A stretch of DNA of 64,000 nt from Acidihalobacter ferrooxydans (lineage in GTDB: Bacteria; Pseudomonadota; Gammaproteobacteria; DSM-5130; Acidihalobacteraceae). The notes under the pieces are model-generated. The model saw only the letters and a program-made list of their open reading frames with translations, did no database searches and had not been told where the DNA came from. The translations under genes and the position numbers were made by a program. The stretch is from NCBI RefSeq assembly GCF_001975725.1, contig NZ_CP019434.1, positions 1,079,041 through 1,143,040 of the forward strand. Direction: 5' to 3'. Within the stretch, counting starts at the first letter, position 1. Every line of letters starts with the position of its first letter. This document shows positions 1 through 64,000 of the stretch, piece by piece.

Positions 1-751
1 GAATACCTTCGGGCGTGAATAGGCCGCGCTGTCCGCCTTCGATGTAAGCCCGTATGACCTGGGCGAATTGCGCAATCGGGTGAGGCCGCCCGGTCGCTTT
101 CTGGCGCACAATCTCGTTTAGCGTATGTTGCCTTGGGACGGTTTCAAATACCGGTGGTAGCCTCGCCAGCAAAGAACCGGCATCAGTGCCCCGGTTGGGC
201 GGGTCCTCGACCGGTAATAATTGCCCCGGATCGCCAACATAAAGCACCCGAACGTCACCGCGCTGTTGTGCGGCGTGGATATGATCAAGCAGGGTATCGC
301 CTACCATGGACGATTCGTCGATTACGACAAGCTGATAATTCTCGAAGTATTCGTTGTCGTGGTTTCGGTCGATTTCAACCCGATAGCTGCCCAGCCTGTC
401 TTCTTTGAGGCGCAGTCCCAACAAAGCATGCAGTGTGCCTGTCCAAACGGCTGCCGGGCCAGTATTTTTGCCTTCCCGGGTTGGCGCCACGTCGAGTTTT
501 TCACGAATAACGGCAACCGCCTTATGGGTGGGTGCGCATACGGCCGTTTTGATACCTTGCGAAGAGGCCCACATGACGACTTGCACCAATAGCCAAGTTT
601 TTCCGGTCCCTGCATATCCCTTGAGCACGCGTTGCCCGGACGGCTCGCGGATAAACCGGCGCAATTCGTCGAATACTCGCGTTTGATCTGCGTTCATCCC
701 AACAGTGGTGACCGTATCGACAACAGCGGCTGTATTGGCAGCGGATCTCAT
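1..751 (-). CDS. RecD/Dda-like superfamily 1B DNA helicase (3' end cut by window edge)
   Basis: The reverse strand is open from an ATG at 751 to the window edge, giving about 250 residues of the N-terminal part. Visible motifs are a Walker A GYAGTGKT near residue 46, a motif Ia-like CAPTHKAV, a motif II-like VVIDESSMVGD, and a motif III-like YVGDPGQLLPVEDPP. This order is that of RecD/Dda/TraI-type 5'-3' helicases of superfamily 1B. A second ATG lies 18 codons in (MNADQTRVF) and could be the real start. The gene is divergent from the EAL gene across about 170 bp that holds a palindrome. Role inferred: DNA processing in replication or transfer of the element. The missing C-terminus prevents telling a plain helicase from a helicase fused to another domain. 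Confidence 0.8.
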   Translation of the reverse strand, partial: MRSAANTAAVVDTVTTVGMNADQTRVFDELRRFIREPSGQRVLKGYAGTGKTWLLVQVVMWASSQGIKTAVCAPTHKAVAVIREKLDVAPTREGKNTGPAAVWTGTLHALLGLRLKEDRLGSYRVEIDRNHDNEYFENYQLVVIDESSMVGDTLLDHIHAAQQRGDVRVLYVGDPGQLLPVEDPPNRGTDAGSLLARLPPVFETVPRQHTLNEIVRQKATGRPHPIAQFAQVIRAYIEGGQRGLFTPEGI

Positions 752-798
752 GGTAAAAATAGAAAATAGCGTTCCAAATAAGGTGATTGTATAACACA

Positions 799-852
799 TT
801 GCAAATTTGCAAACGCAGTGCCAGGCGACGGTTTTCAAATACGCTGCAAATT
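799..852. promoter_or_regulatory. Palindromic operator candidate in divergent promoter region
   Basis: A perfect 14-bp palindrome, TTGCAAATTTGCAA (799-812), lies between the divergent helicase and EAL genes, and a half copy, TGCAAATT, recurs at 845-852. Palindrome plus repeated half-site between divergent genes is typical of a repressor site. No cognate regulator can be named from sequence. Confidence 0.4.
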
Positions 853-919
853 AACCTGAATTCAGCACGTATACCCGTTATTTCTTGCCGTCGACACGAA
901 AGCCGTGTACTAACGCGGT

Positions 920-1669
920 ATGTATATCAGTGGCATCGACAGCTTGTTTTCAACCGGCGCAGCGTATTTCGGCGGCAAGCAGCTTGCCCTTCGACTCTGG
1001 CCGGGCCGCCCCATCGTTGAACCCATTATTGCGCTTGGCGATACGCCGCCTCTGGTATCCGGCGAAATTCTCTACCGACATCAGGGACTTTGGCGGCGCT
1101 TTCCCTTCGCGGAACGCAACCGCTATTTGGCTTGGCAGCGGGGCTTGATCAAAGCGCTGCCAACATTGCTTGAGCGACATGCTTCCAGTGCCGGACAGGG
1201 TCGCTTGGCAATCAATCTGTCAACCCTTGAGGCGGCGGACTCGCGGGTTTGTGACGCACTCAAAAACAGCGAGCTGTTGCCGCGTCTTGTTATCGAGTGG
1301 ACGGAGACCCCCAATGCACATGAGGCAATCGATCGTGCGGCCAAACATCTCAACCTGCTTGCCGAAAAGGGGGCCTTGTTATCTATTGATGATGCGGGCT
1401 CTGGGGTAGACTGGATGCTTCGTGCCAGACTGGTGCCGGCATCCATTGCCAAAATTGATGGCATTCTTTTTCAGCAGGCGGCAGGCGGTGATGCAACCGC
1501 CGACGCCTTTTGCCGGACCATTACCCAATCGGCTCATGAACTCGGTATGCAGGTTGTTGCAGAATGGATTGAAGATGAACCTCAGCTGCGCTACGCCATT
1601 GACCTGGGCGCCGATCTTGGGCAGGGTTGGTTATTCGAGCAGAACCGGCTTAATCCGGATCGGACTTAA
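920..1669 (+). CDS. EAL-domain protein, putative cyclic-di-GMP phosphodiesterase
   Basis: A 249-residue single-domain protein. The EAL signature appears as SGEILYR (canonical ExLxR), followed by AINLS, the EWTE block (canonical ExTE), IDDAGSG (canonical DDFGTG), AKIDG, VVAEWIED (canonical AEGVE) and the terminal LGQGWLF. The metal and catalytic positions therefore appear mostly kept, although the hydrophobic residues of the signature differ, so hydrolysis of c-di-GMP is plausible but unproven. There are no GGDEF, PAS or membrane segments. The start has no clear Shine-Dalgarno sequence. Its 3' end overlaps the convergent small gene at 1650-1868. On a conjugative element with a type IV pilus, an EAL protein could bias the host between surface and planktonic life; that is inference. 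Confidence 0.8.
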   Translation: MYISGIDSLFSTGAAYFGGKQLALRLWPGRPIVEPIIALGDTPPLVSGEILYRHQGLWRRFPFAERNRYLAWQRGLIKALPTLLERHASSAGQGRLAINLSTLEAADSRVCDALKNSELLPRLVIEWTETPNAHEAIDRAAKHLNLLAEKGALLSIDDAGSGVDWMLRARLVPASIAKIDGILFQQAAGGDATADAFCRTITQSAHELGMQVVAEWIEDEPQLRYAIDLGADLGQGWLFEQNRLNPDRT

Positions 1670-1868
1670 ACAGGGCGACAAAACGCTTATGCGTCGGCTG
1701 GTCATCGTCGAATCTATTTTGGGGTCTTCCAGTGAAGACCCAGTTCGAAAACGCACGGCACGCCAATGCATTTTCCGCGCACTCGGTATAAAAAGCGCAG
1801 CCATTGCAGGGGCGCCCGAAAGGTTCGGCCAGAATCGTATTCGACAGCTTTTTCAATGAGGCATCCAT
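1650..1868 (-). CDS. Small Cys-rich protein, possible zinc-binding
   Basis: A 72-residue protein with CNGCAFYTEC followed by ACRAF and a W-V-x-G-R-P tail. The spacing C-x2-C-x5-C-x6-C is that of a compact metal-binding knuckle. Small proteins of this style, often with an AC-x-AF-x-x-W segment, occur in prophages and integrative elements, but I know of no assigned function. It is the last gene of the minus-strand run containing recG, 51 bp beyond recG, and its 3' end overlaps the end of the EAL gene by 20 bp. Confidence 0.55.
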   Translation of the reverse strand: MDASLKKLSNTILAEPFGRPCNGCAFYTECAENALACRAFSNWVFTGRPQNRFDDDQPTHKRFVALFKSDPD

Positions 1869-1919
1869 GGCGGCATCTTAGCAGTCGAAGCGCTGGGGCG
1901 GGATGCCGAAAAACGCGGT

Positions 1920-3890
1920 TCAGTTCGCTTTTTCAGGCGCCATTTCAGACAGTTTGGCGGCCACTTCTTCGGCAAGTTCAACGCTGATCGAATGCCCAAA
2001 CAGCAACATGCCGTCGGCGCCGGACTGGCGGTTGGAATGCGCGCTCAAACTGCCGAATCCACGTAAACGCATATCCTGTTCGGCCACTTCAAACCCGTCG
2101 CTCACGGTCAGCAATACGGACAACCGTTCGCGTGTCTTGGGCGACACCTTGTGTTGAAGATACAGGTCAAACCATCCCTCGCCGCCGGTTCGCGCCGCTC
2201 TGCCGCGTAGCTGATGCAGTTGCACGAGACCGAGCCGGTCGGGCTGCACCACGACAACGCGGCGCACACCGGGCAAATCGATACCTACCTCAACCACAGT
2301 GGTTGCAATCAGTACGCTGGCCGCACCCTTCGCCATGCGGTCCATCGCCTCAGCGTTACTGCGCGTATCCTGATCGCCGTGCGCGAGCACCACCCGTCCG
2401 GGGAAAATCCGATCCCAGTGGACAAAAGCCGCTTCGGCCGCTTCTTTGGCGTCGCTGTCTTCGGAGAGGGATTTACGGGGGTAGATCACGATCACTTGAT
2501 CACCGCGGCGGCAGGTCTGCTGGATGGCCGCGAACAAACCGGACTGCTCACCGGGGTTCCAGAGGCGCGTATGAAGGCGTTTATTCACGTGCGCCTGACG
2601 CAAACGGGACACGCGCGCCATACCGAAATTGATCAGGGCTTGAGAGCGTGGAATACAGGTTGCGGTGACCTCTAGTTGATGGGTGCCGGCAGAGCACAGT
2701 GCATCGCGCTGTTCGCGTGAGAATTTGTGCTGCTCGTCGATAATCACCACGTCAAACGCGCCCGACTTTCGATGCAATATGGCGGTGGTGCCTACGACCC
2801 ATCTTTGCGAGGCGATATCCACACTGGCATCCGTCTCTCCGGTCAGTCGAAGCGGGGATAAGTCGGGCCACCAACGGGCCATGTTGGCATGCACTTGTTC
2901 GGCCAGTCGTTCGTTGGGAAGCAATACGGCCACCCGTGCACCACCGTCGACGCAGGCTGCCGCCACCAGAGCATAGACCGCGGTCTTGCCGGTGCCGACA
3001 TCGCCGATAAGCATGCGCCGCATGGCAACATCGGCGCGCAAGTCTTCAACGGTTTCATCCACCGCCCGGATCTGCTCATCCGTCAAATGAAAACCCAGCG
3101 CCGGCGCGCGCCGGCGCCAATCGGCCGGAGCCCGCCAGCGGGGGACCGCCTGCACGGTCCGGTGGGAATCCAAGGCGCAGATGAATTGCCACAGTGCGCC
3201 AATCCGCTCCAACATGCGCTGCGCGGCCACACCTTGCTCTGGGGCCAGTGGCAAATGCGCACGTTCGATGACGCGACTGAGCGTTACGTTGGGCGGGATT
3301 CCCGCGATGTGTTTGACCGCGTCCATGCTTCCAACGGCGGGGACCAGATGCTGCGCCATCCAGGCTGCCGTGATCGGGGCAAGCGTCTGCAGGTCGCTCA
3401 GGACCCGGCGACGGGTTGTCTCCGGCGAGCAGCGCCGTGTGCCGGGGTAAACGGGGCGAACACGCCCCACCCAGTCGGCGTCAACCAAGGCGGCGCTGCG
3501 CAATATAAGCGTTTTGCCATACCACCGCGGTTCGCCAAAGACGGCGACTTCTGAGCGACGGGATACCAAAGTGTTTTCGAATTCATCCAGACTCGCGCGG
3601 TCACCATACAGGGTGAATTTGAGCGTGAAGCCGTTCACATCACACAGCACGACATCCATTCTGGGTGGATTGCTCAAACGGTCTGGCGGACGCGCCAGCC
3701 GGCCGACAACGAGCTGCGCGGACGCGTCGAGTCCGTCCACAGACGTGAATTGCGTCACCGGATTGCGTAGGTCTTCGAAGCGCCGCGGGAGCAACATCGG
3801 GATCTGCCACCGTTGCGTAAGACCAAACAGGGACAGCAACCCAACGGCTTCTCGCGCATCCTGGGTGGGTGTCGCCGCGACAGTCGCCAT
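1920..3890 (-). CDS. recG: RecG-like ATP-dependent DNA helicase
   Basis: A 656-residue superfamily 2 helicase, slightly shorter than chromosomal RecG. An N-terminal region with an OB-like wedge fold is expected around residues 60-150. Walker A is LIGDVGTGKTAV near residue 293, the DExH box reads DEQH, and motif VI is QLRGRAARTG. The C-terminus has GFGSLSAHSNRQSG, the counterpart of the RecG TRG-type signature GxGExxGxxQSG, here degenerate. RecG remodels stalled forks and removes R-loops; a plasmid copy may control over-replication at the iteron origin or process transfer intermediates (inference). It starts 4 bp after the upstream DUF6475-like gene stops, so the two are translationally close and likely co-transcribed with the replication genes. 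Confidence 0.88.
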   Translation of the reverse strand: MATVAATPTQDAREAVGLLSLFGLTQRWQIPMLLPRRFEDLRNPVTQFTSVDGLDASAQLVVGRLARPPDRLSNPPRMDVVLCDVNGFTLKFTLYGDRASLDEFENTLVSRRSEVAVFGEPRWYGKTLILRSAALVDADWVGRVRPVYPGTRRCSPETTRRRVLSDLQTLAPITAAWMAQHLVPAVGSMDAVKHIAGIPPNVTLSRVIERAHLPLAPEQGVAAQRMLERIGALWQFICALDSHRTVQAVPRWRAPADWRRRAPALGFHLTDEQIRAVDETVEDLRADVAMRRMLIGDVGTGKTAVYALVAAACVDGGARVAVLLPNERLAEQVHANMARWWPDLSPLRLTGETDASVDIASQRWVVGTTAILHRKSGAFDVVIIDEQHKFSREQRDALCSAGTHQLEVTATCIPRSQALINFGMARVSRLRQAHVNKRLHTRLWNPGEQSGLFAAIQQTCRRGDQVIVIYPRKSLSEDSDAKEAAEAAFVHWDRIFPGRVVLAHGDQDTRSNAEAMDRMAKGAASVLIATTVVEVGIDLPGVRRVVVVQPDRLGLVQLHQLRGRAARTGGEGWFDLYLQHKVSPKTRERLSVLLTVSDGFEVAEQDMRLRGFGSLSAHSNRQSGADGMLLFGHSISVELAEEVAAKLSEMAPEKAN

Positions 3891-3893
3891 GGC

Positions 3894-4529
3894 TTACCCC
3901 TTGGACGGAACCACGCCAAACCGCGGCGGCGAAGTGCCCACGGATTCTTCCAGCCCCATGGGATGAGTAGAAGGGGCGACCAGTCCGGGTAGCGGGATAG
4001 GGTCCGGAACGTTTTCAGGATAGCCACTGGCAATCAGGTCGCGTTCGGCGATGCCTGCGAGTTTATCCACGGGCTCACAGGCGCTGCCACGCCCAACATA
4101 AGCCGCGTAGCGACGCACAAATTCCTTGCCGGCAAAGCTCAGGTCACGTTCGGATTCGATAGCGCAGAGCTTGATCCAGCCTCCCATGTCCCGTATCACG
4201 GGCAAAATCAAGGGGTCATCGCACCGAATGGATTGCCAGGGGCCGACCTGAGCAATGCCGCGGGTCACCCGCGACCACGCCCGTTCGGCCAGGTCTTGCG
4301 CGCCTCCGCCCAACAGGTGCCTGACAATGTCGGCCGGTTTCGGCGGGAAACGCCCGGCATCCGGATCGGACAGATGCGCCTCGACCGCACGGGCAACGTC
4401 ATTGATGGGCCACGACGAAAGCGCCCTGAAGGCGAGTTTCACGGCCATCGGAGAAAGAGGGCGCCCGTAGTTTTCATGCACGGCAACCCACATGGCGGAG
4501 AACGGCTTGATGTCTTTTTGAATGTCCAT
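3894..4529 (-). CDS. DUF6475-like replication-associated protein
   Basis: A 211-residue protein resembling the DUF6475 family found beside replication genes of prophages and plasmids. Recognisable blocks are the YGRPLSPMAVKLAFRAL start, DAGRFPPKPADIVRHL, AWSRVTRGIAQVGPWQS, and the ALIL-type segment ending in MGGWIKL, then an F-x-K-E-F-x-RRY stretch. The PKPADI and MGGW blocks are the most family-specific. It lies between the Rep-like gene and recG on the same strand, 35 bp after the former and 4 bp before the latter. By analogy with phage replication cassettes it may act as a helicase loader or replisome organiser; that role is inferred. Confidence 0.6.
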   Translation of the reverse strand: MDIQKDIKPFSAMWVAVHENYGRPLSPMAVKLAFRALSSWPINDVARAVEAHLSDPDAGRFPPKPADIVRHLLGGGAQDLAERAWSRVTRGIAQVGPWQSIRCDDPLILPVIRDMGGWIKLCAIESERDLSFAGKEFVRRYAAYVGRGSACEPVDKLAGIAERDLIASGYPENVPDPIPLPGLVAPSTHPMGLEESVGTSPPRFGVVPSKG

Positions 4530-4564
4530 GGAATCAGAATACCGGCATCGTCAAAAATGCAAGC

Positions 4565-6106
4565 TCAGCCGAACAAGAAGCGCATTCGCTCGTCGTCGTG
4601 TGGCGGTATTGAAATACGAGATGCCTCGTATTCCGCCATCAGATCGGCCAGCGTCTGTTCGTTGCGTTCGCTCATCTGGCCCGGTTTGATGCCATTGCGG
4701 CGCAGCGTTTCGGCGGTTTGAACCGCGTCGGGGCGTCCTCTTGGGTCGGCCTTGCGCGAGGTTTGCCAGAGCATGTTCAGGGTTTCTGCGTCGCGAACCA
4801 GCAGATCGAGGGGGTGATAGCGTTTGGCGTAGTAATCATTTTGCTGCAGATAGTGCGCCGCAACTTTTGGCGCGACATCTTCTCCGAGACGCTTGACCAG
4901 CTGCGCGCACATGGCGTTGGTTTTGGCGTTTCGGACAGGGTCGATGCCGTATTTTTCCTGGTAGGCTTGAGAGTAGGCCTCCCAGGTGCGCGAACCGGCC
5001 GTTTTCTCCGCGGCTTTTTGTTGTTTGCGCGGTCGCTGCCGGGTAGGTTTGGGCTGCGTTGGCTCGGCGGCAAACAAATCCGCCGTTGCCAGGGGTGGCC
5101 CGTCACTCGGCGGGGGGGATTTCGGGGCGGGTGATTCAGGAGGGTGGTCGTTTTCCATGACCACAGCTTTCGGCATCAATTCAACGGCTGATTCGGTCGC
5201 TGCTATTGATTGACTGTTTTCTGGCGTCTGCGCTGGGGGATTTGACGCTTCCGCGCGTTGCGCCATGGAGCGTTCGGCCAGATGCTGGACGCGCTCGGCC
5301 AGGGAAACGGGGCGCTCGCTACTCGATGGTGGTGTTGCGCCCTTAGAGGTATCAATCGTTTCTGATGACGGCTTAGACCCGGCATCCAGCGCATTGACAT
5401 CATCGGCTGCGGGCGCGACGGATTCCGGTTCCGTTCGAGATTCGGCAATCGGGTCTGCCACAGGCTCGTCTTTCAGTCGCGCTACGGTTTCAGAAACAGA
5501 TGGAGCACACCACACGTCAGGCGGATTGATGCGATATCTTCCGCGCGCTTGCCTTTGAATCACCCCAAGTTTCATCAGCGATACCAGAGTGGTTGCTACA
5601 TGGTTGGGCGCGATGCCACACAAGGCGGAGATACGCCGGCTGCCCATGTCCGAGAAGTCGCGGTCATGACCAAAGGCATCGTGAATCAGGCTTAGCATGA
5701 CGACGAGCTGCCGCCGGCTGAACCGCCGGCTGTACAGCGCCTCAAGAACGGGGTTGTAAAACATGATGAACCTCTCGGAATCGACGGTGGTTTCGGGCAC
5801 GAGACGCCTAGGAAGCCACACAGAGGGATCATTGAACGAGTAATGACCTGCCGCATTCTGGCGAATGACTTTGAGTTCCAACAGCTTGTTCAGGGTGGCC
5901 TTAACGTGATCGAGGCGAATGGATGTCAGGCGGGAAATGGTGCGTGGCGTGATCCAGGTCCATTCGTGGCCCATGCCCAGGGAATGGCGCAGTAGCACCA
6001 GGCTGACACGCAACATATTCTGGTACAGCAGGAACTGCAGGTACCCAAAGAGCAACGATTTGGATACTCGGGTGAACGAAACACGAAGCGAATCCATCGC
6101 ATTCAA
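4565..6106 (-). CDS. Replication protein with tandem winged-helix domains
   Basis: A 513-residue protein in three parts. Residues about 40-110 and 135-190 are two similar winged-helix modules, recognised by repeated patterns such as RLTSIRLDHVKATLNKLLEL and RISALCGIAPNHVATTLVSL, each followed by V-I-R-Q and a wing ending in an N-P-P/D-x-W motif, as in phage replication protein O. Residues about 210-370 are a Pro/Ser/Ala-rich linker. The C-terminal part, from about 375, has a helical segment beginning SRTWEAYSQAYQEKYG. It lies between the iteron cluster and the DUF6475-like gene, so it is the best candidate for the initiator that binds the iterons at 6631-6839. Its start overlaps the upstream small winged-helix gene by 4 bp. 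No established Rep family name could be assigned. Confidence 0.6.
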   Translation of the reverse strand: MNAMDSLRVSFTRVSKSLLFGYLQFLLYQNMLRVSLVLLRHSLGMGHEWTWITPRTISRLTSIRLDHVKATLNKLLELKVIRQNAAGHYSFNDPSVWLPRRLVPETTVDSERFIMFYNPVLEALYSRRFSRRQLVVMLSLIHDAFGHDRDFSDMGSRRISALCGIAPNHVATTLVSLMKLGVIQRQARGRYRINPPDVWCAPSVSETVARLKDEPVADPIAESRTEPESVAPAADDVNALDAGSKPSSETIDTSKGATPPSSSERPVSLAERVQHLAERSMAQRAEASNPPAQTPENSQSIAATESAVELMPKAVVMENDHPPESPAPKSPPPSDGPPLATADLFAAEPTQPKPTRQRPRKQQKAAEKTAGSRTWEAYSQAYQEKYGIDPVRNAKTNAMCAQLVKRLGEDVAPKVAAHYLQQNDYYAKRYHPLDLLVRDAETLNMLWQTSRKADPRGRPDAVQTAETLRRNGIKPGQMSERNEQTLADLMAEYEASRISIPPHDDERMRFLFG

Positions 6107-6453
6107 CCCTTGGGCGGAATAATGCGATAGCCGCTTTGCGTGCGCGCCAGAATCTTCTTTTGTTTGAGCCGATTCAGGCAGTCCTTGGCACGCTGCTCGG
6201 GGATCTCTATGAAAGCGGCGATTTCCTTCGCGGTGAACACCGAATAGGGCGGCTTGCGGTGCTCACTCACAATGACCGGAAAGGAGCAAAGTACGCGCAT
6301 TTGCTCGTCGGTCAGATCGTTGGCTGCGATGACCAGATCCATCATATGAAGATGAAACTGTTCGTAACGTTGTATATCGCAGGGGGGCTCGTCGTCAGAC
6401 TCCGGCAGACCGAAAGGGAGTAGGCGACTCAAAACCGATTCAACACCAAGCAT
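6103..6453 (-). CDS. Small winged-helix DNA-binding protein
   Basis: A 116-residue protein. The ATG at 6453 is chosen over the longer open frame because AAGGAG sits 7 nt upstream of it. Residues 60-115 form a winged helix: FTAKEIAAFIEIPEQRAKDCL as helix-turn-helix and KKILARTQSGYRIIPPKG as the wing. The wing resembles the modules of the larger replication protein that follows with a 4-bp overlap. It is the first gene after the iteron region in a likely rep operon. It could be a copy-number regulator or an accessory initiator; sequence alone does not decide. Confidence 0.6.
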   Translation of the reverse strand: MLGVESVLSRLLPFGLPESDDEPPCDIQRYEQFHLHMMDLVIAANDLTDEQMRVLCSFPVIVSEHRKPPYSVFTAKEIAAFIEIPEQRAKDCLNRLKQKKILARTQSGYRIIPPKG

Positions 6454-6560
6454 GGGGACGCTCCTTGACTGATGAGATGAGTGAAGGCTCAAGCGTTTCA
6501 CGAAACGAAAAACACGCAAGTCTTGCCAGTCTGAACCGGCCATCAAGGCAGTGGGAAAGC

Positions 6561-6590
6561 GAAAAACCGTGAAAACGGGGCTTATTTCAA
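6561..6590. promoter_or_regulatory. Copy of the shared A-rich palindromic motif (replication region)
   Basis: The sequence has GAAAAAC, a GAAAACGGGG core and a CTTATTTC right arm. It resembles the motifs at 17129-17160, 49274-49305 and 62106-62137, whose core is AAAAC-NNN-GTTTTT. It lies about 110 bp upstream of the replication operon start at 6453. This is the weakest of the four copies. Confidence 0.35.
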
Positions 6591-6630
6591 CAATGACAAT
6601 GCTGTGCAGCGGATCAGTACACGGCGCGAT

Positions 6631-6912
6631 GTGTACCGTTTTGGGACTCATGGATGTGTACTGTTTTGGGACACATGAGTACCGATTCAGGACTCATGAG
6701 TACCGAATTGGGACTTCCGCATCAAAACCAGAATGTGTACCAACTCAGGGCAGCGCGTGTCCCAAAACAGGGAAACGATGAGTCCCAAAACAGGGAAGCA
6801 TGTGTCCCAATTCCGGGCGAGGTGTGTCCCAAAACAGGGTGCTATATAAAGAAAGAGCAAAAAGAAAAAGCATCAAGAAAAAAGACAAAGAAGGGATAAA
6901 GAAAAAACCTTC
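6631..6912. other. Candidate origin of replication (oriV): two opposed iteron groups plus A-rich tract
   Basis: Nine related 16-22-bp units recur at 22-24-bp steps. On the plus strand, units of the type TGTCCCAAAACAGGG begin near 6756, 6779, 6800 and 6823. Their reverse complement, of the type GTGTACCGTTTTGGGACTC, begins near 6631, 6655, 6677, 6699 and 6735. The spacing of about two helical turns and the opposed groups are typical of iterons. From 6840 to 6912 follows an almost purely A/G-rich strand (GAAAGAGCAAAAAG and similar), a plausible melting region. The winged-helix rep genes start 180 bp away on the minus strand. The larger gap between 6699 and 6735 separates degenerate units. Confidence 0.7.
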
Positions 6913-6939
6913 TCGCACACGCTTCGCTGTTGCGAGCAG

Positions 6940-7499
6940 GTGCGCTCATTCTTTCGGGCACAAAAAGAGGGTGGTGATGAACTTGAGCAGCAGGGCACCC
7001 ATCAGGATTGGCGCAAGCTTGCGCCGCATCAGAGTGAGAGGCCCTCGAACGAGGGACTTGTGCATGTCCGTCGGTGGTGTATACAGCCACAGTCGGACAC
7101 CGGACTCGGGCCACAGCATGGCTATCCCCGGTGCAGGCGCAGGCAGAGCCCATGGCCGAGATCGAGCTCGATGTGCCAGCCCGGGGCCGGCTCGGCGGCC
7201 GGCGCCGAAAGTTCGATCCAGTCGTCCAGTGACACGCTCCGGGTACTCATCGGCTTGTCGGCATGGCATGCGCCCTCATCCCGCAGCTTGCGCTTCTAAT
7301 AGCCAAAGGTTGCCACCGCAATACCCGATTGTGCACAGAACGCCTTCTGACCAGGCCGCTGGTGGCCTGCGCCTCGATCAGGCGTTGCCACTCGTTCTTA
7401 CTGCGTCGATTGTTCATCACCTGCTCCTGTCAGTGAGTGCAGGGGCAGGTTATGGCGCGAGGGGCAACCTGGGTAGAACGGTGTGGTTTGAACGCTTAC
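6940..7499 (-). mobile_element. IS66-family insertion sequence remnant (degenerate tnpA and tnpB)
   Basis: On the minus strand, an ATG at 7417 begins MNNRRSKNEWQRLIEAQ, typical of the IS66 TnpA accessory protein, but frameshifts break it; its C-terminal part resumes near 7258 as MSTRSVSLDDWIEL. An ATG at 7119 begins MLWPESGVRLWLYTPPTDMH, the classic start of IS66 TnpB, which is then frameshifted and lost by about 6940. The end at 7499 reads GTAAGCGTTCAAACC, an IS66-type terminus, and sits inside the IS630 coding remnant. The large tnpC is absent. The element is dead. Confidence 0.75.
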
Positions 7500-7630
7500 T
7501 TTCCCTGAGCCGCGAGCAGAATGATGGAGGCCCGCCGCGCCTCTCTCACGCTGACCGTGTTGGACCGAGCCAGTTGCTCAAGCTGCTTTTGCGTTTCCTC
7601 GCTCAATGTAATTTGGGGCGCAACCCGCAT
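7496..7630 (-). pseudogene. IS630-family transposase N-terminal remnant
   Basis: Translation from the ATG at 7630 gives 44 residues beginning MRVAPQITLSEETQKQLEQL and ending ASIILLAAQGK, matching the N-terminal helix-turn-helix region of IS630-family transposases. The stop codon is created by the IS66-like end that begins at the same point, so the IS66 element appears to have inserted into it. Confidence 0.65.
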
Positions 7631-7840
7631 TGTTTTTCTCCAGTCTGTGTGACGCACTCCACCAAACCTGAGCATACCTTATAAGAGCCGTTAAATACGA
7701 CGCACTACACTAGATGAGACCTTTCGGGAACGAGAACGGATCAGACGTAGAATTAATCGGAGGAGAACAGGACTGGAAAGCCTTTCACCTCTCGAACGAA
7801 ACGCGCTGCTCTCTGCGCTATACAGATAGAATCCGTTAGG
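7631..7840. other. No recognisable gene
   Basis: This gap between the IS630 remnant and the restriction-enzyme fragment holds no frame with convincing coding character. GACGCACT recurs near 7649 and 7699 and may belong to a degenerate IS630 terminus. Confidence 0.4.
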
Positions 7841-8080
7841 GACACGCTGGACTCGCGCACCGTGCGCAGCTACTATCCCGGCTTCATCTTCCAGCGCGAA
7901 GATCCGGATGGCAGCCTGAAGTACGTCATCGTCGAGGTGAAGGCCGACAACCAGATCGAGGACGCCGTGGTACAGGCCAAGAAGGACTTCGCCAAGCAAC
8001 TTCCGGTGGCCAGCGGGATGGGGTACCGAATCCTCAAGTCATCCGATGCGGACAAGCGGTATTTCAGGTTGCTGTTGTAA
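7841..8080 (+). pseudogene. C-terminal fragment of a restriction-type DEAD helicase (type III Res-like)
   Basis: The frame from 7841 encodes DTLDSRTVRSYYPGF, then VIVEVKADNQIEDAVVQAKK and GMGYRILKSSDADKRYFRLLL. The YYPGF, E-V-K and VVQAKK blocks are those seen at the C-terminus of Res-type (type III restriction) helicase-nucleases, where E-x-K belongs to the nuclease core. Only about 80 residues remain and no ATPase motifs exist upstream, so it is a remnant left by IS activity. It is followed by a gene pair that may once have belonged to the same defence locus. Confidence 0.6.
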
Positions 8081-8110
8081 GGCAACAGAAGAACAAGTGA
8101 GGGATTGACT

Positions 8111-8942
8111 ATGGCGTTGGGACGAATGGAGCGCATTCTGATCTTGGCGAAGACATATCCCTCGCCCAGCGCACAGTACGTTGAGACTTCCTGTGTCGCC
8201 GGTATCAGCCAAGACGGTTCGATGCGCCGCCTCTATCCAGTACCGTTCCGGATGATCGAGAAAGGTCAACAGTTCAAGAAGTGGCAGTGGATCGATGTGC
8301 GAGTCGAAAAGGCGAGCAAGGATCACCGGCCAGAGAGTCACAAGCTCTACGTCGACACGATTACTTGTGGGGACGTAATCGACACCAAGAAGGAATGGGC
8401 AGCCCGTTGGGAATGGCTGAATAAGATCCCCACGTTCGACAACTTCGATGCCATCGATGCAGCGCGGCTCAGCGATGGGCTGTCGATTGCTCTGTTGCGT
8501 CCAAGAAGGCTACTCGGCCTCGAAATCATAAAAGCTCGAAACCGGGACTGGACAGACGAGGAAAAAAAAGAAGCTGACACGCGAGCAGATGCAGGGCAAT
8601 CTCTTTTCCGAGACGGAGGCGAAGCGGCAGGTGAAAGAGCTTCGTAAGGTGCCGTTCGATTTCTACTACCGGTACGCGTGCGACACGCCTGAGGACGAGA
8701 AGGAGCACAAGCACAAGATCGTCGATTGGGAGGCAGGTGCGTTGTTCTGGAATTGCCGCCGCGACCACGGCGACAACTGGGAAGGGCCATTCCGCGCCAA
8801 GCTGGAGGGACAGCTGGGCGGCAAAGACTTGATGTTCCTGATGGGCAATCAGCACCGGTTCCAAGACCAGTGGCTGATCATCAGCTTGGTCTATCCGCCT
8901 AAGCGAAAGCCAGTCGAAGTGACGCAGGGCTTGTTGTTCTAG
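8111..8942 (+). CDS. Conserved hypothetical protein, split by a frameshift at an A8 run
   Basis: The first frame starts at ATG 8111 (MALGRMERILILAKTYPSPS) and runs to 8647. The second frame carries the natural continuation from about 8571, LTREQMQGNLFSETEAKRQV, to a stop at 8942. The two join at the homopolymer of eight A residues at 8562-8569, so one base has been gained or lost, or ribosomes slip there. The joined product would be about 277 residues. I know no function; it has the look of a nucleic-acid or nucleotide-handling accessory protein with ALFWNCRRDHG and PPKRKPVEVTQG blocks. It converges on the DUF488 gene with a 44-bp 3' overlap and follows a restriction-helicase fragment, suggesting a degraded defence locus. 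Confidence 0.55.
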
Positions 8943-9381
8943 CGTCCACATCCTTGATGTGTTTGACGTGTGCGCCACAGTAGTCGCGCACCGCATTCGC
9001 CACCATCGAACGGTGGCAAAAATTGAAGTCGGCCTCGTAGCAGAGCAGCGCGCAGTTCGATGAGCTCACCAAGTCGGACAGTTCGGCGATGGCAGCCTCT
9101 TGCGTATTCAGGTGTTTGAGGAAATATTCTGTGTAGCGCTTCCAATTGCCGTCCTTGCGGTAGCGATCACGCACCTGCTTCGGGCAGCCAAGATCGACCA
9201 TGTGGACGTACTCGAGGCCGGAGAGATTGAGTGCGCCGGCCAGCGCCTTTTTAGAGAACCCGGGCTTGCGCGACAGGGGCAGTTCACGGATGTCCACGAC
9301 CGTTTCGATGCCGTGCTCAGCGAGCAACGACATGAACGCGTTAATGTCCAATCCTTCGTAACCTATGGTGAAAACGGTCAT
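8899..9381 (-). CDS. DUF488 family protein
   Basis: A 160-residue protein starting MTVFTIGYEGLDINAFMSLL, with VVDIRELPLSRKPGFSK, a VDLGCP block and CALLCYEADFNFCHRSMVA. GYEG near the start, D-x-R in the next strand and C-Y-E-x-D/x-x-x-CHR near the end are the family hallmarks. The start at 9381 is preferred over the longer frame because the homology begins there. DUF488 proteins are biochemically uncharacterised but often travel with restriction and stress genes. It lies about 110 bp downstream of the CRISPR array on the same strand as the inferred array transcript. Confidence 0.8.
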   Translation of the reverse strand: MTVFTIGYEGLDINAFMSLLAEHGIETVVDIRELPLSRKPGFSKKALAGALNLSGLEYVHMVDLGCPKQVRDRYRKDGNWKRYTEYFLKHLNTQEAAIAELSDLVSSSNCALLCYEADFNFCHRSMVANAVRDYCGAHVKHIKDVDARTTSPASLRLAFA

Positions 9382-9492
9382 ACTTGTGCCCTCTAGAGAC
9401 TGAATCTTACCGGAGGATTTTACCGGAGGATAGGGTGTTCTGACGAGTCTTATTAAACCGGCTGTTATTAACCCGGCAATCAAATATTTCTA

Positions 9493-10023
9493 CCTCTCAT
9501 CCCCGCATACACGGGGGGAACCTGAACAAGAGCCCGCGAAAGCGGCCGCAACAACCTCTCATCCCCGCATACACGGGGGGGAACGCAGTCGAAGGCACCG
9601 CACAGGCTTCTCCGTACCTCTCATCCCCGCCTACACGGGGGGAACGCAGTCGAAGGCACCGCACAGGCTTCTCCGTACCTCTCATCCCCGCCTACACGGG
9701 GGGAACGAATGTGCGTACCGACTCGCATCCTGCGTTTATCCTCTCATCCCCGCATACACGGGGGGAACATCTCGTGGTTGCTGTTCTCATCGAGCGTGTG
9801 CCTCTCCTCTCCTCTCATCCCCGCATACACGGGGGGAACGCTCGGATGCCAGGGAAACGCAAGAAAACAGTCCTCTCATCCCCGCATACACGGGGGGGAA
9901 CGCGTGCAGGGCAGCGATTTGACCATTGGCCTGCCTCTCATCCCCGCATACACGGGGGGAACGTTCTTCGGCGAAGACAAAGAGTCGAAAGCGTCCTCTC
10001 ATCCCCGCCTACACGGGGGGAAC
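9493..10023 (-). CRISPR. CRISPR array, 9 repeats and 8 spacers, type I-E/IV-like repeat, no cas genes in window
   Basis: Repeats start at 9493, 9555, 9617, 9678, 9740, 9811, 9872, 9934 and 9995. Each is 29 nt (30 in the second and seventh, which have one extra G). On the plus strand they begin CCTCTCATCCCCGC, then ATACACGG or CTACACGG, and end GGGGAAC. Read on the minus strand the repeat begins GTTCCCCCCGTG and has the short GC stem of type I-E and type IV repeats, so transcription is inferred to be leftward with the leader on the right. Spacers are 32-33 nt except the fifth (42 nt, ending in two extra CCTCT units). Spacers two (9585-9616) and three (9646-9677) are identical and match virB2 of this element at 27 of 32 positions. 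The third, fourth and ninth repeats share a one-base variant. Confidence 0.95.
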
Positions 10024-10124
10024 CCTTCTTCCAATCCTTTGAAAAAAGAGCAAATTTCAGGGGCGCTTCAAAGTACCAGCTTTTTGGCACACCCTAAGTT
10101 AAGGATTTTCGCACCCAAATGCAA
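10024..10124 (-). promoter_or_regulatory. Putative CRISPR leader
   Basis: This is a 100-bp stretch between the last repeat and the end of the RNase III gene, richer in A/T than its surroundings (for example GAAAAAAGAGCAAATTT at 10041-10057). It sits at the side expected for a leader if the array is transcribed leftward. No leader consensus is known to me for this repeat type, so the call rests on position and composition. Confidence 0.35.
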
Positions 10125-10805
10125 TTATGCAAGCTCGGCATGAGACAGCATCTCGGACGCGGCCGCTAATTCAGCGTCGCGTTTCGTGGCTCCGAATCCC
10201 ACGGTTTTAATCGTGCCGGAGGAACATTCAACGAGAAACCCCGTCGCATTCCCGCCCGATGCAGGAGACAGCAGCGTGCGATAGACGGGGCGTTTCCTGT
10301 GCTGCATCTGCAGGCGTTCCTGCAGCCTTGTTTTCGGATCTTTGGCCTGTTCCGGGTCATCGGGGACGGCCTCCAGCAGCGGCGCGAGCCATGCCAGGAC
10401 AAAGTCTCTCGCCTGACGCTCCCCGCATTCAAGATACACGGCGCCAATGACCGCTTCGACCGCCGATGCGACCACCCGGCTGCTGATCGGAGACTGCTCA
10501 TCGGTCATGGAGCCGCTGACATGGATGTGGTCGATAAGGCCGGTTCGTTGTCCAACTGCATTCAGCGCTTCCCGGTTGACCAGCGTCGAGCGTATTCGGC
10601 TCATGTCCCCTTCGGACCACTCGGGGTGATTCCGGTATAACCAATCGGCCACCGCCAGACCCAGCACGGCGTCACCTAAAAATTCCAGCCGTTCATTGTT
10701 CTTATCCGGGTGGGCAGACCGATGTGTTAACGCCAGGCGCAGGCGTGCCGAATCGCGCACGCTGTCAGGCAGGAGTCGGCTGTAGTGCAGGGTTTCTTTC
10801 GGCAT
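10125..10805 (-). CDS. rnc: Ribonuclease III homologue with a substituted catalytic aspartate
   Basis: A 226-residue protein with the RNase III signature NERLEFLGDAVLG near residue 38, a second catalytic block VVASAVEAVIGAVYLECG, and a C-terminal double-stranded-RNA-binding domain from about 150 (KTRLQERLQ, then CSSGTIKTVGFGATKRDAELAAA). Chromosomal enzymes have A-D-x-x-E-A in the second block; here the metal-binding Asp is Ser (codon TCG) while the Glu remains. Double-stranded RNA binding should persist, but cleavage may be weak or altered (inference). The ATG at 10805 is used, as the longer frame opens with GTG. It lies 100 bp upstream of, and in the same orientation as, the inferred CRISPR transcript, and is divergent from virB11. 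Confidence 0.9.
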   Translation of the reverse strand: MPKETLHYSRLLPDSVRDSARLRLALTHRSAHPDKNNERLEFLGDAVLGLAVADWLYRNHPEWSEGDMSRIRSTLVNREALNAVGQRTGLIDHIHVSGSMTDEQSPISSRVVASAVEAVIGAVYLECGERQARDFVLAWLAPLLEAVPDDPEQAKDPKTRLQERLQMQHRKRPVYRTLLSPASGGNATGFLVECSSGTIKTVGFGATKRDAELAAASEMLSHAELA

Positions 10806-10910
10806 GGACACAGCATGTCGGCTGCATCCCTCATGCGGTTGACCAAATAAACGGCGAGGGCGGCGTTATTCACGCGAAAAATAGGATTCGGGCCGGCGCA
10901 TGCTCATTGC

Positions 10911-11906
10911 ATGAGCGATTCAACACACATTCAGCCTTTAGCCGGAACGTTATCGGAAGCATTGAGCATTAAGCCCGATGAGCCCTTGCAGGTCAGGGAG
11001 GCCAAGCGGGTACTCATGGGACTGCTGTCGCCCCTGCATGAGCTGTTCGCCAACGATGTCACCGAGATCATGATCAACCGGCATGACGACATCTGGATTG
11101 AAGACCGAAGCGGGATGCGCCGGGTCGAACAGGCACTGACGCGCGCTGCGGTGGAAACCGCGATTGTCGCCCTGGGGCGTCTGTCCGGGCTCGATGCCGA
11201 CGCGAACGCGCCGATTGTTGATGCCAGAATCGGCCAGCACCTGCGTATCGGTGCCGTGCTGGAACCGGCCGCAGTGGAAGGCCCGACGCTGTGCATTCGT
11301 CGGCACGTACCCATCGAGGCAAGTCTTGATCTGTATGGAGAAGCGCCGGCGCGCTTGTCCCGAAAACTGCTGCAAGACGGCGTCAATATTCTGGTCGCCG
11401 GTCCAACCGGGTCAGGCAAGACCACCTATCTGAACGCATTGCTCGCCGGTGTCCCGGAGTCCGAACGCATTGTCGTGATTGAGGATACCCCTGAGCTGCA
11501 TATCAAAAACCCGAACCGGGTCCGCTTCGAAACACGCGGGGCCGCTGACATGAGTGCCTTGCTGAGGGAGACGCTGCGGCAACGCCCCGACCGAATCGTG
11601 CTCGGTGAGCTGCGAGGCAAAGAGGCCTACCACCTGTTGCAAGCCTTCTCGACCGGCCACGGGGGGTCGTTCTCGACCATCCACGCAGGTAACCCGCAGG
11701 CTGCCTTGTTGCGTCTGGCGTCGTTGATCGGTCAAGCCGAAGAGGCGCGTTCCTGGCCGCAGTCGGCCATCCGCGCGGCCATTGCCGCCACGCTCGGGGC
11801 CGTGGTTTGTCTGCGGCGCAAGCAGGTGACCGATATTGCCCTGATCAGCGGCCAGAACGAGCAGGGCGACTTCGTGTTGGAGCCGGTTTTTGAAAAAGCC
11901 GGCTAA
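10911..11906 (+). CDS. virB11: VirB11/TrbB-family secretion ATPase
   Basis: A 331-residue traffic ATPase of the conjugative T4SS, a cytoplasmic hexamer at the base of the channel. Walker A is AGPTGSGKTT near residue 162, then VVIEDTPEL (Asp box), a Walker B segment RPDRIVLGELRG, and the His box FSTGHGGSFSTIHAG. The N-terminal half (VTEIMINRHDDIWIED) is the usual membrane-proximal domain. It is the first gene of the virB cluster, divergent from the RNase III gene with about 105 bp between them. Placing virB11 first rather than last resembles Trb-type (IncP) operons. Confidence 0.93.
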   Translation: MSDSTHIQPLAGTLSEALSIKPDEPLQVREAKRVLMGLLSPLHELFANDVTEIMINRHDDIWIEDRSGMRRVEQALTRAAVETAIVALGRLSGLDADANAPIVDARIGQHLRIGAVLEPAAVEGPTLCIRRHVPIEASLDLYGEAPARLSRKLLQDGVNILVAGPTGSGKTTYLNALLAGVPESERIVVIEDTPELHIKNPNRVRFETRGAADMSALLRETLRQRPDRIVLGELRGKEAYHLLQAFSTGHGGSFSTIHAGNPQAALLRLASLIGQAEEARSWPQSAIRAAIAATLGAVVCLRRKQVTDIALISGQNEQGDFVLEPVFEKAG

Positions 11907-11980
11907 AGCGGGGTTATTCGATGCCCTGCGCACGAACGGCATGCCCATACTCAAACTGACAAGTCAATTTAGAGGTCGCT

Positions 11981-12385
11981 ATGAAACTGAGCACAGCGTA
12001 TTACACGGCAGGGGCCTGGGTGATGTCCCGACCATGGGTTGTCGGTGTTGCCTTACTGGCAGTCGAAGGCACCGCACATGCTTCCTTGTTCGGGAGCAGT
12101 GGTTCAAGCTGCGGTTCGTCGACCGTTTCCGTGTTCGGAAACTTTACCGGTCTGGTCGGTTCGATTGCCGCATTTTTGAACGGTGGCTTTGGTCGCGCCG
12201 CGGTGTTGATCGCCATCATGATTATGGGATTGTTCATGATGTTCGGTGAACTCAAGGGCGTGCTCGGTACCGGTCTCAAAATCCTGATGGGCGGTTCGCT
12301 CGTACTCATGGCAACCCAATGGGCCGGAATATTTTCTGGATTTGGTGGTACGTCGGGCGCCTGTCAGTACATTCAGGGGTCGTAA
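11981..12385 (+). CDS. virB2: VirB2/TrbC-type conjugative pilin
   Basis: A 134-residue protein with a long signal peptide ending near EGTAHAS, followed by a small soluble segment and two hydrophobic helices (AAVLIAIMIMGLFMMFGEL and LMGGSLVLMATQWAGIF), as in VirB2/TrbC pilins that build the conjugative pilus. It sits 75 bp after virB11 and just before virB3. Bases 12059-12090, coding for the signal-peptide end, match the duplicated CRISPR spacer at 27 of 32 positions. The Cys pair (SSCGSS and GACQY) could form a disulphide in the mature pilin; that is inference. Confidence 0.85.
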   Translation: MKLSTAYYTAGAWVMSRPWVVGVALLAVEGTAHASLFGSSGSSCGSSTVSVFGNFTGLVGSIAAFLNGGFGRAAVLIAIMIMGLFMMFGELKGVLGTGLKILMGGSLVLMATQWAGIFSGFGGTSGACQYIQGS

Positions 12386-12386
12386 T

Positions 12387-12680
12387 ATGGCCGCACGCAA
12401 AACCCCGTTTCGCCGGGCGATGATCGGCGGGCGCACGTTGTGGGGCGTGGATTACCCGCTGGCCGTTGCCAACATGATGTTCGCCGCGGCGTTTGTGGCG
12501 GTCGGGCATTTGTGGTGGTGGATCGCCGTCGCGGTGATGATCCATGGCCTGCTGCGCATGGCATACCGCGCGGACCCGGATATGTTCAAGGTCTACATCA
12601 AGTACGTCAAACAAGGCCATCAGTACGAACCCGCTTGGCACCCGGACAGTAAAAATCCACCGCCCGGAGGCTGGGCGTGA
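12387..12680 (+). CDS. virB3: VirB3/TrbD-like inner-membrane T4SS protein
   Basis: A 97-residue protein starting with basic residues (MAARKTPFRRAMIGGRTLWG) and carrying two adjacent hydrophobic helices (VANMMFAAAFVAVGHL and WWWIAVAVMIHGLLRM) before a C-terminal tail with MFKVYIKYVKQG. Size, topology and position between the pilin and VirB4 fit VirB3, a partner of VirB4 in the inner membrane. It begins 2 bp after the virB2 stop and its TGA overlaps the GTG start of virB4. Confidence 0.85.
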   Translation: MAARKTPFRRAMIGGRTLWGVDYPLAVANMMFAAAFVAVGHLWWWIAVAVMIHGLLRMAYRADPDMFKVYIKYVKQGHQYEPAWHPDSKNPPPGGWA

Positions 12681-15148
12681 TCTCTCTGGCCGAGCGCAAA
12701 CAGGCGTTGACCGCGAGCCGGTCGTTGTCTGAGCTGCTTCCCTGGGCGGTATTGCTAACCCCCGGGGTCGTGTTGTGCAAGGACGGTTCATTGCTGGCCG
12801 GGTTTGCCTATCGGGGCATGGATACCGAAGGGCGCGGCGAGGACGCCAAGGCCGCCGACGCGAAAATGCTAGAGCGCGCCGTAAACAGCTTCGGTTCACG
12901 GCGCATCATGATGTGGTGGACGGTGCGGCGGGACAGGATTGGCGGGTGGTCAGGCGGGCAATTCTCCGACCCCATAGCCGCCCGTATCGATCAGGCTGCA
13001 CGCCGGGCATGGGATAGTCAAACCCATTACATCAATCATCGGATGGTGTGGATTCTCGTTGCACCGCCCACCCCCGCCGAAACGCTGGTGTCGCGCATTA
13101 TGCAGCACGGCGCAAGCGGTGTTCCCGGTGCGTTATTGCCCTGGCTTCGGGCGACCTTTACCGGCAGCGCCTCGTTTGAAAACGATGCCAGGCATTTGCT
13201 CGCGCGGGTCAATGAGGCCGAGACGCTCTTTGAGCGAATTCCGACACTGTTTCCAGACGCCGGGTTCAGCCGTCTGTTTGACCGACGCCTGCTAGGCTGG
13301 CTCAATGCACTGGCCTCACCCGCGAACCCTTACCACCCGGTTCATGTACGCGCCGGTATCGAATCGCTGGATACGGTTCTCGGCGAAAACGCCTTGGATC
13401 AGTCCGCCACGGCCATGCGCATGAGTGGCGGCGCCGGTGAGCGCTACGTGGGGGTTTTGAGCATCAAGAACCTCCCGGAGTCCTGGCCGGAAGAAACCTG
13501 GCCGGGCATTCTCGATGGCGTGATCGATGCGGCCGATGCCGAATGCGTGTTTTCCCTGGGTGTGCGTTTTCTCGACCCGCAGGAGGCGCGCGCATTCGTT
13601 AAGCAACGCCGCCAGCACATGCTCAACTGGCGCAAAGGCATGTCGGGCTACATCAAGGAAAGCCTGATGAACGTGCAGACCGATGCCGTTGACAGCGAAA
13701 TGGATGTGTACGCCCAACAGGCGGGGCAGGCGCTTGAGGATCTGGCGCGAACGTCGGTGGCCGGTCATGTCAACCCGACCTTTTATGTGCGTGCGGCGAC
13801 CCCGCAGGCGATGGAGCGCGCGCTCGCGGATGCTTCAAGGGCACTGCATGTGGCGGGGTTCCAAACGCTGCGTGAACGCATTCATCAGATATCCGCCTGG
13901 GCCGGAACCCTGCCGGGACAATGGGCGCTGCCGGTTCGGTGGGTCTATGCATCCGGGGCATCCATCGCCGATTTTGCGCCGATACGCGGTGCATCGTCAG
14001 GGTCCACAAGCAATCGACACCTGAGCAAAATGCTGGGTTCCAAACAGCCGCCGTTGGCGACATTCCCTACGCTCGGACGCGAGCCCTACTGGCTGGAACA
14101 TCACCTCCGAGATGTTGGCAACGGGGTCATTATCGGACCCATCGGTACGGGTAAGTCCGTGCTCGGCGGGTGGATGGCTTTGCGCTTTACGCAATATCCA
14201 AAGTCGCGGGTCATTATCTTTGACAAGGACCGCAGTCTGTACAAGCTGGTGCTCGGCTGCAGCGGTCAGTATCTGGGTGAGACGGGCACAATCAAAATCA
14301 ATCCATTCCAGGGCCTTGCCAGCGATGAGGACTGGAGCTGGGTCAAGGGGTTTGTCGCCGACCTGCTGCGACCCGAGAACGGCGTGCTGGAACAAGCCGA
14401 TATCAATGCCGTCAACACGGCGTGCCAGCGCCTGCGCTCGCTAGACCCGACGGATCAGCGGCTGCGCTCGTTGACCGCGTTATTGCCCGCTCGCCTTTCC
14501 GAGAAATTATCCCCCTGGATTGGCGACGGCCGGTACGCGGGCTACTTCGATTATGCCGACGATGCCATGAACCTGAGCGCACTGACCGGCATCGCGATGG
14601 ACGAAGTGTTGCGCCACCGTCAGGCGGCCCGTGCGTTCATGGATTTGGCATTTTTCCGTATTTCGCGCCTGCTCGATGGCTCTCCGGTGTACATCCATAT
14701 TGAAGAGGCGTGGTTTCTCATTGGGGGGCCCCAGTTCGAAGCCAAGCTCGACGACTGGCTGCGCACGCTGCGCAAACTCAACGGCACGGTCGTGCTGTCG
14801 ACACAGGCCGTCAGCGAGCTGGCCGCTTCAAAATCGTTTCCCGTGATTGCCTCGATTCCAAACCGGTTCCTTTTACCTAACCCGGATATCCGCACGCAGG
14901 CGGAAGGGTACAAGGCCGCGCTGGGCCTGAACGATGAGCAGATAGACATCGTGGCCGGCGCAAAACCCAAGGGCGAGGTCGTGCTGGTTCGGGAAGGGAC
15001 CACCCGCGTGCTGGACGTGCGCATTCCACCCGAAGGTCTGGCTCTGTTACGGGCCGATGCCGAAGCCAATGATGTGTTTGCACGCTGGCGCAACAGCGGC
15101 GCTGATGATTGGAGGATTCGCTATGTTGAAGAGCTATCAAAAGGGTAA
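12677..15148 (+). CDS. virB4: VirB4/TrbE-family T4SS ATPase
   Basis: An 823-residue ATPase, the usual VirB4 length, powering pilus biogenesis and substrate transfer. The N-terminal CagE/TrbE domain (residues about 1-430) is followed by the motor: Walker A IIGPIGTGKSVLGGW near residue 484, the segment VIIFDKDRSLYKLV, Walker B YIHIEEAWFLIGG near 673, and a Q-rich sensor region VVLSTQAVSEL. The start is GTG at 12677 within the virB3 stop (GTGA overlap), indicating coupled translation. Its last 26 bp overlap virB5. Confidence 0.95.
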   Translation: MISLAERKQALTASRSLSELLPWAVLLTPGVVLCKDGSLLAGFAYRGMDTEGRGEDAKAADAKMLERAVNSFGSRRIMMWWTVRRDRIGGWSGGQFSDPIAARIDQAARRAWDSQTHYINHRMVWILVAPPTPAETLVSRIMQHGASGVPGALLPWLRATFTGSASFENDARHLLARVNEAETLFERIPTLFPDAGFSRLFDRRLLGWLNALASPANPYHPVHVRAGIESLDTVLGENALDQSATAMRMSGGAGERYVGVLSIKNLPESWPEETWPGILDGVIDAADAECVFSLGVRFLDPQEARAFVKQRRQHMLNWRKGMSGYIKESLMNVQTDAVDSEMDVYAQQAGQALEDLARTSVAGHVNPTFYVRAATPQAMERALADASRALHVAGFQTLRERIHQISAWAGTLPGQWALPVRWVYASGASIADFAPIRGASSGSTSNRHLSKMLGSKQPPLATFPTLGREPYWLEHHLRDVGNGVIIGPIGTGKSVLGGWMALRFTQYPKSRVIIFDKDRSLYKLVLGCSGQYLGETGTIKINPFQGLASDEDWSWVKGFVADLLRPENGVLEQADINAVNTACQRLRSLDPTDQRLRSLTALLPARLSEKLSPWIGDGRYAGYFDYADDAMNLSALTGIAMDEVLRHRQAARAFMDLAFFRISRLLDGSPVYIHIEEAWFLIGGPQFEAKLDDWLRTLRKLNGTVVLSTQAVSELAASKSFPVIASIPNRFLLPNPDIRTQAEGYKAALGLNDEQIDIVAGAKPKGEVVLVREGTTRVLDVRIPPEGLALLRADAEANDVFARWRNSGADDWRIRYVEELSKG

Positions 15149-15959
15149 AGCCGGACCGGCGCTGTTGTCATTGGCGATCCTGGCGGGCATCCCGTCTGCT
15201 GCGCATGCGATGGCGAGTGGCAGCATCGTGTTTGACCCGTCGAATTTCGCTGAAAACTCTATCAGTGCGGCAAAAATGATCAAACAGATTGAGGCTGATG
15301 TGGAGCAATATGCGCTTCAAAAGTACGGCATCGATGTCAATCTCAATAATCTCAGCCAATCGGCCCTTAACAGCCTGATGCAGCAGTATCCGCCGCAGAG
15401 TCAGTATCAGATGGATTACCTGACGAATCTGGCTAGGTTGGAAAAATCGCTGGGCGTCGCGCAGCAGTCGGTGACGCAACAGTATCAGGCCTACAGCGCA
15501 TCGGGGTTGACGCCGTCGCAGTATGTGGCTCAGGAGCAGCAAATCGCCGCATCGAACCAGGCACACTCGGCCGCGCAGTACAGCCAGGCGGTCAATGCGC
15601 TGCATCGGGTCAACGCCTTGGCGGCCACGGTCAAAAAGCAGGGCAAGAGCATTGGTACGCTCAAAGGCGCGAGCAAACAACGTAATCTGTTGAACATGCA
15701 ACTGCATACGCTCATCCAGCAAAATCAGATGCTGCTCAAGCTCGTGGCAACCTCTGCGGCGAACAAGGGCGGGACGGGCACCCAAAAAGCGGCGGCGCAA
15801 AAAAAGGAATCGGCGTACCTGAAAAGCCTGCGTGCGTTTCTCGCCAAGCAGCCGACCGTGCAGAGCCAAATGACCAGCGCGGGAAACACGCTGGCTGGAC
15901 TCAAGCCCAAGTGGCCGCCGGCTAACCCCTCGTCCACGAATCCTGCGGGTACGCCGTAA
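15123..15959 (+). CDS. virB5: VirB5/TrbJ-like periplasmic pilus-tip protein
   Basis: A 278-residue secreted protein. The ATG at 15123 gives a clear signal peptide (LLSLAILAGIPSAAHA) and overlaps the end of virB4. The mature part is largely Gln/Ala-rich and helical, with ENSISAAKMIKQIEADVEQY near the start, the pattern of TrbJ/VirB5 proteins, and a long coiled-coil-like region at 120-230. VirB5 proteins decorate the pilus tip and act in mate contact. Its stop overlaps the virB6 start as TAATG. Confidence 0.82.
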   Translation: MLKSYQKGKAGPALLSLAILAGIPSAAHAMASGSIVFDPSNFAENSISAAKMIKQIEADVEQYALQKYGIDVNLNNLSQSALNSLMQQYPPQSQYQMDYLTNLARLEKSLGVAQQSVTQQYQAYSASGLTPSQYVAQEQQIAASNQAHSAAQYSQAVNALHRVNALAATVKKQGKSIGTLKGASKQRNLLNMQLHTLIQQNQMLLKLVATSAANKGGTGTQKAAAQKKESAYLKSLRAFLAKQPTVQSQMTSAGNTLAGLKPKWPPANPSSTNPAGTP

Positions 15960-17029
15960 TGCGCCGGATTCTTGCCACGCTGGGTATCGGGCTGATGGGC
16001 CTCGTCGCGTCGTTCCCGGCCTGGGCGGGTGGCAGCCCGGTCAACAATTACACGCCGGCCGGGATTGTCAGCGGACTGGGGACATTTCTTGGGAATTACG
16101 AGTCGAGCTTCAACCAGGCCGGCATAGCTATGGCCGGTCTGGCCGTGCCCTATGGGTTTGTGATGCTCAAGGCGTTTCTGGTCATTGCCATTATGATCTA
16201 TGGCATCCAGATGATGTTTGATGTGGGGGGGCGAACTTTAGAGCCTTCCAGTTTCTTTATGACGATGTTCTGGTGGGCCACGGTCTTCACGATATTCACG
16301 AATTACAACTGGATTGCTACGCATGTGATCGGGATCATGACCGAGCTGGGGCAGGGGCTCATCGGCGGCGGCCCCTTCCCGAATGCGGCAGGCTTGCAAA
16401 CGATGGCACTGGGATTTCATATCTTCACGTCAGCGGCGGGCGTTATTTCAAGCACGCATGGGCACTGGACCTGGAATCTGGTGCATGACCTGGCGGAACT
16501 TGGCTCTCTGTACGGGTCGAGCTTCAACTTCTTTGTCTCGCTGATCCCATTAACCGTTGTGGCCGGTTTAATTATGGCGGCCGGGTTGGTTTATACGATA
16601 TTCACGTTCAAGTTCGCGTTCTATCTGGCGCTTGCGCTGGGCCTTGGCCCGCTCTTCTTGCCCACGCTGATGTTCAAGTGGACCCGGGAAAGCTTCTTTG
16701 ACGGGTGGTATCAATTCACATGGACGGCGTTGATGTACAAGCTGGCCGGCCCGGCGGTGCTCTCATTGGCGGCCAGCTTTTTCATTCAGCCGCTCAATAC
16801 CGTGACGCAAAACAATTCGGTGTATTCCATCAGCGCATCAACAGGCTGGGTGGTTGTGAACTGGGGGCACGTTTTCACCTCCCTGGTGCTGAGCGTACTG
16901 GCACTATGGTTCATGATCGGAATCGACCGGATTATTTCCACGTTAGCCGCGGGCGCCGCGATGCCAGACGGGTTGGGCGGTTATGCGCAAAAGCTTGCGG
17001 TTAAATCGATGACCGGCGGGATGGGATGA
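15959..17029 (+). CDS. virB6: VirB6/TrbL-family polytopic membrane protein
   Basis: A 356-residue protein with a signal-like N-terminus (LMGLVASFPAWAGG) and about six hydrophobic helices: near residues 55-90, 100-120, 195-240, 250-275 and 300-325. The segment FAFYLALALGLGPLFLPTLMF followed by W-x-x-x-W is characteristic of VirB6/TrbL, the inner-membrane channel component. It follows virB5 with a TAATG overlap. A strong terminator-like hairpin lies 30 bp after its stop, before virB8, which is unusual within a virB operon. Confidence 0.88.
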   Translation: MRRILATLGIGLMGLVASFPAWAGGSPVNNYTPAGIVSGLGTFLGNYESSFNQAGIAMAGLAVPYGFVMLKAFLVIAIMIYGIQMMFDVGGRTLEPSSFFMTMFWWATVFTIFTNYNWIATHVIGIMTELGQGLIGGGPFPNAAGLQTMALGFHIFTSAAGVISSTHGHWTWNLVHDLAELGSLYGSSFNFFVSLIPLTVVAGLIMAAGLVYTIFTFKFAFYLALALGLGPLFLPTLMFKWTRESFFDGWYQFTWTALMYKLAGPAVLSLAASFFIQPLNTVTQNNSVYSISASTGWVVVNWGHVFTSLVLSVLALWFMIGIDRIISTLAAGAAMPDGLGGYAQKLAVKSMTGGMG

Positions 17030-17058
17030 CCGTTCGAAAAATCGGTCTACGGATACCT

Positions 17059-17099
17059 GCGCCTCGATGTTTCTCATGGACATCGAGGCGCGCTTTTTT
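17059..17099 (+). terminator. Rho-independent terminator between virB6 and virB8
   Basis: A perfect 12-bp stem, GCGCCTCGATGT at 17059-17070 and ACATCGAGGCGC at 17080-17091, closes a 9-nt loop and is followed two bases later by TTTTTT. It should end or attenuate transcription from the virB11-B6 half before virB8. Confidence 0.85.
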
Positions 17100-17128
17100 G
17101 GGCTTTTGACCGGCTACAGCAAAGCGTT

Positions 17129-17160
17129 AAAAAAGACCCAAAAACGCGGTTTTTCGAAAA
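17129..17160. promoter_or_regulatory. Shared A-rich palindromic motif upstream of virB8
   Basis: The core AAAAAC-GCG-GTTTTT (17140-17154) is flanked by AAAAAAGACCC on the left and CGAAAA on the right. It lies between the terminator and virB8, 35 bp from the start codon, where a new promoter is needed. Near-identical motifs occur upstream of the parM-like gene (62106-62137) and the FlhD-like gene (49274-49305). Confidence 0.6.
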
Positions 17161-17194
17161 CCTATCACCCAAGCGCCTGCCGCATCATTTCGGC

Positions 17195-17827
17195 ATGGCT
17201 AAATCCACGATTGAACCGATGGCCTGGAAAGGCTTCTTTGAGCGATTCGCTCAACCGCTGTTGCAGCGCGACCGCTTCTTTATCGCGATGATGGGCGCGC
17301 TGGCGGTCGCGCTTGTCGAGGCCGGGGCGCTGGTGGCTCTCATTCCGCTGCACAAGGTTGAGCCGTATGTGATCAAGGTCAATACCAACGGGGCCATTGT
17401 GTCATCCGGTGTCGCGCAGTCATCGGTTCGGCCCAGCACCGCGCAGATCACCTATTGGGTCGGGCAGTTCGCCAAAAACCTGTACACCATCGAGCCCGGC
17501 CAGACACGTGCAAACGTCGCTCAGGCGTATTACCTGACGCAGGGTGCGGCCGTGGGACAGTTCTCCCGCTTCATGGAAAAACATAACCCCGTGCGGTTGC
17601 TCCAAGCCAATCCTGCATTGCGGGTGACGGTCAAGATTCAGGGGGTTTCTGAGATTGCCCGGAATACGGTTTATGTCACCGGCCAGGTCGTCAACCACTT
17701 GACCGGTCGTCGCGCCGCGCTGGGCATGACGGTGAGTTATGCGCTGGCCCCGCCCAAGACGGTCAGCGCAGCGATGAACAATCCACTGGGCATTCATATC
17801 ACCAACTTCGTCATTCAGGAAGGCTGA
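17195..17827 (+). CDS. virB8: VirB8/TrbF-family T4SS assembly protein
   Basis: A 210-residue bitopic inner-membrane protein with one transmembrane helix near residues 30-52 (FIAMMGALAVALVEAGALVALIPL) and a periplasmic NTF2-like domain. KVEPYVIKVN just after the helix, and YTIEPGQTRANVAQAYYLTQG further on, are typical of VirB8/TrbF. VirB8 nucleates core-complex assembly and contacts VirB9 and VirB10. It opens the second transcriptional block behind the hairpin and the shared motif and precedes virB9 with one base between them. Confidence 0.9.
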   Translation: MAKSTIEPMAWKGFFERFAQPLLQRDRFFIAMMGALAVALVEAGALVALIPLHKVEPYVIKVNTNGAIVSSGVAQSSVRPSTAQITYWVGQFAKNLYTIEPGQTRANVAQAYYLTQGAAVGQFSRFMEKHNPVRLLQANPALRVTVKIQGVSEIARNTVYVTGQVVNHLTGRRAALGMTVSYALAPPKTVSAAMNNPLGIHITNFVIQEG

Positions 17828-17828
17828 C

Positions 17829-18674
17829 ATGCGTATTACGAAAACAGGACTACTACTGGCGCTCATGGGGGCCGGCATCGGCGTTGCGCATGCCGCCGCG
17901 ACCGCTTACCCGTCGGCACTTTCAGCGCGTCTCGTGCGGTTTGTCTACGACCCCAATCAGACGTACACGATCTATACGCGGCCCGGCATGGTGACCGACA
18001 TCCGGATTCCAGAGGGTAGTCAGCTGGTCGGTCTGGTGCTGGGTAATACGGTGCAGTGGATCACCAGTGGCCTGGGCAATTCAAACAATGTGTTTATCAA
18101 GCCAGTCGCGCCGGGCCTTGAAACGTCCGCTACGCTGGTGACGACAAAGCGCACGTATCAATTGATGATGGTCTCGCGCGCAAAAGGCCCGTGGTATCAG
18201 CAGGTCAAATTCAATCCGTCAAGCTCCATTGCACTGTACAACCCGCAGGCGGCGATGTCTGTGGCGTCGACGCCTGCAAAGCACACGCCAAAGAAGCCTG
18301 CGCCGTCCACGAAAAATGCTTTTTCGAATATCCCGTTAAGTCAGATGAATTTTGACTGGCATGTTCAGGGCCAGGCGAAATTCGCACCCAGCAAAGTCTT
18401 TTCGACGAGCAACTTTGTGTGGATGGATATACCGTCCAATGCGCCGGCGCCGGTCGTCTTCAGCCGAGACACTGCGAATGCGCCCTGGCATATCGTGAAT
18501 TACAACACGAAGGGTTCGTGGATCGTGGTTCAGGGCACACCGGCGCAGATTCGCTTGCTGGCGAACGGGCATCAGGTTGTCGTGTCACAAGGCGCACAGG
18601 CCTCCAACACCTCGAATGCCGGGCAAAACAACAACGATGTTTTTAATCCGTTCGGTAACCGGAGCCACCACTGA
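17829..18674 (+). CDS. virB9: VirB9/TrbG-family T4SS outer-membrane core protein
   Basis: A 281-residue periplasmic protein with a signal peptide ending near VAHAAATA. The N-terminal domain (RLVRFVYDPNQTYTIYTRPG, IRIPEGSQLVGLVLG, VFIKPVAPGLETSATLVTTKRTYQL) is the VirB9/TrbG beta fold; the linker carries KHTPKKPAPST; the C-terminal domain (FDWHVQGQAKFAPSKVF, FVWMDIPSNAPAPVVF) binds VirB10 and VirB7. Its stop overlaps the start of virB10. No separate virB7 lipoprotein is evident; the lipoprotein at 19888 could fill that place. Confidence 0.92.
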   Translation: MRITKTGLLLALMGAGIGVAHAAATAYPSALSARLVRFVYDPNQTYTIYTRPGMVTDIRIPEGSQLVGLVLGNTVQWITSGLGNSNNVFIKPVAPGLETSATLVTTKRTYQLMMVSRAKGPWYQQVKFNPSSSIALYNPQAAMSVASTPAKHTPKKPAPSTKNAFSNIPLSQMNFDWHVQGQAKFAPSKVFSTSNFVWMDIPSNAPAPVVFSRDTANAPWHIVNYNTKGSWIVVQGTPAQIRLLANGHQVVVSQGAQASNTSNAGQNNNDVFNPFGNRSHH

Positions 18675-19891
18675 TGTTGCGCCCAAAAAATCGGCGTCAA
18701 GAACCGCCGCAGCCACAGGACGATGATTTTCGCACAGGTGGTGGCTTGCCGACGCGAACCCTTCCCATACTGTTGGCCGGGTTCGCAATCGTCGTGGCAC
18801 TGATTATCGCGCTGACCGGCCCGCGCAGCACACCCGCGCCAACTCCTGTCAAGCGGGTGCAGGCACCGCCGCAGGTTCAGCAAAAACCTTCGCAGTCAGA
18901 ATTGCAGCGATTGCTCGGCAGTCTGTCCGGCAAACAGGCTTCATCTCAAGACAGCAAAACAGCCGTGCCCAATCCGGTTCAGTCGCTGGTGCCTACGCCG
19001 TCCGCACTTGAACGGCACAAGGCGAACAAAGGCAATGTCGCGGCAAGCGGATTGGTGGCGCTCACCGGGCCTGGCGCATCGTCTCCGGCGCCGACGGTTA
19101 CGTCAGCTTCAAGCACCACCCCTGGAAACGCGCTACCCAGCGCGGCGGCGCTGGCGAAATCGTTGTCAGGCAATAACACGTCAGGGCTTTCCGCGCTGGC
19201 GGCGCTGGCGGCGCAAAAAAAGGCTTCTGCCGCAGACAATGCACAGCATTTTTTGTCCAGCACGCAGGCCCAGGCTGGAAGCGGTTACGGGCCTGTCGCG
19301 CATGTGCTCCCGAAACTCAAGGGTGCCGTGCTATACCCCGGCGTGATGTTGCCGGCCACCACGATCACGGCGGTCAATACACAACTGCCTGGTACGGTGA
19401 TTGCGCAAGTCACTAACACCGTGTACGGCCGCAACGGGCGCGTCGCAATACCGGCTGGCGCGCGGCTGGTGGGGCGGTACGACACCTCGATTACGAATGG
19501 GCAGACACGCATCCTGGTTGCCTTTCAGCGCCTGATTTTCCCGGACGGCAGAGAAATCGTCCTGGGCAATTCACAGGCTACAGGCGGGCAAGGCGCGGCC
19601 GGCGTCAAGGGCAGCGTCAACAACCATTTCTTCACGATGCTCGGCTCAAGTTTGCTGGTTGCCTTGATCGATCAGGGCGTTGCAAGCATTGGCCCCAGCC
19701 AGTCGGTGACTTCGGTGACCGGGACATCTGCCAGTTCGCCGGTTCAAGCCGGCGCACAGGTGTTCGCCAACGGGGTGAACAACGTGTTGTCACCCTATGA
19801 AAACATGCGTCCAACCGCCGTCATTCCGGCAGGGACTCCCATCAACATTCTGGTCAATAAAACCATCGTCATGCCGGAGGCACATTCATGA
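18674..19891 (+). CDS. virB10: VirB10/TrbI-family T4SS core-complex protein
   Basis: A 405-residue protein spanning both membranes. A single N-terminal helix (LPILLAGFAIVVALIIALTG, residues 34-53) is followed by a Pro/Gln/Ser-rich linker to about residue 210 and then the conserved TrbI domain: GVMLPATTITAVNTQLPG, VTNTVYGRNGRVAIPAGARL and FPDGREIVLGNSQATG. The antenna-type segment with LLVALIDQGV follows. The C-terminus ends in PAGTPINILVNKTIVMP, a VirB10 hallmark. It overlaps the next gene (19888) by 4 bp, tying the T4SS genes to the pilus genes. Confidence 0.93.
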   Translation: MLRPKNRRQEPPQPQDDDFRTGGGLPTRTLPILLAGFAIVVALIIALTGPRSTPAPTPVKRVQAPPQVQQKPSQSELQRLLGSLSGKQASSQDSKTAVPNPVQSLVPTPSALERHKANKGNVAASGLVALTGPGASSPAPTVTSASSTTPGNALPSAAALAKSLSGNNTSGLSALAALAAQKKASAADNAQHFLSSTQAQAGSGYGPVAHVLPKLKGAVLYPGVMLPATTITAVNTQLPGTVIAQVTNTVYGRNGRVAIPAGARLVGRYDTSITNGQTRILVAFQRLIFPDGREIVLGNSQATGGQGAAGVKGSVNNHFFTMLGSSLLVALIDQGVASIGPSQSVTSVTGTSASSPVQAGAQVFANGVNNVLSPYENMRPTAVIPAGTPINILVNKTIVMPEAHS

Positions 19892-20967
19892 ACCTGGCTC
19901 CAAAAATCCTGATGTCTGCGTGCGCGGCAGCTACGCTGGCCGGTTGCGCCACCGCCCGGCCGCCCGTCATGCAGCCGAGTCCCATTAGCGGATACACCAT
20001 CGGCTATCGCATCCTCAATCCAGCCAAAGGAACATCGGTTGCGGCCAGTGTTGTCAGCGGCGAAAACAAGACCTGGATATCGCTGCCCAAGGGCGTGACC
20101 CTGCTTCAGGCCAATGCCGACGGGCGCCCAGTCACGGTTCAGCGACAAGGTCCGTACTGGGTCGCGCCGACCGTGGCGACGCTCTGGAAGCTCTACACCA
20201 ACGCCGGGCCGGTCGAGGCCATGGCGCCGGCATCGGTGGGCGTCATTCTCGCCGCTGAAAAACAGCACAAGGCCGAACAGCCGCATTATGTATGGCAGAC
20301 GCGCACAGACCATGTGGCGTTCACTCAAGGCGCGGCGCTAACCCACGCAGGCCAGCAAACGCTCCGTCATTTGGCCGGCGTGCTGAATCAAGCCCACAAG
20401 GTTGATTGGGTGCGGGTCAGCGGTCAAACCACGCCGTCTGGAACGGTGGCCGAAAACGCCCGTATCGGTGCGCAGCGCGCGGCCGTGGTCAGCGACTGGC
20501 TCAAGGCGCACGGTGTTTCAGCGGTGGAGGATAGGGGCTGGGTGCGCGGCGGCGACCGCAAGGCGGCCTTGATCGTCGCACGCTATCAAACGCAGATGAA
20601 GCCGCCCGTCAAGGTGGCCGCCAAACCGATGCCCCCGGTGAAGGTGGCAACAAAGGTTGCGCCACCGGTCAAGGCAATCGCGAAACCGTCGGTTACCCAT
20701 GCGGTCACGTTGTCTCAGAAAGCGTCGCACTCACTGGTGTTTACCACGCATCCGGGCGATTTGCTCTCGCAGGACATGGGCGCATTTCTCAAGGCACACG
20801 GCTGGTCGTTGGTCTGGCGTGATCACTACGACTACGCCCTGCAATATGCCGCTCAGTTCAAGGCGCAGACCCTGACGGATCTGCTGCAAAAAGTCGTGCA
20901 GCGCTATGGAATTCGCATCGTTTTGTACAAGCAAAATCATGTTGCCGTCGTGGAGGCCGGTCGATGA
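19888..20967 (+). CDS. PilL-like lipoprotein with OmpA-like and TcpQ-like regions
   Basis: A 359-residue lipoprotein: the signal peptide ends at a lipobox LAGCATA. Residues 35-120 resemble the beta fold of VirB9-type N-termini. Residues about 140-230 resemble an OmpA-like peptidoglycan-binding domain (VAFTQGAALTHAGQQTL, ARIGAQRAAVVSDWL). A repetitive Lys/Pro/Val spacer (KPMPPVKVATKVAPPVK) leads to a C-terminal domain from about 290 (FLKAHGWSLVWRDHYDY, TLTDLLQKVVQRYGIRIVLY) like TcpQ and the end of R64 PilL, which help secretin assembly. It joins virB10 and the secretin gene with 4-bp overlaps at both ends. Confidence 0.75.
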   Translation: MNLAPKILMSACAAATLAGCATARPPVMQPSPISGYTIGYRILNPAKGTSVAASVVSGENKTWISLPKGVTLLQANADGRPVTVQRQGPYWVAPTVATLWKLYTNAGPVEAMAPASVGVILAAEKQHKAEQPHYVWQTRTDHVAFTQGAALTHAGQQTLRHLAGVLNQAHKVDWVRVSGQTTPSGTVAENARIGAQRAAVVSDWLKAHGVSAVEDRGWVRGGDRKAALIVARYQTQMKPPVKVAAKPMPPVKVATKVAPPVKAIAKPSVTHAVTLSQKASHSLVFTTHPGDLLSQDMGAFLKAHGWSLVWRDHYDYALQYAAQFKAQTLTDLLQKVVQRYGIRIVLYKQNHVAVVEAGR

Positions 20968-22532
20968 ATAGGACACGAAAGACACTCGTAATGACTGCCG
21001 TGGGTCTGGCGCTGGGTGGCTGCGCGCAAACGCCTGCTTTGCATGCGCTGACGACACAGCAGTCTGCGTTGCAACAACAGGCGCAGCAATCGGCGCAATC
21101 GCCGTCTCTGGTGGCTACGCGCAATCAGGCCTATGTCGCGCCGACCAAGGTCGACTATCAGGCCCCGCAGGATACGGTGAGCCTGCAGGCCAGCGGGCTT
21201 CCGTTGGCGCAAGCCTTACGTCAAGCGATTCCGGCCGGATGGTCGCTGTCGTTTGAAGGTGGCACTGATCCTAACCAGGGGGTATCGGTCAGCCTCAATG
21301 GCGTATCGCGCAACAGTGCAATTCGTCAAACGGCCATGGCCGGCGGCGATGTCGCGGTCATTGAGTCAACCCGGCGTTCGGTGATTATTGCCAAGCGGGC
21401 GACCTATACCTACCGGGTTCCGATGGGTCTGTTGAACGGGCAGTCCGCAAACCTGAGCGTGTCTTCATCGTCCACCCTCAGTGGCGGCTCGTCGGGCGGC
21501 AGTTCTTCCGGCGGTTCTTCCATGGGCGGCGCCCCAGGCGGTAGCAGCGGGGGCAGCAGTGGCGGCGGCAACGGTTCCTCGTTCAGCGTCACCGGGGGCA
21601 CGGCTTCGTCCGGCTTTGTCAGTACGGTGAAGTCTCTGGCCGGGGAAAACGGCGTCGTCAGCATTGACCCCTCGACGGGGCTGGTCTCGGTGACTGCCGG
21701 TGCCGGAGGCCTGATGCGCACGCAGCGCTATATCGATGCATACACGAAAGCGGCTAACACAAAGGTCGAAATTCACGCGGCAATCCTTCAGGTGCAGCTC
21801 AACCGCGGCATCAGCACGGGGATCAAGTGGAATCGTCTGTTCAATGCGGCCGGCTCGCTCAGTGCTTCGCTGTCCGCCGCGCAACCGGCCTTGGGACAGG
21901 TCGTATCCGGTGCATCAACCACGGCGTTTTCCATCACCAAGACGGGTACCGACCTCAATGGCATCATTCAGGCGCTGCAAAAGGTCACAACTGTCAGGGT
22001 GGTCACCAAGCCCTGGCTGGTTGCCACCAACGGAACGCCTGCGACCATCAATTCGGGCACTCAGGTGCCCTATGTGGGCAGCATTACAAACAGCGTCAGC
22101 GGCCTGTCGGGGACTTCGTCGACCGGCAGTTCCTTGAGCTACGCCAACAATGGTGTGGCGCTGAGCTTTATCCCGCAAGTGCTTGGGCATGGCTGGGTTC
22201 AGATGGCGGTCATGCCATCGCTGTCGACCATCGAGCGGTTTGACACCTTCAACGTCAGCGGCCAGACACTGACCGGGCCGGTGCTCCAGCAGCGCCAGGC
22301 ATTTGTGCGGTTGCTCATGAAGTCGGGACAGACCGTCATCATGGGCGGGTCAATCTCGAACTCGGCCATCCAGCAGACCGGCGGAATCCCCGGCTTGTCG
22401 CGTATTCCGGTGCTCGGCGGTCTGTTTGGTAACTACGGACAAGGTCACGACCGCACCCAACTGGTCATTCTGGTGCGCGCCAAGGTCATTCCGGCGCCGG
22501 CGATCAACCCACTGGTTGGCGAGACACTGTGA
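20964..22532 (+). CDS. pilN: PilN-family type IVb pilus secretin
   Basis: A 522-residue outer-membrane lipoprotein (lipobox LGGCAQ). An N-terminal domain with TVSLQASGLPLAQALRQAIP and a second N-domain are interrupted by a striking Gly/Ser-rich run at residues about 170-215. The secretin domain follows: VEIHAAILQVQLNRGISTGI, LQKVTTVRVVTKPWLVATNG, INSGTQVPYVGSI, and the family signature IPVLGGLFGNYGQGHDRTQLVILVRAKVI. Secretins form the gated pore for the pilus. R64 PilN is the closest named relative. The gene overlaps its upstream neighbour by 4 bp and abuts the next as TGATG. Confidence 0.9.
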   Translation: MNRTRKTLVMTAVGLALGGCAQTPALHALTTQQSALQQQAQQSAQSPSLVATRNQAYVAPTKVDYQAPQDTVSLQASGLPLAQALRQAIPAGWSLSFEGGTDPNQGVSVSLNGVSRNSAIRQTAMAGGDVAVIESTRRSVIIAKRATYTYRVPMGLLNGQSANLSVSSSSTLSGGSSGGSSSGGSSMGGAPGGSSGGSSGGGNGSSFSVTGGTASSGFVSTVKSLAGENGVVSIDPSTGLVSVTAGAGGLMRTQRYIDAYTKAANTKVEIHAAILQVQLNRGISTGIKWNRLFNAAGSLSASLSAAQPALGQVVSGASTTAFSITKTGTDLNGIIQALQKVTTVRVVTKPWLVATNGTPATINSGTQVPYVGSITNSVSGLSGTSSTGSSLSYANNGVALSFIPQVLGHGWVQMAVMPSLSTIERFDTFNVSGQTLTGPVLQQRQAFVRLLMKSGQTVIMGGSISNSAIQQTGGIPGLSRIPVLGGLFGNYGQGHDRTQLVILVRAKVIPAPAINPLVGETL

Positions 22533-23617
22533 TGCGGCGGCCCGAATTGAACCTCAACCTCAAGCGCAAGCGCAAGCGCGATGGTCGCCCTGTGCTGGCG
22601 GCGCAGATCGCGGATACCTGGCGGTTCTGGGCGCTTGACGGCGATCAATGGGCTTCGGTGGATGCACCGCTCGCCGGCGATACGCTCTGGCGTGTGGCCG
22701 AATACGATGCGCTTGCACTGCATGAGGGCCGGCGCAAGGCGGGACTGAACCGGATAGGACTTGAGATGATCAAGTCCAAACCCGCCATCATGCGCCTGGG
22801 CCAATGGGCGGCGTTTGCGCCGGCAGACAGTGTGACGCTGCACGGGCATGCGGTTCAACCCATTGCGCTGACGCTGATGCGGCGTTTGCCCGAGATGACT
22901 GCTCCGGCCTTGTTGCGGCTCAAGCTGCCGGACGGGTACACGGCATTCGCTTTATATATGCGCGACAAGAGCGTCAGGGGCTGGGTGCTCAGCGGCGCCG
23001 AAGACGTGTCGGTCACCGAGCAACAGATCCTCCAGAAAGCCGGGCTGACCGACGCACCGGGAATCGACCTGCCGGATGTCGCGACGTTAATCGCGCAGGC
23101 GACCGGTGTCCGGCCCTTTCCGACCGAACCCGAATGGGGCGGTTTGCCGGTTTCGGTGTATCGCAAAGCCTATGTCGCGGTCACCGCGGTAGTGCTTGCG
23201 ATGGCGGCCCTGTACTGGATTAAGGGACAGGCCGCGCAAACAGCCGCTCACGCGCACGCAACGGCTGTCGACGCACAGCATGCCGTGGCGCTGCGCACGC
23301 TGGAAAAGTGGGATTTGCATCATGCACTGGCCTTGGCGAAGCGTTCCAGCCTTGATCCGACCGCCTTGTTTGCCGCAGCTCGCGCGGTCTACCTGCCGGG
23401 GAGCCAGGTCTCACTCACACAGGGCGGGAAAGAATTGGTCGTGGAATTGGCGCAGGTCTCGCTAGCCCCGATTGGAAACGGCCGATGGACGCCGCGTTCG
23501 GCCATCGAGGCCGGCATGGCGCATCCGGCGCCGCAAGGCTGGCGTCTGACCAAGCTGGTGCGCAACGGGCAGGGCGGGTATGCGCTGGTCTACAAGCAAC
23601 AAGGGGGCCGCCCATGA
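22532..23617 (+). CDS. PilO-like type IVb pilus inner-membrane protein
   Basis: A 361-residue bitopic protein. The cytoplasmic N-terminal domain (WRFWALDGDQWASVD, GLEMIKSKPAIMRLGQWAAF) is followed by a single helix near residues 211-227 (AYVAVTAVVLAMAALYW), then a coiled coil rich in Ala/His and a periplasmic end (GWRLTKLVRNGQGGYALVYK). Position directly after the secretin and this topology match R64 PilO. It likely forms the alignment subcomplex between the ATPase platform and the secretin. Family assignment rests on synteny more than on motifs. Confidence 0.6.
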   Translation: MRRPELNLNLKRKRKRDGRPVLAAQIADTWRFWALDGDQWASVDAPLAGDTLWRVAEYDALALHEGRRKAGLNRIGLEMIKSKPAIMRLGQWAAFAPADSVTLHGHAVQPIALTLMRRLPEMTAPALLRLKLPDGYTAFALYMRDKSVRGWVLSGAEDVSVTEQQILQKAGLTDAPGIDLPDVATLIAQATGVRPFPTEPEWGGLPVSVYRKAYVAVTAVVLAMAALYWIKGQAAQTAAHAHATAVDAQHAVALRTLEKWDLHHALALAKRSSLDPTALFAAARAVYLPGSQVSLTQGGKELVVELAQVSLAPIGNGRWTPRSAIEAGMAHPAPQGWRLTKLVRNGQGGYALVYKQQGGRP

Positions 23618-24114
23618 AGTCGCTACCGCGTCAAACAGCCTGGGTGGTCGGCACCGTGTTGCTTGTGCTGGCCGCTGTTTTGTACCACATGGGTTCCAGC
23701 GCCACCGATGCCGCGCAACAACGCGCAGCGCAGGCGGACACCGTTCGATTGAAGTCAACCATTAATCCGCGCCTGGCGACTGAGCGGAAAGTGCAGACCG
23801 CCAGCCTGCAAACCGCGCTGGTGCTGTCTGCCCTGAAAAAAACCGCCGCCATCACCCGAGTGAGCGAGACGCAGATTTCCATCTCGGGGATGTTTCAAAA
23901 CGCATCGAATCAGCAAGACCTTGAAGCGGCGGCTAAAAGCGCCCCAGGCATGCCGGGTCTGAAGGTCGTCAGCGTGCGTATCTCCGGCAGTTGGCAGACC
24001 CTTCCCGGACTGCGGGCGTGGCTGGCAACGCTCGACACTCGACCTGTGCGGATCACCTCGCTGGATGTGTCTCAGGGATCGTTCATCATGGGGTTCAATA
24101 TCTATGGCCGATGA
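23614..24114 (+). CDS. Bitopic pilus-assembly protein
   Basis: A 166-residue protein with one N-terminal helix (TAWVVGTVLLVLAAVLYHMG) and a small periplasmic domain (AITRVSETQISISGMFQNAS, SVRISGSWQTLPGLRAWLATL, ITSLDVSQGSFIMGFNIYGR). The domain with its repeated beta pattern and a D-x-x-x-x-x-x-M-x-F-x-I-Y-G end resembles PilO/GspM-type ferredoxin-like domains. It overlaps the PilO-like gene by 4 bp and the ATPase gene by 11 bp. I infer a partner of the PilO-like protein; no exact R64 homologue is recognised. Confidence 0.5.
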   Translation: MKSLPRQTAWVVGTVLLVLAAVLYHMGSSATDAAQQRAAQADTVRLKSTINPRLATERKVQTASLQTALVLSALKKTAAITRVSETQISISGMFQNASNQQDLEAAAKSAPGMPGLKVVSVRISGSWQTLPGLRAWLATLDTRPVRITSLDVSQGSFIMGFNIYGR

Positions 24115-25828
24115 CAGCTTCACCCAGCGGTTCGAGCCTACACGCCACGGTTGGTTGATTCCGAAGGAAAAGCTCAGCATTGGCGAGGCGCTGGCCGCGG
24201 TCGGTTTGAGCGACTCTCACCGGCGCTTTGCGCATTCGGTCGCGCTGGCCGGGCGCATCCCGGATGCCCAGGCCGTGCGTGAAATGCGCTTGTTGCCGGC
24301 CGAGCGGATTGCCGCCGCGATGTCGTTGACATCCGGCCATCCCTGGCTGCCGTGGACCGTCTTGCCGGATTTGAATGTTGACAAGAATCTGAGCGAGCAC
24401 CTGGTGAGTGCGGTCGGTCAGGACGGCGTGCCGATTTATCAGGACGAAGCCGGCCGGGTGTATTACGTCATCCACGATGTGGCGCAGACGCGCCCGATCC
24501 GGCTGGCGCGCAATGAGGTGGAATTTCTGCTTGCCACCCCGAAAACCGTCTCGGGTCTGTACTACCGCTATTACAACGAGCCGCGTAAGTCATTTTTGGC
24601 GGCCATCGAATCGGCGGACTGGCGCGATGCGTTTGGTCATCTTCTGACCGAAGCCGTGTATCAGGGCGGCGGGACGGAAAACATCTACCTCGAACCCGGG
24701 CCGGTGACCGGGCAGATTTTCGTTCAGGTCGAAGGCGTGCGGCGCCATCTGCATTCCTTACCCCTGGAGCGCAGCGCATCGGGTGCGCTGGACGGCCCGT
24801 TTGGTCGGTTGATTACCCTGATTGCCGGGGACATCCGCGCGGACGAGGGCGATCTGTCCGTGCCTGGCGCCCTGTCGGGCCTGATTCCTGAAAATCTGTT
24901 GGGGCGATTCGAGTTTCGCGTCGAACTCAAGCAGACCTATTGGGGGCGCGCGGCGGTGTTGCGGCCCTTTGATCTACAGGCCGATGTGGCCGACATCGAC
25001 CTGCTGGGCTTCGATGAAAAAACCCGACGGCAACTGCGCCAGGCCATCGAGTCGCCCTATGGGCTGCTGATGATTGTCGGCCCGACATCCAGCGGTAAAA
25101 ACACCACCGCGATCTCGCTGCTGTATTCGACCGACCCGCTCAGCCGGTCGATTCAGACGGTCGAGCACCCTGTCGAGGTGCGCGTCGCCTCCTGGGAGCA
25201 GCACGAGATTCCGGTGGCTCGAAGCGACCCGGAAGAAATCGAGGCGGCGGCCCGAAAAATCACCGACTCACTGTTGCGAAGCGCCCCGCAGATCATCTAT
25301 TGGGGCGAGGTTCGCAATGCCGACGCCCTGCAAAGAGCGTTGACCGCGGCCAATACCGGCCACATGACCTTGACCACCTATCACGCCGCGGATGCCGCCT
25401 CTGCTGTGCTGCGAATGCGCACCGAGCGCACCCGCGAAGGCGACCGCATCGACATGACGGCCGGCGGCGATCTGCTGCTGGGCATTCTCTCGCAACGACT
25501 GCTGCGCCGTGTCTGCCCGCATTGTAGCGTCGTCGACCGGCGCCCGGAGGTTATGGAGAAACTGCAGGCGCATGAACTTCCCACGGACAAGGCCCGGCGT
25601 TCAAGCGAAGACGGGTGCCCGCATTGCGGCTATACCGGGTATGCCGGTCGGGTACTGGCGTATGAGTATTTCAAGCCACCGCAGGACATGGACTTGGGAA
25701 CCATCAGCGCGTCGGCCATTCGTGCGCATTCGAAACCGGGTCTCTATGTCAGCGGACTGGTACGCATCAGCGAAGGCGTGACCGACGACAAAGAAGTGGC
25801 CCGCGTGCTGCTGGGGGGTGAAGACTGA
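24104..25828 (+). CDS. pilQ: PilQ/GspE-type pilus assembly ATPase with unusual Walker A
   Basis: A 574-residue secretion ATPase of the PilB/GspE/PilQ(R64) group. N-terminal domain: MADDSFTQRF to about residue 180. The ATPase has Walker A GPTSSGKNTT near residue 326, where the residue after Lys is Asn instead of Thr/Ser; an Asp-box equivalent TVEHPVEV; Walker B IIYWGEVRNAD; and a His box NTGHMTLTTYHA. The tetracysteine zinc motif typical of extension ATPases is present as CPHC near 471 and CPHCGYTGYAGR near 505. The ATG at 24104 overlaps the upstream gene. It probably powers pilus extension, with the PilT-like ATPase at 28489 as counterpart. Confidence 0.88.
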   Translation: MADDSFTQRFEPTRHGWLIPKEKLSIGEALAAVGLSDSHRRFAHSVALAGRIPDAQAVREMRLLPAERIAAAMSLTSGHPWLPWTVLPDLNVDKNLSEHLVSAVGQDGVPIYQDEAGRVYYVIHDVAQTRPIRLARNEVEFLLATPKTVSGLYYRYYNEPRKSFLAAIESADWRDAFGHLLTEAVYQGGGTENIYLEPGPVTGQIFVQVEGVRRHLHSLPLERSASGALDGPFGRLITLIAGDIRADEGDLSVPGALSGLIPENLLGRFEFRVELKQTYWGRAAVLRPFDLQADVADIDLLGFDEKTRRQLRQAIESPYGLLMIVGPTSSGKNTTAISLLYSTDPLSRSIQTVEHPVEVRVASWEQHEIPVARSDPEEIEAAARKITDSLLRSAPQIIYWGEVRNADALQRALTAANTGHMTLTTYHAADAASAVLRMRTERTREGDRIDMTAGGDLLLGILSQRLLRRVCPHCSVVDRRPEVMEKLQAHELPTDKARRSSEDGCPHCGYTGYAGRVLAYEYFKPPQDMDLGTISASAIRAHSKPGLYVSGLVRISEGVTDDKEVARVLLGGED

Positions 25829-27021
25829 TGCGTTACGTGTATCAAGCCTATGTGGATTATGGCCGTCGCGGGATGCGTGAGGAAACGCACATTGGCGAGT
25901 CGATTGAGGCGCTTGAGGCGCGCATTCGCGAGCAAGGCTATCGGTTGGTCGATGCCAACGTGCGCTGGAAAGACACGATCGATCTCTGGCAAAGCCGGTC
26001 ATTCCCGGCCCGCGAGATGGCGCAGGTGTACCGCTCGCTGTCGCGGCGCCTTGCTCAGGGCGCCCGCCCGCAGGATGCCTTGACCCAGGCCGGCTCGTTC
26101 GTCACGCACCCGGTCTTGCGTATCGCGCTGAACTCGGCCGCCGCGGCCGTCTTGTCGGGTCAGCGCATGGATGAGGCGCTGCTCAATGCCGGCTTTGACG
26201 ATGAGGACGTGTCGCTGATTCGTTCGATGAGCGATGCGGGCAATCTACCGGAAGCGTTCAGTGGTCTGTCGCTCAAACACGAGCAGCGCGCGCAGCTGGG
26301 CGGGAAACTACGTGGCATCCTGATTCAGCCGGTGATCTACAGCATCCTGGGCCTTTTGATGATCTGGGCCAGCTTCGTGTTCCTGATTCCGCGCTTCGAC
26401 ACCTTCTTTTCCAAGGCCGGTATGCATCCGCCGCCAGGCATCGGGCAAATATACGCCGTAGACGGTGTTATTCAGCAAAACGTATGGGCGTTCTCCGTGG
26501 GATATTGGTTTCTCGTCGGCCTGATGGCCGTTGTTTTGGTATCCAAACCTGTGCGTCAGCTTTATCGGAAATTGCCCATTCTGCGCGATCTGCTGGCGCG
26601 CTCGGATGCCGCGCAGACGCTCACCGCGTTTGCGCTGCTGTATGAGTCCGCCATCCGGCGTTCGGAGGCCGCGCGCCGGGTGGCTTCAAGCAGCACCTGG
26701 CCGGCCTTGAGCGACGCATTCGGACGGCTGGCGAATGCGCTTGAAAGCGGCAGGAACCCGGCCGATGCCGCACGCGGGGCCGAGTTCCCGGACTTTCTGG
26801 CCTCGACGATGGTCGGCGCGATGGGGGCGAACGACCCGTCCGCGACCATCGAGGACTTGAGAGTGTTTTCGAAAATGCTGACCGAGGACGTGGAAATGCT
26901 TTCAAAACGTCTTGAGGTCGCGATGAATCTGGTCTTTATGGCCTTAGCCGCAGTGATGGTGCTCGGCGTCTTTGCGGTCACGATTTTCCCCGAGCTGGCG
27001 ACCGTTCTATCCAACGCATAA
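25828..27021 (+). CDS. pilR: PilR/GspF-family inner-membrane platform protein
   Basis: A 397-residue protein with the GspF/PilC repeat architecture: two helical cytoplasmic domains (REMAQVYRSLSRRLAQGARP and DAAQTLTAFALLYESAIRRS) each followed by hydrophobic helices (VIYSILGLLMIWASFVFLIP near 175; WAFSVGYWFLVGLMAVVLV near 222; LVFMALAAVMVLGVFAVTIF at the C-terminus). The platform couples the ATPase to pilin polymerisation. It abuts pilQ as TGATG and precedes the pilin gene by 14 bp. Confidence 0.88.
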   Translation: MRYVYQAYVDYGRRGMREETHIGESIEALEARIREQGYRLVDANVRWKDTIDLWQSRSFPAREMAQVYRSLSRRLAQGARPQDALTQAGSFVTHPVLRIALNSAAAAVLSGQRMDEALLNAGFDDEDVSLIRSMSDAGNLPEAFSGLSLKHEQRAQLGGKLRGILIQPVIYSILGLLMIWASFVFLIPRFDTFFSKAGMHPPPGIGQIYAVDGVIQQNVWAFSVGYWFLVGLMAVVLVSKPVRQLYRKLPILRDLLARSDAAQTLTAFALLYESAIRRSEAARRVASSSTWPALSDAFGRLANALESGRNPADAARGAEFPDFLASTMVGAMGANDPSATIEDLRVFSKMLTEDVEMLSKRLEVAMNLVFMALAAVMVLGVFAVTIFPELATVLSNA

Positions 27022-27035
27022 CAGAGGCTTTCACC

Positions 27036-27638
27036 ATGTTTACGATCAATTCGAGCAAAACGCGCAAGCAGCAGGGTTTTACCCTGATTGAACTGCTCAT
27101 CGCGCTGGCGGTGCTGTCGGTCATCGTCGCCGGCATCGTGGTCTTTTTCAACCCCAGCAAGTCGAAGGGACAGACGCTGTATGCGTCCATGAGTGCCATT
27201 GGAAAGGCGGCGACCCGGTTTAACCTGGATACGAGCTGCTATCCGTACCAGACGAATCTGTTGTTTAGCAAAACCGCTGTTTCGGGCAATACGAACAATT
27301 CATGCGGTGTCGATGTATCGAGCACCTGGAATGGGCCGTACATCCAGTCCCGCCCGGTCAACGGCAGCGGCAATATCACCTATCCGCAGATTGGACAAGG
27401 TGTTGCGATCAGTATCGCAAGCGGTACCTTCCTCAGCAATGGTTTGTCGCCGCAGTATGCGGTTGAGGCAACCGGCGTGCCGGTCTCGATTGCGAAACAA
27501 GCGCTGCAGGCGTGTTCGGGTGGGTCTCCGACGACGACAAGCGGATCGTACACCATTGCAAGCAATTGCTTTACAACGACTCCGGCCAGCGGATCGAACA
27601 CGGAAACGTTCGGCCTGGTCTTTGCCTCCGGTAGCTGA
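27036..27638 (+). CDS. pilS: Type IV major prepilin (PilS-like)
   Basis: A 200-residue prepilin. The leader MFTINSSKTRKQQG ends in Gly and is followed by FTLIELLIALAVLSVIVAG, the class III cleavage site with Phe at +1 and Glu at +5. The mature part is about 185 residues with one Cys pair near the middle (SCYPYQ, NNSCGV) and two more Cys at the C-terminal third (QACSGG, SNCFTT), consistent with the disulphide-bounded D-region. Processing needs a prepilin peptidase, present at 44600-45475. An SD-like GAGG lies upstream. Confidence 0.88.
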   Translation: MFTINSSKTRKQQGFTLIELLIALAVLSVIVAGIVVFFNPSKSKGQTLYASMSAIGKAATRFNLDTSCYPYQTNLLFSKTAVSGNTNNSCGVDVSSTWNGPYIQSRPVNGSGNITYPQIGQGVAISIASGTFLSNGLSPQYAVEATGVPVSIAKQALQACSGGSPTTTSGSYTIASNCFTTTPASGSNTETFGLVFASGS

Positions 27639-28474
27639 TGCCCATGCACCGCCAATCGGGCTTCATGGCCTTGCTGCTGGTCTCCCTCATCGCCATCGTG
27701 TCGATGGCTGTCCTGGGCGCGTTTGCGGCGCGCCTGGGACTTGATGGGGCGCAGGCCACGACGCAGCGCGACCAGGACTACGTGAACCGGGCGGCGGCGG
27801 CGATTCAAAGCTGGTATGCCGCGCACCCGGTACAGATGGACGCCGGTGCGCAGCCATCCGTGCCGGGGTGTTCGGGGCCGGTGGGTCTGTGTTTGCTCAC
27901 GGCCGCCGGCATGAGTCCCCGGCATGGCGTGGTGGTGTCCGTCGGCGCGCAGCAAACGGCGCCTGGCGGAAACTACGCCTGGCGCACGATTACGGTCTGG
28001 ATTCCGAAGTCGAATGTGACCGGCTCAGCGCGCACGAACTACGCACCGGCTAACGCACGGGTTGTGTCGGCGTTCAGCGGGCGGCCTATCGAGCGGGCAT
28101 TCTGGGTCAGTGCCAACGAAACGTTGAATCGTCTGTCGGCCTCGTGGACGGCGGCGTATTCGGCCTGGCTGAGCAACACCGGCAATGCCGGGAATAACTG
28201 GTTTCAACCGCCAAGCTGCGGCTCGAACAATGGCGTGAATAAAAACATGGCCTGCGAGACGAAGTGGGCGGCACTGAATACCTCTGGATTTGAGGCGGCA
28301 ACGGGGGTGACCGTGCCGGCGGCGAATCCATGGGGGATGTCGATAGAGGTGTGCAATACCTCGGCCTGTGGCGCACAAGGGGCTTCGCCGCCTTTTACCG
28401 CGTTGCTGCGCACGCAAACCCCCTGGGGTGGCGTGATCGAACAAACCGTTGTTGAGCCGTTGACGGCAGGATAA
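27638..28474 (+). CDS. Minor pilin-like or pilus accessory protein
   Basis: A 278-residue protein starting MPMHRQSGFMALLLVSLIAIVSMAV: a short basic leader, Gly, then a hydrophobic helix, resembling a prepilin but lacking Glu at +5 (GFMALL), as do some minor pilins such as PilX/PilK types. The rest is exported-looking, with Cys residues (VPGCSG, GLCLL, PSCGSN, MACETKW, EVCNTSACG). It overlaps the end of the major pilin gene. I infer a pilus-tip or initiation role. Confidence 0.55.
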   Translation: MPMHRQSGFMALLLVSLIAIVSMAVLGAFAARLGLDGAQATTQRDQDYVNRAAAAIQSWYAAHPVQMDAGAQPSVPGCSGPVGLCLLTAAGMSPRHGVVVSVGAQQTAPGGNYAWRTITVWIPKSNVTGSARTNYAPANARVVSAFSGRPIERAFWVSANETLNRLSASWTAAYSAWLSNTGNAGNNWFQPPSCGSNNGVNKNMACETKWAALNTSGFEAATGVTVPAANPWGMSIEVCNTSACGAQGASPPFTALLRTQTPWGGVIEQTVVEPLTAG

Positions 28475-28488
28475 TCAGGAGACGTGTT

Positions 28489-29556
28489 GTGAGTCTTTTT
28501 ACGGGATGGATGGAACGCTGGCTGAGCAAGCAGCCGCCGGACTGGTCGGATATGTACCTGCGGCTCAATGAGCAGCCCATGATCAAGCGCGGCGGGACGC
28601 GACTGGTACTGGTTGAGGATGCCCCGCCGGTCAAGGAGGACGACCTGGAAGGGCTGGTCGGCGAGAAAGTCGATTGGTCGGGCGCTGTCGATATTGACCG
28701 CGGCGCGAGCATCGCGGGCTACCGTTTTCGCATCAACCTGCTGCGCAGGATGGGCCACGGCGCGGCCGTGTTGCGAAAACTGGAAACGCAGCCGCCTGAG
28801 CTGGAAAGCCTGGGCTTGCCCACGGATCTGTTGCGGCGCATTGCCCTGATGTCTCACGGACTGGTCATCATCGCCGGTGAGACCGGCTCGGGTAAGACGA
28901 CCACGCTCTCGGCGATGATGAACGAGCGGGCGCGTCAGCGTTCGACGACCACGGTCACGGTGGAAGATCCGGTCGAGATTCTGTTCCCGGAGGTCATGCA
29001 GAGCGCCGATGGCGGGCTGTCGCTGTTCGTGCAACGCGAGGTCGGGCGTGATACGGCATCGTTTACCTCCGGGCTGCGGGCAGCGCTTCGTGAGGCGCCA
29101 AACGTCATTACCGTGGGCGAGGTGCGCGACTCCGAATCCGCGCATCTGGCCTTGCAGGCGGCCGAGACCGGGCATCTGGTGTTCATGACGCTGCACACCC
29201 GCGGCGCGCGGGAGACGGTCTCCCGGCTGCTGGCGTTCTTCCCGGATGCACAACACGCGCTGGTTCGACAGCAACTCGCCTCGGGCCTGCGGCTGGTCTT
29301 GCGCCAGGTGCTGATCCCGGCTGTCGACGGCGGGCGCGTGCTCGCCTATGAACTGATGACCACGGATGGCGGGGTCGCCAACGCCATCGTCAAGCGACAG
29401 GAAACACAACTGCTCAACGAGATTACCGCGGGGCGCGAATACGGCATGGTGGCGCTGAACAATAATCTGGCGTCGCTGGTGCGCGAGAATCGTATCGAGG
29501 AAAGCGAAGCATTCCGGCACAGCTATGACCCGGAGGGTTTGCGTGAACTGCTCTAG
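28489..29556 (+). CDS. PilT/PilU-type pilus retraction ATPase
   Basis: A 355-residue ATPase starting at GTG 28489. Walker A is IIAGETGSGKTTT near residue 129, then TVEDPVEIL (Asp box), APNVITVGEVRDSESA (Walker B) and ETGHLVFMTLHTRGA (His box). There is no zinc tetracysteine, which separates PilT-like retraction ATPases from PilB/PilQ. R64-type conjugative pili are not known to carry such a gene (their pilT is a lytic transglycosylase), so a plasmid T4P with its own motor for retraction is notable. It sits between two pilin-like genes. Confidence 0.82.
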   Translation: MSLFTGWMERWLSKQPPDWSDMYLRLNEQPMIKRGGTRLVLVEDAPPVKEDDLEGLVGEKVDWSGAVDIDRGASIAGYRFRINLLRRMGHGAAVLRKLETQPPELESLGLPTDLLRRIALMSHGLVIIAGETGSGKTTTLSAMMNERARQRSTTTVTVEDPVEILFPEVMQSADGGLSLFVQREVGRDTASFTSGLRAALREAPNVITVGEVRDSESAHLALQAAETGHLVFMTLHTRGARETVSRLLAFFPDAQHALVRQQLASGLRLVLRQVLIPAVDGGRVLAYELMTTDGGVANAIVKRQETQLLNEITAGREYGMVALNNNLASLVRENRIEESEAFRHSYDPEGLRELL

Positions 29557-30667
29557 TCGGCGCCAACGGGGGTTTACCCTGATTGAGATATTGATCGCCA
29601 TCGGCCTAATGGCCGTGATGGTGGCCGTGTCCTACCCTATCTTCAATTCGATGCTGGTGTTCGGTCAGCAGCAAAAAACGCATGCGAGGCTGTTGCAGGT
29701 ACAGCAGGCGCTTACGCGGGCGTATGAAGACAATGCAATGACGGTGGATACCGACACCGGCGCGGCCTTTTGCGGCGCCGGGGCACACTGCGTGACGAGC
29801 ACCGCGTCGTCCAATACGCAACCGTCGGCGGTGTCCGCATCAAGCGCCCTGGGTGCTGGCACGGCAGCAGCCTTGGCCGCTATCGCGCAAGCGCAGGGCA
29901 TCAACACCCGGACGCTTGAGGTCGATGGTTTCGGCAAGTATTACCACTACTATGTGTCGGATAAGCTGACCTCGCAGTCCTGCACGAACTGCCCGCAGCT
30001 TTACTATCACGTCATTGCGGTCGTCTCCACCGGCGGCAAAAATGCCTTGTCGCCGAATACCCACTTCAACGCCAGCACCGGCCAGCTCACGCTTGGGACG
30101 GGCGATCAGGGTATTGTGGTCAGCGGCTTGCCCATCGAGCAGAAGTATGTCGATGAGACGATGAAGCAATTGCGTCGTGTCGCCGATGCCTACGGCCAGT
30201 TCTTCACGTTCCAATACCTGAACTCGTCCTCGCGCAATCCGTCGATTGATTATTTCAGTCAGCCGGATCAGAACGATATGACGAACAGCCAGAATTTCGA
30301 TGCCAGCAATCCGATCTGCAACAGCGGCAACCAGAATTGCGGGTATTCCTACAACGGTGTTCCGTACCCTGGAGAATACGGCACACCGCTTACAAACTCG
30401 GGGGTTCTCTTCTGGGACTGCCAGCCGGCCACTGTCCTGGGCGGCTTCATGGAATCCTTGGGGTTGACGCCGACCGATGTGATGACCCCATGGGGTTATC
30501 CCATTGGCGTGTGCAACGGGCCGAATGCGCCGGGGGCCGGGCTGCAGTCCATCAGAAACCCATCGAGCAATAGCACCGCGTTGCAGTCGCCGCCGTACAC
30601 GGCGGACATTGTGGCCTGGGCACCGGGCGGCACGCCGCTGGCCGTTTCCGTTGTGGGCAAGTATTAA
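29543..30667 (+). CDS. Prepilin-like protein with large C-terminal domain
   Basis: A 374-residue prepilin. The leader ends at SSRRQRG and is followed by FTLIEILIAIGLMAVMVAVS, with Phe +1 and Glu +5. GTG at 29543 is preferred over ATG 29525 because GGAGG sits 6 nt upstream. The mature domain is long (about 355 residues) and Asn/Ser/Tyr-rich, with Cys pairs (FCGAGAHCV, SCTNCPQLY, ICNSGNQNCGY). Size and composition suggest a tip adhesin pilin like PilV of R64 in role, but no shufflon segments follow and no clear homology is seen. It overlaps the retraction ATPase gene by 14 bp. Confidence 0.65.
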   Translation: MNCSSRRQRGFTLIEILIAIGLMAVMVAVSYPIFNSMLVFGQQQKTHARLLQVQQALTRAYEDNAMTVDTDTGAAFCGAGAHCVTSTASSNTQPSAVSASSALGAGTAAALAAIAQAQGINTRTLEVDGFGKYYHYYVSDKLTSQSCTNCPQLYYHVIAVVSTGGKNALSPNTHFNASTGQLTLGTGDQGIVVSGLPIEQKYVDETMKQLRRVADAYGQFFTFQYLNSSSRNPSIDYFSQPDQNDMTNSQNFDASNPICNSGNQNCGYSYNGVPYPGEYGTPLTNSGVLFWDCQPATVLGGFMESLGLTPTDVMTPWGYPIGVCNGPNAPGAGLQSIRNPSSNSTALQSPPYTADIVAWAPGGTPLAVSVVGKY

Positions 30668-30691
30668 TCGCACAAAAAGGAGTGCTTAACC

Positions 30692-31423
30692 GTGAACCAC
30701 AAATCTTTGTCAAACGTCACGCTTGCTATCAGTCTTGCCCTGTTCTCAGGTCTGGCGATGGCATCGGACACACCCAAGGCGTCTTCTACCGATCCGTTCT
30801 CGGGCCTGAGCGGCCAATACGAATCCCTGACGCAGCAGGCGCTAAACGCCAGCGTCGAGCAAAAGCTGATTCAGGCGCAGTACCAGATTGCCTTGTATAA
30901 GCACAAGCTGGCAGCGATGAATCACGAATCGAGTGCGGCGGCTGGTCCCTCCAAGGCGGTAAAAAAACTGGAAGCGCAAATCAGCGCGCTGAGCGGGCAG
31001 GTGGCGGCGTTATCGTCCGCGCACGCGAAGCAGACAAAAACGGTGCAGCAGGCACCGCGCCCGTCACCGCTGGCGCATGTTCGTCTGGTGGGGATTTCGA
31101 CCACTGCGGCCGGGAAGCGCGTCGCGTTCGTCAAGCTCGGCAATGGAAAAATCGAGCGCGTCGAACAAGGCGCGCGGATACACGGACAAGCGGTCTCGTC
31201 CATCGGCGCAGATTCGATGAGGCTCGGTACGCATCGGTTGCCGCTGGCGAGCGATTACGGGCAGGTCAAAATCAGTGATGCGGTCGCAGCAAGTAACGGC
31301 TCAAACAGCCCTTACGGCGGATCTGTTCCCCCGGCGCCTGGCTCAACACCGGCATCGGCCCAGGCGATGCAACAACAGGGCGCGTCGCAGATTTCGCAGG
31401 CGCTTCAGAGTGGTGGCGGTTGA
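30692..31423 (+). CDS. pilP: PilP-like type IV pilus biogenesis protein
   Basis: A 243-residue secreted protein starting at GTG 30692, preceded by AAGGAG. The signal peptide ends near GLAMAS. A helical, coiled-coil-like region (residues 45-110) with ALSGQVAALSSAHAKQ precedes a small beta domain: VRLVGISTTAAGKRVAFVKLGNGKIERVEQGARI, as in R64 PilP and relatives, which bridge the inner-membrane complex and the secretin. A low-complexity Pro/Ser/Gln tail ends the protein. It closes the pil operon; 200 bp without genes follow. Confidence 0.75.
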   Translation: MNHKSLSNVTLAISLALFSGLAMASDTPKASSTDPFSGLSGQYESLTQQALNASVEQKLIQAQYQIALYKHKLAAMNHESSAAAGPSKAVKKLEAQISALSGQVAALSSAHAKQTKTVQQAPRPSPLAHVRLVGISTTAAGKRVAFVKLGNGKIERVEQGARIHGQAVSSIGADSMRLGTHRLPLASDYGQVKISDAVAASNGSNSPYGGSVPPAPGSTPASAQAMQQQGASQISQALQSGGG

Positions 31424-31624
31424 CCAAATTTGCCGCGCAAGCGCCGGCTTGAGTCGTATAAAATTTCGCCGGAACGCGGCAAGTCGGTTGTTCTAAGGCT
31501 TGTCGCGTACCTGCTTGCGTTCTGGCGGGGCTTCACTTAAACTTTCAATCGGCATCATTCGGTCATCCGACCCTGTTCCCGTAAGCGCTTCACAGGCCCT
31601 TACGCGAATCTGGAGAGAGAACCG
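31424..31624. promoter_or_regulatory. Intergenic region before the exported-protein genes
   Basis: No ORF of note. AT-rich patches (GTATAAAATTT at 31457) and the pair GCCGCGCAAG / GGCAAGTC suggest promoter or weak hairpin elements. SD-like GGAGAGAG lies just before the ATG at 31625. No specific promoter is assigned. Confidence 0.3.
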
Positions 31625-33049
31625 ATGAGCGCCATGAAAAGAAAAACACTGTATCTCGCGTTAGCCTCTGCGCTGTGCGCGATGTCTGGGCCTGCATTCG
31701 CCACCAGCGGGACGGTCGGGCTGCACCCCGATGTCGCCACTATCAACGAAACGGCCAGCGGGCAAAACGCCGGTATCACCGCATCCATCGGCGCCCCGAT
31801 CAACGTGGGCGGCGTATTGTCTGCGACCGGCAACGGGCAGAACGTTGCCAATTTCTCCGCTCTGGTCACCCCGATTCAGGCGCCGCAGGGCAGCACGTTT
31901 AACTCGCCCAGCGACGCGACGAACGCGGTCGAGCAGATTATCCAAGGAGGCATCGGGTCGTTCGCGCAACAGGTTGCCGCGCTCATGCAAGGCGGGCAGC
32001 CGCTGGCGGGCGCAAACCAGGCGACGTTCACCTATACCCTTCCGGTGACAATCGCGGGTGGCGGCACGCAGCCGACCCAGGGGTTTGTCAACGAGACCTG
32101 CTTCATCAATTCGACCGGCGCGTCTCATTGCTACGGCGCGCAGTATTCGAGCAACGAAATCAAGATCATCTACGCGGTCTACCAGCAGGGCGCGGTCGCG
32201 CAGGGCTTGCCGAAGAACTGGACGATGCCGAATCCCGGTACCTTGCGTTGGGCGGTCATGCTCGCGCAGGGCGCCGGGGCGGGTGCTGCGCAGACGTTCT
32301 TGCCGGTCAATGGCGCCATCTGGCATACCGTCAATCTACTCCACCAGGGCGGCGGGCTGGGCCAGTACGGCGCCTACGATATGTACCAGGTCGGCACGCT
32401 GAACGGCCAACAGGTGCTATTCAACTGCGCGGCTATCGCCAATGGCGCGTGTTCTTCCTATCAGGCCGGCGCAGATGTTCAAGATCCCAACAATGCCCAG
32501 GGCACCGGCAGCGTGTCCTATGACCCGCAGACGCCGGTCAACAAACTGGCAAGCCAGCAGATTGCGCAACTTGAAAACCAATACGGCGCAAGCAGCGGCG
32601 TGTTGTTGTACGGCACAACGGTCGAGCCCGTCTACAGTGCCCCGACAAACAGCCCCAATGGGACGCAGACGCAAACGGCCAAGGCGGCGGTCTCGATTCA
32701 ACAGCGGGTCATCCTGCCCGGTGGTATGTCTTTTTTCATCTCGCCTGGCGGCGGGGGTAAATTTAATGAGACCGGCCAGTACGGCTACCTGCTCAACCAG
32801 CAGGTCGATGAGTACACCGTTAAGCCTGATGGGACGGCCACCTTCGTCAACCAGTTCAGCCAGAACAAGGTGTCCCCGACGCAAAGCTTTTCCAAGAGCA
32901 TTTCGTTGTCCGGTATACCAAGGCCCACAGGGTCGGAGATCATCAACCCGTTTCCGGCGAACGATAAAACGTACAGCTACCTGAACGATACCGTCAATGG
33001 CCTACCGCCCAGCGCGTATGTGTATGTCGCACCTATTGTCACTCGATAA
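31625..33049 (+). CDS. Secreted protein of unknown function
   Basis: A 474-residue protein with a clear signal peptide ending LCAMSGPAFA. The mature part is rich in Gly, Ala, Gln, Asn and Thr with few charged residues, typical of cell-surface or pilus-associated proteins. The only Cys residues visible are ETCFINSTGASHCYG, FNCAA and GACSSY. No known domain is recognised. It follows the pil operon by 200 bp with a good SD (GGAGAGAG), and two further exported proteins follow it, so a three-gene surface module is likely. Surface exclusion, adhesion or pilus-tip function are guesses. Confidence 0.75.
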   Translation: MSAMKRKTLYLALASALCAMSGPAFATSGTVGLHPDVATINETASGQNAGITASIGAPINVGGVLSATGNGQNVANFSALVTPIQAPQGSTFNSPSDATNAVEQIIQGGIGSFAQQVAALMQGGQPLAGANQATFTYTLPVTIAGGGTQPTQGFVNETCFINSTGASHCYGAQYSSNEIKIIYAVYQQGAVAQGLPKNWTMPNPGTLRWAVMLAQGAGAGAAQTFLPVNGAIWHTVNLLHQGGGLGQYGAYDMYQVGTLNGQQVLFNCAAIANGACSSYQAGADVQDPNNAQGTGSVSYDPQTPVNKLASQQIAQLENQYGASSGVLLYGTTVEPVYSAPTNSPNGTQTQTAKAAVSIQQRVILPGGMSFFISPGGGGKFNETGQYGYLLNQQVDEYTVKPDGTATFVNQFSQNKVSPTQSFSKSISLSGIPRPTGSEIINPFPANDKTYSYLNDTVNGLPPSAYVYVAPIVTR

Positions 33050-33068
33050 CCCCGGGAGGGATTTTATT

Positions 33069-33632
33069 ATGTTCAAGTTCAAGAAAACCAAGGTTGCCGC
33101 CGCCATGATGGGGCTTACCCTGTTGGCCCCCGCATCGGCCTTCGCGGGCATGCTCTACAACCTCAACGGCTATGCGCCGAATGCCAGTAGCCCGGTGGTC
33201 GGGGGGTGGGCGCAAATATCCAGTACAAGCGTGAGAAGAAGTTGCCGGCAAACGCCTAACCCGCTCAATCCATACGCTTCTTGCGGATATTTGCATCTCC
33301 AAATCACATACGTTGTTCGCCCTTTTGGCGATGTTCAGTTGCTTCAGTCTGGGTATCCAGGTGCAGGCGGCACTCTCATGAAACCGGACCACGGATGGTG
33401 GAATAAACCCGCGCGGTACGCAACGGAGCCGCTTGCTTGCCCATCGAACACGGCAAAAATACAGGTTTCCGCGAACGGCACAGGGGCCGGATATAAGGCC
33501 GACAATGGTGCTTGGTATAACACGGTGTATATACCATACTATCCAGGTAGTTTTCATGGGTGGGCGCCAGCCACTCAAGTATACGTCTGCGTCAACACCG
33601 ACACCGGCCAGGGCCAATACGGCGGGCAGTAA
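33069..33632 (+). CDS. Secreted protein of unknown function
   Basis: A 187-residue protein with signal peptide MFKFKKTKVAAAMMGLTLL ending PASAFA. The mature domain is about 160 residues, rich in aromatic residues and Gly (DHGWWNKPARYA, YIPYYPGSFHGWAP), with four Cys (RRSCRQ, ASCGY, LACPS, YVCVN) probably forming two disulphides. GGGAGG lies 12 nt before the ATG. It resembles no family I can name. A terminator-like hairpin follows 12 bp after its stop, but the next gene starts soon after. Confidence 0.7.
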   Translation: MFKFKKTKVAAAMMGLTLLAPASAFAGMLYNLNGYAPNASSPVVGGWAQISSTSVRRSCRQTPNPLNPYASCGYLHLQITYVVRPFGDVQLLQSGYPGAGGTLMKPDHGWWNKPARYATEPLACPSNTAKIQVSANGTGAGYKADNGAWYNTVYIPYYPGSFHGWAPATQVYVCVNTDTGQGQYGGQ

Positions 33633-33644
33633 GTAAACCGAAGG

Positions 33645-33668
33645 CCCGCCCAATCAAGGCGGGTTTTC
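33645..33668 (+). terminator. Short terminator-like hairpin
   Basis: CCCGCC (33645-33650) and GGCGGG (33658-33663) enclose a 7-nt loop and are followed by TTTT. The stem is short, so it may only attenuate transcription into the next gene. Confidence 0.5.
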
Positions 33669-33687
33669 CAAAAACAGGACATCCACC

Positions 33688-35430
33688 ATGTTAAAAAACC
33701 TGCTCTTCAAGGCCGTCACCAGCACGCTCACCGGCGCCGCATTGGTCGGGATGTTGGTGTTTCCGGTGACCTCGTATGCCTCTATTGCTGTGGGCCTGCC
33801 GTTCCTGCAAGCACCGGCTGCGCCAACGGGTGCTAATGCTACGTCCACAGGCTCTGGCGGGCTTCCCGCGACCGGCACGCCTTCGGGCGTCTGCCAAGTA
33901 GTTAGCGAAAGCGGCCGCAATGCTGACGCCGCCGTGCTGCTCAACTGGCAACACCTCTCCAACCATCAGTACGCTCCGCAGGCCAGCCACGTGGTCGGTG
34001 CGATGAACGCGGGTATCGCCTACGTCAGTAACAACACCGGCGCGGCGATGCTCAAGATTCCGGGAAAGTACCTGAACGGACGGCTGGATTTCGTGGCGCA
34101 CCACGGATCGCCGGTCATCATGGCCTACTATGACCCGCAGACCGCCGTGGGGCAGATCTGGGTCGATAGGGCGATCGTGGTGAATGACCAGGTGGTTGTC
34201 CAGCAAATGCCCTTTGCCCCGCAGGACGGCATTTTGCTGTCCAACGGCTACGCCGGCAACAACCCGTTCTGGCAGTTCGTACAGGGACAGAACGGCAATC
34301 CTACGGTGTCCAACCCGGCCGCCTTCGTGAAAGCCGCGCCCAATGCGTTCTACGCGGCAGCGGGCATGGTCATGCGCTATTTCCACGCCAGCCGCGGGCT
34401 GATCGCCACCATGGACGTGACCGCGCATCAGACCAAGCACACCAGCGGCGGCCTTCTTCAGAAGACGACCACCGTGACGGTGCATTACATGGCGCACCCG
34501 ATCTGGACGCTCATGCTGCCCTCCGGGACAGCCCCGGAGGGTTACACCATCGGGTACAAGATGCCGATGTGTAATGCGGCGGGTAACCTGATCACCGGCT
34601 CTACGTTGCAAAACGCCAAGGCCAATGCCACGGTCTGGGCGAACAACCAGCTCGAAGCCGGAGTGTCCTCGATGACCTACAACGGTACGCCGACCGGCGC
34701 GCTGAACGTGTACTCCGGGGTCGAATACGTCAATCAGGGTGCGCATCCCCTGGGGCTGGATACCAGTTCTTGGCAGGTCTATCAGCATAGCAACTCGACG
34801 ACCGGGTTGTCCTTTGTTGGCGTGGCGCTGATTGCTGTTGCGCTGGGCGCGCTGACGGCTGGGGCCGCGTTTTATGCGGTCACCGCGTATACTACAGCCG
34901 GAGGCGCGGGTGGCACTGCGATATTGGGAGCGTTAACAAGTGTTGGTATTGGTGGGCTTCCCTCCGCCGTCATTGCCGGCGCCGCCGCATCCGGCGTAGG
35001 CACGCTGCTGTATAGCACGGATGACTTTGGTCATGGCATCAACTGGAGCGCGCCCTATAGCATCAATCGCAACGCCTCGGCGCTGGCGGGAAACGGCTCG
35101 ATACTCAACGCCAATGCGCAGGTCATAACGTACAACCTCAGTCATTATCTTGCGCTGCTGCACGCGGCGAACGTGAGCAGCGGTGTGTCCACCGCGCAGC
35201 ATGCCAGCAACCCGAACCAGTCCGGTGGCGCTGGCGGCGTGGTGGGTGCGCTCACGAACGCCACGATAGCCGATCAAATGGGTGCTGGAAATTCGCTCGG
35301 CAACCAAGCCCGCAGCACGGCATCGCTTGACGGCAACACGCTCTCTCCGAGCATCCCGGCCAGCGTGACTAAGGCGTACGAAAACGGGCAGGCGGTCTCG
35401 CCGTACGGGACCTTGCCATCGGCCCCGTAA
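33688..35430 (+). CDS. Large exported protein with glycine-rich hydrophobic segment, unknown function
   Basis: A 580-residue protein with an N-terminal signal or anchor (VTSTLTGAALVGMLVFPVTSYA). Residues 60-370 are a beta-rich domain containing DGILLSNGYAGNNPFWQFV and MRYFHASRGLIATMDVTAHQ. Near 380-440 lie hydrophobic, Gly/Ala-zipper-like stretches (VGVALIAVALGALTAGAAFY, GGTAILGALTSVGIGGLPS), reminiscent of membrane-inserting toxins or pore segments. The tail is Ser/Asn-rich. A canonical terminator follows. It could be a surface-exposed mating or exclusion protein, or a contact-dependent factor; no family is recognised. Bases 33905-33920 match part of CRISPR spacer one. Confidence 0.72.
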   Translation: MLKNLLFKAVTSTLTGAALVGMLVFPVTSYASIAVGLPFLQAPAAPTGANATSTGSGGLPATGTPSGVCQVVSESGRNADAAVLLNWQHLSNHQYAPQASHVVGAMNAGIAYVSNNTGAAMLKIPGKYLNGRLDFVAHHGSPVIMAYYDPQTAVGQIWVDRAIVVNDQVVVQQMPFAPQDGILLSNGYAGNNPFWQFVQGQNGNPTVSNPAAFVKAAPNAFYAAAGMVMRYFHASRGLIATMDVTAHQTKHTSGGLLQKTTTVTVHYMAHPIWTLMLPSGTAPEGYTIGYKMPMCNAAGNLITGSTLQNAKANATVWANNQLEAGVSSMTYNGTPTGALNVYSGVEYVNQGAHPLGLDTSSWQVYQHSNSTTGLSFVGVALIAVALGALTAGAAFYAVTAYTTAGGAGGTAILGALTSVGIGGLPSAVIAGAAASGVGTLLYSTDDFGHGINWSAPYSINRNASALAGNGSILNANAQVITYNLSHYLALLHAANVSSGVSTAQHASNPNQSGGAGGVVGALTNATIADQMGAGNSLGNQARSTASLDGNTLSPSIPASVTKAYENGQAVSPYGTLPSAP

Positions 35431-35457
35431 ACGGGGCGTTCGACAAGGGAAAAGGAA

Positions 35458-35483
35458 AGGCCGGGGAAACCCGGCCTTTTTTT
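35458..35483 (+). terminator. Rho-independent terminator
   Basis: AGGCCGGG (35458-35465), a GAAA loop and CCCGGCCT (35470-35477) are followed by a T-run to 35483. It ends the transfer and surface-protein block. The convergent pseudogene on the minus strand stops at its edge. Confidence 0.9.
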
Positions 35484-35806
35484 AGTGCTTCAAACCGGCG
35501 ACGATTTTTCCGGCCCGGTTATTGGCTTGACAGATCGACGCAAGCTGCGCTTTCGTCTTGCCGGTCGCTTTTTCCATCTCACTGGCTGGCATGGGATACC
35601 AGATGCCGTATTTCTTCAGGTAAATGGGCTTTGGATGTAATCCAAGCACATAAGGCGCGAAGTCTCCGGTCATATTGTGGTACGGAAAGTTCGCCGAGAA
35701 CGACTTGCCTTCTTGAAGATTTTTGAATCCCATTCCAGTTTCTATGGCAGTCGTCGGTATCAGTCGCCATTCCTTTGTCCAATCAGGGCCTGGATTCAAT
35801 TCAACC
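35482..35806 (-). pseudogene. 3' part of a lipoprotein gene split by IS200/IS605 element
   Basis: The frame encodes VELNPGPDWTKEWRLIPTTA to the end, NRAGKIVAGLKH. When the element 35807-37639 is removed, this part joins in frame to the 5' part at 37640-38049 (RIHMGSS then M-VELNPGPDW), restoring a 244-residue lipoprotein. Motifs such as SFSANFPYHNMTGDF and KKYGIWYPMPASEMEKATGK identify no family I know. Confidence 0.75.
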
Positions 35807-35885
35807 AAAAGGCGCCGCAGTGCTCCGCCTGTAACCGCGTAGCGGTTCAGGGGGTGGTGAAGCGGCGCTATCGCTCGTAGGGCGA

Positions 35886-36302
35886 TTATTCCGGCCTTTC
35901 CTGTTGTTCGATGTATTGTTTGAGCACGGACAGTGGAGCGCCGCCCACGGTCAGGATGCAGTAACTGCGGCTCCAGAATACCGGCTTGCTCCAGTAGTAT
36001 CGTTTCAGGTGTTCGGCAAACTCTTTGCGCAACAATCGGCTGGTGACCGTTTTCAGGTTGTTCACAAATGCCGAGGGCAACACCTTGGGCGTCAACGCCA
36101 GAAGAAGATGCACATGATCTGCTTCGCCGTTAAATTCCAGGACCTCGCACTCCCATTTCTCGGCCGTGTTGCGGCAGATCGCCTCCAGACGGTCCAGCAT
36201 GGGGCCTGTCAGGCACCTGCGGCGATATTTCGTGACCAGAACCAAATGATAGTTAAGGTTGTAAACGCAATGATGCAAAGTACTTAGCGATTGCGTCGTC
36301 AT
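35886..36302 (-). CDS. tnpA: IS200/IS605 transposase TnpA (Y1 HUH)
   Basis: A 138-residue single-strand transposase. The HUH motif is ADHVHLLL near residue 63, and the catalytic Tyr is probably in VLKQYIEQQ near the C-terminus. The family N-terminus HHCVYNLNYHLVLVTKYRRR is intact. ATG at 36302 is used, as the longer frame begins with TTG. It is divergent from tnpB across about 23 bp and looks functional. Confidence 0.93.
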   Translation of the reverse strand: MTTQSLSTLHHCVYNLNYHLVLVTKYRRRCLTGPMLDRLEAICRNTAEKWECEVLEFNGEADHVHLLLALTPKVLPSAFVNNLKTVTSRLLRKEFAEHLKRYYWSKPVFWSRSYCILTVGGAPLSVLKQYIEQQERPE

Positions 36303-36325
36303 GGTAACCAAGTATAATTGGCGTT

Positions 36326-37621
36326 ATGCCGAACCGCAAAGTGACCTATCGCCTGTATCCCAATACCGAGCAAGAAGCCCGGCTGCAGGACATGCTGGGT
36401 TTGCATCAGCGCCTTTACAACACGGCGCTGGAAGAGCGCATCCGCGTGTACAAAGAAACCGGCAAGGGCCTGTCGTTTGCTGACCAATGCAAGGCACTCA
36501 CCCAATGGCGCAAGAACAGCGCCGGGTTGCGGTCGATGAATGCCCAGTCCGAGCAGGTCACGCTCAAGCGCCTGGATCGGGCTTTTCGGCATTTCTTCCG
36601 ACGGGTGAAGAATGGCGAAATGCCAGGCTTTCCGAGATTCAAGAGCCTCCACCGTTATTCAGGCTGGGGCTACAAGACCCACGGCGACGGCTGGAAACTG
36701 CACCCCGGCGAGAGCGGAAAACACGGCAGGCTGTATCTGCAAGGCGTCGGCCTTGTACCGGTGCGCGGCAAGGCGAGGACGCAGGGCGAATGCAAAACGT
36801 GCGAGATTCTGCACAAGGCTGGCAAGTGGTATGCGTCAGTCACGCTCGAAGTCGAAGCGATACCGCGTGAACGTGGTGTCGAGACCTGCGCGTTCGATTG
36901 GGGCCTTGAGACGTTTCTGACCGTCGCCACGCACCAGCAGGGCATCGAGACCGTACCCAATCCCCGCCATCTCAGGCGCCAGTTGACGGAACTCAAGCGC
37001 CTTGGACAAGACGTGTCACGGAAAATCCGCATGGCGCAGAAAATCAGCGGCCGAAAGAAACACTTCCCCGTCTCCAGGCACCTGCGCAAAGCCATTCAGC
37101 ATCTGGCCCGATTGCACGCCAAGATAGCCCGAAGTCGCAAAGACTTCCTGCATCAAACCCGCGCATGGCTGGTGAATCGCTTTGGCGCCATCGCCACAGA
37201 GGCATTGGACGTAAAGAACATGGTGCATCACGGCGGCGCACGCAAAAGAGGGCTCAACCGTGAGATTCATGCCGCCGCGCCGGGCGCTTTCCTCAAACTG
37301 ACCAGGACCAAAGCGGAAGAGGCTGGGTCGTGGTATGAGGAAGCGCCGACGCGGACGCTCAAGCCCACGCAGCGCTGTCATGCCTGCTGGCGCTTGCCGG
37401 ATGAGAAGAAAACGCTCTCGGATCGCTGGCATCAATGCCCGCATTGTGGCGCCGCCTGTAGCCGGGACGAGAATGCGGCGCGGGTGTTGTTGCGTTGGCT
37501 GAAAATGAGACTGGCCGGAGAATCCGGCTCCGGGCGGGAACCGTCCGAGGCGTGGAGCGGGATAAGACCATCGGAGACGATGGCACCTGCGTTGAAACGC
37601 GAAACTCACGCCATACCGTAA
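36326..37621 (+). CDS. tnpB: TnpB RNA-guided nuclease of IS200/IS605 element
   Basis: A 431-residue TnpB. The RuvC-like nuclease residues are visible: Asp in FDWGLETFLT (near 192), Glu in IATEALDVKNM (near 291) and Asp in CSRDENAARV (near 380), with the zinc ribbon CHACW...CPHCGAAC between the last two. The N-terminal wedge domain (VTYRLYPNTEQEARLQDML) is intact. TnpB is an RNA-guided DNA endonuclease that uses a right-end RNA and favours element retention; all catalytic positions are present here. The gene ends 18 bp before the right end. Confidence 0.93.
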   Translation: MPNRKVTYRLYPNTEQEARLQDMLGLHQRLYNTALEERIRVYKETGKGLSFADQCKALTQWRKNSAGLRSMNAQSEQVTLKRLDRAFRHFFRRVKNGEMPGFPRFKSLHRYSGWGYKTHGDGWKLHPGESGKHGRLYLQGVGLVPVRGKARTQGECKTCEILHKAGKWYASVTLEVEAIPRERGVETCAFDWGLETFLTVATHQQGIETVPNPRHLRRQLTELKRLGQDVSRKIRMAQKISGRKKHFPVSRHLRKAIQHLARLHAKIARSRKDFLHQTRAWLVNRFGAIATEALDVKNMVHHGGARKRGLNREIHAAAPGAFLKLTRTKAEEAGSWYEEAPTRTLKPTQRCHACWRLPDEKKTLSDRWHQCPHCGAACSRDENAARVLLRWLKMRLAGESGSGREPSEAWSGIRPSETMAPALKRETHAIP

Positions 37622-37639
37622 GGTTGGCGGGAGTAGTTC
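37480..37639 (+). ncRNA. Probable omega/reRNA at the tnpB 3' end (copy 1)
   Basis: In IS200/IS605 elements the guide scaffold RNA overlaps the 3' end of tnpB and ends at the right element boundary. Here that interval carries GC-rich self-complementary stretches (for example ACCATCGGAGACGATGG, 37568-37584). Boundaries are inferred; the guide would be read from flanking DNA beginning at 37640. Confidence 0.4.
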
Positions 37640-38049
37640 ATAGAACTTCCCATGTGGATTCGGGTTTTTAGACCGTCATAGTGGGCGTAGACGGTATAGA
37701 AACTGCCAAATCCCATGTTTGTCGAAAACACCTCAGTCTTGACCTTGAAGTTCACCACGACCGGCTTTCCAACACCCTTGTTCAGTCCCAGGTGGTGAAA
37801 GACCTTGTTCACGTCGTAGCGGAACATCGCGTTGTACATCCAGTCCGGCAAGCAGACCGAGCCGTAGCGGGTCATCTGCGCTTTAGGCAGGCTCGTGACC
37901 GTGCCGACCACAAAGGGATGTCCGGCCAGCGGCGCGGTCTGGTTGAGCGGTGGCGTGTTGTAGCGGGTCGGCAGGACCGAGCACCCGCCCAGGCTAACGA
38001 GGGCGGCGATGGACGCGGCGGTGAGGGTGGTGCGGTTGAGAGCGATCAT
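37640..38049 (-). pseudogene. 5' part of the split lipoprotein gene
   Basis: From ATG 38049 the frame encodes a signal peptide MIALNRTTLTAASIAALVSL with lipobox LGGCS, then PLAGHPFVVGTVTSLPKAQM, YGSVCLPDWMYNAMFRYDVN and KTRIHMGSS before entering the IS. The remainder lies at 35482-35806. The start codon has GTGGGG-type purine-rich sequence upstream. No family is recognised; the split product would end with a short IS-encoded tail. Confidence 0.75.
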
Positions 38050-38117
38050 TGTGGGGTCTCCGTGTTGTGAGGTCTTTTGATTGTATCGGATTGCGGGAGA
38101 ATGCAAGGCTTGCCAGA

Positions 38118-38187
38118 ATGCGCCGCCGTGCTCCGCCTGTCACCGCGAAGCGGTTTAGGGGGGGGGTGGTGAAGCGGCGCCTTTTGG
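38118..38187. repeat. Palindromic IS200/IS605-derived mini-element
   Basis: About 70 bp resembling the left end of the two IS copies (GTGCTCCGCCTGTCACCGC, internal hairpin ACCGCGAAGCGGT). Its right side reads GCGGCGCCTTTTGGTA, the exact reverse complement of the IS left-end junction TACCAAAAGGCGCCGC. It therefore has IS-like ends pointing both ways with no coding content, as in palindrome-associated mini-elements. A run of G residues sits in its middle. Confidence 0.6.
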
Positions 38188-38333
38188 TAGTGGTACGCGA
38201 CACGCTGGGGCGAGCATATAACCGGTTGACGTATCTGCCGCAGCCCCGGGAAATGATGTGGGCTTGGGCGGATTACCTGGATCGGTTGAAGGAGGATGGA
38301 AACTTTGCCGCCAACGAGGGAAGTCCTCGTTAG
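38172..38333 (+). pseudogene. P4-type integrase C-terminal remnant
   Basis: The frame encodes RDTLGRAYNRLTYLPQPREMM, then WAWADYLDRLKEDG. AYNR-x-x-YLP-x-x-x-x-MM-x-AWADYLD is the usual C-terminal end of P4-family tyrosine integrases. The catalytic Tyr region and everything upstream are missing; the mini-element lies at its 5' edge. It marks a former integrative element or attachment event here. Confidence 0.6.
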
Positions 38334-38369
38334 GAACATGCGATAATGAGCACTATCAAATTTTGGTGA

Positions 38370-38388
38370 GTAACTATTTTCTAGTTAC
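38370..38388. promoter_or_regulatory. Operator candidate for the hicAB-like operon
   Basis: A perfect inverted repeat, GTAACTA-TTTTC-TAGTTAC, 27 bp before the hicA start. HicB antitoxins autoregulate by binding such palindromes, so this is a likely operator. Confidence 0.55.
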
Positions 38389-38415
38389 AATAAAACAAAC
38401 TTTCGGTTAGTCTAT

Positions 38416-38670
38416 ATGTCGAAGCATAAGAAGATGTTGGAGAAGTTGCAGGCAAAGCAGCTTCCCGCAGATGTAAGGTGGAGCGAACTGGTAGGGGTGT
38501 TCGAGTCGCTTGGCTATACCTTGTTGAAGGGCAAGGGGTCGAGGAGGAAGTTTTACCATGAGGAAACGAAAGCGCTGATTATCTGTCATGAACCCCATCC
38601 GGCATCCATCGTTGACAAAGGATGCTTGGCGGATGTTGTGGAACACCTAAAACTGAATGGCATAATCTAG
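38416..38670 (+). CDS. hicA: HicA-like mRNA interferase toxin
   Basis: An 84-residue protein with WSELVGVFESLGYTLLKGKGSRRKF, matching the dsRBD-like HicA fold in which a G-S-x-R/H segment precedes the catalytic His region (FYHEETKALIICHEPHP). HicA cleaves mRNA under stress or when HicB is lost. It is 25 residues longer than minimal HicA. It precedes the antitoxin gene by 13 bp, downstream of a palindromic operator. Confidence 0.75.
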   Translation: MSKHKKMLEKLQAKQLPADVRWSELVGVFESLGYTLLKGKGSRRKFYHEETKALIICHEPHPASIVDKGCLADVVEHLKLNGII

Positions 38671-38683
38671 TGTGGAGAGTGAA

Positions 38684-39163
38684 ATGAACCATCTTGTCTA
38701 TAAGGGATATCACGGCTCTTGCGAGTTGGATATGACGCGACAGGTTTGTCGCGGAAAGATTCTTTTTATCAATGACTTGGTGACGTACGAGGCAGATACG
38801 CCTGTAGATCTTCAAGCGGCGTTTGAAGATGCTGTTGAAGACTATATCCAAACCTGCAAGCAGGTTGGCAAAGAGCCTCAAAAGCCTTTTAGGGGGCAGT
38901 TCAATGTGCGCATACCGCCACAATTACATCGAGCTGCCTGTTTGCGTGCAATCTCAGGGGATGTTGCACTGAATGAGGTTGTGGTTCGGGCTCTAGATGC
39001 TTATGTGAATGGAAGCTCAGAGGTTCAGCATAACCACAGTGTTGATTTGAAGATCAGCTTCTCAGGTGCTGAGCCTTGGAAGACTGCGCAGACTAGTACT
39101 GCCGATGTCACGAGTTGGCTTGATGTTAGTAATGGTGCGAGCGATGACCCAGTCCGCCACTAA
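38684..39163 (+). CDS. hicB: HicB-like antitoxin
   Basis: A 159-residue protein. ATG 38684 is chosen because GGAGAG precedes it. The N-terminus (YKGYHGSCELDMTRQVCRG, LVTYEADTPVDLQAAFEDAV) is the HicB partial RNase-H-like fold, and PFRGQFNVRIPPQLHRAACLRA with LNEVVVRALDAYV is a ribbon-helix-helix DNA-binding domain. It neutralises HicA and represses the operon. The C-terminal 40 residues are an extension of unknown role. The 3' end overlaps the next gene by 20 bp. Confidence 0.8.
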   Translation: MNHLVYKGYHGSCELDMTRQVCRGKILFINDLVTYEADTPVDLQAAFEDAVEDYIQTCKQVGKEPQKPFRGQFNVRIPPQLHRAACLRAISGDVALNEVVVRALDAYVNGSSEVQHNHSVDLKISFSGAEPWKTAQTSTADVTSWLDVSNGASDDPVRH

Positions 39164-39485
39164 CGATCAGCCGACAATAGCCAAGCCAGCGGCTTCCCCT
39201 GTCGAGGCTCCTCTAACAATGAAGGAGTTGGGGGAGTTCCTGATTAAGCACTACGGGTTGCATGAAGGAAAGTTCGACCTCTGGCTGGAATTCCAGGTCG
39301 GTTTTGGCAATTTTGGGCCAAAGCCGGAGGCCGTGCAACCAGGAGCGGCAATGGGGATTTCACGCATAGGCTTGGTGCCATCAAAGGTTGATGGGCCGTT
39401 TACGATAGATGCGGCTGCGGTCAACCCAGTGAAACCAAAGCGATCCACACATGACCGCGGCAAGAGTACTAGCGGTAAAGGGTAA
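39144..39485 (+). CDS. Third gene of the hicAB operon, unknown function
   Basis: A 113-residue protein starting MTQSATNDQPTIAKPAASPV. The ATG lies within the end of hicB, implying translational coupling. A central block LTMKELGEFLIKHYGLHEGK and FQVGFGNFGPKPEAVQPGAA, then RIGLVPSKVDGPFTIDAAAV, has the look of a conserved compact domain, ending in a basic tail. No function can be assigned; co-transcription suggests a toxin-antitoxin accessory. Confidence 0.6.
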   Translation: MTQSATNDQPTIAKPAASPVEAPLTMKELGEFLIKHYGLHEGKFDLWLEFQVGFGNFGPKPEAVQPGAAMGISRIGLVPSKVDGPFTIDAAAVNPVKPKRSTHDRGKSTSGKG

Positions 39486-39575
39486 CGATAACAAGCTGAT
39501 GTTTCCCCTGGCTTGTTTGTAGGCTGTTATCGCTGGCCGGCTTGCTGACGAGTATCCCGGCCAGCGTGACTGTTA

Positions 39576-39583
39576 ATTTGATT
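39576..39583. repeat. Left 8-bp target site duplication of ISL3-type transposon
   Basis: ATTTGATT, repeated exactly at 43595-43602 just outside the other end of the transposon. Eight-base duplications are the rule for the ISL3 family. Confidence 0.92.
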
Positions 39584-39699
39584 GGGTATTCGTATTTGGT
39601 GAGTGATCCATACTAACAATTACATGTCTGCATTTTGATATTAAATCGTATTTTATGGTTGAGCTGGGCTGAAATCACGGCCATGATAAGTCGCATTTA

Positions 39700-41220
39700 A
39701 TGATTGATGAGGTCATAGGGATGATAGAAGCTGCAGCGCTTGCCCAATCCAGCTACTTAAGCAACAAGCCTGAAATCGAACGCAAGAGTCTGGGTCAATA
39801 TTTCACTGGTGCTCCCGTGGCCGATTATATGGCCTCCATGATTGAGCCGGTTGATACGCCAGTTGTTCGTATCTTAGATGCTGGGGCCGGGGCTGGAATA
39901 CTCACAATATCGGCAGCTCTTCGTTGTATTGAGATTGGTAACAACCAAGTGCATGCGGTTCTCTATGAGATTGACAGCGACGCCATCGCACACTTGGAAG
40001 CAAACATGAAACAGGTCGCCCAGCAGTTCCGAAAGCAAGGGGGCCAGTTCACATTTGAGATTCGTCACGAGGACTTTGTTCTGTCCAGGCCGGACAGGAC
40101 CGAGGCACCATTCCATGTGTGCTCGATCAATCCGCCTTACTTCAAGTATAACTCCAAAACCTCGCCCTACGCCGGGGCCACTGCAGACCTATTCAAGGGT
40201 AACCCCAATATCTACGCCTCGTTCATGGCCGTTGTGGCCACCTGTCTGGCCCCCAAGGGTCAGATGGTGGCTATCGTTCCCCGCAGCTTTACCAATGGCC
40301 TCTACTTCAAGGGCTTTCGCCACTACCTGAACCAGACAATGAGCCTGGACAAGCTGCATATCTTCCGGTCTCGGGATAAGGTCTTCAAAGAGCTGTCGGT
40401 ACTGCAGGAAAACGTCATTTGCAGCTACACCAAGCACCACCAGTCGGCGCGAATTGAGGTGCGCACTTCTACCGGCTACGAGGATTTGGGCCAGGTTGAA
40501 ACCCATCGCTACCCGGCCAAGCTGTTGATCGACACCACCAACGAGCATGAAATTATCCGCATCCCTGAATCGACCAAGGATGCCGCCATACTGCAGACCG
40601 TGGAAGGGTGGCCCTCCAGCTTTCAGGAAAACGGCTATTTCATTTCAACCGGCCCAGTTGTCGAGCATCGCACCAGGGAGTACATCACCACACCGGATCA
40701 CAAGACGGGCAGTGTACCTTTGCTACGCATGCACAATATCAAGCCCTTCAAGACCGTGTGGACCGGAAAAAACAAGAAGGACGCTCGCTTCCAGCTACTG
40801 GACGGCCACTACAAACATACCTCGGACAATCAGCCCTATGTAATCCTGAAGCGATTCAGCTCGAAAGACGAAAAGCGCCGCCTGGTGGCAGGCGTTCACG
40901 ATCCGCAGGTCATCAAAGGTAAGCTGATAGCCTTGGAAAACCACCTGAACTACATAGGTCATGCCGATGGAGAGATGGATTTGGCAGAAGCCTACGGCCT
41001 GGCCGCTCTGTTCAATTCCACGTTTATGGATAAATACTTCCGCTGCATTTCCGGTAACACACAGGTGAACGCAACCGAAATCAGGCTGTTAAAGCTGCCG
41101 ACCAGGGAAGTCATTCACCAAGTGGGGGCCGCCTTCCTGGAAGGGGCAGAAGCGGATCAGCAGCACATTGACAGCATTGTCAATTTTCATTTGGAAGTGA
41201 AGGAATCAGCCGTCGCATGA
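39700..41220 (+). CDS. Type II DNA adenine methyltransferase (BsuBI/PstI-type)
   Basis: A 506-residue N6-adenine methyltransferase. [18 protein letters not shown] is the usual start of this class; the AdoMet-binding motif I is [12 protein letters not shown] near residue 65 and motif IV is NPPY ([11 protein letters not shown]) near 142. The C-terminal half serves target recognition. Paired with a BsuBI/PstI-type endonuclease, it presumably protects a PstI-like site (CTGCAG); the exact site is inference. It overlaps the endonuclease gene by 4 bp. ATG 39700 is used; no strong SD is visible. Confidence 0.9.
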
Positions 41221-42191
41221 GCAAAGAACAAAAACTGAAAGAAGCACAGGAGCTGCTTAAAGCCTTGGGGCTGCCAAAGAAGCAGTACAACCAGCGCTCA
41301 GCCTGGGTTTTCCTGGCGCTCGCCAATATCCGGCCACAAGACGATTGGAAGAATGCGCAAGCCCCTATGCTGCCCACCGTGGATATTATGCAGTTCATCC
41401 GCGAGCACTACGGCCAGGACTACAAGCCCAATTCCAGGGAAACCATACGACGCCAGACGCTGCACCAGTTCGAGCAAGCCCGGATTGTCGATCGGAACCG
41501 GGACGATCCGTCCCGGCCCACCAATAGCAAGGACAACAATTACTCACTGAACCAGCCCATCATCGACGTGCTGAAGGAATACCCATACGATGCCTGGCTG
41601 CAGAAAATCGAGGAATACAAGGAGGACCTGCACAACCTCCAGGAACTCTACCAGCGCAAGCTGGATATGGAAAAAATCCCGGTCCGGCTGCCCAGCGGGC
41701 AGGAAATCAAGCTATCTCCGGGCAAGCACAACCAGTTACACGCCGACATCGTGCACGAATTCTGCCCCCGGTTTATCGGGGAATCCGGCCTCGTACTGTA
41801 TATCGGTGACACGGCCAGCAGCCGGAACGAAGGTGGCAAACTCCTAGTGCTGGAAGCGGCACAACTGGAAGCCATAGGCGTTCCACCCATGTCCCACGAC
41901 AAGCTGCCCGATGTTGTGGTATACGACGAAAAGCGGGAATGGCTATTCCTGATCGAAGCGGTCACCAGTCACGGCCCGGTATCCCCAAAGCGCTGGATCG
42001 AGCTAGAAAAGGCCCTGGAAACCTGTAAGGTTGGCCGGGTCTATGTGAGCGCCTTTCTTAACACTGCAGAATTTCGTCGTCACGCGGCGGATATCGCCTG
42101 GGAAACAGAAGTCTGGATCGCGGAAAACCCCGATCACATGATCCACTTCAATGGTGATCGTTTTTTGGGGCCTCATGAGAGAAAAGAGTAA
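41217..42191 (+). CDS. BsuBI/PstI-family type II restriction endonuclease
   Basis: A 324-residue endonuclease. The N-terminal part (residues 1-130) is a helical/winged-helix region ([31 protein letters not shown]). The C-terminal catalytic domain shows [20 protein letters not shown] near 195, [20 protein letters not shown] and [10 protein letters not shown], with the PD-(D/E)xK-type residues Asp and Glu-x-Val in the strand pair. These blocks are characteristic of the BsuBI/PstI family (PF06616). It is coupled to the methyltransferase upstream (4-bp overlap) and to the transposase downstream (1-bp overlap, TAATG). Confidence 0.92.
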
Positions 42192-43564
42192 TGCCTGCAA
42201 ACATTCTCAATCTTTCCTCCTATGATGTAACCCATATTGACGAAAATGAGCATGATTATCATGTCACTGCTTTAGTACAGAACCCACCCCAAAAATGTGC
42301 CCATTGTCATTCAGGCGGCATACGCGGCTTTGGTCGCAGAGAGCAGCTAATTAAAGACTTGCCAATGCACGGCAAACGGGTGGGAATCTACGTGGACACT
42401 CGCCGCTACCAGTGCCAGAGCTGCAATAAGACGTTTTACGAGCCGCTGCCGGATGTAGACGAAAAGCGCAAGATGACCAAGCGCCTCGTTGAGTGGATCG
42501 GCAAGCAGGCCATCAACCGCACCTTCACCAGCATCGCAGACGAGGTTGGCATTGTCGAAGGTACAGTCCGCTCCATCTTCCGGGATTACATCAACGAGTT
42601 GGAAAAGACCGTCCGCTTTGAAATTCCTCAGTGGATGGGCATCGACGAGATCCACCTGATCAAGCCTCGCTGCGTGGTCAGCAATATCCAGAACAATACC
42701 ATTGTTGAGATTCTGAAAGACCGGAATAAGCCAACGGTGACACACTACTTGAGTCAGCTCAAAGGGCTTGATCAAGTGCATTACGTGGCGATGGATATGT
42801 GGAAGCCCTATCGGGATGCCGTAGAAACAGTTATTCCAGACGCCCAGATCGTGATCGACAAGTTTCATGTCGTCAGGATGGCTAATGACGCCCTGGAGCG
42901 CGTCAGGAAGTCTCTCAGAGAGCAACTGACGCCAAAGCAGCGCGGGGGGTTGATGCATGACCGGTTCGTGCTCCTGAAGCGTGAACGTGACCTAACCGAC
43001 AAAGAAGCCTTTCTACTTGACGGTTGGTGCCAGAACTACCCTGAATTAGGCTTGGCCTACCGGCAGAAGGAGGACTTTTACGCGATCTATGAGGCAAAAT
43101 CCCCAGCAGAGGCCAAAACCCTATTTAATGCCTGGCTGCATACACTTACACCCGATATCCGAGATGCGTTCAGTGATCTGGTTCGTGCCTGGCAGAACTG
43201 GGAGCCTTACATCTGCAACTACTTCAAACACCCTGTCACTAACGCATACACGGAGTCACTGAACAATCTGATCCGGGTAATGAACCGGCTTGGGCGAGGT
43301 TACTCATTTGAAGCGCTGCGGGCCAAGATCCTGTTTGCCGAGGGAGCATTCAAAACCGAAAAGAAACGACCCAAATTTCAAAGGAAACAAGTCGCGGAAA
43401 GGTTTATTGGGTACTCGCTGGCAACAAGCTTGGACGACGAGTATTTGGAGCTACCACCTTTCCTTCGGCGCTCCACTGAAGACGACGAATCAACTCAGGA
43501 AGTGAAAAACTATGGAGTGGACATATCAATCCTAACTGACATGATTGAGCGGGGCCTAATTTGA
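42191..43564 (+). CDS. tnpA: ISL3-family transposase
   Basis: A 457-residue transposase. The N-terminal zinc-binding pattern is CAHCHSGGIRGFG (residues 36-48) with CQSCNKTFYEPLP near 76. A helix-turn-helix follows (ADEVGIVEGTVRSIFRDYI). The DDE core includes MGIDEIHL, AMDMWKPYRDAV with VIDKFHVVRMAN, and YTESLNNLIRVMNRLGRGYSFEALRAKILF near the C-terminus, all ISL3 hallmarks. Length is normal and the frame intact. It starts within the stop of the endonuclease gene, so the cargo and transposase form one transcription unit. Confidence 0.95.
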   Translation: MPANILNLSSYDVTHIDENEHDYHVTALVQNPPQKCAHCHSGGIRGFGRREQLIKDLPMHGKRVGIYVDTRRYQCQSCNKTFYEPLPDVDEKRKMTKRLVEWIGKQAINRTFTSIADEVGIVEGTVRSIFRDYINELEKTVRFEIPQWMGIDEIHLIKPRCVVSNIQNNTIVEILKDRNKPTVTHYLSQLKGLDQVHYVAMDMWKPYRDAVETVIPDAQIVIDKFHVVRMANDALERVRKSLREQLTPKQRGGLMHDRFVLLKRERDLTDKEAFLLDGWCQNYPELGLAYRQKEDFYAIYEAKSPAEAKTLFNAWLHTLTPDIRDAFSDLVRAWQNWEPYICNYFKHPVTNAYTESLNNLIRVMNRLGRGYSFEALRAKILFAEGAFKTEKKRPKFQRKQVAERFIGYSLATSLDDEYLELPPFLRRSTEDDESTQEVKNYGVDISILTDMIERGLI

Positions 43565-43594
43565 CCCCTGATCACTCACCAAATACGAATACCC

Positions 43595-43602
43595 ATTTGA
43601 TT
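43595..43602. repeat. Right 8-bp target site duplication
   Basis: ATTTGATT, identical to 39576-39583, immediately outside the right inverted repeat. Confidence 0.92.
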
Positions 43603-43944
43603 TTTCGGGTGGGTAAAAGTGGGATTAGATTTTCTTGGATGGTGTTTAAGTATGGCGTTGATCTTATATTCAAGGTTGTTGGCTTGGGAATAAACTTGGC
43701 AAGGCTGCTGATAAGCATCATTATGCGCCTTTAGGTTGTCTCAATCACAGGGCGCGGACCAGGCTCGGGCGAAAGTCACGAAGGCCACAGTGTGCAGGCA
43801 GGGGAGGGGAAGCCCATTGCCGCGCATGACGCTTGATGCGGGCCGCGAGGGCCATGATCACACAGCCAAAGAGCGGTCGGCGCACGCCATACCATGGCTA
43901 CACTTTTCAGCCCTTTTTCCCGCTCCCTTAGTCGATTTTGTCCC
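43603..43944. other. No recognisable gene
   Basis: A 340-bp gap between the transposon and the IHF-like gene. The first 130 bp are AT-rich, the rest GC-rich. A minus-strand frame (FGCVIMALAARIKRHARQW) is open but shows no recognised family. Pyrimidine-rich CTTTTCAGCCC lies just before the IHF-like gene and may contain its promoter. Confidence 0.35.
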
Positions 43945-44307
43945 ATGACCCGCAGAGAACTGATCAAACGCCTGCACGAAGCCTTCTATCCCCAGTACAC
44001 CCAGGCCGACGTCGAGCAGCTGGTCAGCATTCTGCTCGAACACATGAGCCAGACCCTAGCCGCCGACGACCGGATCGAGATCCGCGGTTTCGGCAGCTTC
44101 AGGCTGCGACACCTTCCGTTGCGTCCAGCACGCAATCCGCGAACTGGCGAGCGGGTGATGGCCCCGGCCAGCGCCTCGCCCCGTTTCAAGCCTGGCAAGG
44201 AACTGGCCCGGCGAGTGAACGCCGGCAGCAAACTCACGACTGGGCGTGACCCGGTGCGCGACAAGCCTCGCCGTTCAGGGCGGGGAAGGATAGCGCGAAC
44301 GGCGTAG
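43945..44307 (+). CDS. IHF-beta/HU-family nucleoid protein
   Basis: A 120-residue member of the HU/IHF family: MTRRELIKRLHEAFYPQYTQ, IEIRGFGSFRLRHLPLRPARNPRTGE, then FKPGKELARRVN. R-N-P-x-T-G-E and F-K-P-G-K mark the DNA-bending arm and its return strand. The C-terminus has about 25 extra basic residues. Plasmid-borne IHF-like proteins bend DNA at origins, oriT and transposon ends; the iteron origin and oriT-like repeat here are possible targets (inference). Confidence 0.85.
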   Translation: MTRRELIKRLHEAFYPQYTQADVEQLVSILLEHMSQTLAADDRIEIRGFGSFRLRHLPLRPARNPRTGERVMAPASASPRFKPGKELARRVNAGSKLTTGRDPVRDKPRRSGRGRIARTA

Positions 44308-44508
44308 CCGTGCTAAAGTGGTTCTGCTGGCAACAATCACGCCGGCCTACGGCAGGACATGCCGGAAGTTACGCCTGTGGAGACACGAGCAGCGGTTGCG
44401 CGCTCGGCCCAGGAACCTGCCGAAGCGACTCAGGGGCGGCTCTATGCCACGCCTGAGCGCCGTAGGAATCTCTGGACTTCAGGCCGGGGAGGATGTCAAT
44501 AAACGGAC
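44308..44508 (+). pseudogene. IS200/IS605 right-end remnant with tnpB tail and omega-RNA-like segment
   Basis: One plus frame reads PRLSAVGISGLQAGEDVN, the typical C-terminal tail of tnpB in a second IS605 lineage. The DNA reads GGAATCTCTGGACTTCAGGC and CGGGGAGGATGTCAA, the hallmark of right ends and their RNAs. Nothing of the nuclease core remains. It ends near 44508. Confidence 0.55.
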
Positions 44509-44599
44509 ACGCGCCCTGGAGTCAATAGCTCTTGTGCGCGACCCGCGCGCGACTTTCCGCTGCCGATTCCGCCTGTCAAGCCAACGAGATAAGGCATTG

Positions 44600-45475
44600 T
44601 CAGCCGGTGCGAAACAGTCCGAGGTACCAGTGGGTCAGTGGCGTGCCCCAAAGCATGGCTATCCAGCCCGCGGCGGCGAGGTAGGGCCCGAACGGCAGGA
44701 GCGTCCCCTGTTGCATGCGCCGGAATAACATAAGCGTGATGCCGACGAGCGCGCCGACCAGAGATGAGAGCAAAATGGTGAGCGGCAGCATCTGCCACCC
44801 AAACCAGGCGCCGAGGGCGGCAAGCAATTTGAAGTCGCCATAACCCATGCCTTCCTTGCCGGTCAGGAGTCGAAACAGGTGGTAGACCAGCCAGAGCGAT
44901 AAATAGCCCGCCGCGGCACCAAGCACGGCTTGCTGAAGTGGGACAAAGAGCCCATTTACATTACTGATCAGGCCCAGCCATAGTAGCGGAAGCGTGATTG
45001 CATCCGGTAACAATTGTGTTTCCAGATCGATCAGCGCGAGAGCCAGCAAAGCCCATGTGAAAGGCAGTGCAAGTGCGGTTTTCCAGCTTGGGCCGAATTG
45101 CCAGGCAACCAGTAATGCAAGTACGGCGGTCGTGATTTCAATCGTCGGATAGCGCAGTGAAATACAGACTCCGCAAGCCGAGCAGCGCCCGCGCAAGAAC
45201 AGGTAGCTGATAACAGGGATGTTTTCCCAGGCTCGAATTTGATGCCCGCAGGCCGGGCAGGCCGATTGGGGTACCGCCAGATTGTAGGCTGATTGTTCGA
45301 CAGGGTTCTCCGTGGGGTCGAAAAGCGCTTGGCATTCATTACGCCAGCGCCGTTCGAGCATTCGAGGGAGCCGGTAGACCACGACGTTGATAAAGCTGCC
45401 CACGATCAGCCCGAGCAGACCAACCAGCACATACATTGCGTTTCCGGAGAACAGGGTCGTCGCGTCGGAAAACAT
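44600..45475 (-). CDS. Type IV prepilin peptidase (PilD/PilU)
   Basis: A 291-residue membrane aspartyl protease. Landmarks: FINVVVYRLPRML near residue 30, the zinc tetracysteine CPACGHQIRAWENIPVISYL and CSACGVCISLRYP, the first catalytic Asp in ALALIDLETQLLPD, and the second in GMGYGDFKLLAALGAWFG. About seven hydrophobic helices are present. ATG 45475 gives the usual family length. It should cleave and N-methylate the prepilins encoded at 27036, 29543 and possibly 27638. It lies apart from the pil operon, on the opposite strand. Confidence 0.92.
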   Translation of the reverse strand: MFSDATTLFSGNAMYVLVGLLGLIVGSFINVVVYRLPRMLERRWRNECQALFDPTENPVEQSAYNLAVPQSACPACGHQIRAWENIPVISYLFLRGRCSACGVCISLRYPTIEITTAVLALLVAWQFGPSWKTALALPFTWALLALALIDLETQLLPDAITLPLLWLGLISNVNGLFVPLQQAVLGAAAGYLSLWLVYHLFRLLTGKEGMGYGDFKLLAALGAWFGWQMLPLTILLSSLVGALVGITLMLFRRMQQGTLLPFGPYLAAAGWIAMLWGTPLTHWYLGLFRTG

Positions 45476-45581
45476 CGTGTTCAATCGCGCCGGTGCGTCA
45501 ACCGACGACGTTGCCCATGCCGATGAATCAACTGGCCGACCCAATCAAGGCGGCGACTCGACCCAGCAGCAAGGCGTCGGC

Positions 45582-45950
45582 TCAGCATTGCATATCCTCA
45601 GCAACGAGCTGCTCGATTTCGCCAAGCGCGCTTGCGACGTTCTTGAACGGCCACGTCGCAAAGACCTGCAGTTGCCGGTAGCGCAGCAGGATGAGCGGCG
45701 TATAAAACACCATGCGAGCGATGCTCACGGGTCGCTCGATGAGCGTGATGGTCACCAAGCCGGATTCGTCGGCGCTCATTTCCAGGCTGACCTCCGTCAA
45801 CGGCTTGTTGTTCACGCTCACGCGTTGATTGAGCCATTGCGCCATCAGGTCGGCAATCTTCTGCAACGTATGCCGGCCAACAGGCTTTGCCAATTGCTCC
45901 CTGAGTGCCGCGTTTTGCGGACTCCAGATAAACACCGTGGATCGTTTCAC
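45582..45950 (-). CDS. Hypothetical protein
   Basis: A 122-residue protein (MKRSTVFIWSPQNAALREQL, LMAQWLNQRVSVNNKPLTEV, LITLIERPVSIARMVFYTP). No signal peptide, helix bundle or known family is seen. It overlaps the NERD-domain gene upstream by 4 bp, so both are read from one transcript and may function together. The next gene on the strand, the prepilin peptidase, follows after 106 bp. Confidence 0.5.
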   Translation of the reverse strand: MKRSTVFIWSPQNAALREQLAKPVGRHTLQKIADLMAQWLNQRVSVNNKPLTEVSLEMSADESGLVTITLIERPVSIARMVFYTPLILLRYRQLQVFATWPFKNVASALGEIEQLVAEDMQC

Positions 45951-46519
45951 GAAAGAGACCTCTCGATAATGCGTTTCAAAAATCGCTCCCGTCCCATAAT
46001 GACAAGAACGCCCTGATAAACGAATGCCTTCTCGCGCTTGGATAAGGGCATCCAGAGCACCGCGCGCGCACCAATGCTGGACGCTTCACGGCGCGTCTGC
46101 GCGGCCGGGTCTTTGTTCAATGGCTGCCCGTTGAGCTTGACCAGCCCGCCTTTGCCTGGGCGCAGTCCGTGCCAGCTTTTGATCTCAATCGCGCAACGGT
46201 GATTGGCCGACACCAGCAAGGCATCGATGTCGCCACCGCTCGGGCAGGGCACATTGCATTGGACGCGAAACCGGCTGCGCTTGAAGGCCCGCTTGAGTGC
46301 CTTCTGGGCGCGCTTCTCAAGACGTTTGCCGAAAACCCGGACACGGTATGACCGGTAATGTTTCCACGCGAATGCTGCACACGCAATGGCAAACAACACG
46401 AGGTAATAGGACTGGATGCGCAGTGCGAGTGCCGCCGACAAGGCGGCGACGAAGGTGGCGCCGGTCATCCAGACGAGGTCCCTGAGCCAGGGTCTGTAAA
46501 GTGCGTTGGGTGTATACAT
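45947..46519 (-). CDS. Membrane-anchored NERD-domain nuclease-like protein
   Basis: A 190-residue protein. N-terminal hydrophobic helices (LVWMTGATFVAALSAALAL, YYLVLFAIACAAFAW) are followed by a basic stretch (KRLEKRAQKALKRAFKRS) and a NERD domain: GGDIDALLVSANHRCAIEIKSWHG, in which D-x-D and E-x-K match the restriction-nuclease-like core, and AAQTRREASSIGA. NERD proteins are predicted nucleases in DNA processing or defence. ATG 46519 is used; the longer frame would begin at TTG inside the helicase gene. Confidence 0.7.
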   Translation of the reverse strand: MYTPNALYRPWLRDLVWMTGATFVAALSAALALRIQSYYLVLFAIACAAFAWKHYRSYRVRVFGKRLEKRAQKALKRAFKRSRFRVQCNVPCPSGGDIDALLVSANHRCAIEIKSWHGLRPGKGGLVKLNGQPLNKDPAAQTRREASSIGARAVLWMPLSKREKAFVYQGVLVIMGRERFLKRIIERSLS

Positions 46520-46559
46520 GCTCAGAATAACAACACGACGCCCGATTAACGCAAGCGCC

Positions 46560-48254
46560 TCACGCTTCTTCGCACTCGGCAAAGAACCGAGATGCCACGG
46601 ACTTGTTGTCCAGGCTGTAGGAGAGGTGCAGCTGATCCTTGGCGCGAGTCAGGCCGACGTAGAACAACCGGCGTTCTTCATCAAGAGGGGCCTCGACATG
46701 GGGAACGTGTCCGTCTTCGCAGCCCATGATCCATACCCGTTCCCATTCCAGCCCCTTGGACGAATGCAGGCTGGCAAGCACCGGTAGGGTCTGGGCGGAT
46801 GTATCCTTGACCTTGTTCCTGGCGCGCTTGATGAATTGCACCCGGCGCTCAAGAGAACCGTCCAGGCGCGCCATGTGCAGTAAGGCCGGGCCAATAAGGG
46901 CGAGCGCCCTTTTGTGCAGATGCTTTTCGCTCCAGATGGCGATTGCCCGCAGTACGAGATCCGCGCGCTTGGCCTGCGGGCTCAATTGCGCCCACTGGGG
47001 GGCCACGGCGACCAGTTCGCGCAGCCCTTTGTGCTCGGGTTTCTCACCGTCGTGGATACGCTGGATGTCGTCCTGTTCGACTTCATCCACAAGCGCGCCG
47101 ATCCGGGCGATACCGGAGCCCAAATCCGAGCGGAACAGGTCTTCCACAAATGCCAGGAGCGCCGCCGGTGGCTTGTGGTCCCAGAAGGATCGGCCACCTA
47201 ACCGGACAACGGAGATAGAACGTGCGCTGCAGGCGAGCTCCAATAAATCGAGCCGTCTGTTGGTGCGGGCAAGAATGCCCCATTCACCGGGCGACTCGCC
47301 GAGAAAAGCGGCAACGGCATCGGCTTCGGCGACCTTGGATTCAAAGGCGTGCGTAACGACCGGTGTGTCATAACCGTTGGTTGGACGCTTCGCTTTGATG
47401 CGCTTGTCAAACCGTTCGGTGTTGTGCGTAATCAGGCGCTGACTGTGCGCGACAATGCGCGGGTCGCAGCGATAGTTTGCTTCGAGCACGAAACGCCGGG
47501 CTTGTGCATCGCGCTCGAAGCGGGTGAGCCCTGCATAGCCCAGCGCATGCCGCCACCCGTAAATAGACTGATCGTCATCGGCCACCAGGGTCACTTCGAC
47601 GCCTGCTTTGAGATGCTCGCTAATCCATGCAAACTGGACATCGTCCATGTCCTGCGATTCATCGACCAACATCCAGCGCACCCCCAGGGGTGGAACGCGG
47701 CCCTTGCGCATGCCGTCGACGGCATTGATTAGGATGTCCTGAAAATCCACGAGCCGGTGTTTCTTGATTTCCGCCTGGTAGGCGCGAAACACCCGTGTTT
47801 CGTCGCCATCGCGCGGCGGCGGGGCCATCGTTGACTTGAACCGGTCGATGGCGCCGATGGCGGCCTCCACTGGCATATCAACCCCGGTCGATTGCAATGC
47901 CCGCAGGATGTAGTGGACACGCCCGGATTCGTCGAGTATGCGTTTACGGTGGGTTCCGGATTGCTGCAAGGCCAGGGCATGAAAGGTGCCGGCCAACACC
48001 CGGCCGGCGAACCCTGACCCGATTCGATCAAGCAGTTCCGTTGCCGAGTCTCGCGTAAAAGAGACCGCGACCAGATTGCCCGCCGACTCGGTGTCGAGCA
48101 GATGCCGAGCCTTGGCGCTCAGAAGGCGAGTCTTGCCACTACCAGGGCCGGCCAGCACGAGGCTGTGCCCACGCGCCAATGCAGCGGCGCGCTGGGAGTC
48201 GTCAAGCCCCTGTAGTGCATCTGACACGGCATTAGGCCGAAGCGGCCGCGACAT
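46560..48254 (-). CDS. UvrD/Rep-like superfamily 1A DNA helicase
   Basis: A 564-residue helicase. GLDDSQRAAALARGHSLVLA is the Q-motif region, Walker A is AGPGSGKT near residue 36, motif Ia VAVSFTRDSATELLDRI, motif II MLVDESQDMDDVQF, motif III LVADDDQSIYGWRHA, motif V LHSSKGLEWERVW and motif VI RRLFYVGLTRAKDQLHL. At 564 residues it is smaller than UvrD (about 720), lacking parts of the 1B/2B inserts. ATG 48254 overlaps the end of the upstream gene by 23 bp. Probably unwinds DNA during conjugal or rolling replication of the element (inference). Confidence 0.9.
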   Translation of the reverse strand: MSRPLRPNAVSDALQGLDDSQRAAALARGHSLVLAGPGSGKTRLLSAKARHLLDTESAGNLVAVSFTRDSATELLDRIGSGFAGRVLAGTFHALALQQSGTHRKRILDESGRVHYILRALQSTGVDMPVEAAIGAIDRFKSTMAPPPRDGDETRVFRAYQAEIKKHRLVDFQDILINAVDGMRKGRVPPLGVRWMLVDESQDMDDVQFAWISEHLKAGVEVTLVADDDQSIYGWRHALGYAGLTRFERDAQARRFVLEANYRCDPRIVAHSQRLITHNTERFDKRIKAKRPTNGYDTPVVTHAFESKVAEADAVAAFLGESPGEWGILARTNRRLDLLELACSARSISVVRLGGRSFWDHKPPAALLAFVEDLFRSDLGSGIARIGALVDEVEQDDIQRIHDGEKPEHKGLRELVAVAPQWAQLSPQAKRADLVLRAIAIWSEKHLHKRALALIGPALLHMARLDGSLERRVQFIKRARNKVKDTSAQTLPVLASLHSSKGLEWERVWIMGCEDGHVPHVEAPLDEERRLFYVGLTRAKDQLHLSYSLDNKSVASRFFAECEEA

Positions 48255-49089
48255 CCTTGCCGGTGTCGTCGTCAATGTCACCTGACTGTTCGGCGTCCGA
48301 TTCGCTATCGACGGCGGGCGATTCGTTCTCGTCCGCTTCTCGAATAGTCTGCGCAACCGCATCAACCGCCTCGCGTACACGCGGGTCGGTTTGCTGCGCC
48401 TTGATGCCTTGAATCAGCTTGTCAAACAGCGCTGGCTCTTGCGCCGTAGCGCCGCTCAGGACTTCGAATACATCGGGCGCATGTTCGGCCAGGTACGTTC
48501 CGGACTCTCCCCACGCCTGCGGCGTTGGTTTTGGGTTGTGATGCGCTTCCTTGGTTTTGGTTTCCTGGAAGGCCTGTGTGACGGCCCGCTGGATTTGACG
48601 CACGGTTTCCACTAACGGAGCGCGTGCTTCAACCACCGCGTTGCGCTTGTCAACCACCGAACCCAACTCTTCGATGATCCAGTTCATTTCGATGAGCATC
48701 AGCGCCTCATCGCATTGCCCGTACAGCTTCAGAAGACGGTTGCTCCACGGCGTGGTAATGGGGGCATCGAATTCAATGCCCTGTGACAGGCTGTTCGAAT
48801 CCGGCTCGACACCGGCCGCCTCAAGACGCTCTTTCCATTGCTTCGTAATCGCGCTGAGCTGCTGCGCGGCTTTCTCAAGCGAGACTTTGAAAAGCTCTTC
48901 GATGCGCATGATTTCGTCGTCAGTGTCCTCATTGACGCGCAAGCCCTGCACCGAAGCCATGCGGGCGGAGGCCGTGTCAAAAAAACGCTGGTAATGAATC
49001 TGGGTGATGTTGTGATGCAGCGTGACTTTCCGGGTCATTGCCACGGGGTAGCTGATCTGCAGTTCTTTGCGTCGATTGGGTCTAGCCAT
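48232..49089 (-). CDS. AcaB/DUF1845-like conjugative-element protein
   Basis: A 285-residue protein starting MARPNRRKELQISYPVAMTR; ATG 49089 is preferred over the longer frame and has GGTGGAA-like purines upstream. Blocks KVTLHHNITQIHYQRFFDTA and PWSNRLLKLYGQCDEALMLIEMNWIIEEL resemble DUF1845/PFL_4669-type proteins of integrative conjugative elements, which include the AcaB activator of IncA/C plasmids. The tail is acidic. It is divergent from the FlhD-like gene, across a region holding one shared A-rich motif, which supports a place in transfer control. The family call is moderate. Confidence 0.45.
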   Translation of the reverse strand: MARPNRRKELQISYPVAMTRKVTLHHNITQIHYQRFFDTASARMASVQGLRVNEDTDDEIMRIEELFKVSLEKAAQQLSAITKQWKERLEAAGVEPDSNSLSQGIEFDAPITTPWSNRLLKLYGQCDEALMLIEMNWIIEELGSVVDKRNAVVEARAPLVETVRQIQRAVTQAFQETKTKEAHHNPKPTPQAWGESGTYLAEHAPDVFEVLSGATAQEPALFDKLIQGIKAQQTDPRVREAVDAVAQTIREADENESPAVDSESDAEQSGDIDDDTGKDVAAASA

Positions 49090-49273
49090 GGTCAGTTCCA
49101 CCTTTTTGCGAATGCGAATGCGAATGGGCATGTGAGGTCTGTCGACCTTCGGGCATCAGCATGGCTTAGACACTGCGCTAGGTGCCGAGCAAATAACGGT
49201 CCATAAAGGCCGTTTTCAAAGGGCGCTTGCGTTTTTCTTTTAATCCGTACCCTTGATCACGAGGCAACTTTCG

Positions 49274-49305
49274 AAAAAGGCCTCAAAACGACGGTTATTT
49301 GAAAA
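49274..49305. promoter_or_regulatory. Shared A-rich palindromic motif upstream of FlhD-like gene
   Basis: The sequence runs AAAAAGGCCTCAAAACG, then ACGGTTATTTGAAAA. It aligns with the motifs at 62106-62137 and 17129-17160. It lies 63 bp before ATG 49368, in the divergent intergenic region, so it could control both directions. Confidence 0.5.
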
Positions 49306-49367
49306 TCAACTCATCGGGTTAAGACATTAACGTGTCGATTAATCACTTAATGGCAAGGAGCGCCTTT

Positions 49368-49997
49368 ATGCACGATAGTCAGCAGCGATTGCTTACCTGC
49401 TTTTTGCGGTCACTCAGTGATAGCGCGGATCGGACGGGCGTCGAAGCGGCCGGCCGGTTCTGGCACGTACCGACAGAGCTGGCCGACGCGTCGAGGAATC
49501 GGCGCAGCGCTCAAGCCATTGACGCCGCGGTGCGCGATTACGCAAATCGGGCACTGGGTGTCCGTCTGCTGTTTCAGCCACATGAGCTTGCGTGGCTACG
49601 CCGGGCTTTTTTGACGGGCGACTATGAAGGCCACCCAAACCCTGACCGGGAGCCCGCCGAAAGAATGGCGGTCTCTTTGGTCGTGCGGTCCGCGTTGATG
49701 GGCGCGCATGATCTGGCGCTCAGGCATGGCGTGTTATACGCCTGCCTGCGTTATGCCTTGCCATATTCGTTCATGAAGACACTCACCGCATTGCCTTGCG
49801 AACAGATCAATGACGTGGCTTTGAGATATGCGCTTTCGATGAATATTGGGCTTCGCTTTACACGCGCCGAGCAAACATGGCTTTGTGCCGCGTTGCGCGA
49901 TTCACAAGAGATCCCCGACCTTTCCCGAAATGATGATGGCAACCGGCTCGCGGGGCTCATCCAATCCATTGTCAGCGCTGGGGGAATCCGTCTATGA
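49368..49997 (+). CDS. FlhD-like putative transfer activator subunit
   Basis: A 209-residue protein. ATG 49368 is chosen because AAGGAG lies 7 nt upstream. The segment LRYALPYSFMKTLTALPCEQINDVALRY, with a helix-loop-helix and a conserved Cys, recalls FlhD (GI-x-x-E-x-A-x-x-L-x-x-L), though the protein is longer than FlhD and its N-terminal 120 residues are unassigned. Its gene overlaps by 4 bp a gene with clearer FlhC features, as in flhDC and in the setDC and acaDC activators of SXT and IncA/C elements. The role as a master activator of transfer is inferred from this pairing. Confidence 0.45.
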   Translation: MHDSQQRLLTCFLRSLSDSADRTGVEAAGRFWHVPTELADASRNRRSAQAIDAAVRDYANRALGVRLLFQPHELAWLRRAFLTGDYEGHPNPDREPAERMAVSLVVRSALMGAHDLALRHGVLYACLRYALPYSFMKTLTALPCEQINDVALRYALSMNIGLRFTRAEQTWLCAALRDSQEIPDLSRNDDGNRLAGLIQSIVSAGGIRL

Positions 49998-50294
49998 GCA
50001 CAACGATTGAAAAGCTGCTACCGCAATTAACTCTGATTGACGACCTGGTCAAATGGAAGATGCGCCGTTCGTATTGGCGGGTCATGTTCAGCCCACTGGA
50101 ACCGAATGACCGCGCTTGGTTACTGAGTTACGTCGACCGGAAGTGGCGTGACATCCATGGGCAATGCTCGCCAAAGGGACAATTGCCGCTCAACGCGGTC
50201 GGCAGCGTCAACAGCCGTTTCAAGGCACAGCATTTGGCCGCTGCCTATAACGCGGTGATTTACGCGGCGCACCATGAAATCGACCCGGCCTACC
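49994..50294 (+). pseudogene. 5' part of FlhC-like activator gene, split by IS copy 2
   Basis: The frame encodes MSTTIEKLLPQLTLIDDLVK to HHEIDPAY. The block RDIHGQCSPKGQLP matches the FlhC signature HGR-x-P-x-KGQLP-x-S. The gene enters the IS at ACC (50294). Excising 50295-52127 rejoins it in frame to APIYNLRALHEGYSTYLATL at 52128, giving a 256-residue protein. Confidence 0.65.
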
Positions 50295-50373
50295 AAAAGG
50301 CGCCGCAGTGCTCCGCCTGTAACCGCGTAGCGGTTCAGGGGGTGGTGAAGCGGCGCTATCGCTCGTAGGGCGA

Positions 50374-50790
50374 TTATTCCGGCCTTTCCTGTTGTTCGAT
50401 GTATTGTTTGAGCACGGACAGTGGAGCGCCGCCCACGGTCAGGATGCAGTAACTGCGGCTCCAGAATACCGGCTTGCTCCAGTAGTATCGTTTCAGGTGT
50501 TCGGCAAACTCTTTGCGCAACAATCGGCTGGTGACCGTTTTCAGGTTGTTCACAAATGCCGAGGGCAACACCTTGGGCGTCAACGCCAGAAGAAGATGCA
50601 CATGATCTGCTTCGCCGTTAAATTCCAGGACCTCGCACTCCCATTTCTCGGCCGTGTTGCGGCAGATCGCCTCCAGACGGTCCAGCATGGGGCCTGTCAT
50701 GCACCTGCGGCGATATTTCGTGACCAGAACCAAATGATAGTTAAGGTTGTAAACGCAATGATGCAAAGTACTTAGCGATTGCGTCGTCAT
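50374..50790 (-). CDS. tnpA: IS200/IS605 transposase TnpA, copy 2
   Basis: A 138-residue Y1 transposase identical to copy 1 except for one residue (Met instead of Leu in RRRC-x-TGPM). The HUH motif ADHVHLLL and the Tyr in LKQYIEQQ are intact, so it should be active and could also mobilise copy 1. Confidence 0.93.
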   Translation of the reverse strand: MTTQSLSTLHHCVYNLNYHLVLVTKYRRRCMTGPMLDRLEAICRNTAEKWECEVLEFNGEADHVHLLLALTPKVLPSAFVNNLKTVTSRLLRKEFAEHLKRYYWSKPVFWSRSYCILTVGGAPLSVLKQYIEQQERPE

Positions 50791-50813
50791 GGTAACCAAG
50801 TATAATTGGCGTT

Positions 50814-52109
50814 ATGCCGAACCGCAAAGTGACCTATCGCCTGTATCCCAATACCGAGCAAGAAGCACGGCTGCAGGACAGGCTGAGTTTGCATCAGCGC
50901 CTTTACAACGCGGCGCTGGAAGGGCGCATCCGCGTGTAGAAAGAAACCGGCAAGGGCCTGTCGTGTGCTGACCAATGCAAGGCACGCACCCAAAGGCGCA
51001 AGAACAGCGCCGGGTTGCGGTCGATGAATGCCCAGTCCGAGCAGGTCACGCTCAAGCGCCTGGATCGGGCTTTTCGGCATTTCTTCCGACGGGTGAAGAA
51101 TGGCGAAATGCCAGGCTTTCCGAGATTCAAGAGCCTCCACCGTTATTCAGGCTGGGGCTACAAGACCCACGGCGACGGCTGGAAACTGCACCCCGGCGAG
51201 AGCGGAAAACACGGCAGGCTGTATCTGCAAGGCGTCGGCCTTGTACCGGTGAGCGGCAAGGCGAGGACGCAGGGCGAATGCAAAACGTGCGAGATTCTGC
51301 ACAAGGCTGGCAAGTGGTATGCGTCAGTCACGCTCGAAGTCGAAGCGATACCGCGTGAACGTGGTGTCGAGACCTGCGCGTTCGATTGGGGCCTTGAGAC
51401 GTTTCTGACCGTCGCCACGCACCAGCAGGGCATCGAGACCGTACCCAATCCCCGCCATCTCAGGCGCCAGTTGACGGAACTCAAGCGCCTTGGACAAGAC
51501 GTGTCACGGAAAATCCGCATGGCGCAGACAATCAGCGGCCGAAAGAAACACTTCCCCGTCTCCAGGCACCTGCGCAAAGCCATTCAGCATCTGGCCCGAT
51601 TGCACGCCAAGATAGCCCGAAGTCGCAAAGACTTCCTGCATCAAACCAGCGCATGGCTGGTGAATCGCTTTGGCGCCATCGCCACAGAGGCATTGGACGT
51701 AAAGAACATGGTGCATCACGGCGGCGCACGCAAAAGAGGGCTCAACCGTGAGATTCATGCCGCCGCGCCGGGCGCTTTCCTCAAACTGACCAGGACCAAA
51801 GCGGAAGAGGCTGGGTCGTGGTATGAGGAAGCGCCGACGCGGACGCTCAAGCCCACGCAGCGCTGTCATGCCTGCTGGCGCTTGCCGGATGAGAAGAAAA
51901 CGCTCTCGGATCGCTGGCATCAATGCCCGCATTGTGGCGCCGCCTGTAGCCGGGACGAGAATGCGGCGCGGGTGTTGTTGCGTTGGCTGAAAATGAGACT
52001 GGCCGGAGAATCCGGCTCCGGGCGGGAACCGTCCGAGGCGTGGAGCGGGATAAGACCATCGGAGACGATGGCACCTGCGTTGAAACGCGAAACTCACGCC
52101 ATACCGTAA
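50814..52109 (+). pseudogene. tnpB copy 2, interrupted by a nonsense codon
   Basis: From ATG 50814 the frame matches copy 1 for 41 codons and then meets TAG (50937-50939), where copy 1 has TAC for Tyr. The remainder, including the RuvC residues and zinc ribbon, stays open to 52109 and could only be translated from an internal start (for example TTG 51015 or ATG 51024). About nine further substitutions in the first 190 codons alter the N-terminal domain, whereas the last 1.1 kb differs at only about three codons. Confidence 0.85.
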
Positions 52110-52127
52110 GGTTGGCGGGAGTAGTTC

Positions 52128-52597
52128 ATGCGCCGATCTACAACCTGCGGGCGCTGCACGAAGGCTATTCGACGTATCTGGCAACGCTGCATGGCAACAA
52201 GAGCGGCCCCATGATTTCGGTTGAGCAGGTATACCGAGCGCTGCTCGATACACACGAATGGCATAAGTGCCAGGAACATCATGTGCCATGGGCCGGTGCG
52301 ATACCCGTTTATTGTTCGAACCGACGTACCTGCGACCTTCATGGCGCTTTGTTTCTCTATTCGTCGACCCGATCAAGTACGAACAGCTGCCCCTTCTGTG
52401 GGTGCTCTCCCAGGTTCCCCGAAGACCACGGGAAGCACACGATAAAAACTCGGCAAAATGGGCCGAAGAGGGACAAAGCGGGCCAAAAAACAACCGATTC
52501 GGGCACGATGGTGATCATCAATCCAGAAGAAGGGACGAAACGGCCCGGAACGGCCCTGGTCTGCTTGCCCCCTGGTGAAGCGTCACCTGATCCATGA
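52128..52597 (+). pseudogene. 3' part of FlhC-like activator gene
   Basis: In frame with 49994-50294 after excision of the IS. It encodes LRALHEGYSTYLATL, then CDLHGALFLYSST and SCPFCGCSPRF. FlhC has a four-ligand zinc site made of two C-x2-C pairs near its C-terminus; here the pair appears as C-x2-H and C-x2-C. About 45 residues of low-complexity sequence follow, so the natural end may differ. Confidence 0.55.
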
Positions 52598-52700
52598 AAT
52601 CGATGCCATCCCCGGTCTTCACACCGCATCCAAGCGGCATTCAAACGCGGCGGGAAATTGATCGGTTGAGGTGGCTCGTTCATGCCTCCTAAACCGGAAT
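52598..52700. other. No recognisable gene
   Basis: A short gap after the FlhC-like pseudogene. It ends at the palindrome that opens the repeat region. Confidence 0.35.
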
Positions 52701-52718
52701 TTTCTCGTACACGAGAAA
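52701..52718. repeat. Perfect palindrome at the edge of the oriT-like region
   Basis: TTTCTCGT-AC-ACGAGAAA, 8-bp arms with a 2-bp centre, directly before the four-copy repeat. It could be a relaxase or accessory-protein site or a repressor operator. Confidence 0.5.
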
Positions 52719-52725
52719 TCCCTGT

Positions 52726-52957
52726 TTGTCCTAGTATTGTCTGGAAAAACAGACTTTAGCGTAAATATGGGTTGCAGAGTGAAACTGGCCTTTCTCTCAG
52801 TATTGTCGGAAAAACCAGTGTTTATGGTATATTCGGTCTGACGAAAGAAAGTACGGGTTTGTTTAGTATTGTCGGAAAAACACGTGTTTGACGTAGCGCT
52901 CTGCGCGAAAAAAGAAAAAGGCGGTTTGTCCTAGTATTGTCGGAAAATCAAGAAATC
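52726..52957. repeat. Four phased direct repeats (66-68-bp period), candidate oriT or centromere
   Basis: A core of about 22 bp, of the form TTTGTCCTAGTATTGTC followed by GGAAAAACA, occurs four times. AGTATTGTC starts at 52733, 52799, 52865 and 52933, giving steps of 66, 66 and 68 bp (over six helical turns). Cores vary slightly; the intervening 40 bp do not match one another, apart from short GTGTTT after two of them. The array lies just upstream of a MobI-like gene. In SXT and IncA/C elements oriT lies immediately upstream of mobI, so an oriT or relaxosome-protein array is the leading interpretation. Confidence 0.75.
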
Positions 52958-53103
52958 CCGTAACGCCGAATGCCAAAAATCCCAAAGATACTAGGGAGGG
53001 AGAAAACAGCCGTTGACTTTCCGCTCAATTGGGTCGAATCGGGAAATCCCGCAGCGCGTAAGAGTCGTAGACGCACGGTGTCGGTGGTAACAGGAGCACG
53101 CAC

Positions 53104-53589
53104 ATGCAAGACGAGATGCAGCGAATCAAGGCGGACCTGGTGAAGCGGGCGACCGCGATAGCCGAAGATTTCATGTCGCGGCGCACGGGTAAGGGGCGCG
53201 GGCCTGATCAATGGTCTGACCTATTCGTGAAGGTCTCCAGCACGGATACGGGGATAGTGGTTGACTGGCGCTACCGTCATTGGTATCGGCCGAAGGATGG
53301 GGGTGCGCCGAAGAACATGCTGCGGTATTTGCCGGAGAATCGGGTGACGCGATTAGCGCAGGATTGGGAGCGGGATGAAGTGACGTGGGTTCGGGATGCG
53401 CTGCGGGTATTGAAGGAGAGCTACCGCGAGCTGACGAAGCTGGAGAAGAAGCTGGGTAAGGCGGGTGTGATGGGGGACGAAGCCGACATGCTGACGGGCT
53501 TCGTCCCGGTCAGGCAATCAAAGGTCAGCCCCATTAAAGCCGAGCTTGCCAAGGACAAAGGCGAAGGTCGCCGCGCCAAACATGGGTGA
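53104..53589 (+). CDS. MobI-like conjugative mobilisation protein
   Basis: A 161-residue cytoplasmic protein, strongly charged, starting MQDEMQRIKADLVKRATAIA. Blocks FMSRRTGKGRGPDQWSDLFV, IVVDWRYRHWYRPKDGG and WERDEVTWVRDALRVLKESY lead to a basic C-terminus. Size and pattern resemble MobI of SXT/IncA/C elements, an auxiliary relaxosome protein required for transfer, and the position downstream of a repeat array fits. The family call is tentative, as no hallmark residue set is known to me. Its 3' end overlaps the convergent membrane-protein gene by 72 bp. Confidence 0.45.
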   Translation: MQDEMQRIKADLVKRATAIAEDFMSRRTGKGRGPDQWSDLFVKVSSTDTGIVVDWRYRHWYRPKDGGAPKNMLRYLPENRVTRLAQDWERDEVTWVRDALRVLKESYRELTKLEKKLGKAGVMGDEADMLTGFVPVRQSKVSPIKAELAKDKGEGRRAKHG

Positions 53590-53808
53590 GAAGATCAGCG
53601 CCACCAGGTCGCCCCAGAGGGGGAGGTAGAACATGCCTTTGGTGAGCGAGTGGACGGCGAGGCCGAAGGCCATGCCCAGAGCGTTGGGCCAGAGGTAGCG
53701 AAGCGGGTGTTCCCAGAGCAGTCCGCGGTCGAACTCGCGGTTCTCGTTGATCGGAACAAAGCGTGCGGCCATCTTCAGGATGGTGCTTTCAAAGCGGTCG
53801 ATGGTCAT
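53518..53808 (-). CDS. Small membrane protein of unknown function
   Basis: A 96-residue protein (MTIDRFESTILKMAARFVPI, WPNALGMAFGLAVHSLTKGM, LPLWGDLVALIFSPMFGAAT). Two hydrophobic helices are separated by a short loop. GGAG lies 8 nt before its ATG, supporting real translation. It converges with the MobI-like gene, overlapping its last 72 bp. It may be a small entry-exclusion or pilus-related protein; nothing in the sequence decides. Confidence 0.6.
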   Translation of the reverse strand: MTIDRFESTILKMAARFVPINENREFDRGLLWEHPLRYLWPNALGMAFGLAVHSLTKGMFYLPLWGDLVALIFSPMFGAATFAFVLGKLGFNGADL

Positions 53809-53879
53809 TGGAAGTTCTCCATAATGATTGGTAGAGCCATTTCAACACGGATTGTGGAAGACGCAAGCACGGCTGCAAG

Positions 53880-54560
53880 GATGGATGATTATCGCGTTTG
53901 CGGCCCAAGCTGCTGGAGTAGCCTGAGTCGGGCGATGTTTGATTCATGCAGCCTATCGAGCGGAAAGGCATGCCTCTTAGGATGCGTTCTCAAGCCGAGA
54001 ATTGAATGGCACCTGTTGCCTCGCGTCACCAAACTCCACACGCCCTGGTCTTTTGCAGCCAGCGTAGCGAGAATTGCCTGAATCCAAATCACCGATTTGA
54101 TGATGCCGACGGGTTCTGGCATCCGCGTGCGCAGCGCCTACATGCACCGGCGTAGGATGCTCAGGGGCAGGCGCGGCTTCCTCGAAGCGCTTCTTTCAAC
54201 CCGGGTGATGCTTCTCGCGGCCCAGTGAAATCAGCGGCGCAATTCCGACCACTTTGCAACCGTTAACGTTCGACTCGGAGAAGTCACCAGTGTCGGCCAG
54301 CAGGGCGCTAGTCTACCCAGCTCATGCGGCAACTCGCTCAACTTCTTTACCCTCGGCATGACCTCTGCCGCTTGTCGTCGGTGTCGTGCACCATCACCAA
54401 GAGGCTATCGGCCACCACCATCGTCCTGGTGTCTACCGATATTGACACGCTCTTCGCGGATTGCCGGCTCTTCCGGGACCGACAGTCCACGGGCAGGTCC
54501 GAACGGTCTTACTCTTCTGCAAGGACCAAAAGCGCAGCATCTCACTGCTTCAACTGTGCC
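53880..54560 (-). pseudogene. IS1182-like transposase remnant
   Basis: Broken minus-strand frames read, in order, ALLVLAEE, then LADTGDFSESNVNGCKVVGI with APLISLGREKHHPG, and further EPVGIIKSVIWIQ with QGVWSLVTRG. These match successive blocks of IS1182-type DDE transposases (the LAD-x-G-Y-F-S and EPVFGIIKSV-x-G-F-R blocks). Stops and frameshifts are frequent, so it is long dead. No termini were identified. Confidence 0.55.
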
Positions 54561-54690
54561 TCGGTCTTGTTAGCATGCTCATAGGAAAACGAGCTTATGT
54601 CACGGAAGCGTGGGAATTACTTCTAGCATCTAGCACACGTTGGCTCACCACAGCCTTCTTGACACGCGTCGTCAGTGGCGGTTATATCTA

Positions 54691-54719
54691 TTAAAGATAC
54701 ATTCCTGATGTATCTTTAA
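54691..54719. promoter_or_regulatory. NsrR-like operator before the haemoglobin gene
   Basis: TTAAAGATACAT-TCCTG-ATGTATCTTTAA is a perfect 12-bp inverted repeat. It closely follows the NsrR consensus AAGATG-CAT...ATG-CATCTT (an Rrf2-family NO sensor) known to control globin genes. It lies 28 bp before the start codon, suiting repression relieved by nitric oxide. Confidence 0.7.
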
Positions 54720-54746
54720 TGGGTAGCATTCAAGGAGACTATATAG

Positions 54747-55112
54747 ATGAGCAGTTTGTATGAACAACTTGGTGGAAACGAGGCCGTTGACGCCGCAGTA
54801 GATATTTTTTATCGAAAGGTCTTGGCCGATGACCGGGTGAACGAATTCTTCGACGACACCGACATGGAGGGGCAAGCCGCGAAGCAAAAGGCTTTCCTGA
54901 CCATGGCCTTCGGTGGCCCGCACAACTACACCGGCCATGACATGCGTGAGGGTCACAAGCGTCTGGTCGAACAAGGCCTGAACGATACCCACGTGGACGT
55001 GATCATCGAGTTGCTCGGAGCGTCGCTGCAGGAGCTGAACGTGCCCGGTGAGTTGATCGCGCAGGTGGCCGCGGTCGCTGAAGCCGCGCGCAACGATGTC
55101 CTCAATCGCTGA
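54747..55112 (+). CDS. glbN: Group 1 truncated haemoglobin
   Basis: A 121-residue 2-on-2 globin: MSSLYEQLGGNEAVDAAVDIFYRKVL, FFDDTDMEGQAAKQKAFLTMAFGGP, then YTGHDMREGHKRL with the proximal His in GHK. YEQLGG at the start, FGGP and the proximal His are group 1 signatures. Truncated haemoglobins bind O2 and NO; the NsrR-like operator and the reductase-like gene downstream suggest an NO-detoxifying role. GGAG lies upstream of the ATG. It overlaps the longer open form of the next frame. Confidence 0.9.
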   Translation: MSSLYEQLGGNEAVDAAVDIFYRKVLADDRVNEFFDDTDMEGQAAKQKAFLTMAFGGPHNYTGHDMREGHKRLVEQGLNDTHVDVIIELLGASLQELNVPGELIAQVAAVAEAARNDVLNR

Positions 55113-55158
55113 CGCGGCGGCGACGGTCAATCCACATCAATCAACGGAACCGAAACTA

Positions 55159-55812
55159 ATGGCACATGTCAGCTTTGACGGTACGCGGCACGAGACACTG
55201 CGAGAGGAAAGCGTGCTGGACACACTGGAGCGCGCCGGCGTGCAGATACCCAATGTCTGCCGCAGCGGCGTCTGTCAAAGCTGCCTGATGCGGGCACGAG
55301 CGGGGCAGGTCCCGCTCGCCGCCCAAAACGGGTTGAAGGACACCCTGCGCGAACAGGGCTACTTTCTGGCTTGTCAGTGCCAGCCCGAGGACGACCTCGA
55401 GGTCGTCCTCGCCGACGAAGACGCCGTGGGAGAGATCCCTGTCCAGCTCATCGGCGTTGAACAGCTGAGCCAGAGCGTGATGCGGGTGACGCTCGAACCT
55501 CAGCAGGAGTTCGAGTACCGGCGCGGACAGTTCATCAATCTGATCCGAGAGGATGGCCTCAGGCGCAGTTATTCGCTCAGTGGCTGCGCCGCCAACACGG
55601 ATGGCATTCTCGAGTTGCATGTGCGCCATATCCCAGGCGGCGCGATGAGCGAGTGGCTGATGCAGGCCGGTCCCCACCAGCAACTGCGCGTACATGGTCC
55701 GTACGGCAGCTGTTTTTACGTGGCAGGCAAGACGGATCAGGCACTGCTTTTGATCGGCGCCGGCACTGGACTGGCGCCACTGTACGGAATCGCATGCGAT
55801 GCGCTCGCAGCG
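55159..55812 (+). pseudogene. 2Fe-2S ferredoxin-reductase, C-terminally truncated
   Basis: ATG 55159 begins a plant-type ferredoxin domain, LERAGVQIPNVCRSGVCQSC, with a fourth Cys in YFLACQCQPE, followed by a flavin-binding domain (RRGQFINLIREDGLRRSYSL) and the start of the NAD domain (LLLIGAGTGLAPLYGIACDA). Homology stops near 55812, where the reading frame runs on through antisense phosphatase sequence. Missing is the rest of the NAD-binding domain, so the protein cannot be a complete reductase. It probably once served as electron donor to the haemoglobin. Confidence 0.8.
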
Positions 55813-55981
55813 GGCTGGTCCAGACTGCCGCGGGGCGCTGAGTTTGCAGCCAGCCGCGCAGGCGCCGTGCTTCGGCGCGGCCGGCCTCGGTCAGGCCGAT
55901 GTCGGTCTGCGAGGTGTGTTGCCCGGTTTCGCTCCACTCGGTGGCGCCGTGGCGCACGAGAATAAGATCGGGCTCCGCCAT
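55793..55981 (-). pseudogene. Histidine phosphatase (phosphoglycerate mutase-like) N-terminal fragment
   Basis: From ATG 55981: MAEPDLILVRHGATEWSETG with the RHG catalytic motif, GLTEAGRAEARRLRGWL and VWTSPLRAHR. The conserved continuation (SPL-x-R-A-x-x-T) is lost where it meets the truncated reductase head-to-head near 55800. Only about 60 residues remain. Confidence 0.75.
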
Positions 55982-56041
55982 GAGTACTCCTCGTCGTGAG
56001 TGTGCATGGGTTTCGACCGCGTTCCGGCGGTCAGGTTCGAC

Positions 56042-56164
56042 TCAGGCGCTGCGGGTGGTGCGGTGCGCCGCCGTCATGCGGTGCGCGCAGACCGGACACT
56101 GCGGGTCGCGCGCGAGGCGGATCGAGCGCCATTCCATGTGCAGCGCGTCGAGCAGCCAGTCGAC
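56042..56164 (-). pseudogene. MoeB/ThiF-family C-terminal fragment
   Basis: The minus frame reads DWLLDALHMEWRSIRLARDP, then QCPVCAHRMTAAHR before a stop. A final R-x-x-x-D-P-x-CPVC is typical of HesA/MoeB/ThiF C-termini. Only about 40 residues survive, adjoining the mer promoter. Confidence 0.55.
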
Positions 56165-56209
56165 AGATGGTCAATGCGATTTTTCGATCTTTAAAACATA
56201 AAGGGGGGA

Positions 56210-56240
56210 TTGACTCCGTACTTAAGTACGGCAGTAAGTT
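56210..56240 (+). promoter_or_regulatory. MerR-type mercury-responsive promoter/operator
   Basis: A -35 TTGACT and a -10 TAAGTT are separated by 19 bp containing the palindrome CCGTACTTAAGTACGG (56216-56231). The overlong spacer with a dyad is the hallmark of MerR-regulated promoters, matching mer operators of classic resistance operons. The target is merC, 57 bp downstream. No merR gene is present in the window. Confidence 0.9.
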
Positions 56241-56296
56241 TAGCCTGTCCGAACACCCTTAACACGCCTGGCAGGCGCTGCGCAGAGGTCATCATC

Positions 56297-58409
<2,113 letters not shown>

Positions 58410-58445
58410 ACCACAGAGTCTATTAGAGTGGGGGATGTATACGGC

Positions 58446-59126
58446 ATGATTCGAGATCAAGGCGATGAAGGCCGACTGCAGGGTAGGCGGAATGTGGAAG
58501 CAGCAATTGCCCGCTTACGTGATCGCTTTCCTTTGGAGCGGGAGGTGTTGGCCTTGTCGAGTCACGCCCTTCAGGATTATCGCCGTCTGATCGAGCACTG
58601 GTGCGATAGCGCAAGCCCGCTAGCAACCGATGCGCTTAGCTCCGAGAGCCTGCATACCCTACTGGCCATCGACGCTGTGGTTGATCAATCCGGGCAACTC
58701 GGCTGTTACCCCTTCAGCGTCTTGCCGACAGGCATACAGGTCCAACTTGGTGACCGTTCGGTTCATGCCATGTGTGCGATCGACGCCTTGGCGGTTTCGC
58801 GCGTCAGTGGCCAAGCGAGCCGGATTGTTGCCCCATGCGCCTTGTGCGAAACGCAGTTGGCTCTCGGGATGCACGCCAACGGTAGCTTACACGAGGTGAT
58901 GATGCCTGAGGCGGCGGTCCTCTGGACCGACGAAACACAGGGAAGTTGCGGTACGAACGCGTGCTGCAACACCTTATGCCCGAGTATTCGTTTCGTTTGC
59001 CGCAGTTGCGCCGAAATTGAAAGCAAAGACCAAGAGGGCGATATTTTTACAGTTCCCCAGGCTGCTGTCATTGCCAACGCTTTTTTCGGATTTCAGGCAA
59101 GATTGTGTGGTCTGGAGATTGGATAG
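58446..59126 (+). CDS. Alkylmercury lyase-like protein (divergent MerB)
   Basis: A 226-residue protein. CYPFSVLPTGIQVQL and HAMCAIDALAVSRVSG correspond to the MerB core, in which Cys-x-x-Asp is the first part of the catalytic triad of Cys, Asp and Cys; here C-A-I-D is kept. The second Cys would lie in NACCNTLCPSIRFVCRSC, which is unusually rich in Cys. The N-terminal winged-helix half is poorly conserved. MerB cleaves C-Hg bonds, releasing Hg(II) to MerA. The start is ATG 58446; a GTG at 58428 in frame is an alternative. It follows merA by 36 bp. The exact subfamily is uncertain. Confidence 0.65.
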   Translation: MIRDQGDEGRLQGRRNVEAAIARLRDRFPLEREVLALSSHALQDYRRLIEHWCDSASPLATDALSSESLHTLLAIDAVVDQSGQLGCYPFSVLPTGIQVQLGDRSVHAMCAIDALAVSRVSGQASRIVAPCALCETQLALGMHANGSLHEVMMPEAAVLWTDETQGSCGTNACCNTLCPSIRFVCRSCAEIESKDQEGDIFTVPQAAVIANAFFGFQARLCGLEIG

Positions 59127-59476
59127 AGTGGACATGCGGATGAATACGGGCGAGAAGCATCTCACGTGGACGAAACGCTTGCCGCTGACAAACGACATCT
59201 GTTCTTGTCACTCATGCGCTGAAAACACAGGTGATTTCTGAACTTTTGGCCAACGCGTCATCCACTAAACATTGCTTTCGTACTTTTTGAAAGTCCGGGC
59301 CAAAGTGCTAATGGAACCCCCGGGTTGAATGAGATCACCTTCGTCTCCATTGAGACGGCCAGTATCTGGCTGGCGAACGAAAGCCGTGACCAAGATGGTT
59401 GCGTTCGTCGGCATGATCGCGCGCCGGATATTGCAGCGGCACTCGATCTCAGGTGGTGAGTGACGCCGAGGCAGAA
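59127..59476. other. Gap after the mer operon with no clear gene
   Basis: No strong gene. A plus frame at about 59324-59458 (NEITFVSIETASIWLANESR) stays open to a TGA that overlaps the following GTG, and could be a fragment or small coding sequence, but it matches nothing I recognise and starts at a TTG. Confidence 0.35.
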
Positions 59477-59851
59477 ATGGACGTGAGTCAGTTGAACGAA
59501 GTATTGGGATATGGCGCCATGAAGAGAATCGAATTCTCGGGAAAGAAAATTATTTCAGGATATCGGGTTGGACAAAAATTTCGCCCGTCAGCATGGCCTG
59601 AAATGCTGAGTGACATGGCGGCCGAATACAATGAACTGCACCATCTGGTTTATGCGGCCTATCTGCAGCCCGCCTATCTTGAAGACTACGGACACTGTGT
59701 TGAAGTGGATTTTGACGCTATGTGTAAGGATCGGGATTACGTGTACGAGCAGGTGGTTGAATTTATCGTAAGCAATCGCCTAGAGGTTTTCACCATCGAC
59801 GGCGAGCGCGTGTATTACGAGGTGGAGGGGCCGTCAGGCGCGGCAGCTTAA
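59477..59851 (+). CDS. DUF3579 family protein
   Basis: A 124-residue protein with ISGYRVGQKFRPSAWPEMLS, YAAYLQPAYLEDYGHCVEVD and YVYEQVVEFIVSNRLEVFTI. The F-R-P-S-x-W block and final helix match DUF3579, a family of small acidic proteins of unknown role in proteobacteria. ATG 59477 is used; in-frame GTG starts lie upstream at 59453 and 59456. It converges on the HTH gene at 59867 with 15 bp between stops. Confidence 0.65.
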   Translation: MDVSQLNEVLGYGAMKRIEFSGKKIISGYRVGQKFRPSAWPEMLSDMAAEYNELHHLVYAAYLQPAYLEDYGHCVEVDFDAMCKDRDYVYEQVVEFIVSNRLEVFTIDGERVYYEVEGPSGAAA

Positions 59852-59866
59852 TGATGACCGCATTCC

Positions 59867-60217
59867 TTACGCTGCAACAATCTTGAATTTTGATGCTTTT
59901 GCAACCGACCATACATGACGGTTCTCGCGGCGCATTTCGACAATGCCGTAGTTAGATAGTGTCTTCAGCGTACGCGAAAGGTTGCTCTGCTTCCGACCAG
60001 TCGCTTCGGCCAGAGCAGCGATCGATTCCGGGTTGGTTTCCATGATGACTTTGAGCAGCGCACGGTTGTCGTCGCTCAATACTTTGGCCAGAGAACGCAT
60101 GGACGTAAACCATACTTTGGGCTCACTGGGTTGCGGCTTGTACTCGCCGCGTGCAATCGCCAGCATCCGCTCCCGGATCTGTTCTTGCGGCATGATACCG
60201 ATAAGGGTCTGTTTCAT
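59867..60217 (-). CDS. Winged-helix regulator or antitoxin
   Basis: A 116-residue protein; ATG 60217 is chosen over the longer frame. The second half is a winged helix: IAALAEATGRKQSNLSRTLK, then LSNYGIVEMRRENRHVWSVA. The HTH is MarR/ArsR-like and similar to antitoxins of two-gene toxin systems. It lies 28 bp after the PIN-toxin gene on the same strand. It may co-regulate the toxin-antitoxin genes or be an orphan antitoxin whose partner is absent. Confidence 0.6.
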   Translation of the reverse strand: MKQTLIGIMPQEQIRERMLAIARGEYKPQPSEPKVWFTSMRSLAKVLSDDNRALLKVIMETNPESIAALAEATGRKQSNLSRTLKTLSNYGIVEMRRENRHVWSVAKASKFKIVAA

Positions 60218-60245
60218 TGACCGGCGTGGTTCGCCTCGCACCGGG

Positions 60246-60641
60246 TCAGCGAATTAGGGTCATGCCGGCAGTCTTTGCTGCAGCCGAGTCGAAGGTCATC
60301 GTCTGGACACAACCGGCGGATGCTGACATGCGCTCGATTAGGCAGTCAGCGAAATCCGCGTTTCCTGCAATGAAAGCGCGCAACGCACGAATGACATGCT
60401 CGGCTTGATCCAAGATCAGTTGCTTTGAGCGAAGGATGACCTCCAGCGCCTGCGCGACTTGTTTTCGACTCAAGTCGTAGCACGACGACAGCACCCACAC
60501 CAGTTCGAGGACAGAGACCAGGGTGATGAAGCCAGGTGCCGCCGCTGATAGGCCTTCGATCAGCGCCGTTGCCTGGGCGGCCTGTTGCGCGTCGTCCTGC
60601 ATGATGTAGCGAACCAGTACGTTGGTATCCAGTCCGATCAT
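60246..60641 (-). CDS. vapC: VapC-like PIN-domain toxin
   Basis: A 131-residue PIN-domain RNase. The four acidic residues are visible: Asp in MIGLDTNVLVRYIMQDD, Glu in VSVLELVWVL, Asp in NADFADCLIE and Asp in MTFDSAAAK. VapC toxins cleave tRNA or rRNA. Its ATG overlaps the point where the antitoxin frame would end as ATGA if the antitoxin frameshift were repaired, as in normal vapBC operons. Confidence 0.9.
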   Translation of the reverse strand: MIGLDTNVLVRYIMQDDAQQAAQATALIEGLSAAAPGFITLVSVLELVWVLSSCYDLSRKQVAQALEVILRSKQLILDQAEHVIRALRAFIAGNADFADCLIERMSASAGCVQTMTFDSAAAKTAGMTLIR

Positions 60642-60675
60642 CGCGCCGATGCTCCGCGAGACGCAATGGCGGCGT

Positions 60676-60879
60676 TCATTTCCTCGATAGACGGGGTTTG
60701 GCCGACTTGCCGAACATGCCCTTGAGTTCCGTTACAGACCGATTCACCGGCACGAACAGGAACTGCCCAGGCTCAATCTGGACAAACTCCACCCGGTCCC
60801 CGGCGTCAATGGCGAGCGCATGGCGAACATCGGCTGGAATTGTGATCTGGCCTTTGGAAGTGATGGTCGCGGTAGTCAT
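60676..60879 (-). CDS. vapB: VapB/AbrB-like antitoxin with frameshifted C-terminus
   Basis: A 67-residue AbrB-fold protein: MTTATITSKGQITIPADVRH, LAIDAGDRVEFVQIEPG. It ends KPRLSRK after a run of four C residues (60693-60696). One extra C would extend the frame as KPPSIEEMNAAIAS to a TGA overlapping the vapC start, the usual toxin-binding tail. The DNA-binding part is intact, the tail is not. Either the base loss is a mutation leaving the toxin uncontrolled or it is a sequence error. Confidence 0.8.
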   Translation of the reverse strand: MTTATITSKGQITIPADVRHALAIDAGDRVEFVQIEPGQFLFVPVNRSVTELKGMFGKSAKPRLSRK

Positions 60880-61103
60880 GTAGGCGAACTCCTGTGCATC
60901 CTTACATTAATGTAAGGATGCACGGTTTGCAAACCAAATCCCCTTGGAGAGGCGCCTGGACGTGATGCGGCCAAACCTCGCGCTACCCATGACTTGGGCC
61001 TAGGTTGCGGCCATTCTGATGATGGCTTGGCAGTCGTATCGACAAGGGTGAAGAACCGCCCGTAATCCAGCCAGCTTGCCAAAGACGAATGAGACTTCCT
61101 GAA
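60880..61103. other. Intergenic, no recognisable gene
   Basis: Contains the vapBC promoter region: TACATTAATGTA (60903-60914) is a perfect 12-bp palindrome just upstream of vapB, a plausible VapBC operator. The rest shows nothing recognisable. Confidence 0.45.
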
Positions 61104-61286
61104 TCAGTGCTGCGACATCGGGCGCTTATTGTTAGATGCGGTTCCAGGCAGCCTTGCGGCTGGAACGTTGTTCGGGTAATCGAAGCAGAGGTCCCGGCAA
61201 TCGATCCAGGGACGCCCTGGCGGAGGCTCTGTCGTTGCTAATGGCTTGGCCGCATCTAGATATTTTCGCGTGCGTTCTGAAAGCAT
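61104..61286 (-). CDS. Small hypothetical ORF
   Basis: A 60-residue frame (MLSERTRKYLDAAKPLATTE, PWIDCRDLCFDYP) lying 14 bp after the exonuclease stop on the same strand. No known domain and no strong SD. It might be a small downstream cistron, or chance; evidence is limited to position. Confidence 0.3.
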   Translation of the reverse strand: MLSERTRKYLDAAKPLATTEPPPGRPWIDCRDLCFDYPNNVPAARLPGTASNNKRPMSQH

Positions 61287-61300
61287 GACCGGCTCACTGA

Positions 61301-62032
61301 TCAGACGATCCTTTGCCGCTCAAGCCAAAGTGCGGCGGTGTGGCGAACATCGACAGAAAAATCACGTTCCAGCACCCACTCAAGGAAACCGCAATCCATA
61401 TCCTTCCATGGCCGTCCGCGATGTTTGCCGAACGGCACATGCTGAAGTTCGGCCGGACGTGCTATCCACTCGGCCAACGCTTCGGCGCTTTCGGGTGCAT
61501 CCTCGCGCGAGTGCAATTCGAGCAGTCCTTGGCGAAGCACAGCGGCTGTTACCAGTGCGTCGGCCATTGCGCGGTGCGCGGGCAAGCCTTTGGCCTGCGG
61601 AACATCGAGGTGGAGCCAATACCGAAGGACCTGGTTGCCGTGCGCGGGTGCCTGCGGCCAGAGATGCATCGCCAGGCGCCAGGTACATATCCAGGGATTT
61701 GCGGTGTGAGTGAGCCCGAGCATCGTGCGGTCATACGGCGCATTGTGCGCGGCGAAGGCGTCACCTGTGGCAGTGAGTTCAGGCTGGATATCTGCAAGCG
61801 ACGGTGCTCCGTACACGTCGTCGTCGACCAAATGGTGAATCGCAGAAGCCGTTGCGGGGATTGGGATACGAGGATCAATCAAGGTTTCGAGTGTGGGTTC
61901 CACGCTGCCATCCGGATGCAACAAGACAACCGCGGCTTCGACGGGCCGGTCCTGTTCGAGGTTAAGCCCAGTGGCCTCGCAGTCGATGACGGCGAACGTG
62001 GTGTCGGCAAGTTCATGTGTGTGGTCGGGCAT
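61301..62032 (-). CDS. DnaQ-like DEDDh exonuclease with DUF3820-like tail
   Basis: A 243-residue protein. ATG 62032 is used because GGAG lies 6 nt upstream. Exo I is FAVIDCEATGL (D-x-E), Exo II is AAHNAPYDRTML with Asp, and Exo III is LPAHRAMADALVT with the catalytic His and Asp. The C-terminal 65 residues (VPFGKHRGRPWKDMDCGFLEWVLER) match the short DUF3820/quorum-regulated-factor domain often fused to such exonucleases. It is a 3'-5' nuclease, likely for single-stranded ends. It is divergent from the parM-like gene, separated by the partition control region. Confidence 0.85.
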   Translation of the reverse strand: MPDHTHELADTTFAVIDCEATGLNLEQDRPVEAAVVLLHPDGSVEPTLETLIDPRIPIPATASAIHHLVDDDVYGAPSLADIQPELTATGDAFAAHNAPYDRTMLGLTHTANPWICTWRLAMHLWPQAPAHGNQVLRYWLHLDVPQAKGLPAHRAMADALVTAAVLRQGLLELHSREDAPESAEALAEWIARPAELQHVPFGKHRGRPWKDMDCGFLEWVLERDFSVDVRHTAALWLERQRIV

Positions 62033-62105
62033 CAAAAACTCCATCAGTCGCATTCAATGCAAGCATACAGCGGTTTACCAGAACGCAAGCCATCACGGCG
62101 GTGCC

Positions 62106-62137
62106 AAAAAAGGCTCAAAAACGGGGTTTTTCCGAAA
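62106..62137. promoter_or_regulatory. Shared A-rich palindromic motif upstream of the partition genes
   Basis: Core AAAAAC-GGG-GTTTTT (62117-62131) with left flank AAAAAAGGCTC and right flank CCGAAA. It closely matches the motif before virB8. It lies 60 bp before the parM start and could be the partition promoter operator or a transfer-activator site. GTGCC-GGCAGT-GGCAC (62140-62155) next to it is a second short inverted repeat. Confidence 0.6.
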
Positions 62138-62197
62138 CGTGCCGGCAGTGGCACGCCGATACACTGATTCACACCTCACAGACCATCGGGACAAACC

Positions 62198-63160
62198 ATG
62201 TACGTCATTGCCCTGGATATCGGGTATGGAAACAACAAGCGCGCGATTGGACACGACGCCGACGCAAGTCCTCGTCTTGATCAATGGCCGTCGGTGATTG
62301 CGCCTGAGCGCACTCGCCACCTCTCGGTCAATGGTGATGCAGGCAGCGGTCGACTTGTGCGGTTTAACAACAAAGGCTGGCTGGTTGGCGTCGACCTTGA
62401 AGAGCCTGGTGCGCAAGACGTGCTGCACGAAGACTATGTCGGAAGTGACGACTGGCTGATTCACCTGCTGGCCGGGCTGCAGGGCATACCGACGGGTGCG
62501 CAGGTCCTGTTAGTCGTCGGGCTGCCGGTGGACGAATGGATGCTGGGCGCGCACAACGAAAAGCTGCGTAGCGCCTGCGAGCGTGGCGCCAAAGAAGCCG
62601 GTATCAACCTCAAGGCCATCAAAATCGTCCCGCAACCGCTGGGCGCGTTTGTCGATGCAAACGCCCGCTGTGACGGCCTCCTGGTCAAGCGGCGCGTCCT
62701 GGTGGTTGATCCGGGTCGCTACACGCTCGACTGGACGCTGTTCGTCAACGGCAAGCTCAATTCAGAGGGTTCGGGTTCGGACCGGCGCGGCGCGGTCAGC
62801 CGCATCATCGAAGGCGTTGCTAGGGAAATCCAGACCGGATTTGGGGCCAAGGTGGGCTATGGACGTATCCGCAAGGCGCTCGAAGACGACGGAGTCATCG
62901 TCATTCGCGGCCAGCAGGTGGACTGTAAGAACCTGATTCAGGGTGTCAGCGCCCAGGTCGTTGACGAAGCCATGTCACGCATTCGCGAGACGCTGCGGGT
63001 GGAAGACGACGTAGACCGCATTGTGCTGGCCGGCGGTGGTGCGCGGTTCTATCAGCCGCGCCTGGAAGAGACCTTTGGCGCCGATTTGCTGGATGTCGCG
63101 CCGCGGCCGGTACAGGCGAACGTCAGAGGCTACTGGCTCTATGGCTCGCACAGCGTCTGA
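62198..63160 (+). CDS. parM: ParM-like plasmid segregation ATPase (actin fold)
   Basis: A 320-residue actin-like protein. The phosphate-1 motif is ALDIGYGNNK at the N-terminus, followed by VGLPVDEWM, the PQPLGAF block near 146, phosphate-2 VLVVDPGRYTLDWTLF near 169, and the adenosine motif IVLAGGGARFY near 275. These define ParM/StbA/Alp-type filament proteins that push plasmid copies apart. The next two genes overlap in series and probably include the adaptor. The upstream 140 bp may hold the centromere and promoter. Confidence 0.85.
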   Translation: MYVIALDIGYGNNKRAIGHDADASPRLDQWPSVIAPERTRHLSVNGDAGSGRLVRFNNKGWLVGVDLEEPGAQDVLHEDYVGSDDWLIHLLAGLQGIPTGAQVLLVVGLPVDEWMLGAHNEKLRSACERGAKEAGINLKAIKIVPQPLGAFVDANARCDGLLVKRRVLVVDPGRYTLDWTLFVNGKLNSEGSGSDRRGAVSRIIEGVAREIQTGFGAKVGYGRIRKALEDDGVIVIRGQQVDCKNLIQGVSAQVVDEAMSRIRETLRVEDDVDRIVLAGGGARFYQPRLEETFGADLLDVAPRPVQANVRGYWLYGSHSV

Positions 63161-63389
63161 TGGGCTGCTGCTGCGGGTTCGTCTGAAGGTCACCGGATCG
63201 TTGGCGCAGCATCTATCCGGTATGAGTCAAGCACAAGTGCGTGACGAGCTGCGTTTTTTGGCCGAGCTGGGCTACCGCACCCTGCATCAGGGCGCGGCCC
63301 TGCAGGCGCCGCCGCCACCCGAACCGAAGAAGGGTGGAGCAAAAAGCATGGACTGGCTCAATGACATTGATATTGACGAGGGATTCTGA
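63141..63389 (+). CDS. Possible ParR-type partition adaptor
   Basis: An 82-residue protein overlapping the end of parM by 20 bp. MARTASDGLLLRVRLKVTG with LAQHLSGMSQAQVRDELRFL and LAELGYRTL resembles a short ribbon-helix-helix, then a Pro-rich linker and an acidic C-terminal peptide (MDWLNDIDIDEGF) that could bind ParM filaments, as do ParR tails. The call comes from position and layout. Confidence 0.5.
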   Translation: MARTASDGLLLRVRLKVTGSLAQHLSGMSQAQVRDELRFLAELGYRTLHQGAALQAPPPPEPKKGGAKSMDWLNDIDIDEGF

Positions 63390-63970
63390 TGAACACCACC
63401 GAAGAACACATTAGCACGCAAAGTCGGCTTGAAAGCGTGATGGACGACTTTTGCGAGGCCGCCGAACGCGAGATTCGCAGCTGGATGGAAGCTGGCGAAG
63501 CGCTATGCGAAGACGCGCGCGACACCGACAACAAGGCGCTGATGGCGATTGCGACCAGCCGCTGGAAAGGCATCCGGGCCGACATGGACCGGCTGCATGA
63601 CATCGGCGACAAATTCAAATCCATTGAACATCGCATTCGCGTATTGCGGCGGACTTATCGGGAAACGCTGCTGAGCCGGGATCAGGCGCGTCGCCGGTAC
63701 AAAGCCGAACTGACGCGCGACGCCGACGACGTGGTGCTGCGCCTGCTCGAAGCCGAGCACAAGCGCGGCATGCTACTGGGCGAGGCCGCGCACCTGTCGA
63801 TGCGCGCGCAAAGCGCAGCCCGCGAGCTTTACAGCCAGGTCTCCGTGCTCAGTGGGCACGGCCGGGTGGAACGCCTGCCGGGTCTCAACAACGTCGTTGC
63901 ACTCGAAGACAGGCAACAGAACTCAGAACACCTACAGGAACCCCGCACGGAGCAACACTTCAATGGATAA
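63389..63970 (+). CDS. Coiled-coil protein of unknown function in the partition operon
   Basis: A 193-residue, highly charged helical protein (MNTTEEHISTQSRLESVMDD, IEHRIRVLRRTYRETLLSRD, LLEAEHKRGMLLGEAAHLSM) with likely coiled coil from residue 40 to 150. The ATG overlaps the stop of the upstream gene (TGATG). A role with ParM is possible; no family is recognised. Confidence 0.55.
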   Translation: MNTTEEHISTQSRLESVMDDFCEAAEREIRSWMEAGEALCEDARDTDNKALMAIATSRWKGIRADMDRLHDIGDKFKSIEHRIRVLRRTYRETLLSRDQARRRYKAELTRDADDVVLRLLEAEHKRGMLLGEAAHLSMRAQSAARELYSQVSVLSGHGRVERLPGLNNVVALEDRQQNSEHLQEPRTEQHFNG

Positions 63971-64000
63971 AAAAGGCAAGAACGACGAGGCATTCAGCGG
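63963..64000 (+). CDS. Start of a further gene, cut by window end
   Basis: ATG 63963 lies within the stop region of the preceding gene and opens MDKKGKNDEAFS, with GGAGCA about 15 nt upstream. Overlapping arrangement continues the operon. Too short to assign. Confidence 0.4.
   Translation, partial: MDKKGKNDEAFS

Follow-up and report, generated by a model that had tools for sequence, protein, structure and literature searches.

A type IV-A-like CRISPR system on an integrative conjugative element of Acidihalobacter ferrooxydans, with a duplicated spacer that probably derives from the virB2 pilin gene of a related element

The window analysed here, a stretch of 64,000 nucleotides at positions 1079041-1143040 of the single-contig, 3.45 Mb genome, lies wholly within an integrative conjugative element (ICE) that carries three CRISPR arrays and a type IV-A-like cas operon. 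In the reading we favour, to which we assign a probability of about three in four, the most likely donor of a spacer duplicated in one of these arrays is the virB2 gene, coding for the pilin, of another, related conjugative element, and the resident ICE would thereby stop a close competitor by way of the competitor's pilus gene. The crRNAs would be transcribed leftward from the leader, probably processed by the Cas6 of the element and then bound by the Csf effector; by analogy with characterised type IV-A systems, this effector and the DinG helicase would together repress or eliminate the plasmids and elements that match. The resident virB2 should be spared by its mismatches at crRNA positions 1, 4 and 5 (and 6 and 12); the expression, the interference, the source element and the self-escape are all four things that we infer. 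Competition between elements by means of a type IV-A-like system is a known sort of conflict (PMC7434947, PMC11656645, PMC8175902), of which this ICE is a new example. A guide, the effector genes and a near-match of the target all reside here on one and the same element and are thus jointly testable, and the case bears on how a conjugative element can aim immunity at the pilus gene of a close relative without hitting its own.

The array and its leader are as follows (window coordinates here and below, unless marked as genome positions).

9493-10023, minus strand (crRNA sense): CRISPR array 1, 9 repeats and 8 spacers (7 different), repeat GTTCCCCCCGTGTATGCGGGGATGAGAGG
9585-9616, minus strand: spacer 2 of array 1, the same 32-mer as spacer 3
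9646-9677, minus strand: spacer 3 of array 1, from a 61-bp tandem duplication
10024-10090, minus strand: leader-like flank, common to array 2 and to the arrays of sister elements in genomes G002 and G004

Array 1 has the make-up of a CRISPR array, with regular, near-identical repeats of 29-30 nt at a spacing of 61-71 bp, different spacers and a leader in common with other arrays. Spacers 2 and 3 (GCAGTCGAAGGCACCGCACAGGCTTCTCCGTA) are identical, as had been noticed in a sequence-only reading of the window, and belong to exact tandem copies of spacer plus repeat (9576-9636 and 9637-9697) that take in the right-hand variant of the repeat, so that spacer 3 is most simply a duplication within the array rather than a second acquisition. 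Another spacer of the array (9769-9810) is unusually long, at 42 nt, and seems to contain an extra copy of the repeat end. To the left of the array, at 8105-9483, PADLOC places the candidate defence families PDC-M19B and PDC-M19A in genes that are apparently fragmented.

To the right of the leader lies the conjugation operon, with the pilin gene that the duplicated spacer resembles.

10125-10811, minus strand: ribonuclease III gene, adjoining the leader; also near the conjugation operon in the sister elements of G002 and G004
10911-11906, plus strand: virB11/trbB-like ATPase
11981-12385, plus strand: virB2/trbC pilin gene of the resident element (Pfam TrbC/VirB2 PF04956, E 5.9e-9, above the cut-off)
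12059-12090, plus strand: near-match to spacers 2 and 3 of array 1, 27/32; 5' flank CCG in the crRNA sense
12677-15148, plus strand: virB4/trbE-like ATPase
15959-25828, plus strand: continuation of the conjugation operon, with VirB6, VirB8, VirB9 (CagX), VirB10 (TrbI), TcpQ/OmpA-like, secretin and T2SSE ATPase genes

The virB2 gene, flanked by the VirB11-like and VirB4-like genes, is the sole copy found in the genome. Alignment reproduces the match described by the sequence-only reading, in which the first 20 bases are identical and, in the frame of the pilin gene, the spacer encodes AVEGTAQASP(Y) where the resident has AVEGTAHASL(F); four of the five substitutions alter amino acids. The match is real: at 27/32 or better on both strands, a single spacer is expected to find about 8e-7 sites by chance in the 147-kb element, and the 18 different spacers taken together 3.5e-4 in the whole genome, and the next-best site for the duplicated spacer in the surrounding 160 kb reaches only 20/32. 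That the similarity is fortuitous, the spacer having come from a phage or some other unrelated source, would fit the lack of any exact protospacer among plasmids (blastn and tblastn), phages and viral contigs. It is nevertheless extremely unlikely in view of these expectations, of the in-frame position of the match in a mobile-element gene and of a second spacer that matches the same element at 29/33, and phage records match none of the element's spacers.

The source gene itself was looked for more widely. Genome contigs searched with the peptide and a wobble-degenerate pattern yielded no source (the pattern matches, at 24/32 or fewer, look like chance), nor did the genus at up to three mismatches or a set of 369 relatives, and the VirB2 loci of the sister elements do not contain the spacer (19/32 at best). 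Thus the exact or near-exact hit in a virB2 or trbC gene of plasmids or integrative elements that the sequence-only reading had named as its check was not found, and neither were exact protospacers confined to phage, which would have spoken against it. Its proposal that the protospacer came from a homologous pilin gene of a related element is supported by the in-frame match, but the exact gene was not recovered.

The direction in which array 1 is read determines where the mismatches fall. The right ends of arrays 1 and 2 have 55 bp in common, and this leader flank also stands next to two arrays of G002 and one of G004; array 3, which adjoins the cas genes, is without it. Read leftward, the repeat forms a hairpin followed by an 8-nt tail, AUGAGAGG, as expected for Cas6 handles, but the opposite strand likewise folds, so the leader is the stronger argument for orientation. 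Leftward transcription of array 1, which is supported by these sequence features, places the start of the crRNA at the end where the resident virB2 differs, in line with the earlier suggestion that the mismatches would occupy the seed if the array were read in this direction. In the IV-A1 system of P. oleovorans, a mismatch at position 1 or 4 lowers interference, most other single mismatches being tolerated (PMC11519345), and escape of the resident virB2 from its own spacer is therefore to be expected. The same data bear on the idea that the spacer deliberately silences the resident virB2 and so regulates the element's own conjugation in spite of the mismatches. A near-match in the resident gene is what this would call for, and the P. 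oleovorans type IV-A system does repress a host gene (PMC11656645), but mismatches at positions 1, 4 and 5, the first two of them sensitive singly in IV-A1 (PMC11519345), make it highly improbable.

The main rival is that the element sampled its own virB2, or the direct ancestor of that gene, and that changes at the seed end of the resident copy followed. Such self-acquisition with escape would account for the identity of the 20 distal bases and the confinement of all five mismatches to the first 12 crRNA positions (chance 0.004), for the predominance of substitutions that alter amino acids, and for the near-match of a second spacer, spacer 7 of array 2, to the same element. However, the stretch spans the probable end of the pilin's signal peptide, which is poorly conserved among the sister VirB2 proteins, so that the clustering of mismatches does not require self-acquisition and follows just as well from a diverged relative. 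In the second near-self match, moreover, the mismatches are scattered and two of the changes are synonymous, as expected of a diverged homologue. We consider self-acquisition unlikely and retain a related element's virB2 as the preferred source.

The second near-self match lies in another gene of the element.

37606-38106, minus strand: lipoprotein-like gene (so called from reading its N-terminus), holding the homologue of the target of array-2 spacer 7
37814-37846, minus strand: near-match to array-2 spacer 7 (spacer at genome 1151350-1151382), 29/33

Here the two peptides compare as DWMYNAMFLY against DWMYNAMFRY, and the mismatches are distributed over the whole spacer. Other guides point to further mobile-element genes, although a target was identified for only a minority of the element's spacers. 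Spacer 2 of array 2 agrees at 32/33 with the repC gene of IncQ plasmids, a match seen in about 700 plasmid records, and spacer 2 of array 3 matches at 28/32 a gene that neighbours a DnaB helicase in G002 and G003, with three synonymous differences and one amino-acid change. Spacer 8 of array 1 has a 27/32 match in G288. Spacers 5 and 9 of array 2, seen by eye to overlap by three bases, read in one frame as RHYWMCLGAEDTCGRFYPDD, and a zinc-ribbon protein of G002 and G003 has R(F/H)YWLCLNGEDECGAIYSDD at the corresponding place; in this peptide comparison spacer 5 by itself reaches a score of 51, where shuffled sequences reach at most 47, spacer 9 by itself remaining within the shuffled range, and tblastn with the 20-residue peptide joined from the two spacers found no plasmid. 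Array 2 also holds a spacer of unusual length, 24 nt, at genome 1151412-1151435. Guides against replication and transfer genes, with none against known phages, support a type IV-A role in competition between mobile elements.

The 5' flanks of the six matches of at least 27/32 are CCG, ACG, TCG, ACG, GCG and AGC, so that CG occupies positions -2/-1 in five and GC in the sixth, with a probability of about 1e-4 before allowing for the choice of motif. An AAG-type 5' PAM is absent from these flanks; AAG has been reported for a subset of type IV-A and is not defining for all such systems (PMC8175902).

The effector genes lie on the same element, about 107 kb from array 1.

Genome 1196126-1201931, minus strand: type IV-A-like cas operon, in reading order Csf3/Cas5, a 324-aa ORF, Csf2/Cas7, DinG and Cas6

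PADLOC recognises DinG (Csf4_0_IVA, E 2e-71), Csf2 (typeIV_Cas7, E 1.3e-38; the classifying gene of type IV), Csf3 (typeIV_Cas5, E 4.2e-27) and Cas6 (E 1.1e-11), while the NCBIfam scores for Csf2 (TIGR03115, E 5.5e-10), Csf3 (TIGR03116) and Csf4 fall under the curated cut-offs. Csf2 and Csf3 are the marks of type IV, and DinG within the operon, Cas6/Csf5 and a neighbouring array those of IV-A; it is the occurrence of DinG together with Cas6 and an array that places the operon, on sequence grounds, as IV-A-like. Functionally, IV-A systems are marked by interference that is guided by crRNA, depends on DinG and proceeds without cleavage. Csf1 of IV-A is a small, Cas8-like subunit with a zinc finger; the 324-aa ORF in its slot, which on reading has just two cysteines, finds no match in PADLOC, NCBIfam, Pfam or the PDB sequences; csf1 is absent from some type IV systems (PMC8175902). 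The type IV-like, inter-element role proposed in the sequence-only reading thus gains from the cas operon with its same-repeat array, which lies beyond the window and had not been seen in that reading, from the mobile-element spacer matches and from the lack of phage matches. The sole Cas1 found in the genome belongs to a separate chromosomal locus (genome 3260000-3279999) with a different, 36-nt repeat, ATTTTCCCCGGCAAAATGCCGGGGCCTCATTGAAGC, which is unlikely to serve the element's arrays; integration of the spacers was therefore probably the work of some adaptation module not evident here.

The boundaries of the element show that a single insertion holds all three arrays together with the cas and conjugation genes. 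An 11-bp core, CCACAGGCTGG, stands at genome 1059144 and again at 1205991, delimiting 146,847 bp, and joining the flanks at the core restores a complete ORF like those of G002 and G003, which from knowledge of the family we take to be a DUF2062 gene. The insertion site was located by reading the flanks, where the ORFs were assigned to chromosomal lolCD on the left and to comEC, exbB and msbA on the right; in G002, G003 and G004, lolD adjoins comEC (tblastn of both genes). With an integrase-like ORF at its right end (genome 1204889-1205899, by reading; a relative in G002 is 54% identical), flanking direct repeats, a conjugation operon and an empty site in relatives, the insertion combines four features that mark an ICE. 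Arrays with the same repeat occupy genome 1088533-1089063, 1150955-1151526 and 1195893-1196043, the third immediately downstream of the cas operon and the other two far from it. The element also carries a type II methyltransferase and a BsuBI/PstI-type restriction endonuclease (39700-42191), and near-identical copies of an IS605 OrfB/TnpB-like gene at 36326-37621 and at genome 1129332-1131170, 1170719-1172014 and 1180136-1181431. A dispersed intergenic repeat of about 165 bp occurs at genome 1206157-1206328 and in about 40 other places, its copies being 81-87% identical and their ends matching each other in inverted orientation.

Like the plasmid type IV-A systems (Pseudomonas IV-A1, and IV-A3 on IncHI1B/IncFIB plasmids), the present system, borne by a mobile element, combines homologues of Csf2, Csf3, Cas6 and DinG with an array; its operon is without adaptation genes, and its spacers are directed against plasmid and transfer genes, which in the plasmid systems include traN and traL (PMC7434947). 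Unlike them, it resides on an ICE, and what is unusual in this ICE is the dispersal of three arrays, two of them far from the cas genes, the lack of the shared leader at the cas-side array, the CG rather than AAG flanks, the unrecognised protein in the Csf1 slot, the sub-threshold NCBIfam scores and the presence of two near-self spacers. A type IV locus on a large ICE is likewise reported for A. ferrooxidans by two citing papers (PMC11656645, PMC10322971), the second of which lists the element at a tRNA gene, whereas the present one is inserted in the DUF2062 gene. The P. oleovorans IV-A1 spacer against host pilN also has a pilus-related target affecting DNA transfer or uptake (PMC11656645), but that target belongs to the host's type IV pilus and is matched in full within the same cell, whereas here it is a conjugation pilin whose resident copy is mismatched in the seed.

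The sister elements of G002 and G004 have syntenic conjugation operons (VirB4 60% and VirB2 52% identical) and an RNase III gene; about 3 kb from virB2 they hold an array that shares both repeat and leader. Neither genome has a Csf2 like the resident's, and their arrays may therefore be orphans or depend on another system. The other 368 relatives searched yielded no Csf2 homologue (E<=1e-5), leaving a single genome with this cas operon among those covered. It is conceivable, if rather doubtful, that the sister ICEs maintain a common family of leader-bearing arrays beside their conjugation operons, the cas-less members keeping guide libraries usable only with a cas-bearing relative, and that residents' genes, virB2 among them, acquire mismatches in the seed that let them withstand guides held in common. 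Sister arrays resemble the resident ones in what they match: spacers of G002 have 29/32 matches to a transposase gene of the G004 region and to a locus of G002 itself, just past the zinc-ribbon gene.

Follow-up and report, generated by a model that had tools for sequence, protein, structure and literature searches.

The gene pair at 49368-52597 is, at a probability of roughly three in four, a deep SetCD/AcaCD-type transfer activator carried by a large MobH/MobI element, with its C gene disrupted and self-transfer probably off. The window, by which we mean the whole 64,000-nucleotide stretch analyzed (G000:C1:1079041-1143040), lies within a single-contig genome of 3.45 Mb, and positions refer to it unless given as genome coordinates. 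Its relevant features are as follows.

12677-31423, plus strand: type IV secretion system (T4SS) and type IV pilus cluster (VirB4/TrbE, VirB6, VirB8, VirB9, VirB10, secretin, T2SSE, T2SSF, pilins)
48232-49131, minus strand: conserved element gene, 299 aa, divergent from D and in the same position in G002 and G004
49368-49997, plus strand: D subunit gene (FlhD/AcaD-like), 209 aa, from the ORF list and sequence/profile comparison
49994-50293, plus strand: C subunit gene (FlhC/AcaC-like), 5' piece, codons 1-100
50294-52129, no strand assigned: IS200/IS605-type element, 1836 bp, with hairpins at its left and right ends, from four-copy alignment and folding
50374-50799, minus strand: tnpA, Y1 transposase, 141 aa, open in four of four copies (Pfam Y1_Tnp, 1.3e-42)
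50814-52109, plus strand: tnpB with an in-frame TAG at 50937-50939 (OrfB_IS605, 1.1e-17; Cas12f1-like_TNB, 3.2e-10)
52130-52597, plus strand: C subunit gene, 3' piece with the Cys/His cluster
52725-52952, no strand assigned: candidate oriT/MobI region with four direct repeats (core AGTATTGTCGGAAAA) at a spacing of 66-68 bp
53104-53589, plus strand: mobI-like gene, 161 aa (Pfam MobI, 29.7 bits; cut-off 26.6)
62198-63160, plus strand: ParM/actin-like partition gene (29% identity to ParM/StbA of the IncC plasmid pSN254, E 7e-35)

The C Gene Is Split by an Insertion Sequence

The D-like frame is preceded by AAGGAG, and the C-like frame starts at 49994 in an ATGA junction that gives a 4-bp overlap, the two genes being neighbors on one strand with D before C, as in SetCD/AcaCD-type pairs. 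As found, the interrupted C frame extends to 50368, so that the truncated product read from the sequence has 124 residues, the last 24 of them encoded by the IS. The 5' piece contains HGQCSPKGQLP, and the 3' piece, beyond the IS, carries TCDLH (C-x2-H) and then CPFC (C-x2-C); the insertion falls after codon 100 and parts the cysteine cluster from the N-terminal region. Four full copies of the element, ~99% identical or more, are present in the genome (window 50290-52131 and genome 1114844-1116681, which is also in the window, 1170697-1172538 and 1180115-1181955), and their alignment places the junctions at CTAC|CAAAAGG on the left and TTCAT|GCGCC on the right. Joining the flanks in script gives a single C frame of 255 codons. 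Six cuts were tried, with that at 50293 giving 255 codons, that at 50290 giving 254 and the remaining four running into an early stop; the 3-nt ambiguity in the junction leaves the frame unaffected.

An uninterrupted C gene in the same frame is found in two genomes of the same family as the window genome (G002 and G004), where it encodes 277 aa and lies downstream of a 127-aa D gene, with mobI after it and the 299-aa gene again divergent. The window protein shares 41% identity with these relatives before the IS (85 residues, BLASTP E 3e-22) and 27% after it (89 residues, E 2e-7), and the cysteines of the terminal cluster line up. Because both relatives have the gene unbroken and in this frame, the split gene is real beyond chance. 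A sequence-only reading of this DNA had described the overlapping pair, the conserved block and cysteine cluster on either side of an IS200/IS605 element, and a rejoined frame of 256 residues, and had named uninterrupted relatives beforehand as the check; all of this is borne out, apart from the length, as 256 counts the stop codon. An assembly artefact as the cause of the split, or a lack of kinship between the two frames, is hardly credible: IS repeats are able to mislead an assembly, and the tnpB differences of this copy from the other three are clustered, but the flanks are unique, the genome is a single contig, the frame is restored exactly and both sides are homologous to the relatives.

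A search of the window genome with the C profile returned the two pieces only and no second C gene. The 5' C piece matched 3 of 95 genomes, namely the window genome, G002 and G004. The C profile matched three of 369 genomes (the window genome, G002 and G188, the last at E 0.0045 with three stops) and five of 398 (the window genome and four at 14.5-17.9 bits, three of these four with stops), neither search adding a new relative. Among plasmids, tblastn gave no match for the C piece, D, the 299-aa protein or MobI, and a single record at E 0.6 with a relative's C, while pattern scans of the collection returned 15, 21 and 97 matches with no relative among them. The 299-aa gene was matched in 6 of the 369 genomes, and in the 15-20 kb around the four distant ones no relative of D or C was seen (best E 0.59 and 0.55).

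The Inserted Element May Be Able to Excise

The element has the traits of the IS200/IS605 family, with a Y1 TnpA, hairpin ends and no target duplication. The left end hairpin has a z of -4.5, with 0 of 200 shuffles folding as well, and the right a z of -3.5 (1 of 200); the left flanks end in CTAC in three of the four copies and in CAAC in the other. In these respects, in carrying tnpB, and in the subterminal position of the hairpins and the similar left flanks across copies, it resembles IS608 and ISDra2. It differs from both in its broken tnpB, and from ISDra2 also in gene arrangement, tnpA and tnpB being divergent here whereas those of ISDra2 overlap on one strand (PMC8612924). The other three copies have an open tnpB; only the copy within C is broken, and 9 of its 11 private differences cluster within about 140 bp. 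Since TnpA is open, the ends are intact and such elements excise precisely, the break in C should be reversible in principle.

It is thus conceivable that the insertion acts as phase control, the IS excising in a subpopulation in which transfer is then on. The open tnpA in all four copies and the intact, folding ends would permit such a switch, which the sequence-only reading had raised as a possibility, and the excision described for ISDra2 restores the interrupted gene (PMC2806898). Against it, the assembly has the filled site only and no empty site, and tnpB is broken in this very copy, and we regard a working switch as improbable. No IS insertion in a SetCD/AcaCD-type activator was named in the titles or abstract openings of the papers listed by a literature search.

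Family Placement of the Pair

The Pfam and NCBIfam models for FlhC and FlhD gave no match to the pair, even at E 10, and PF05280 matched nothing in G000-G004. A review describes the Pfam FlhC/FlhD models as unsuitable for SetC/AcaC (PMC4542580), and the acaC region of pSN254, a gene reported as frameshifted (PMC4207636), itself falls under the Pfam cut-off (19.3 versus 27 bits). Because of this we chose profile comparison, scoring hhalign alignments against column shuffles (n = 100). The C family profile combines the two full relatives with the two window pieces, and is in effect a shallow profile of two lineages. Against eight FlhC-family proteins it reached a probability of 94.6 and a score of 56, with shuffles at ≤19.5 and none of 100 reaching it, and the two relatives taken without the window pieces still scored 45.6 (0/100). 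The same profile scored 30.0 against AcaC and two homologues (shuffles ≤23.2, 0/100) and 23.3 against two E. coli-type FlhC proteins (shuffles ≤18.3). The D family scored 34.5 against six FlhD proteins and 30.0 against AcaD and two homologues, again with 0 of 100 shuffles in each case. The FlhC and FlhD sets leave out L051 and L062, which are near copies of L050 and L058; L056 is the same locus as L049.

Taken by itself, the window D gives weaker results: 9 of 100 shuffles reach its score against AcaD, and its similarity to a relative's D is not significant by BLASTP (E 0.20). Its C-terminal half, however, aligns with the relative's D better than any of 2000 shuffles in a Smith-Waterman comparison and, as regards profiles, gave 0/100 against a profile of 15 units and 7/100 against FlhD. 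Single-sequence structure models were of low confidence (mean pLDDT 55 for D and 52 for the N-terminal piece of C) and too poor to give a fold; a PDB fold search with the D model gave no match at E ≤ 0.001. A PDB sequence search with a relative's C returned a single match, set aside as chance (E 1.3).

At modest profile scores, these comparisons support kinship of the C family to FlhC and AcaC, and of the D family to FlhD and AcaD. The SP.GQ.P region and the terminal cysteines of FlhC align with the C family by profile, but the window pair differs from FlhDC in having no Pfam match and no flagellar context among the genes seen, in a genome with no PF05280 match. AcaCD of IncA/C plasmids (P0010/P0011 from p39R861-4; PMC4207636) matches the window pair in layout, with D before C, the same 4-bp overlap, a D of about 200 aa and a terminal cysteine cluster in C ending in CPFC, although in sequence it is barely alignable with the window pair, as the score of 30 for the C family against AcaC indicates. 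The FlhDC-like, SetCD/AcaCD-like identity first proposed from the letters is thus upheld by family profiles and by gene context, and not by the Pfam and NCBIfam models.

A Possible Second Unit in D

AcaD (202 aa) consists of two FlhD-like units, its halves scoring 78 against each other where shuffles average 25 (0/2000), with 0 of 100 shuffles reaching the score at the profile level. The D proteins of the relatives are single units. The window D is similar to AcaD in length and shows a repeated helix pattern in its low-confidence model; residues 98-209 form an FlhD-like unit, and the N-terminal half is possibly a second, diverged one. The evidence for this half is mixed. It scores above all 100 shuffles against a profile that includes the C half, with 3/100 against the C half alone and 3/100 against the relatives only, whereas 13/100 shuffles reach its score against the 15 units, 17/100 against AcaD units and 21/100 against FlhD; in a direct Smith-Waterman comparison of the two halves, 215 of 2000 shuffles do so. 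A tandem FlhD reading of the window D is therefore suggestive only. Among the papers listed by a literature search, no title or abstract opening names the duplication in AcaD, which is not proof of its being unpublished.

Transfer Genes around the Pair

SetCD and AcaCD are typically accompanied by MobI, an SrpRM-like ParM and a lysozyme-like gene (PMC4542580). All three kinds of gene are found here, with MobI and the ParM-like protein downstream of the pair and an SLT protein away from it (L066, 272-742). The genome also encodes a MobH relaxase (NF041494, 260.9 bits; cut-off 200), an SXT-type TraD (TIGR03743, 516.7 bits; cut-off 366) and a DUF4400 protein (PF14348, 35.8 bits; cut-off 27), which together constitute an SXT/IncC-like mobilisation module. 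These three genes lie outside the window, at about genome 1188677-1193061 and about 60 kb from the pair, and we assume that they and the pair are on one element. Their homologues occur on contig C4 of G002 (71 kb), in a different order.

AcaCD elements thus share the SLT protein, ParM, MobI and MobH relaxase with the window element, though here mobI directly follows C. SetCD of the SXT/R391 ICEs and of Rts1 is likewise an FlhDC-like pair in a MobH element (PMC4344509, PMC10838148), and SetCD elements have the SXT-type TraD, DUF4400/TraJ and MobI in common with that of the window, a likeness of context and not of SetC/SetD sequence. The mating apparatus is where the window element departs from both. 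The T4SS in the window, which together with its pilus genes we assume to belong to and serve the same element as the pair, is VirB/Trb-like, whereas PLSDB gives an F-type T4SS for all four SetCD/AcaCD-type plasmids inspected. The F-type TraG_N domain (PF07916) is absent from the window genome and from G002, and present in pSN254, G003 and G004 (in the last 1.3 Mb from the pair). Because PF07916 is absent, we name the pair SetCD/AcaCD-like and do not count it as a strict member of that element family.

The mismatch in T4SS type could also mean that the pair is an FlhDC-like regulator of other targets, such as motility or cargo genes, and is simply carried by the element; plasmids do carry FlhC-family genes in the form of flagellar flhDC, an FlhC-family query having returned 36 matching records. 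We consider this unlikely, as mobI and its upstream repeats adjoin the pair in 3/3 genomes, with a ParM-like gene further on, and no flagellar genes were seen among the neighbors of the pair.

Repeats Upstream of mobI and a Second Locus

The four direct repeats sit between C and mobI, a position that recalls Rts1, in which oriT adjoins mobI (PMC10838148). The repeat tool covered the window and G004, and the G002 sequence was inspected by eye; the same core is present in both relatives, arranged there as an inverted pair. Allowing up to one mismatch, the core occurs genome-wide solely at the window locus and at 2652289-2652504, which are the two mobI loci. Since the count within the window (four matches at ≤3 mismatches) is equalled in 3 of 100 shuffles, the case for a candidate oriT is carried by spacing and place and not by number. 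As the core is restricted to mobI loci, and CCTAGTATT in the fetched G002 and G004 loci is found only upstream of mobI, a role of the repeats as activator boxes is rejected for now. No activator target boxes were found, nor any sigma-70-like promoter in 49050-53200.

The second locus (genome 2651363-2653692) is a deleted relative of window 45578-46109, 46491-46900 and 52460-53868. Its repeat-mobI tract shows 0 differences in 901 bp from window 52716-53616, and the flanks of this tract differ between the loci in 17.4%, 11.0% and 14.7% of columns. On the simplest reading the identity reflects a conversion tract or a recent exchange of a repeat-mobI cassette, and an assembly error is also possible. 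Two gene pairs adjoin the copy at 2.65 Mb, one of them type III R-M and the other IetA/IetS-like.

A deleted second copy, a gene order rearranged with respect to G002, and a further IS copy and an ISL3 transposase inside the window would all fit a region that is decaying as a whole, with the IS in C as one neutral lesion among many. This is a possibility to be taken seriously, though we hold it to be the less probable course: the relaxase, TraD, DUF4400, MobI and VirB-like genes are all open frames, and the repeat-mobI tract is identical at two loci.

Consequences for Transfer

SetCD/AcaCD-type activators bind transfer promoters at the -35 region, and transfer depends on both of their subunits. 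The window D and C would, by analogy, form a heteromeric FlhDC-like activator that jointly binds DNA at transfer promoters, recruits sigma-70 polymerase and so switches on the transfer genes of the element, and loss of the part bearing the cysteine cluster would inactivate it. Because no second C copy was found, this isolate probably has no working activator and no self-transfer. In the systems compared, acaC and acaD are each essential and a frameshifted acaC has been linked to IncA/C plasmids that are not self-transferable (PMC4207636), and deletion of setC or setD abolishes transfer of Rts1 (PMC10838148). That transfer is probably silenced, as the sequence-only reading had it, can fairly be drawn from the single C copy and the acaC precedent.

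A far more speculative scheme, and a highly improbable one, is an RNA-guided lock. TnpA excision would restore C and turn transfer on in rare cells, after which TnpB from the three intact copies would use the right-end RNA of the C-gene copy as its guide, cut the rejoined gene and restore the insertion, much as ISDra2 TnpB with right-end RNA cuts the rejoined site (PMC8612924). The same activator and MobI would serve the 2.65-Mb locus, with the type III R-M and IetAS-like genes as possible passengers.

If the pair is the activator that we propose, FlhDC-like control of conjugation extends to a lineage whose divergence puts it beyond the standard models, and an FlhDC-like pair is found in company with SXT-type DNA-processing genes and next to a VirB/Trb-like apparatus and a type IV pilus set. 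The isolate would then be a natural activator knock-out whose transfer genes are open, while two relatives have the pair intact, and should excision of the IS prove true, conjugation here would be under the control of a transposon.

The repeat-mobI tract and restriction-modification genes

Alignment of both loci showed that the 901-bp tract carrying the direct repeats (a candidate oriT) and the mobI-like gene is 100% identical between positions 52716-53616 of the window and about 2651620-2652520 of the same contig (G000:C1), the two lying 1.5 Mb apart in the A. ferrooxydans genome. On either side of the tract, the flanks of the two loci differ by 11-17% divergence and by indels. Restriction-modification genes, at one locus together with an IetA/IetS-like pair, were found at two places:

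L046 (fetched locus), 975-12134: type III methyltransferase, ResIII protein and IetA/IetS-like pair, adjoining the second mobI copy
Window, 39700-42191: BsuBI/PstI-type restriction endonuclease and methyltransferase

The genes near the second mobI are possibly a defence passenger of the element.

The IS copy within the FlhC/AcaC-like gene

The left end of the IS (window 50294-50368) extends the FlhC/AcaC-like reading frame by 24 residues, among them CSAC, which is probably a chance C-x2-C. Close to the start of its tnpB (window 50860-51000), this copy carries nine clustered differences from the other three copies, a TAG being one of them. Matches to the ends of the IS that are short, diverged and lack its body occur at:

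G000:C1:1117147-1117220
G000:C1:1178913-1178966
L035 (fetched locus), about 13164-13216

These could be remnants or non-autonomous derivatives.

AcaD and F-type TraG_N genes in relatives

The halves of AcaD of IncC plasmids (P0010; L075 1503-2111) align with each other at a score reached by 0 of 2000 shuffles, and by sequence this protein is clearly a tandem duplication of an FlhD-like unit.

F-type TraG_N genes were located in two relatives:

G004:C1:2841178-2842605
G003:C2:89015-90406

That of G004 lies 1.3 Mb from its FlhD/FlhC-like pair, and therefore further conjugative elements may exist in the family.
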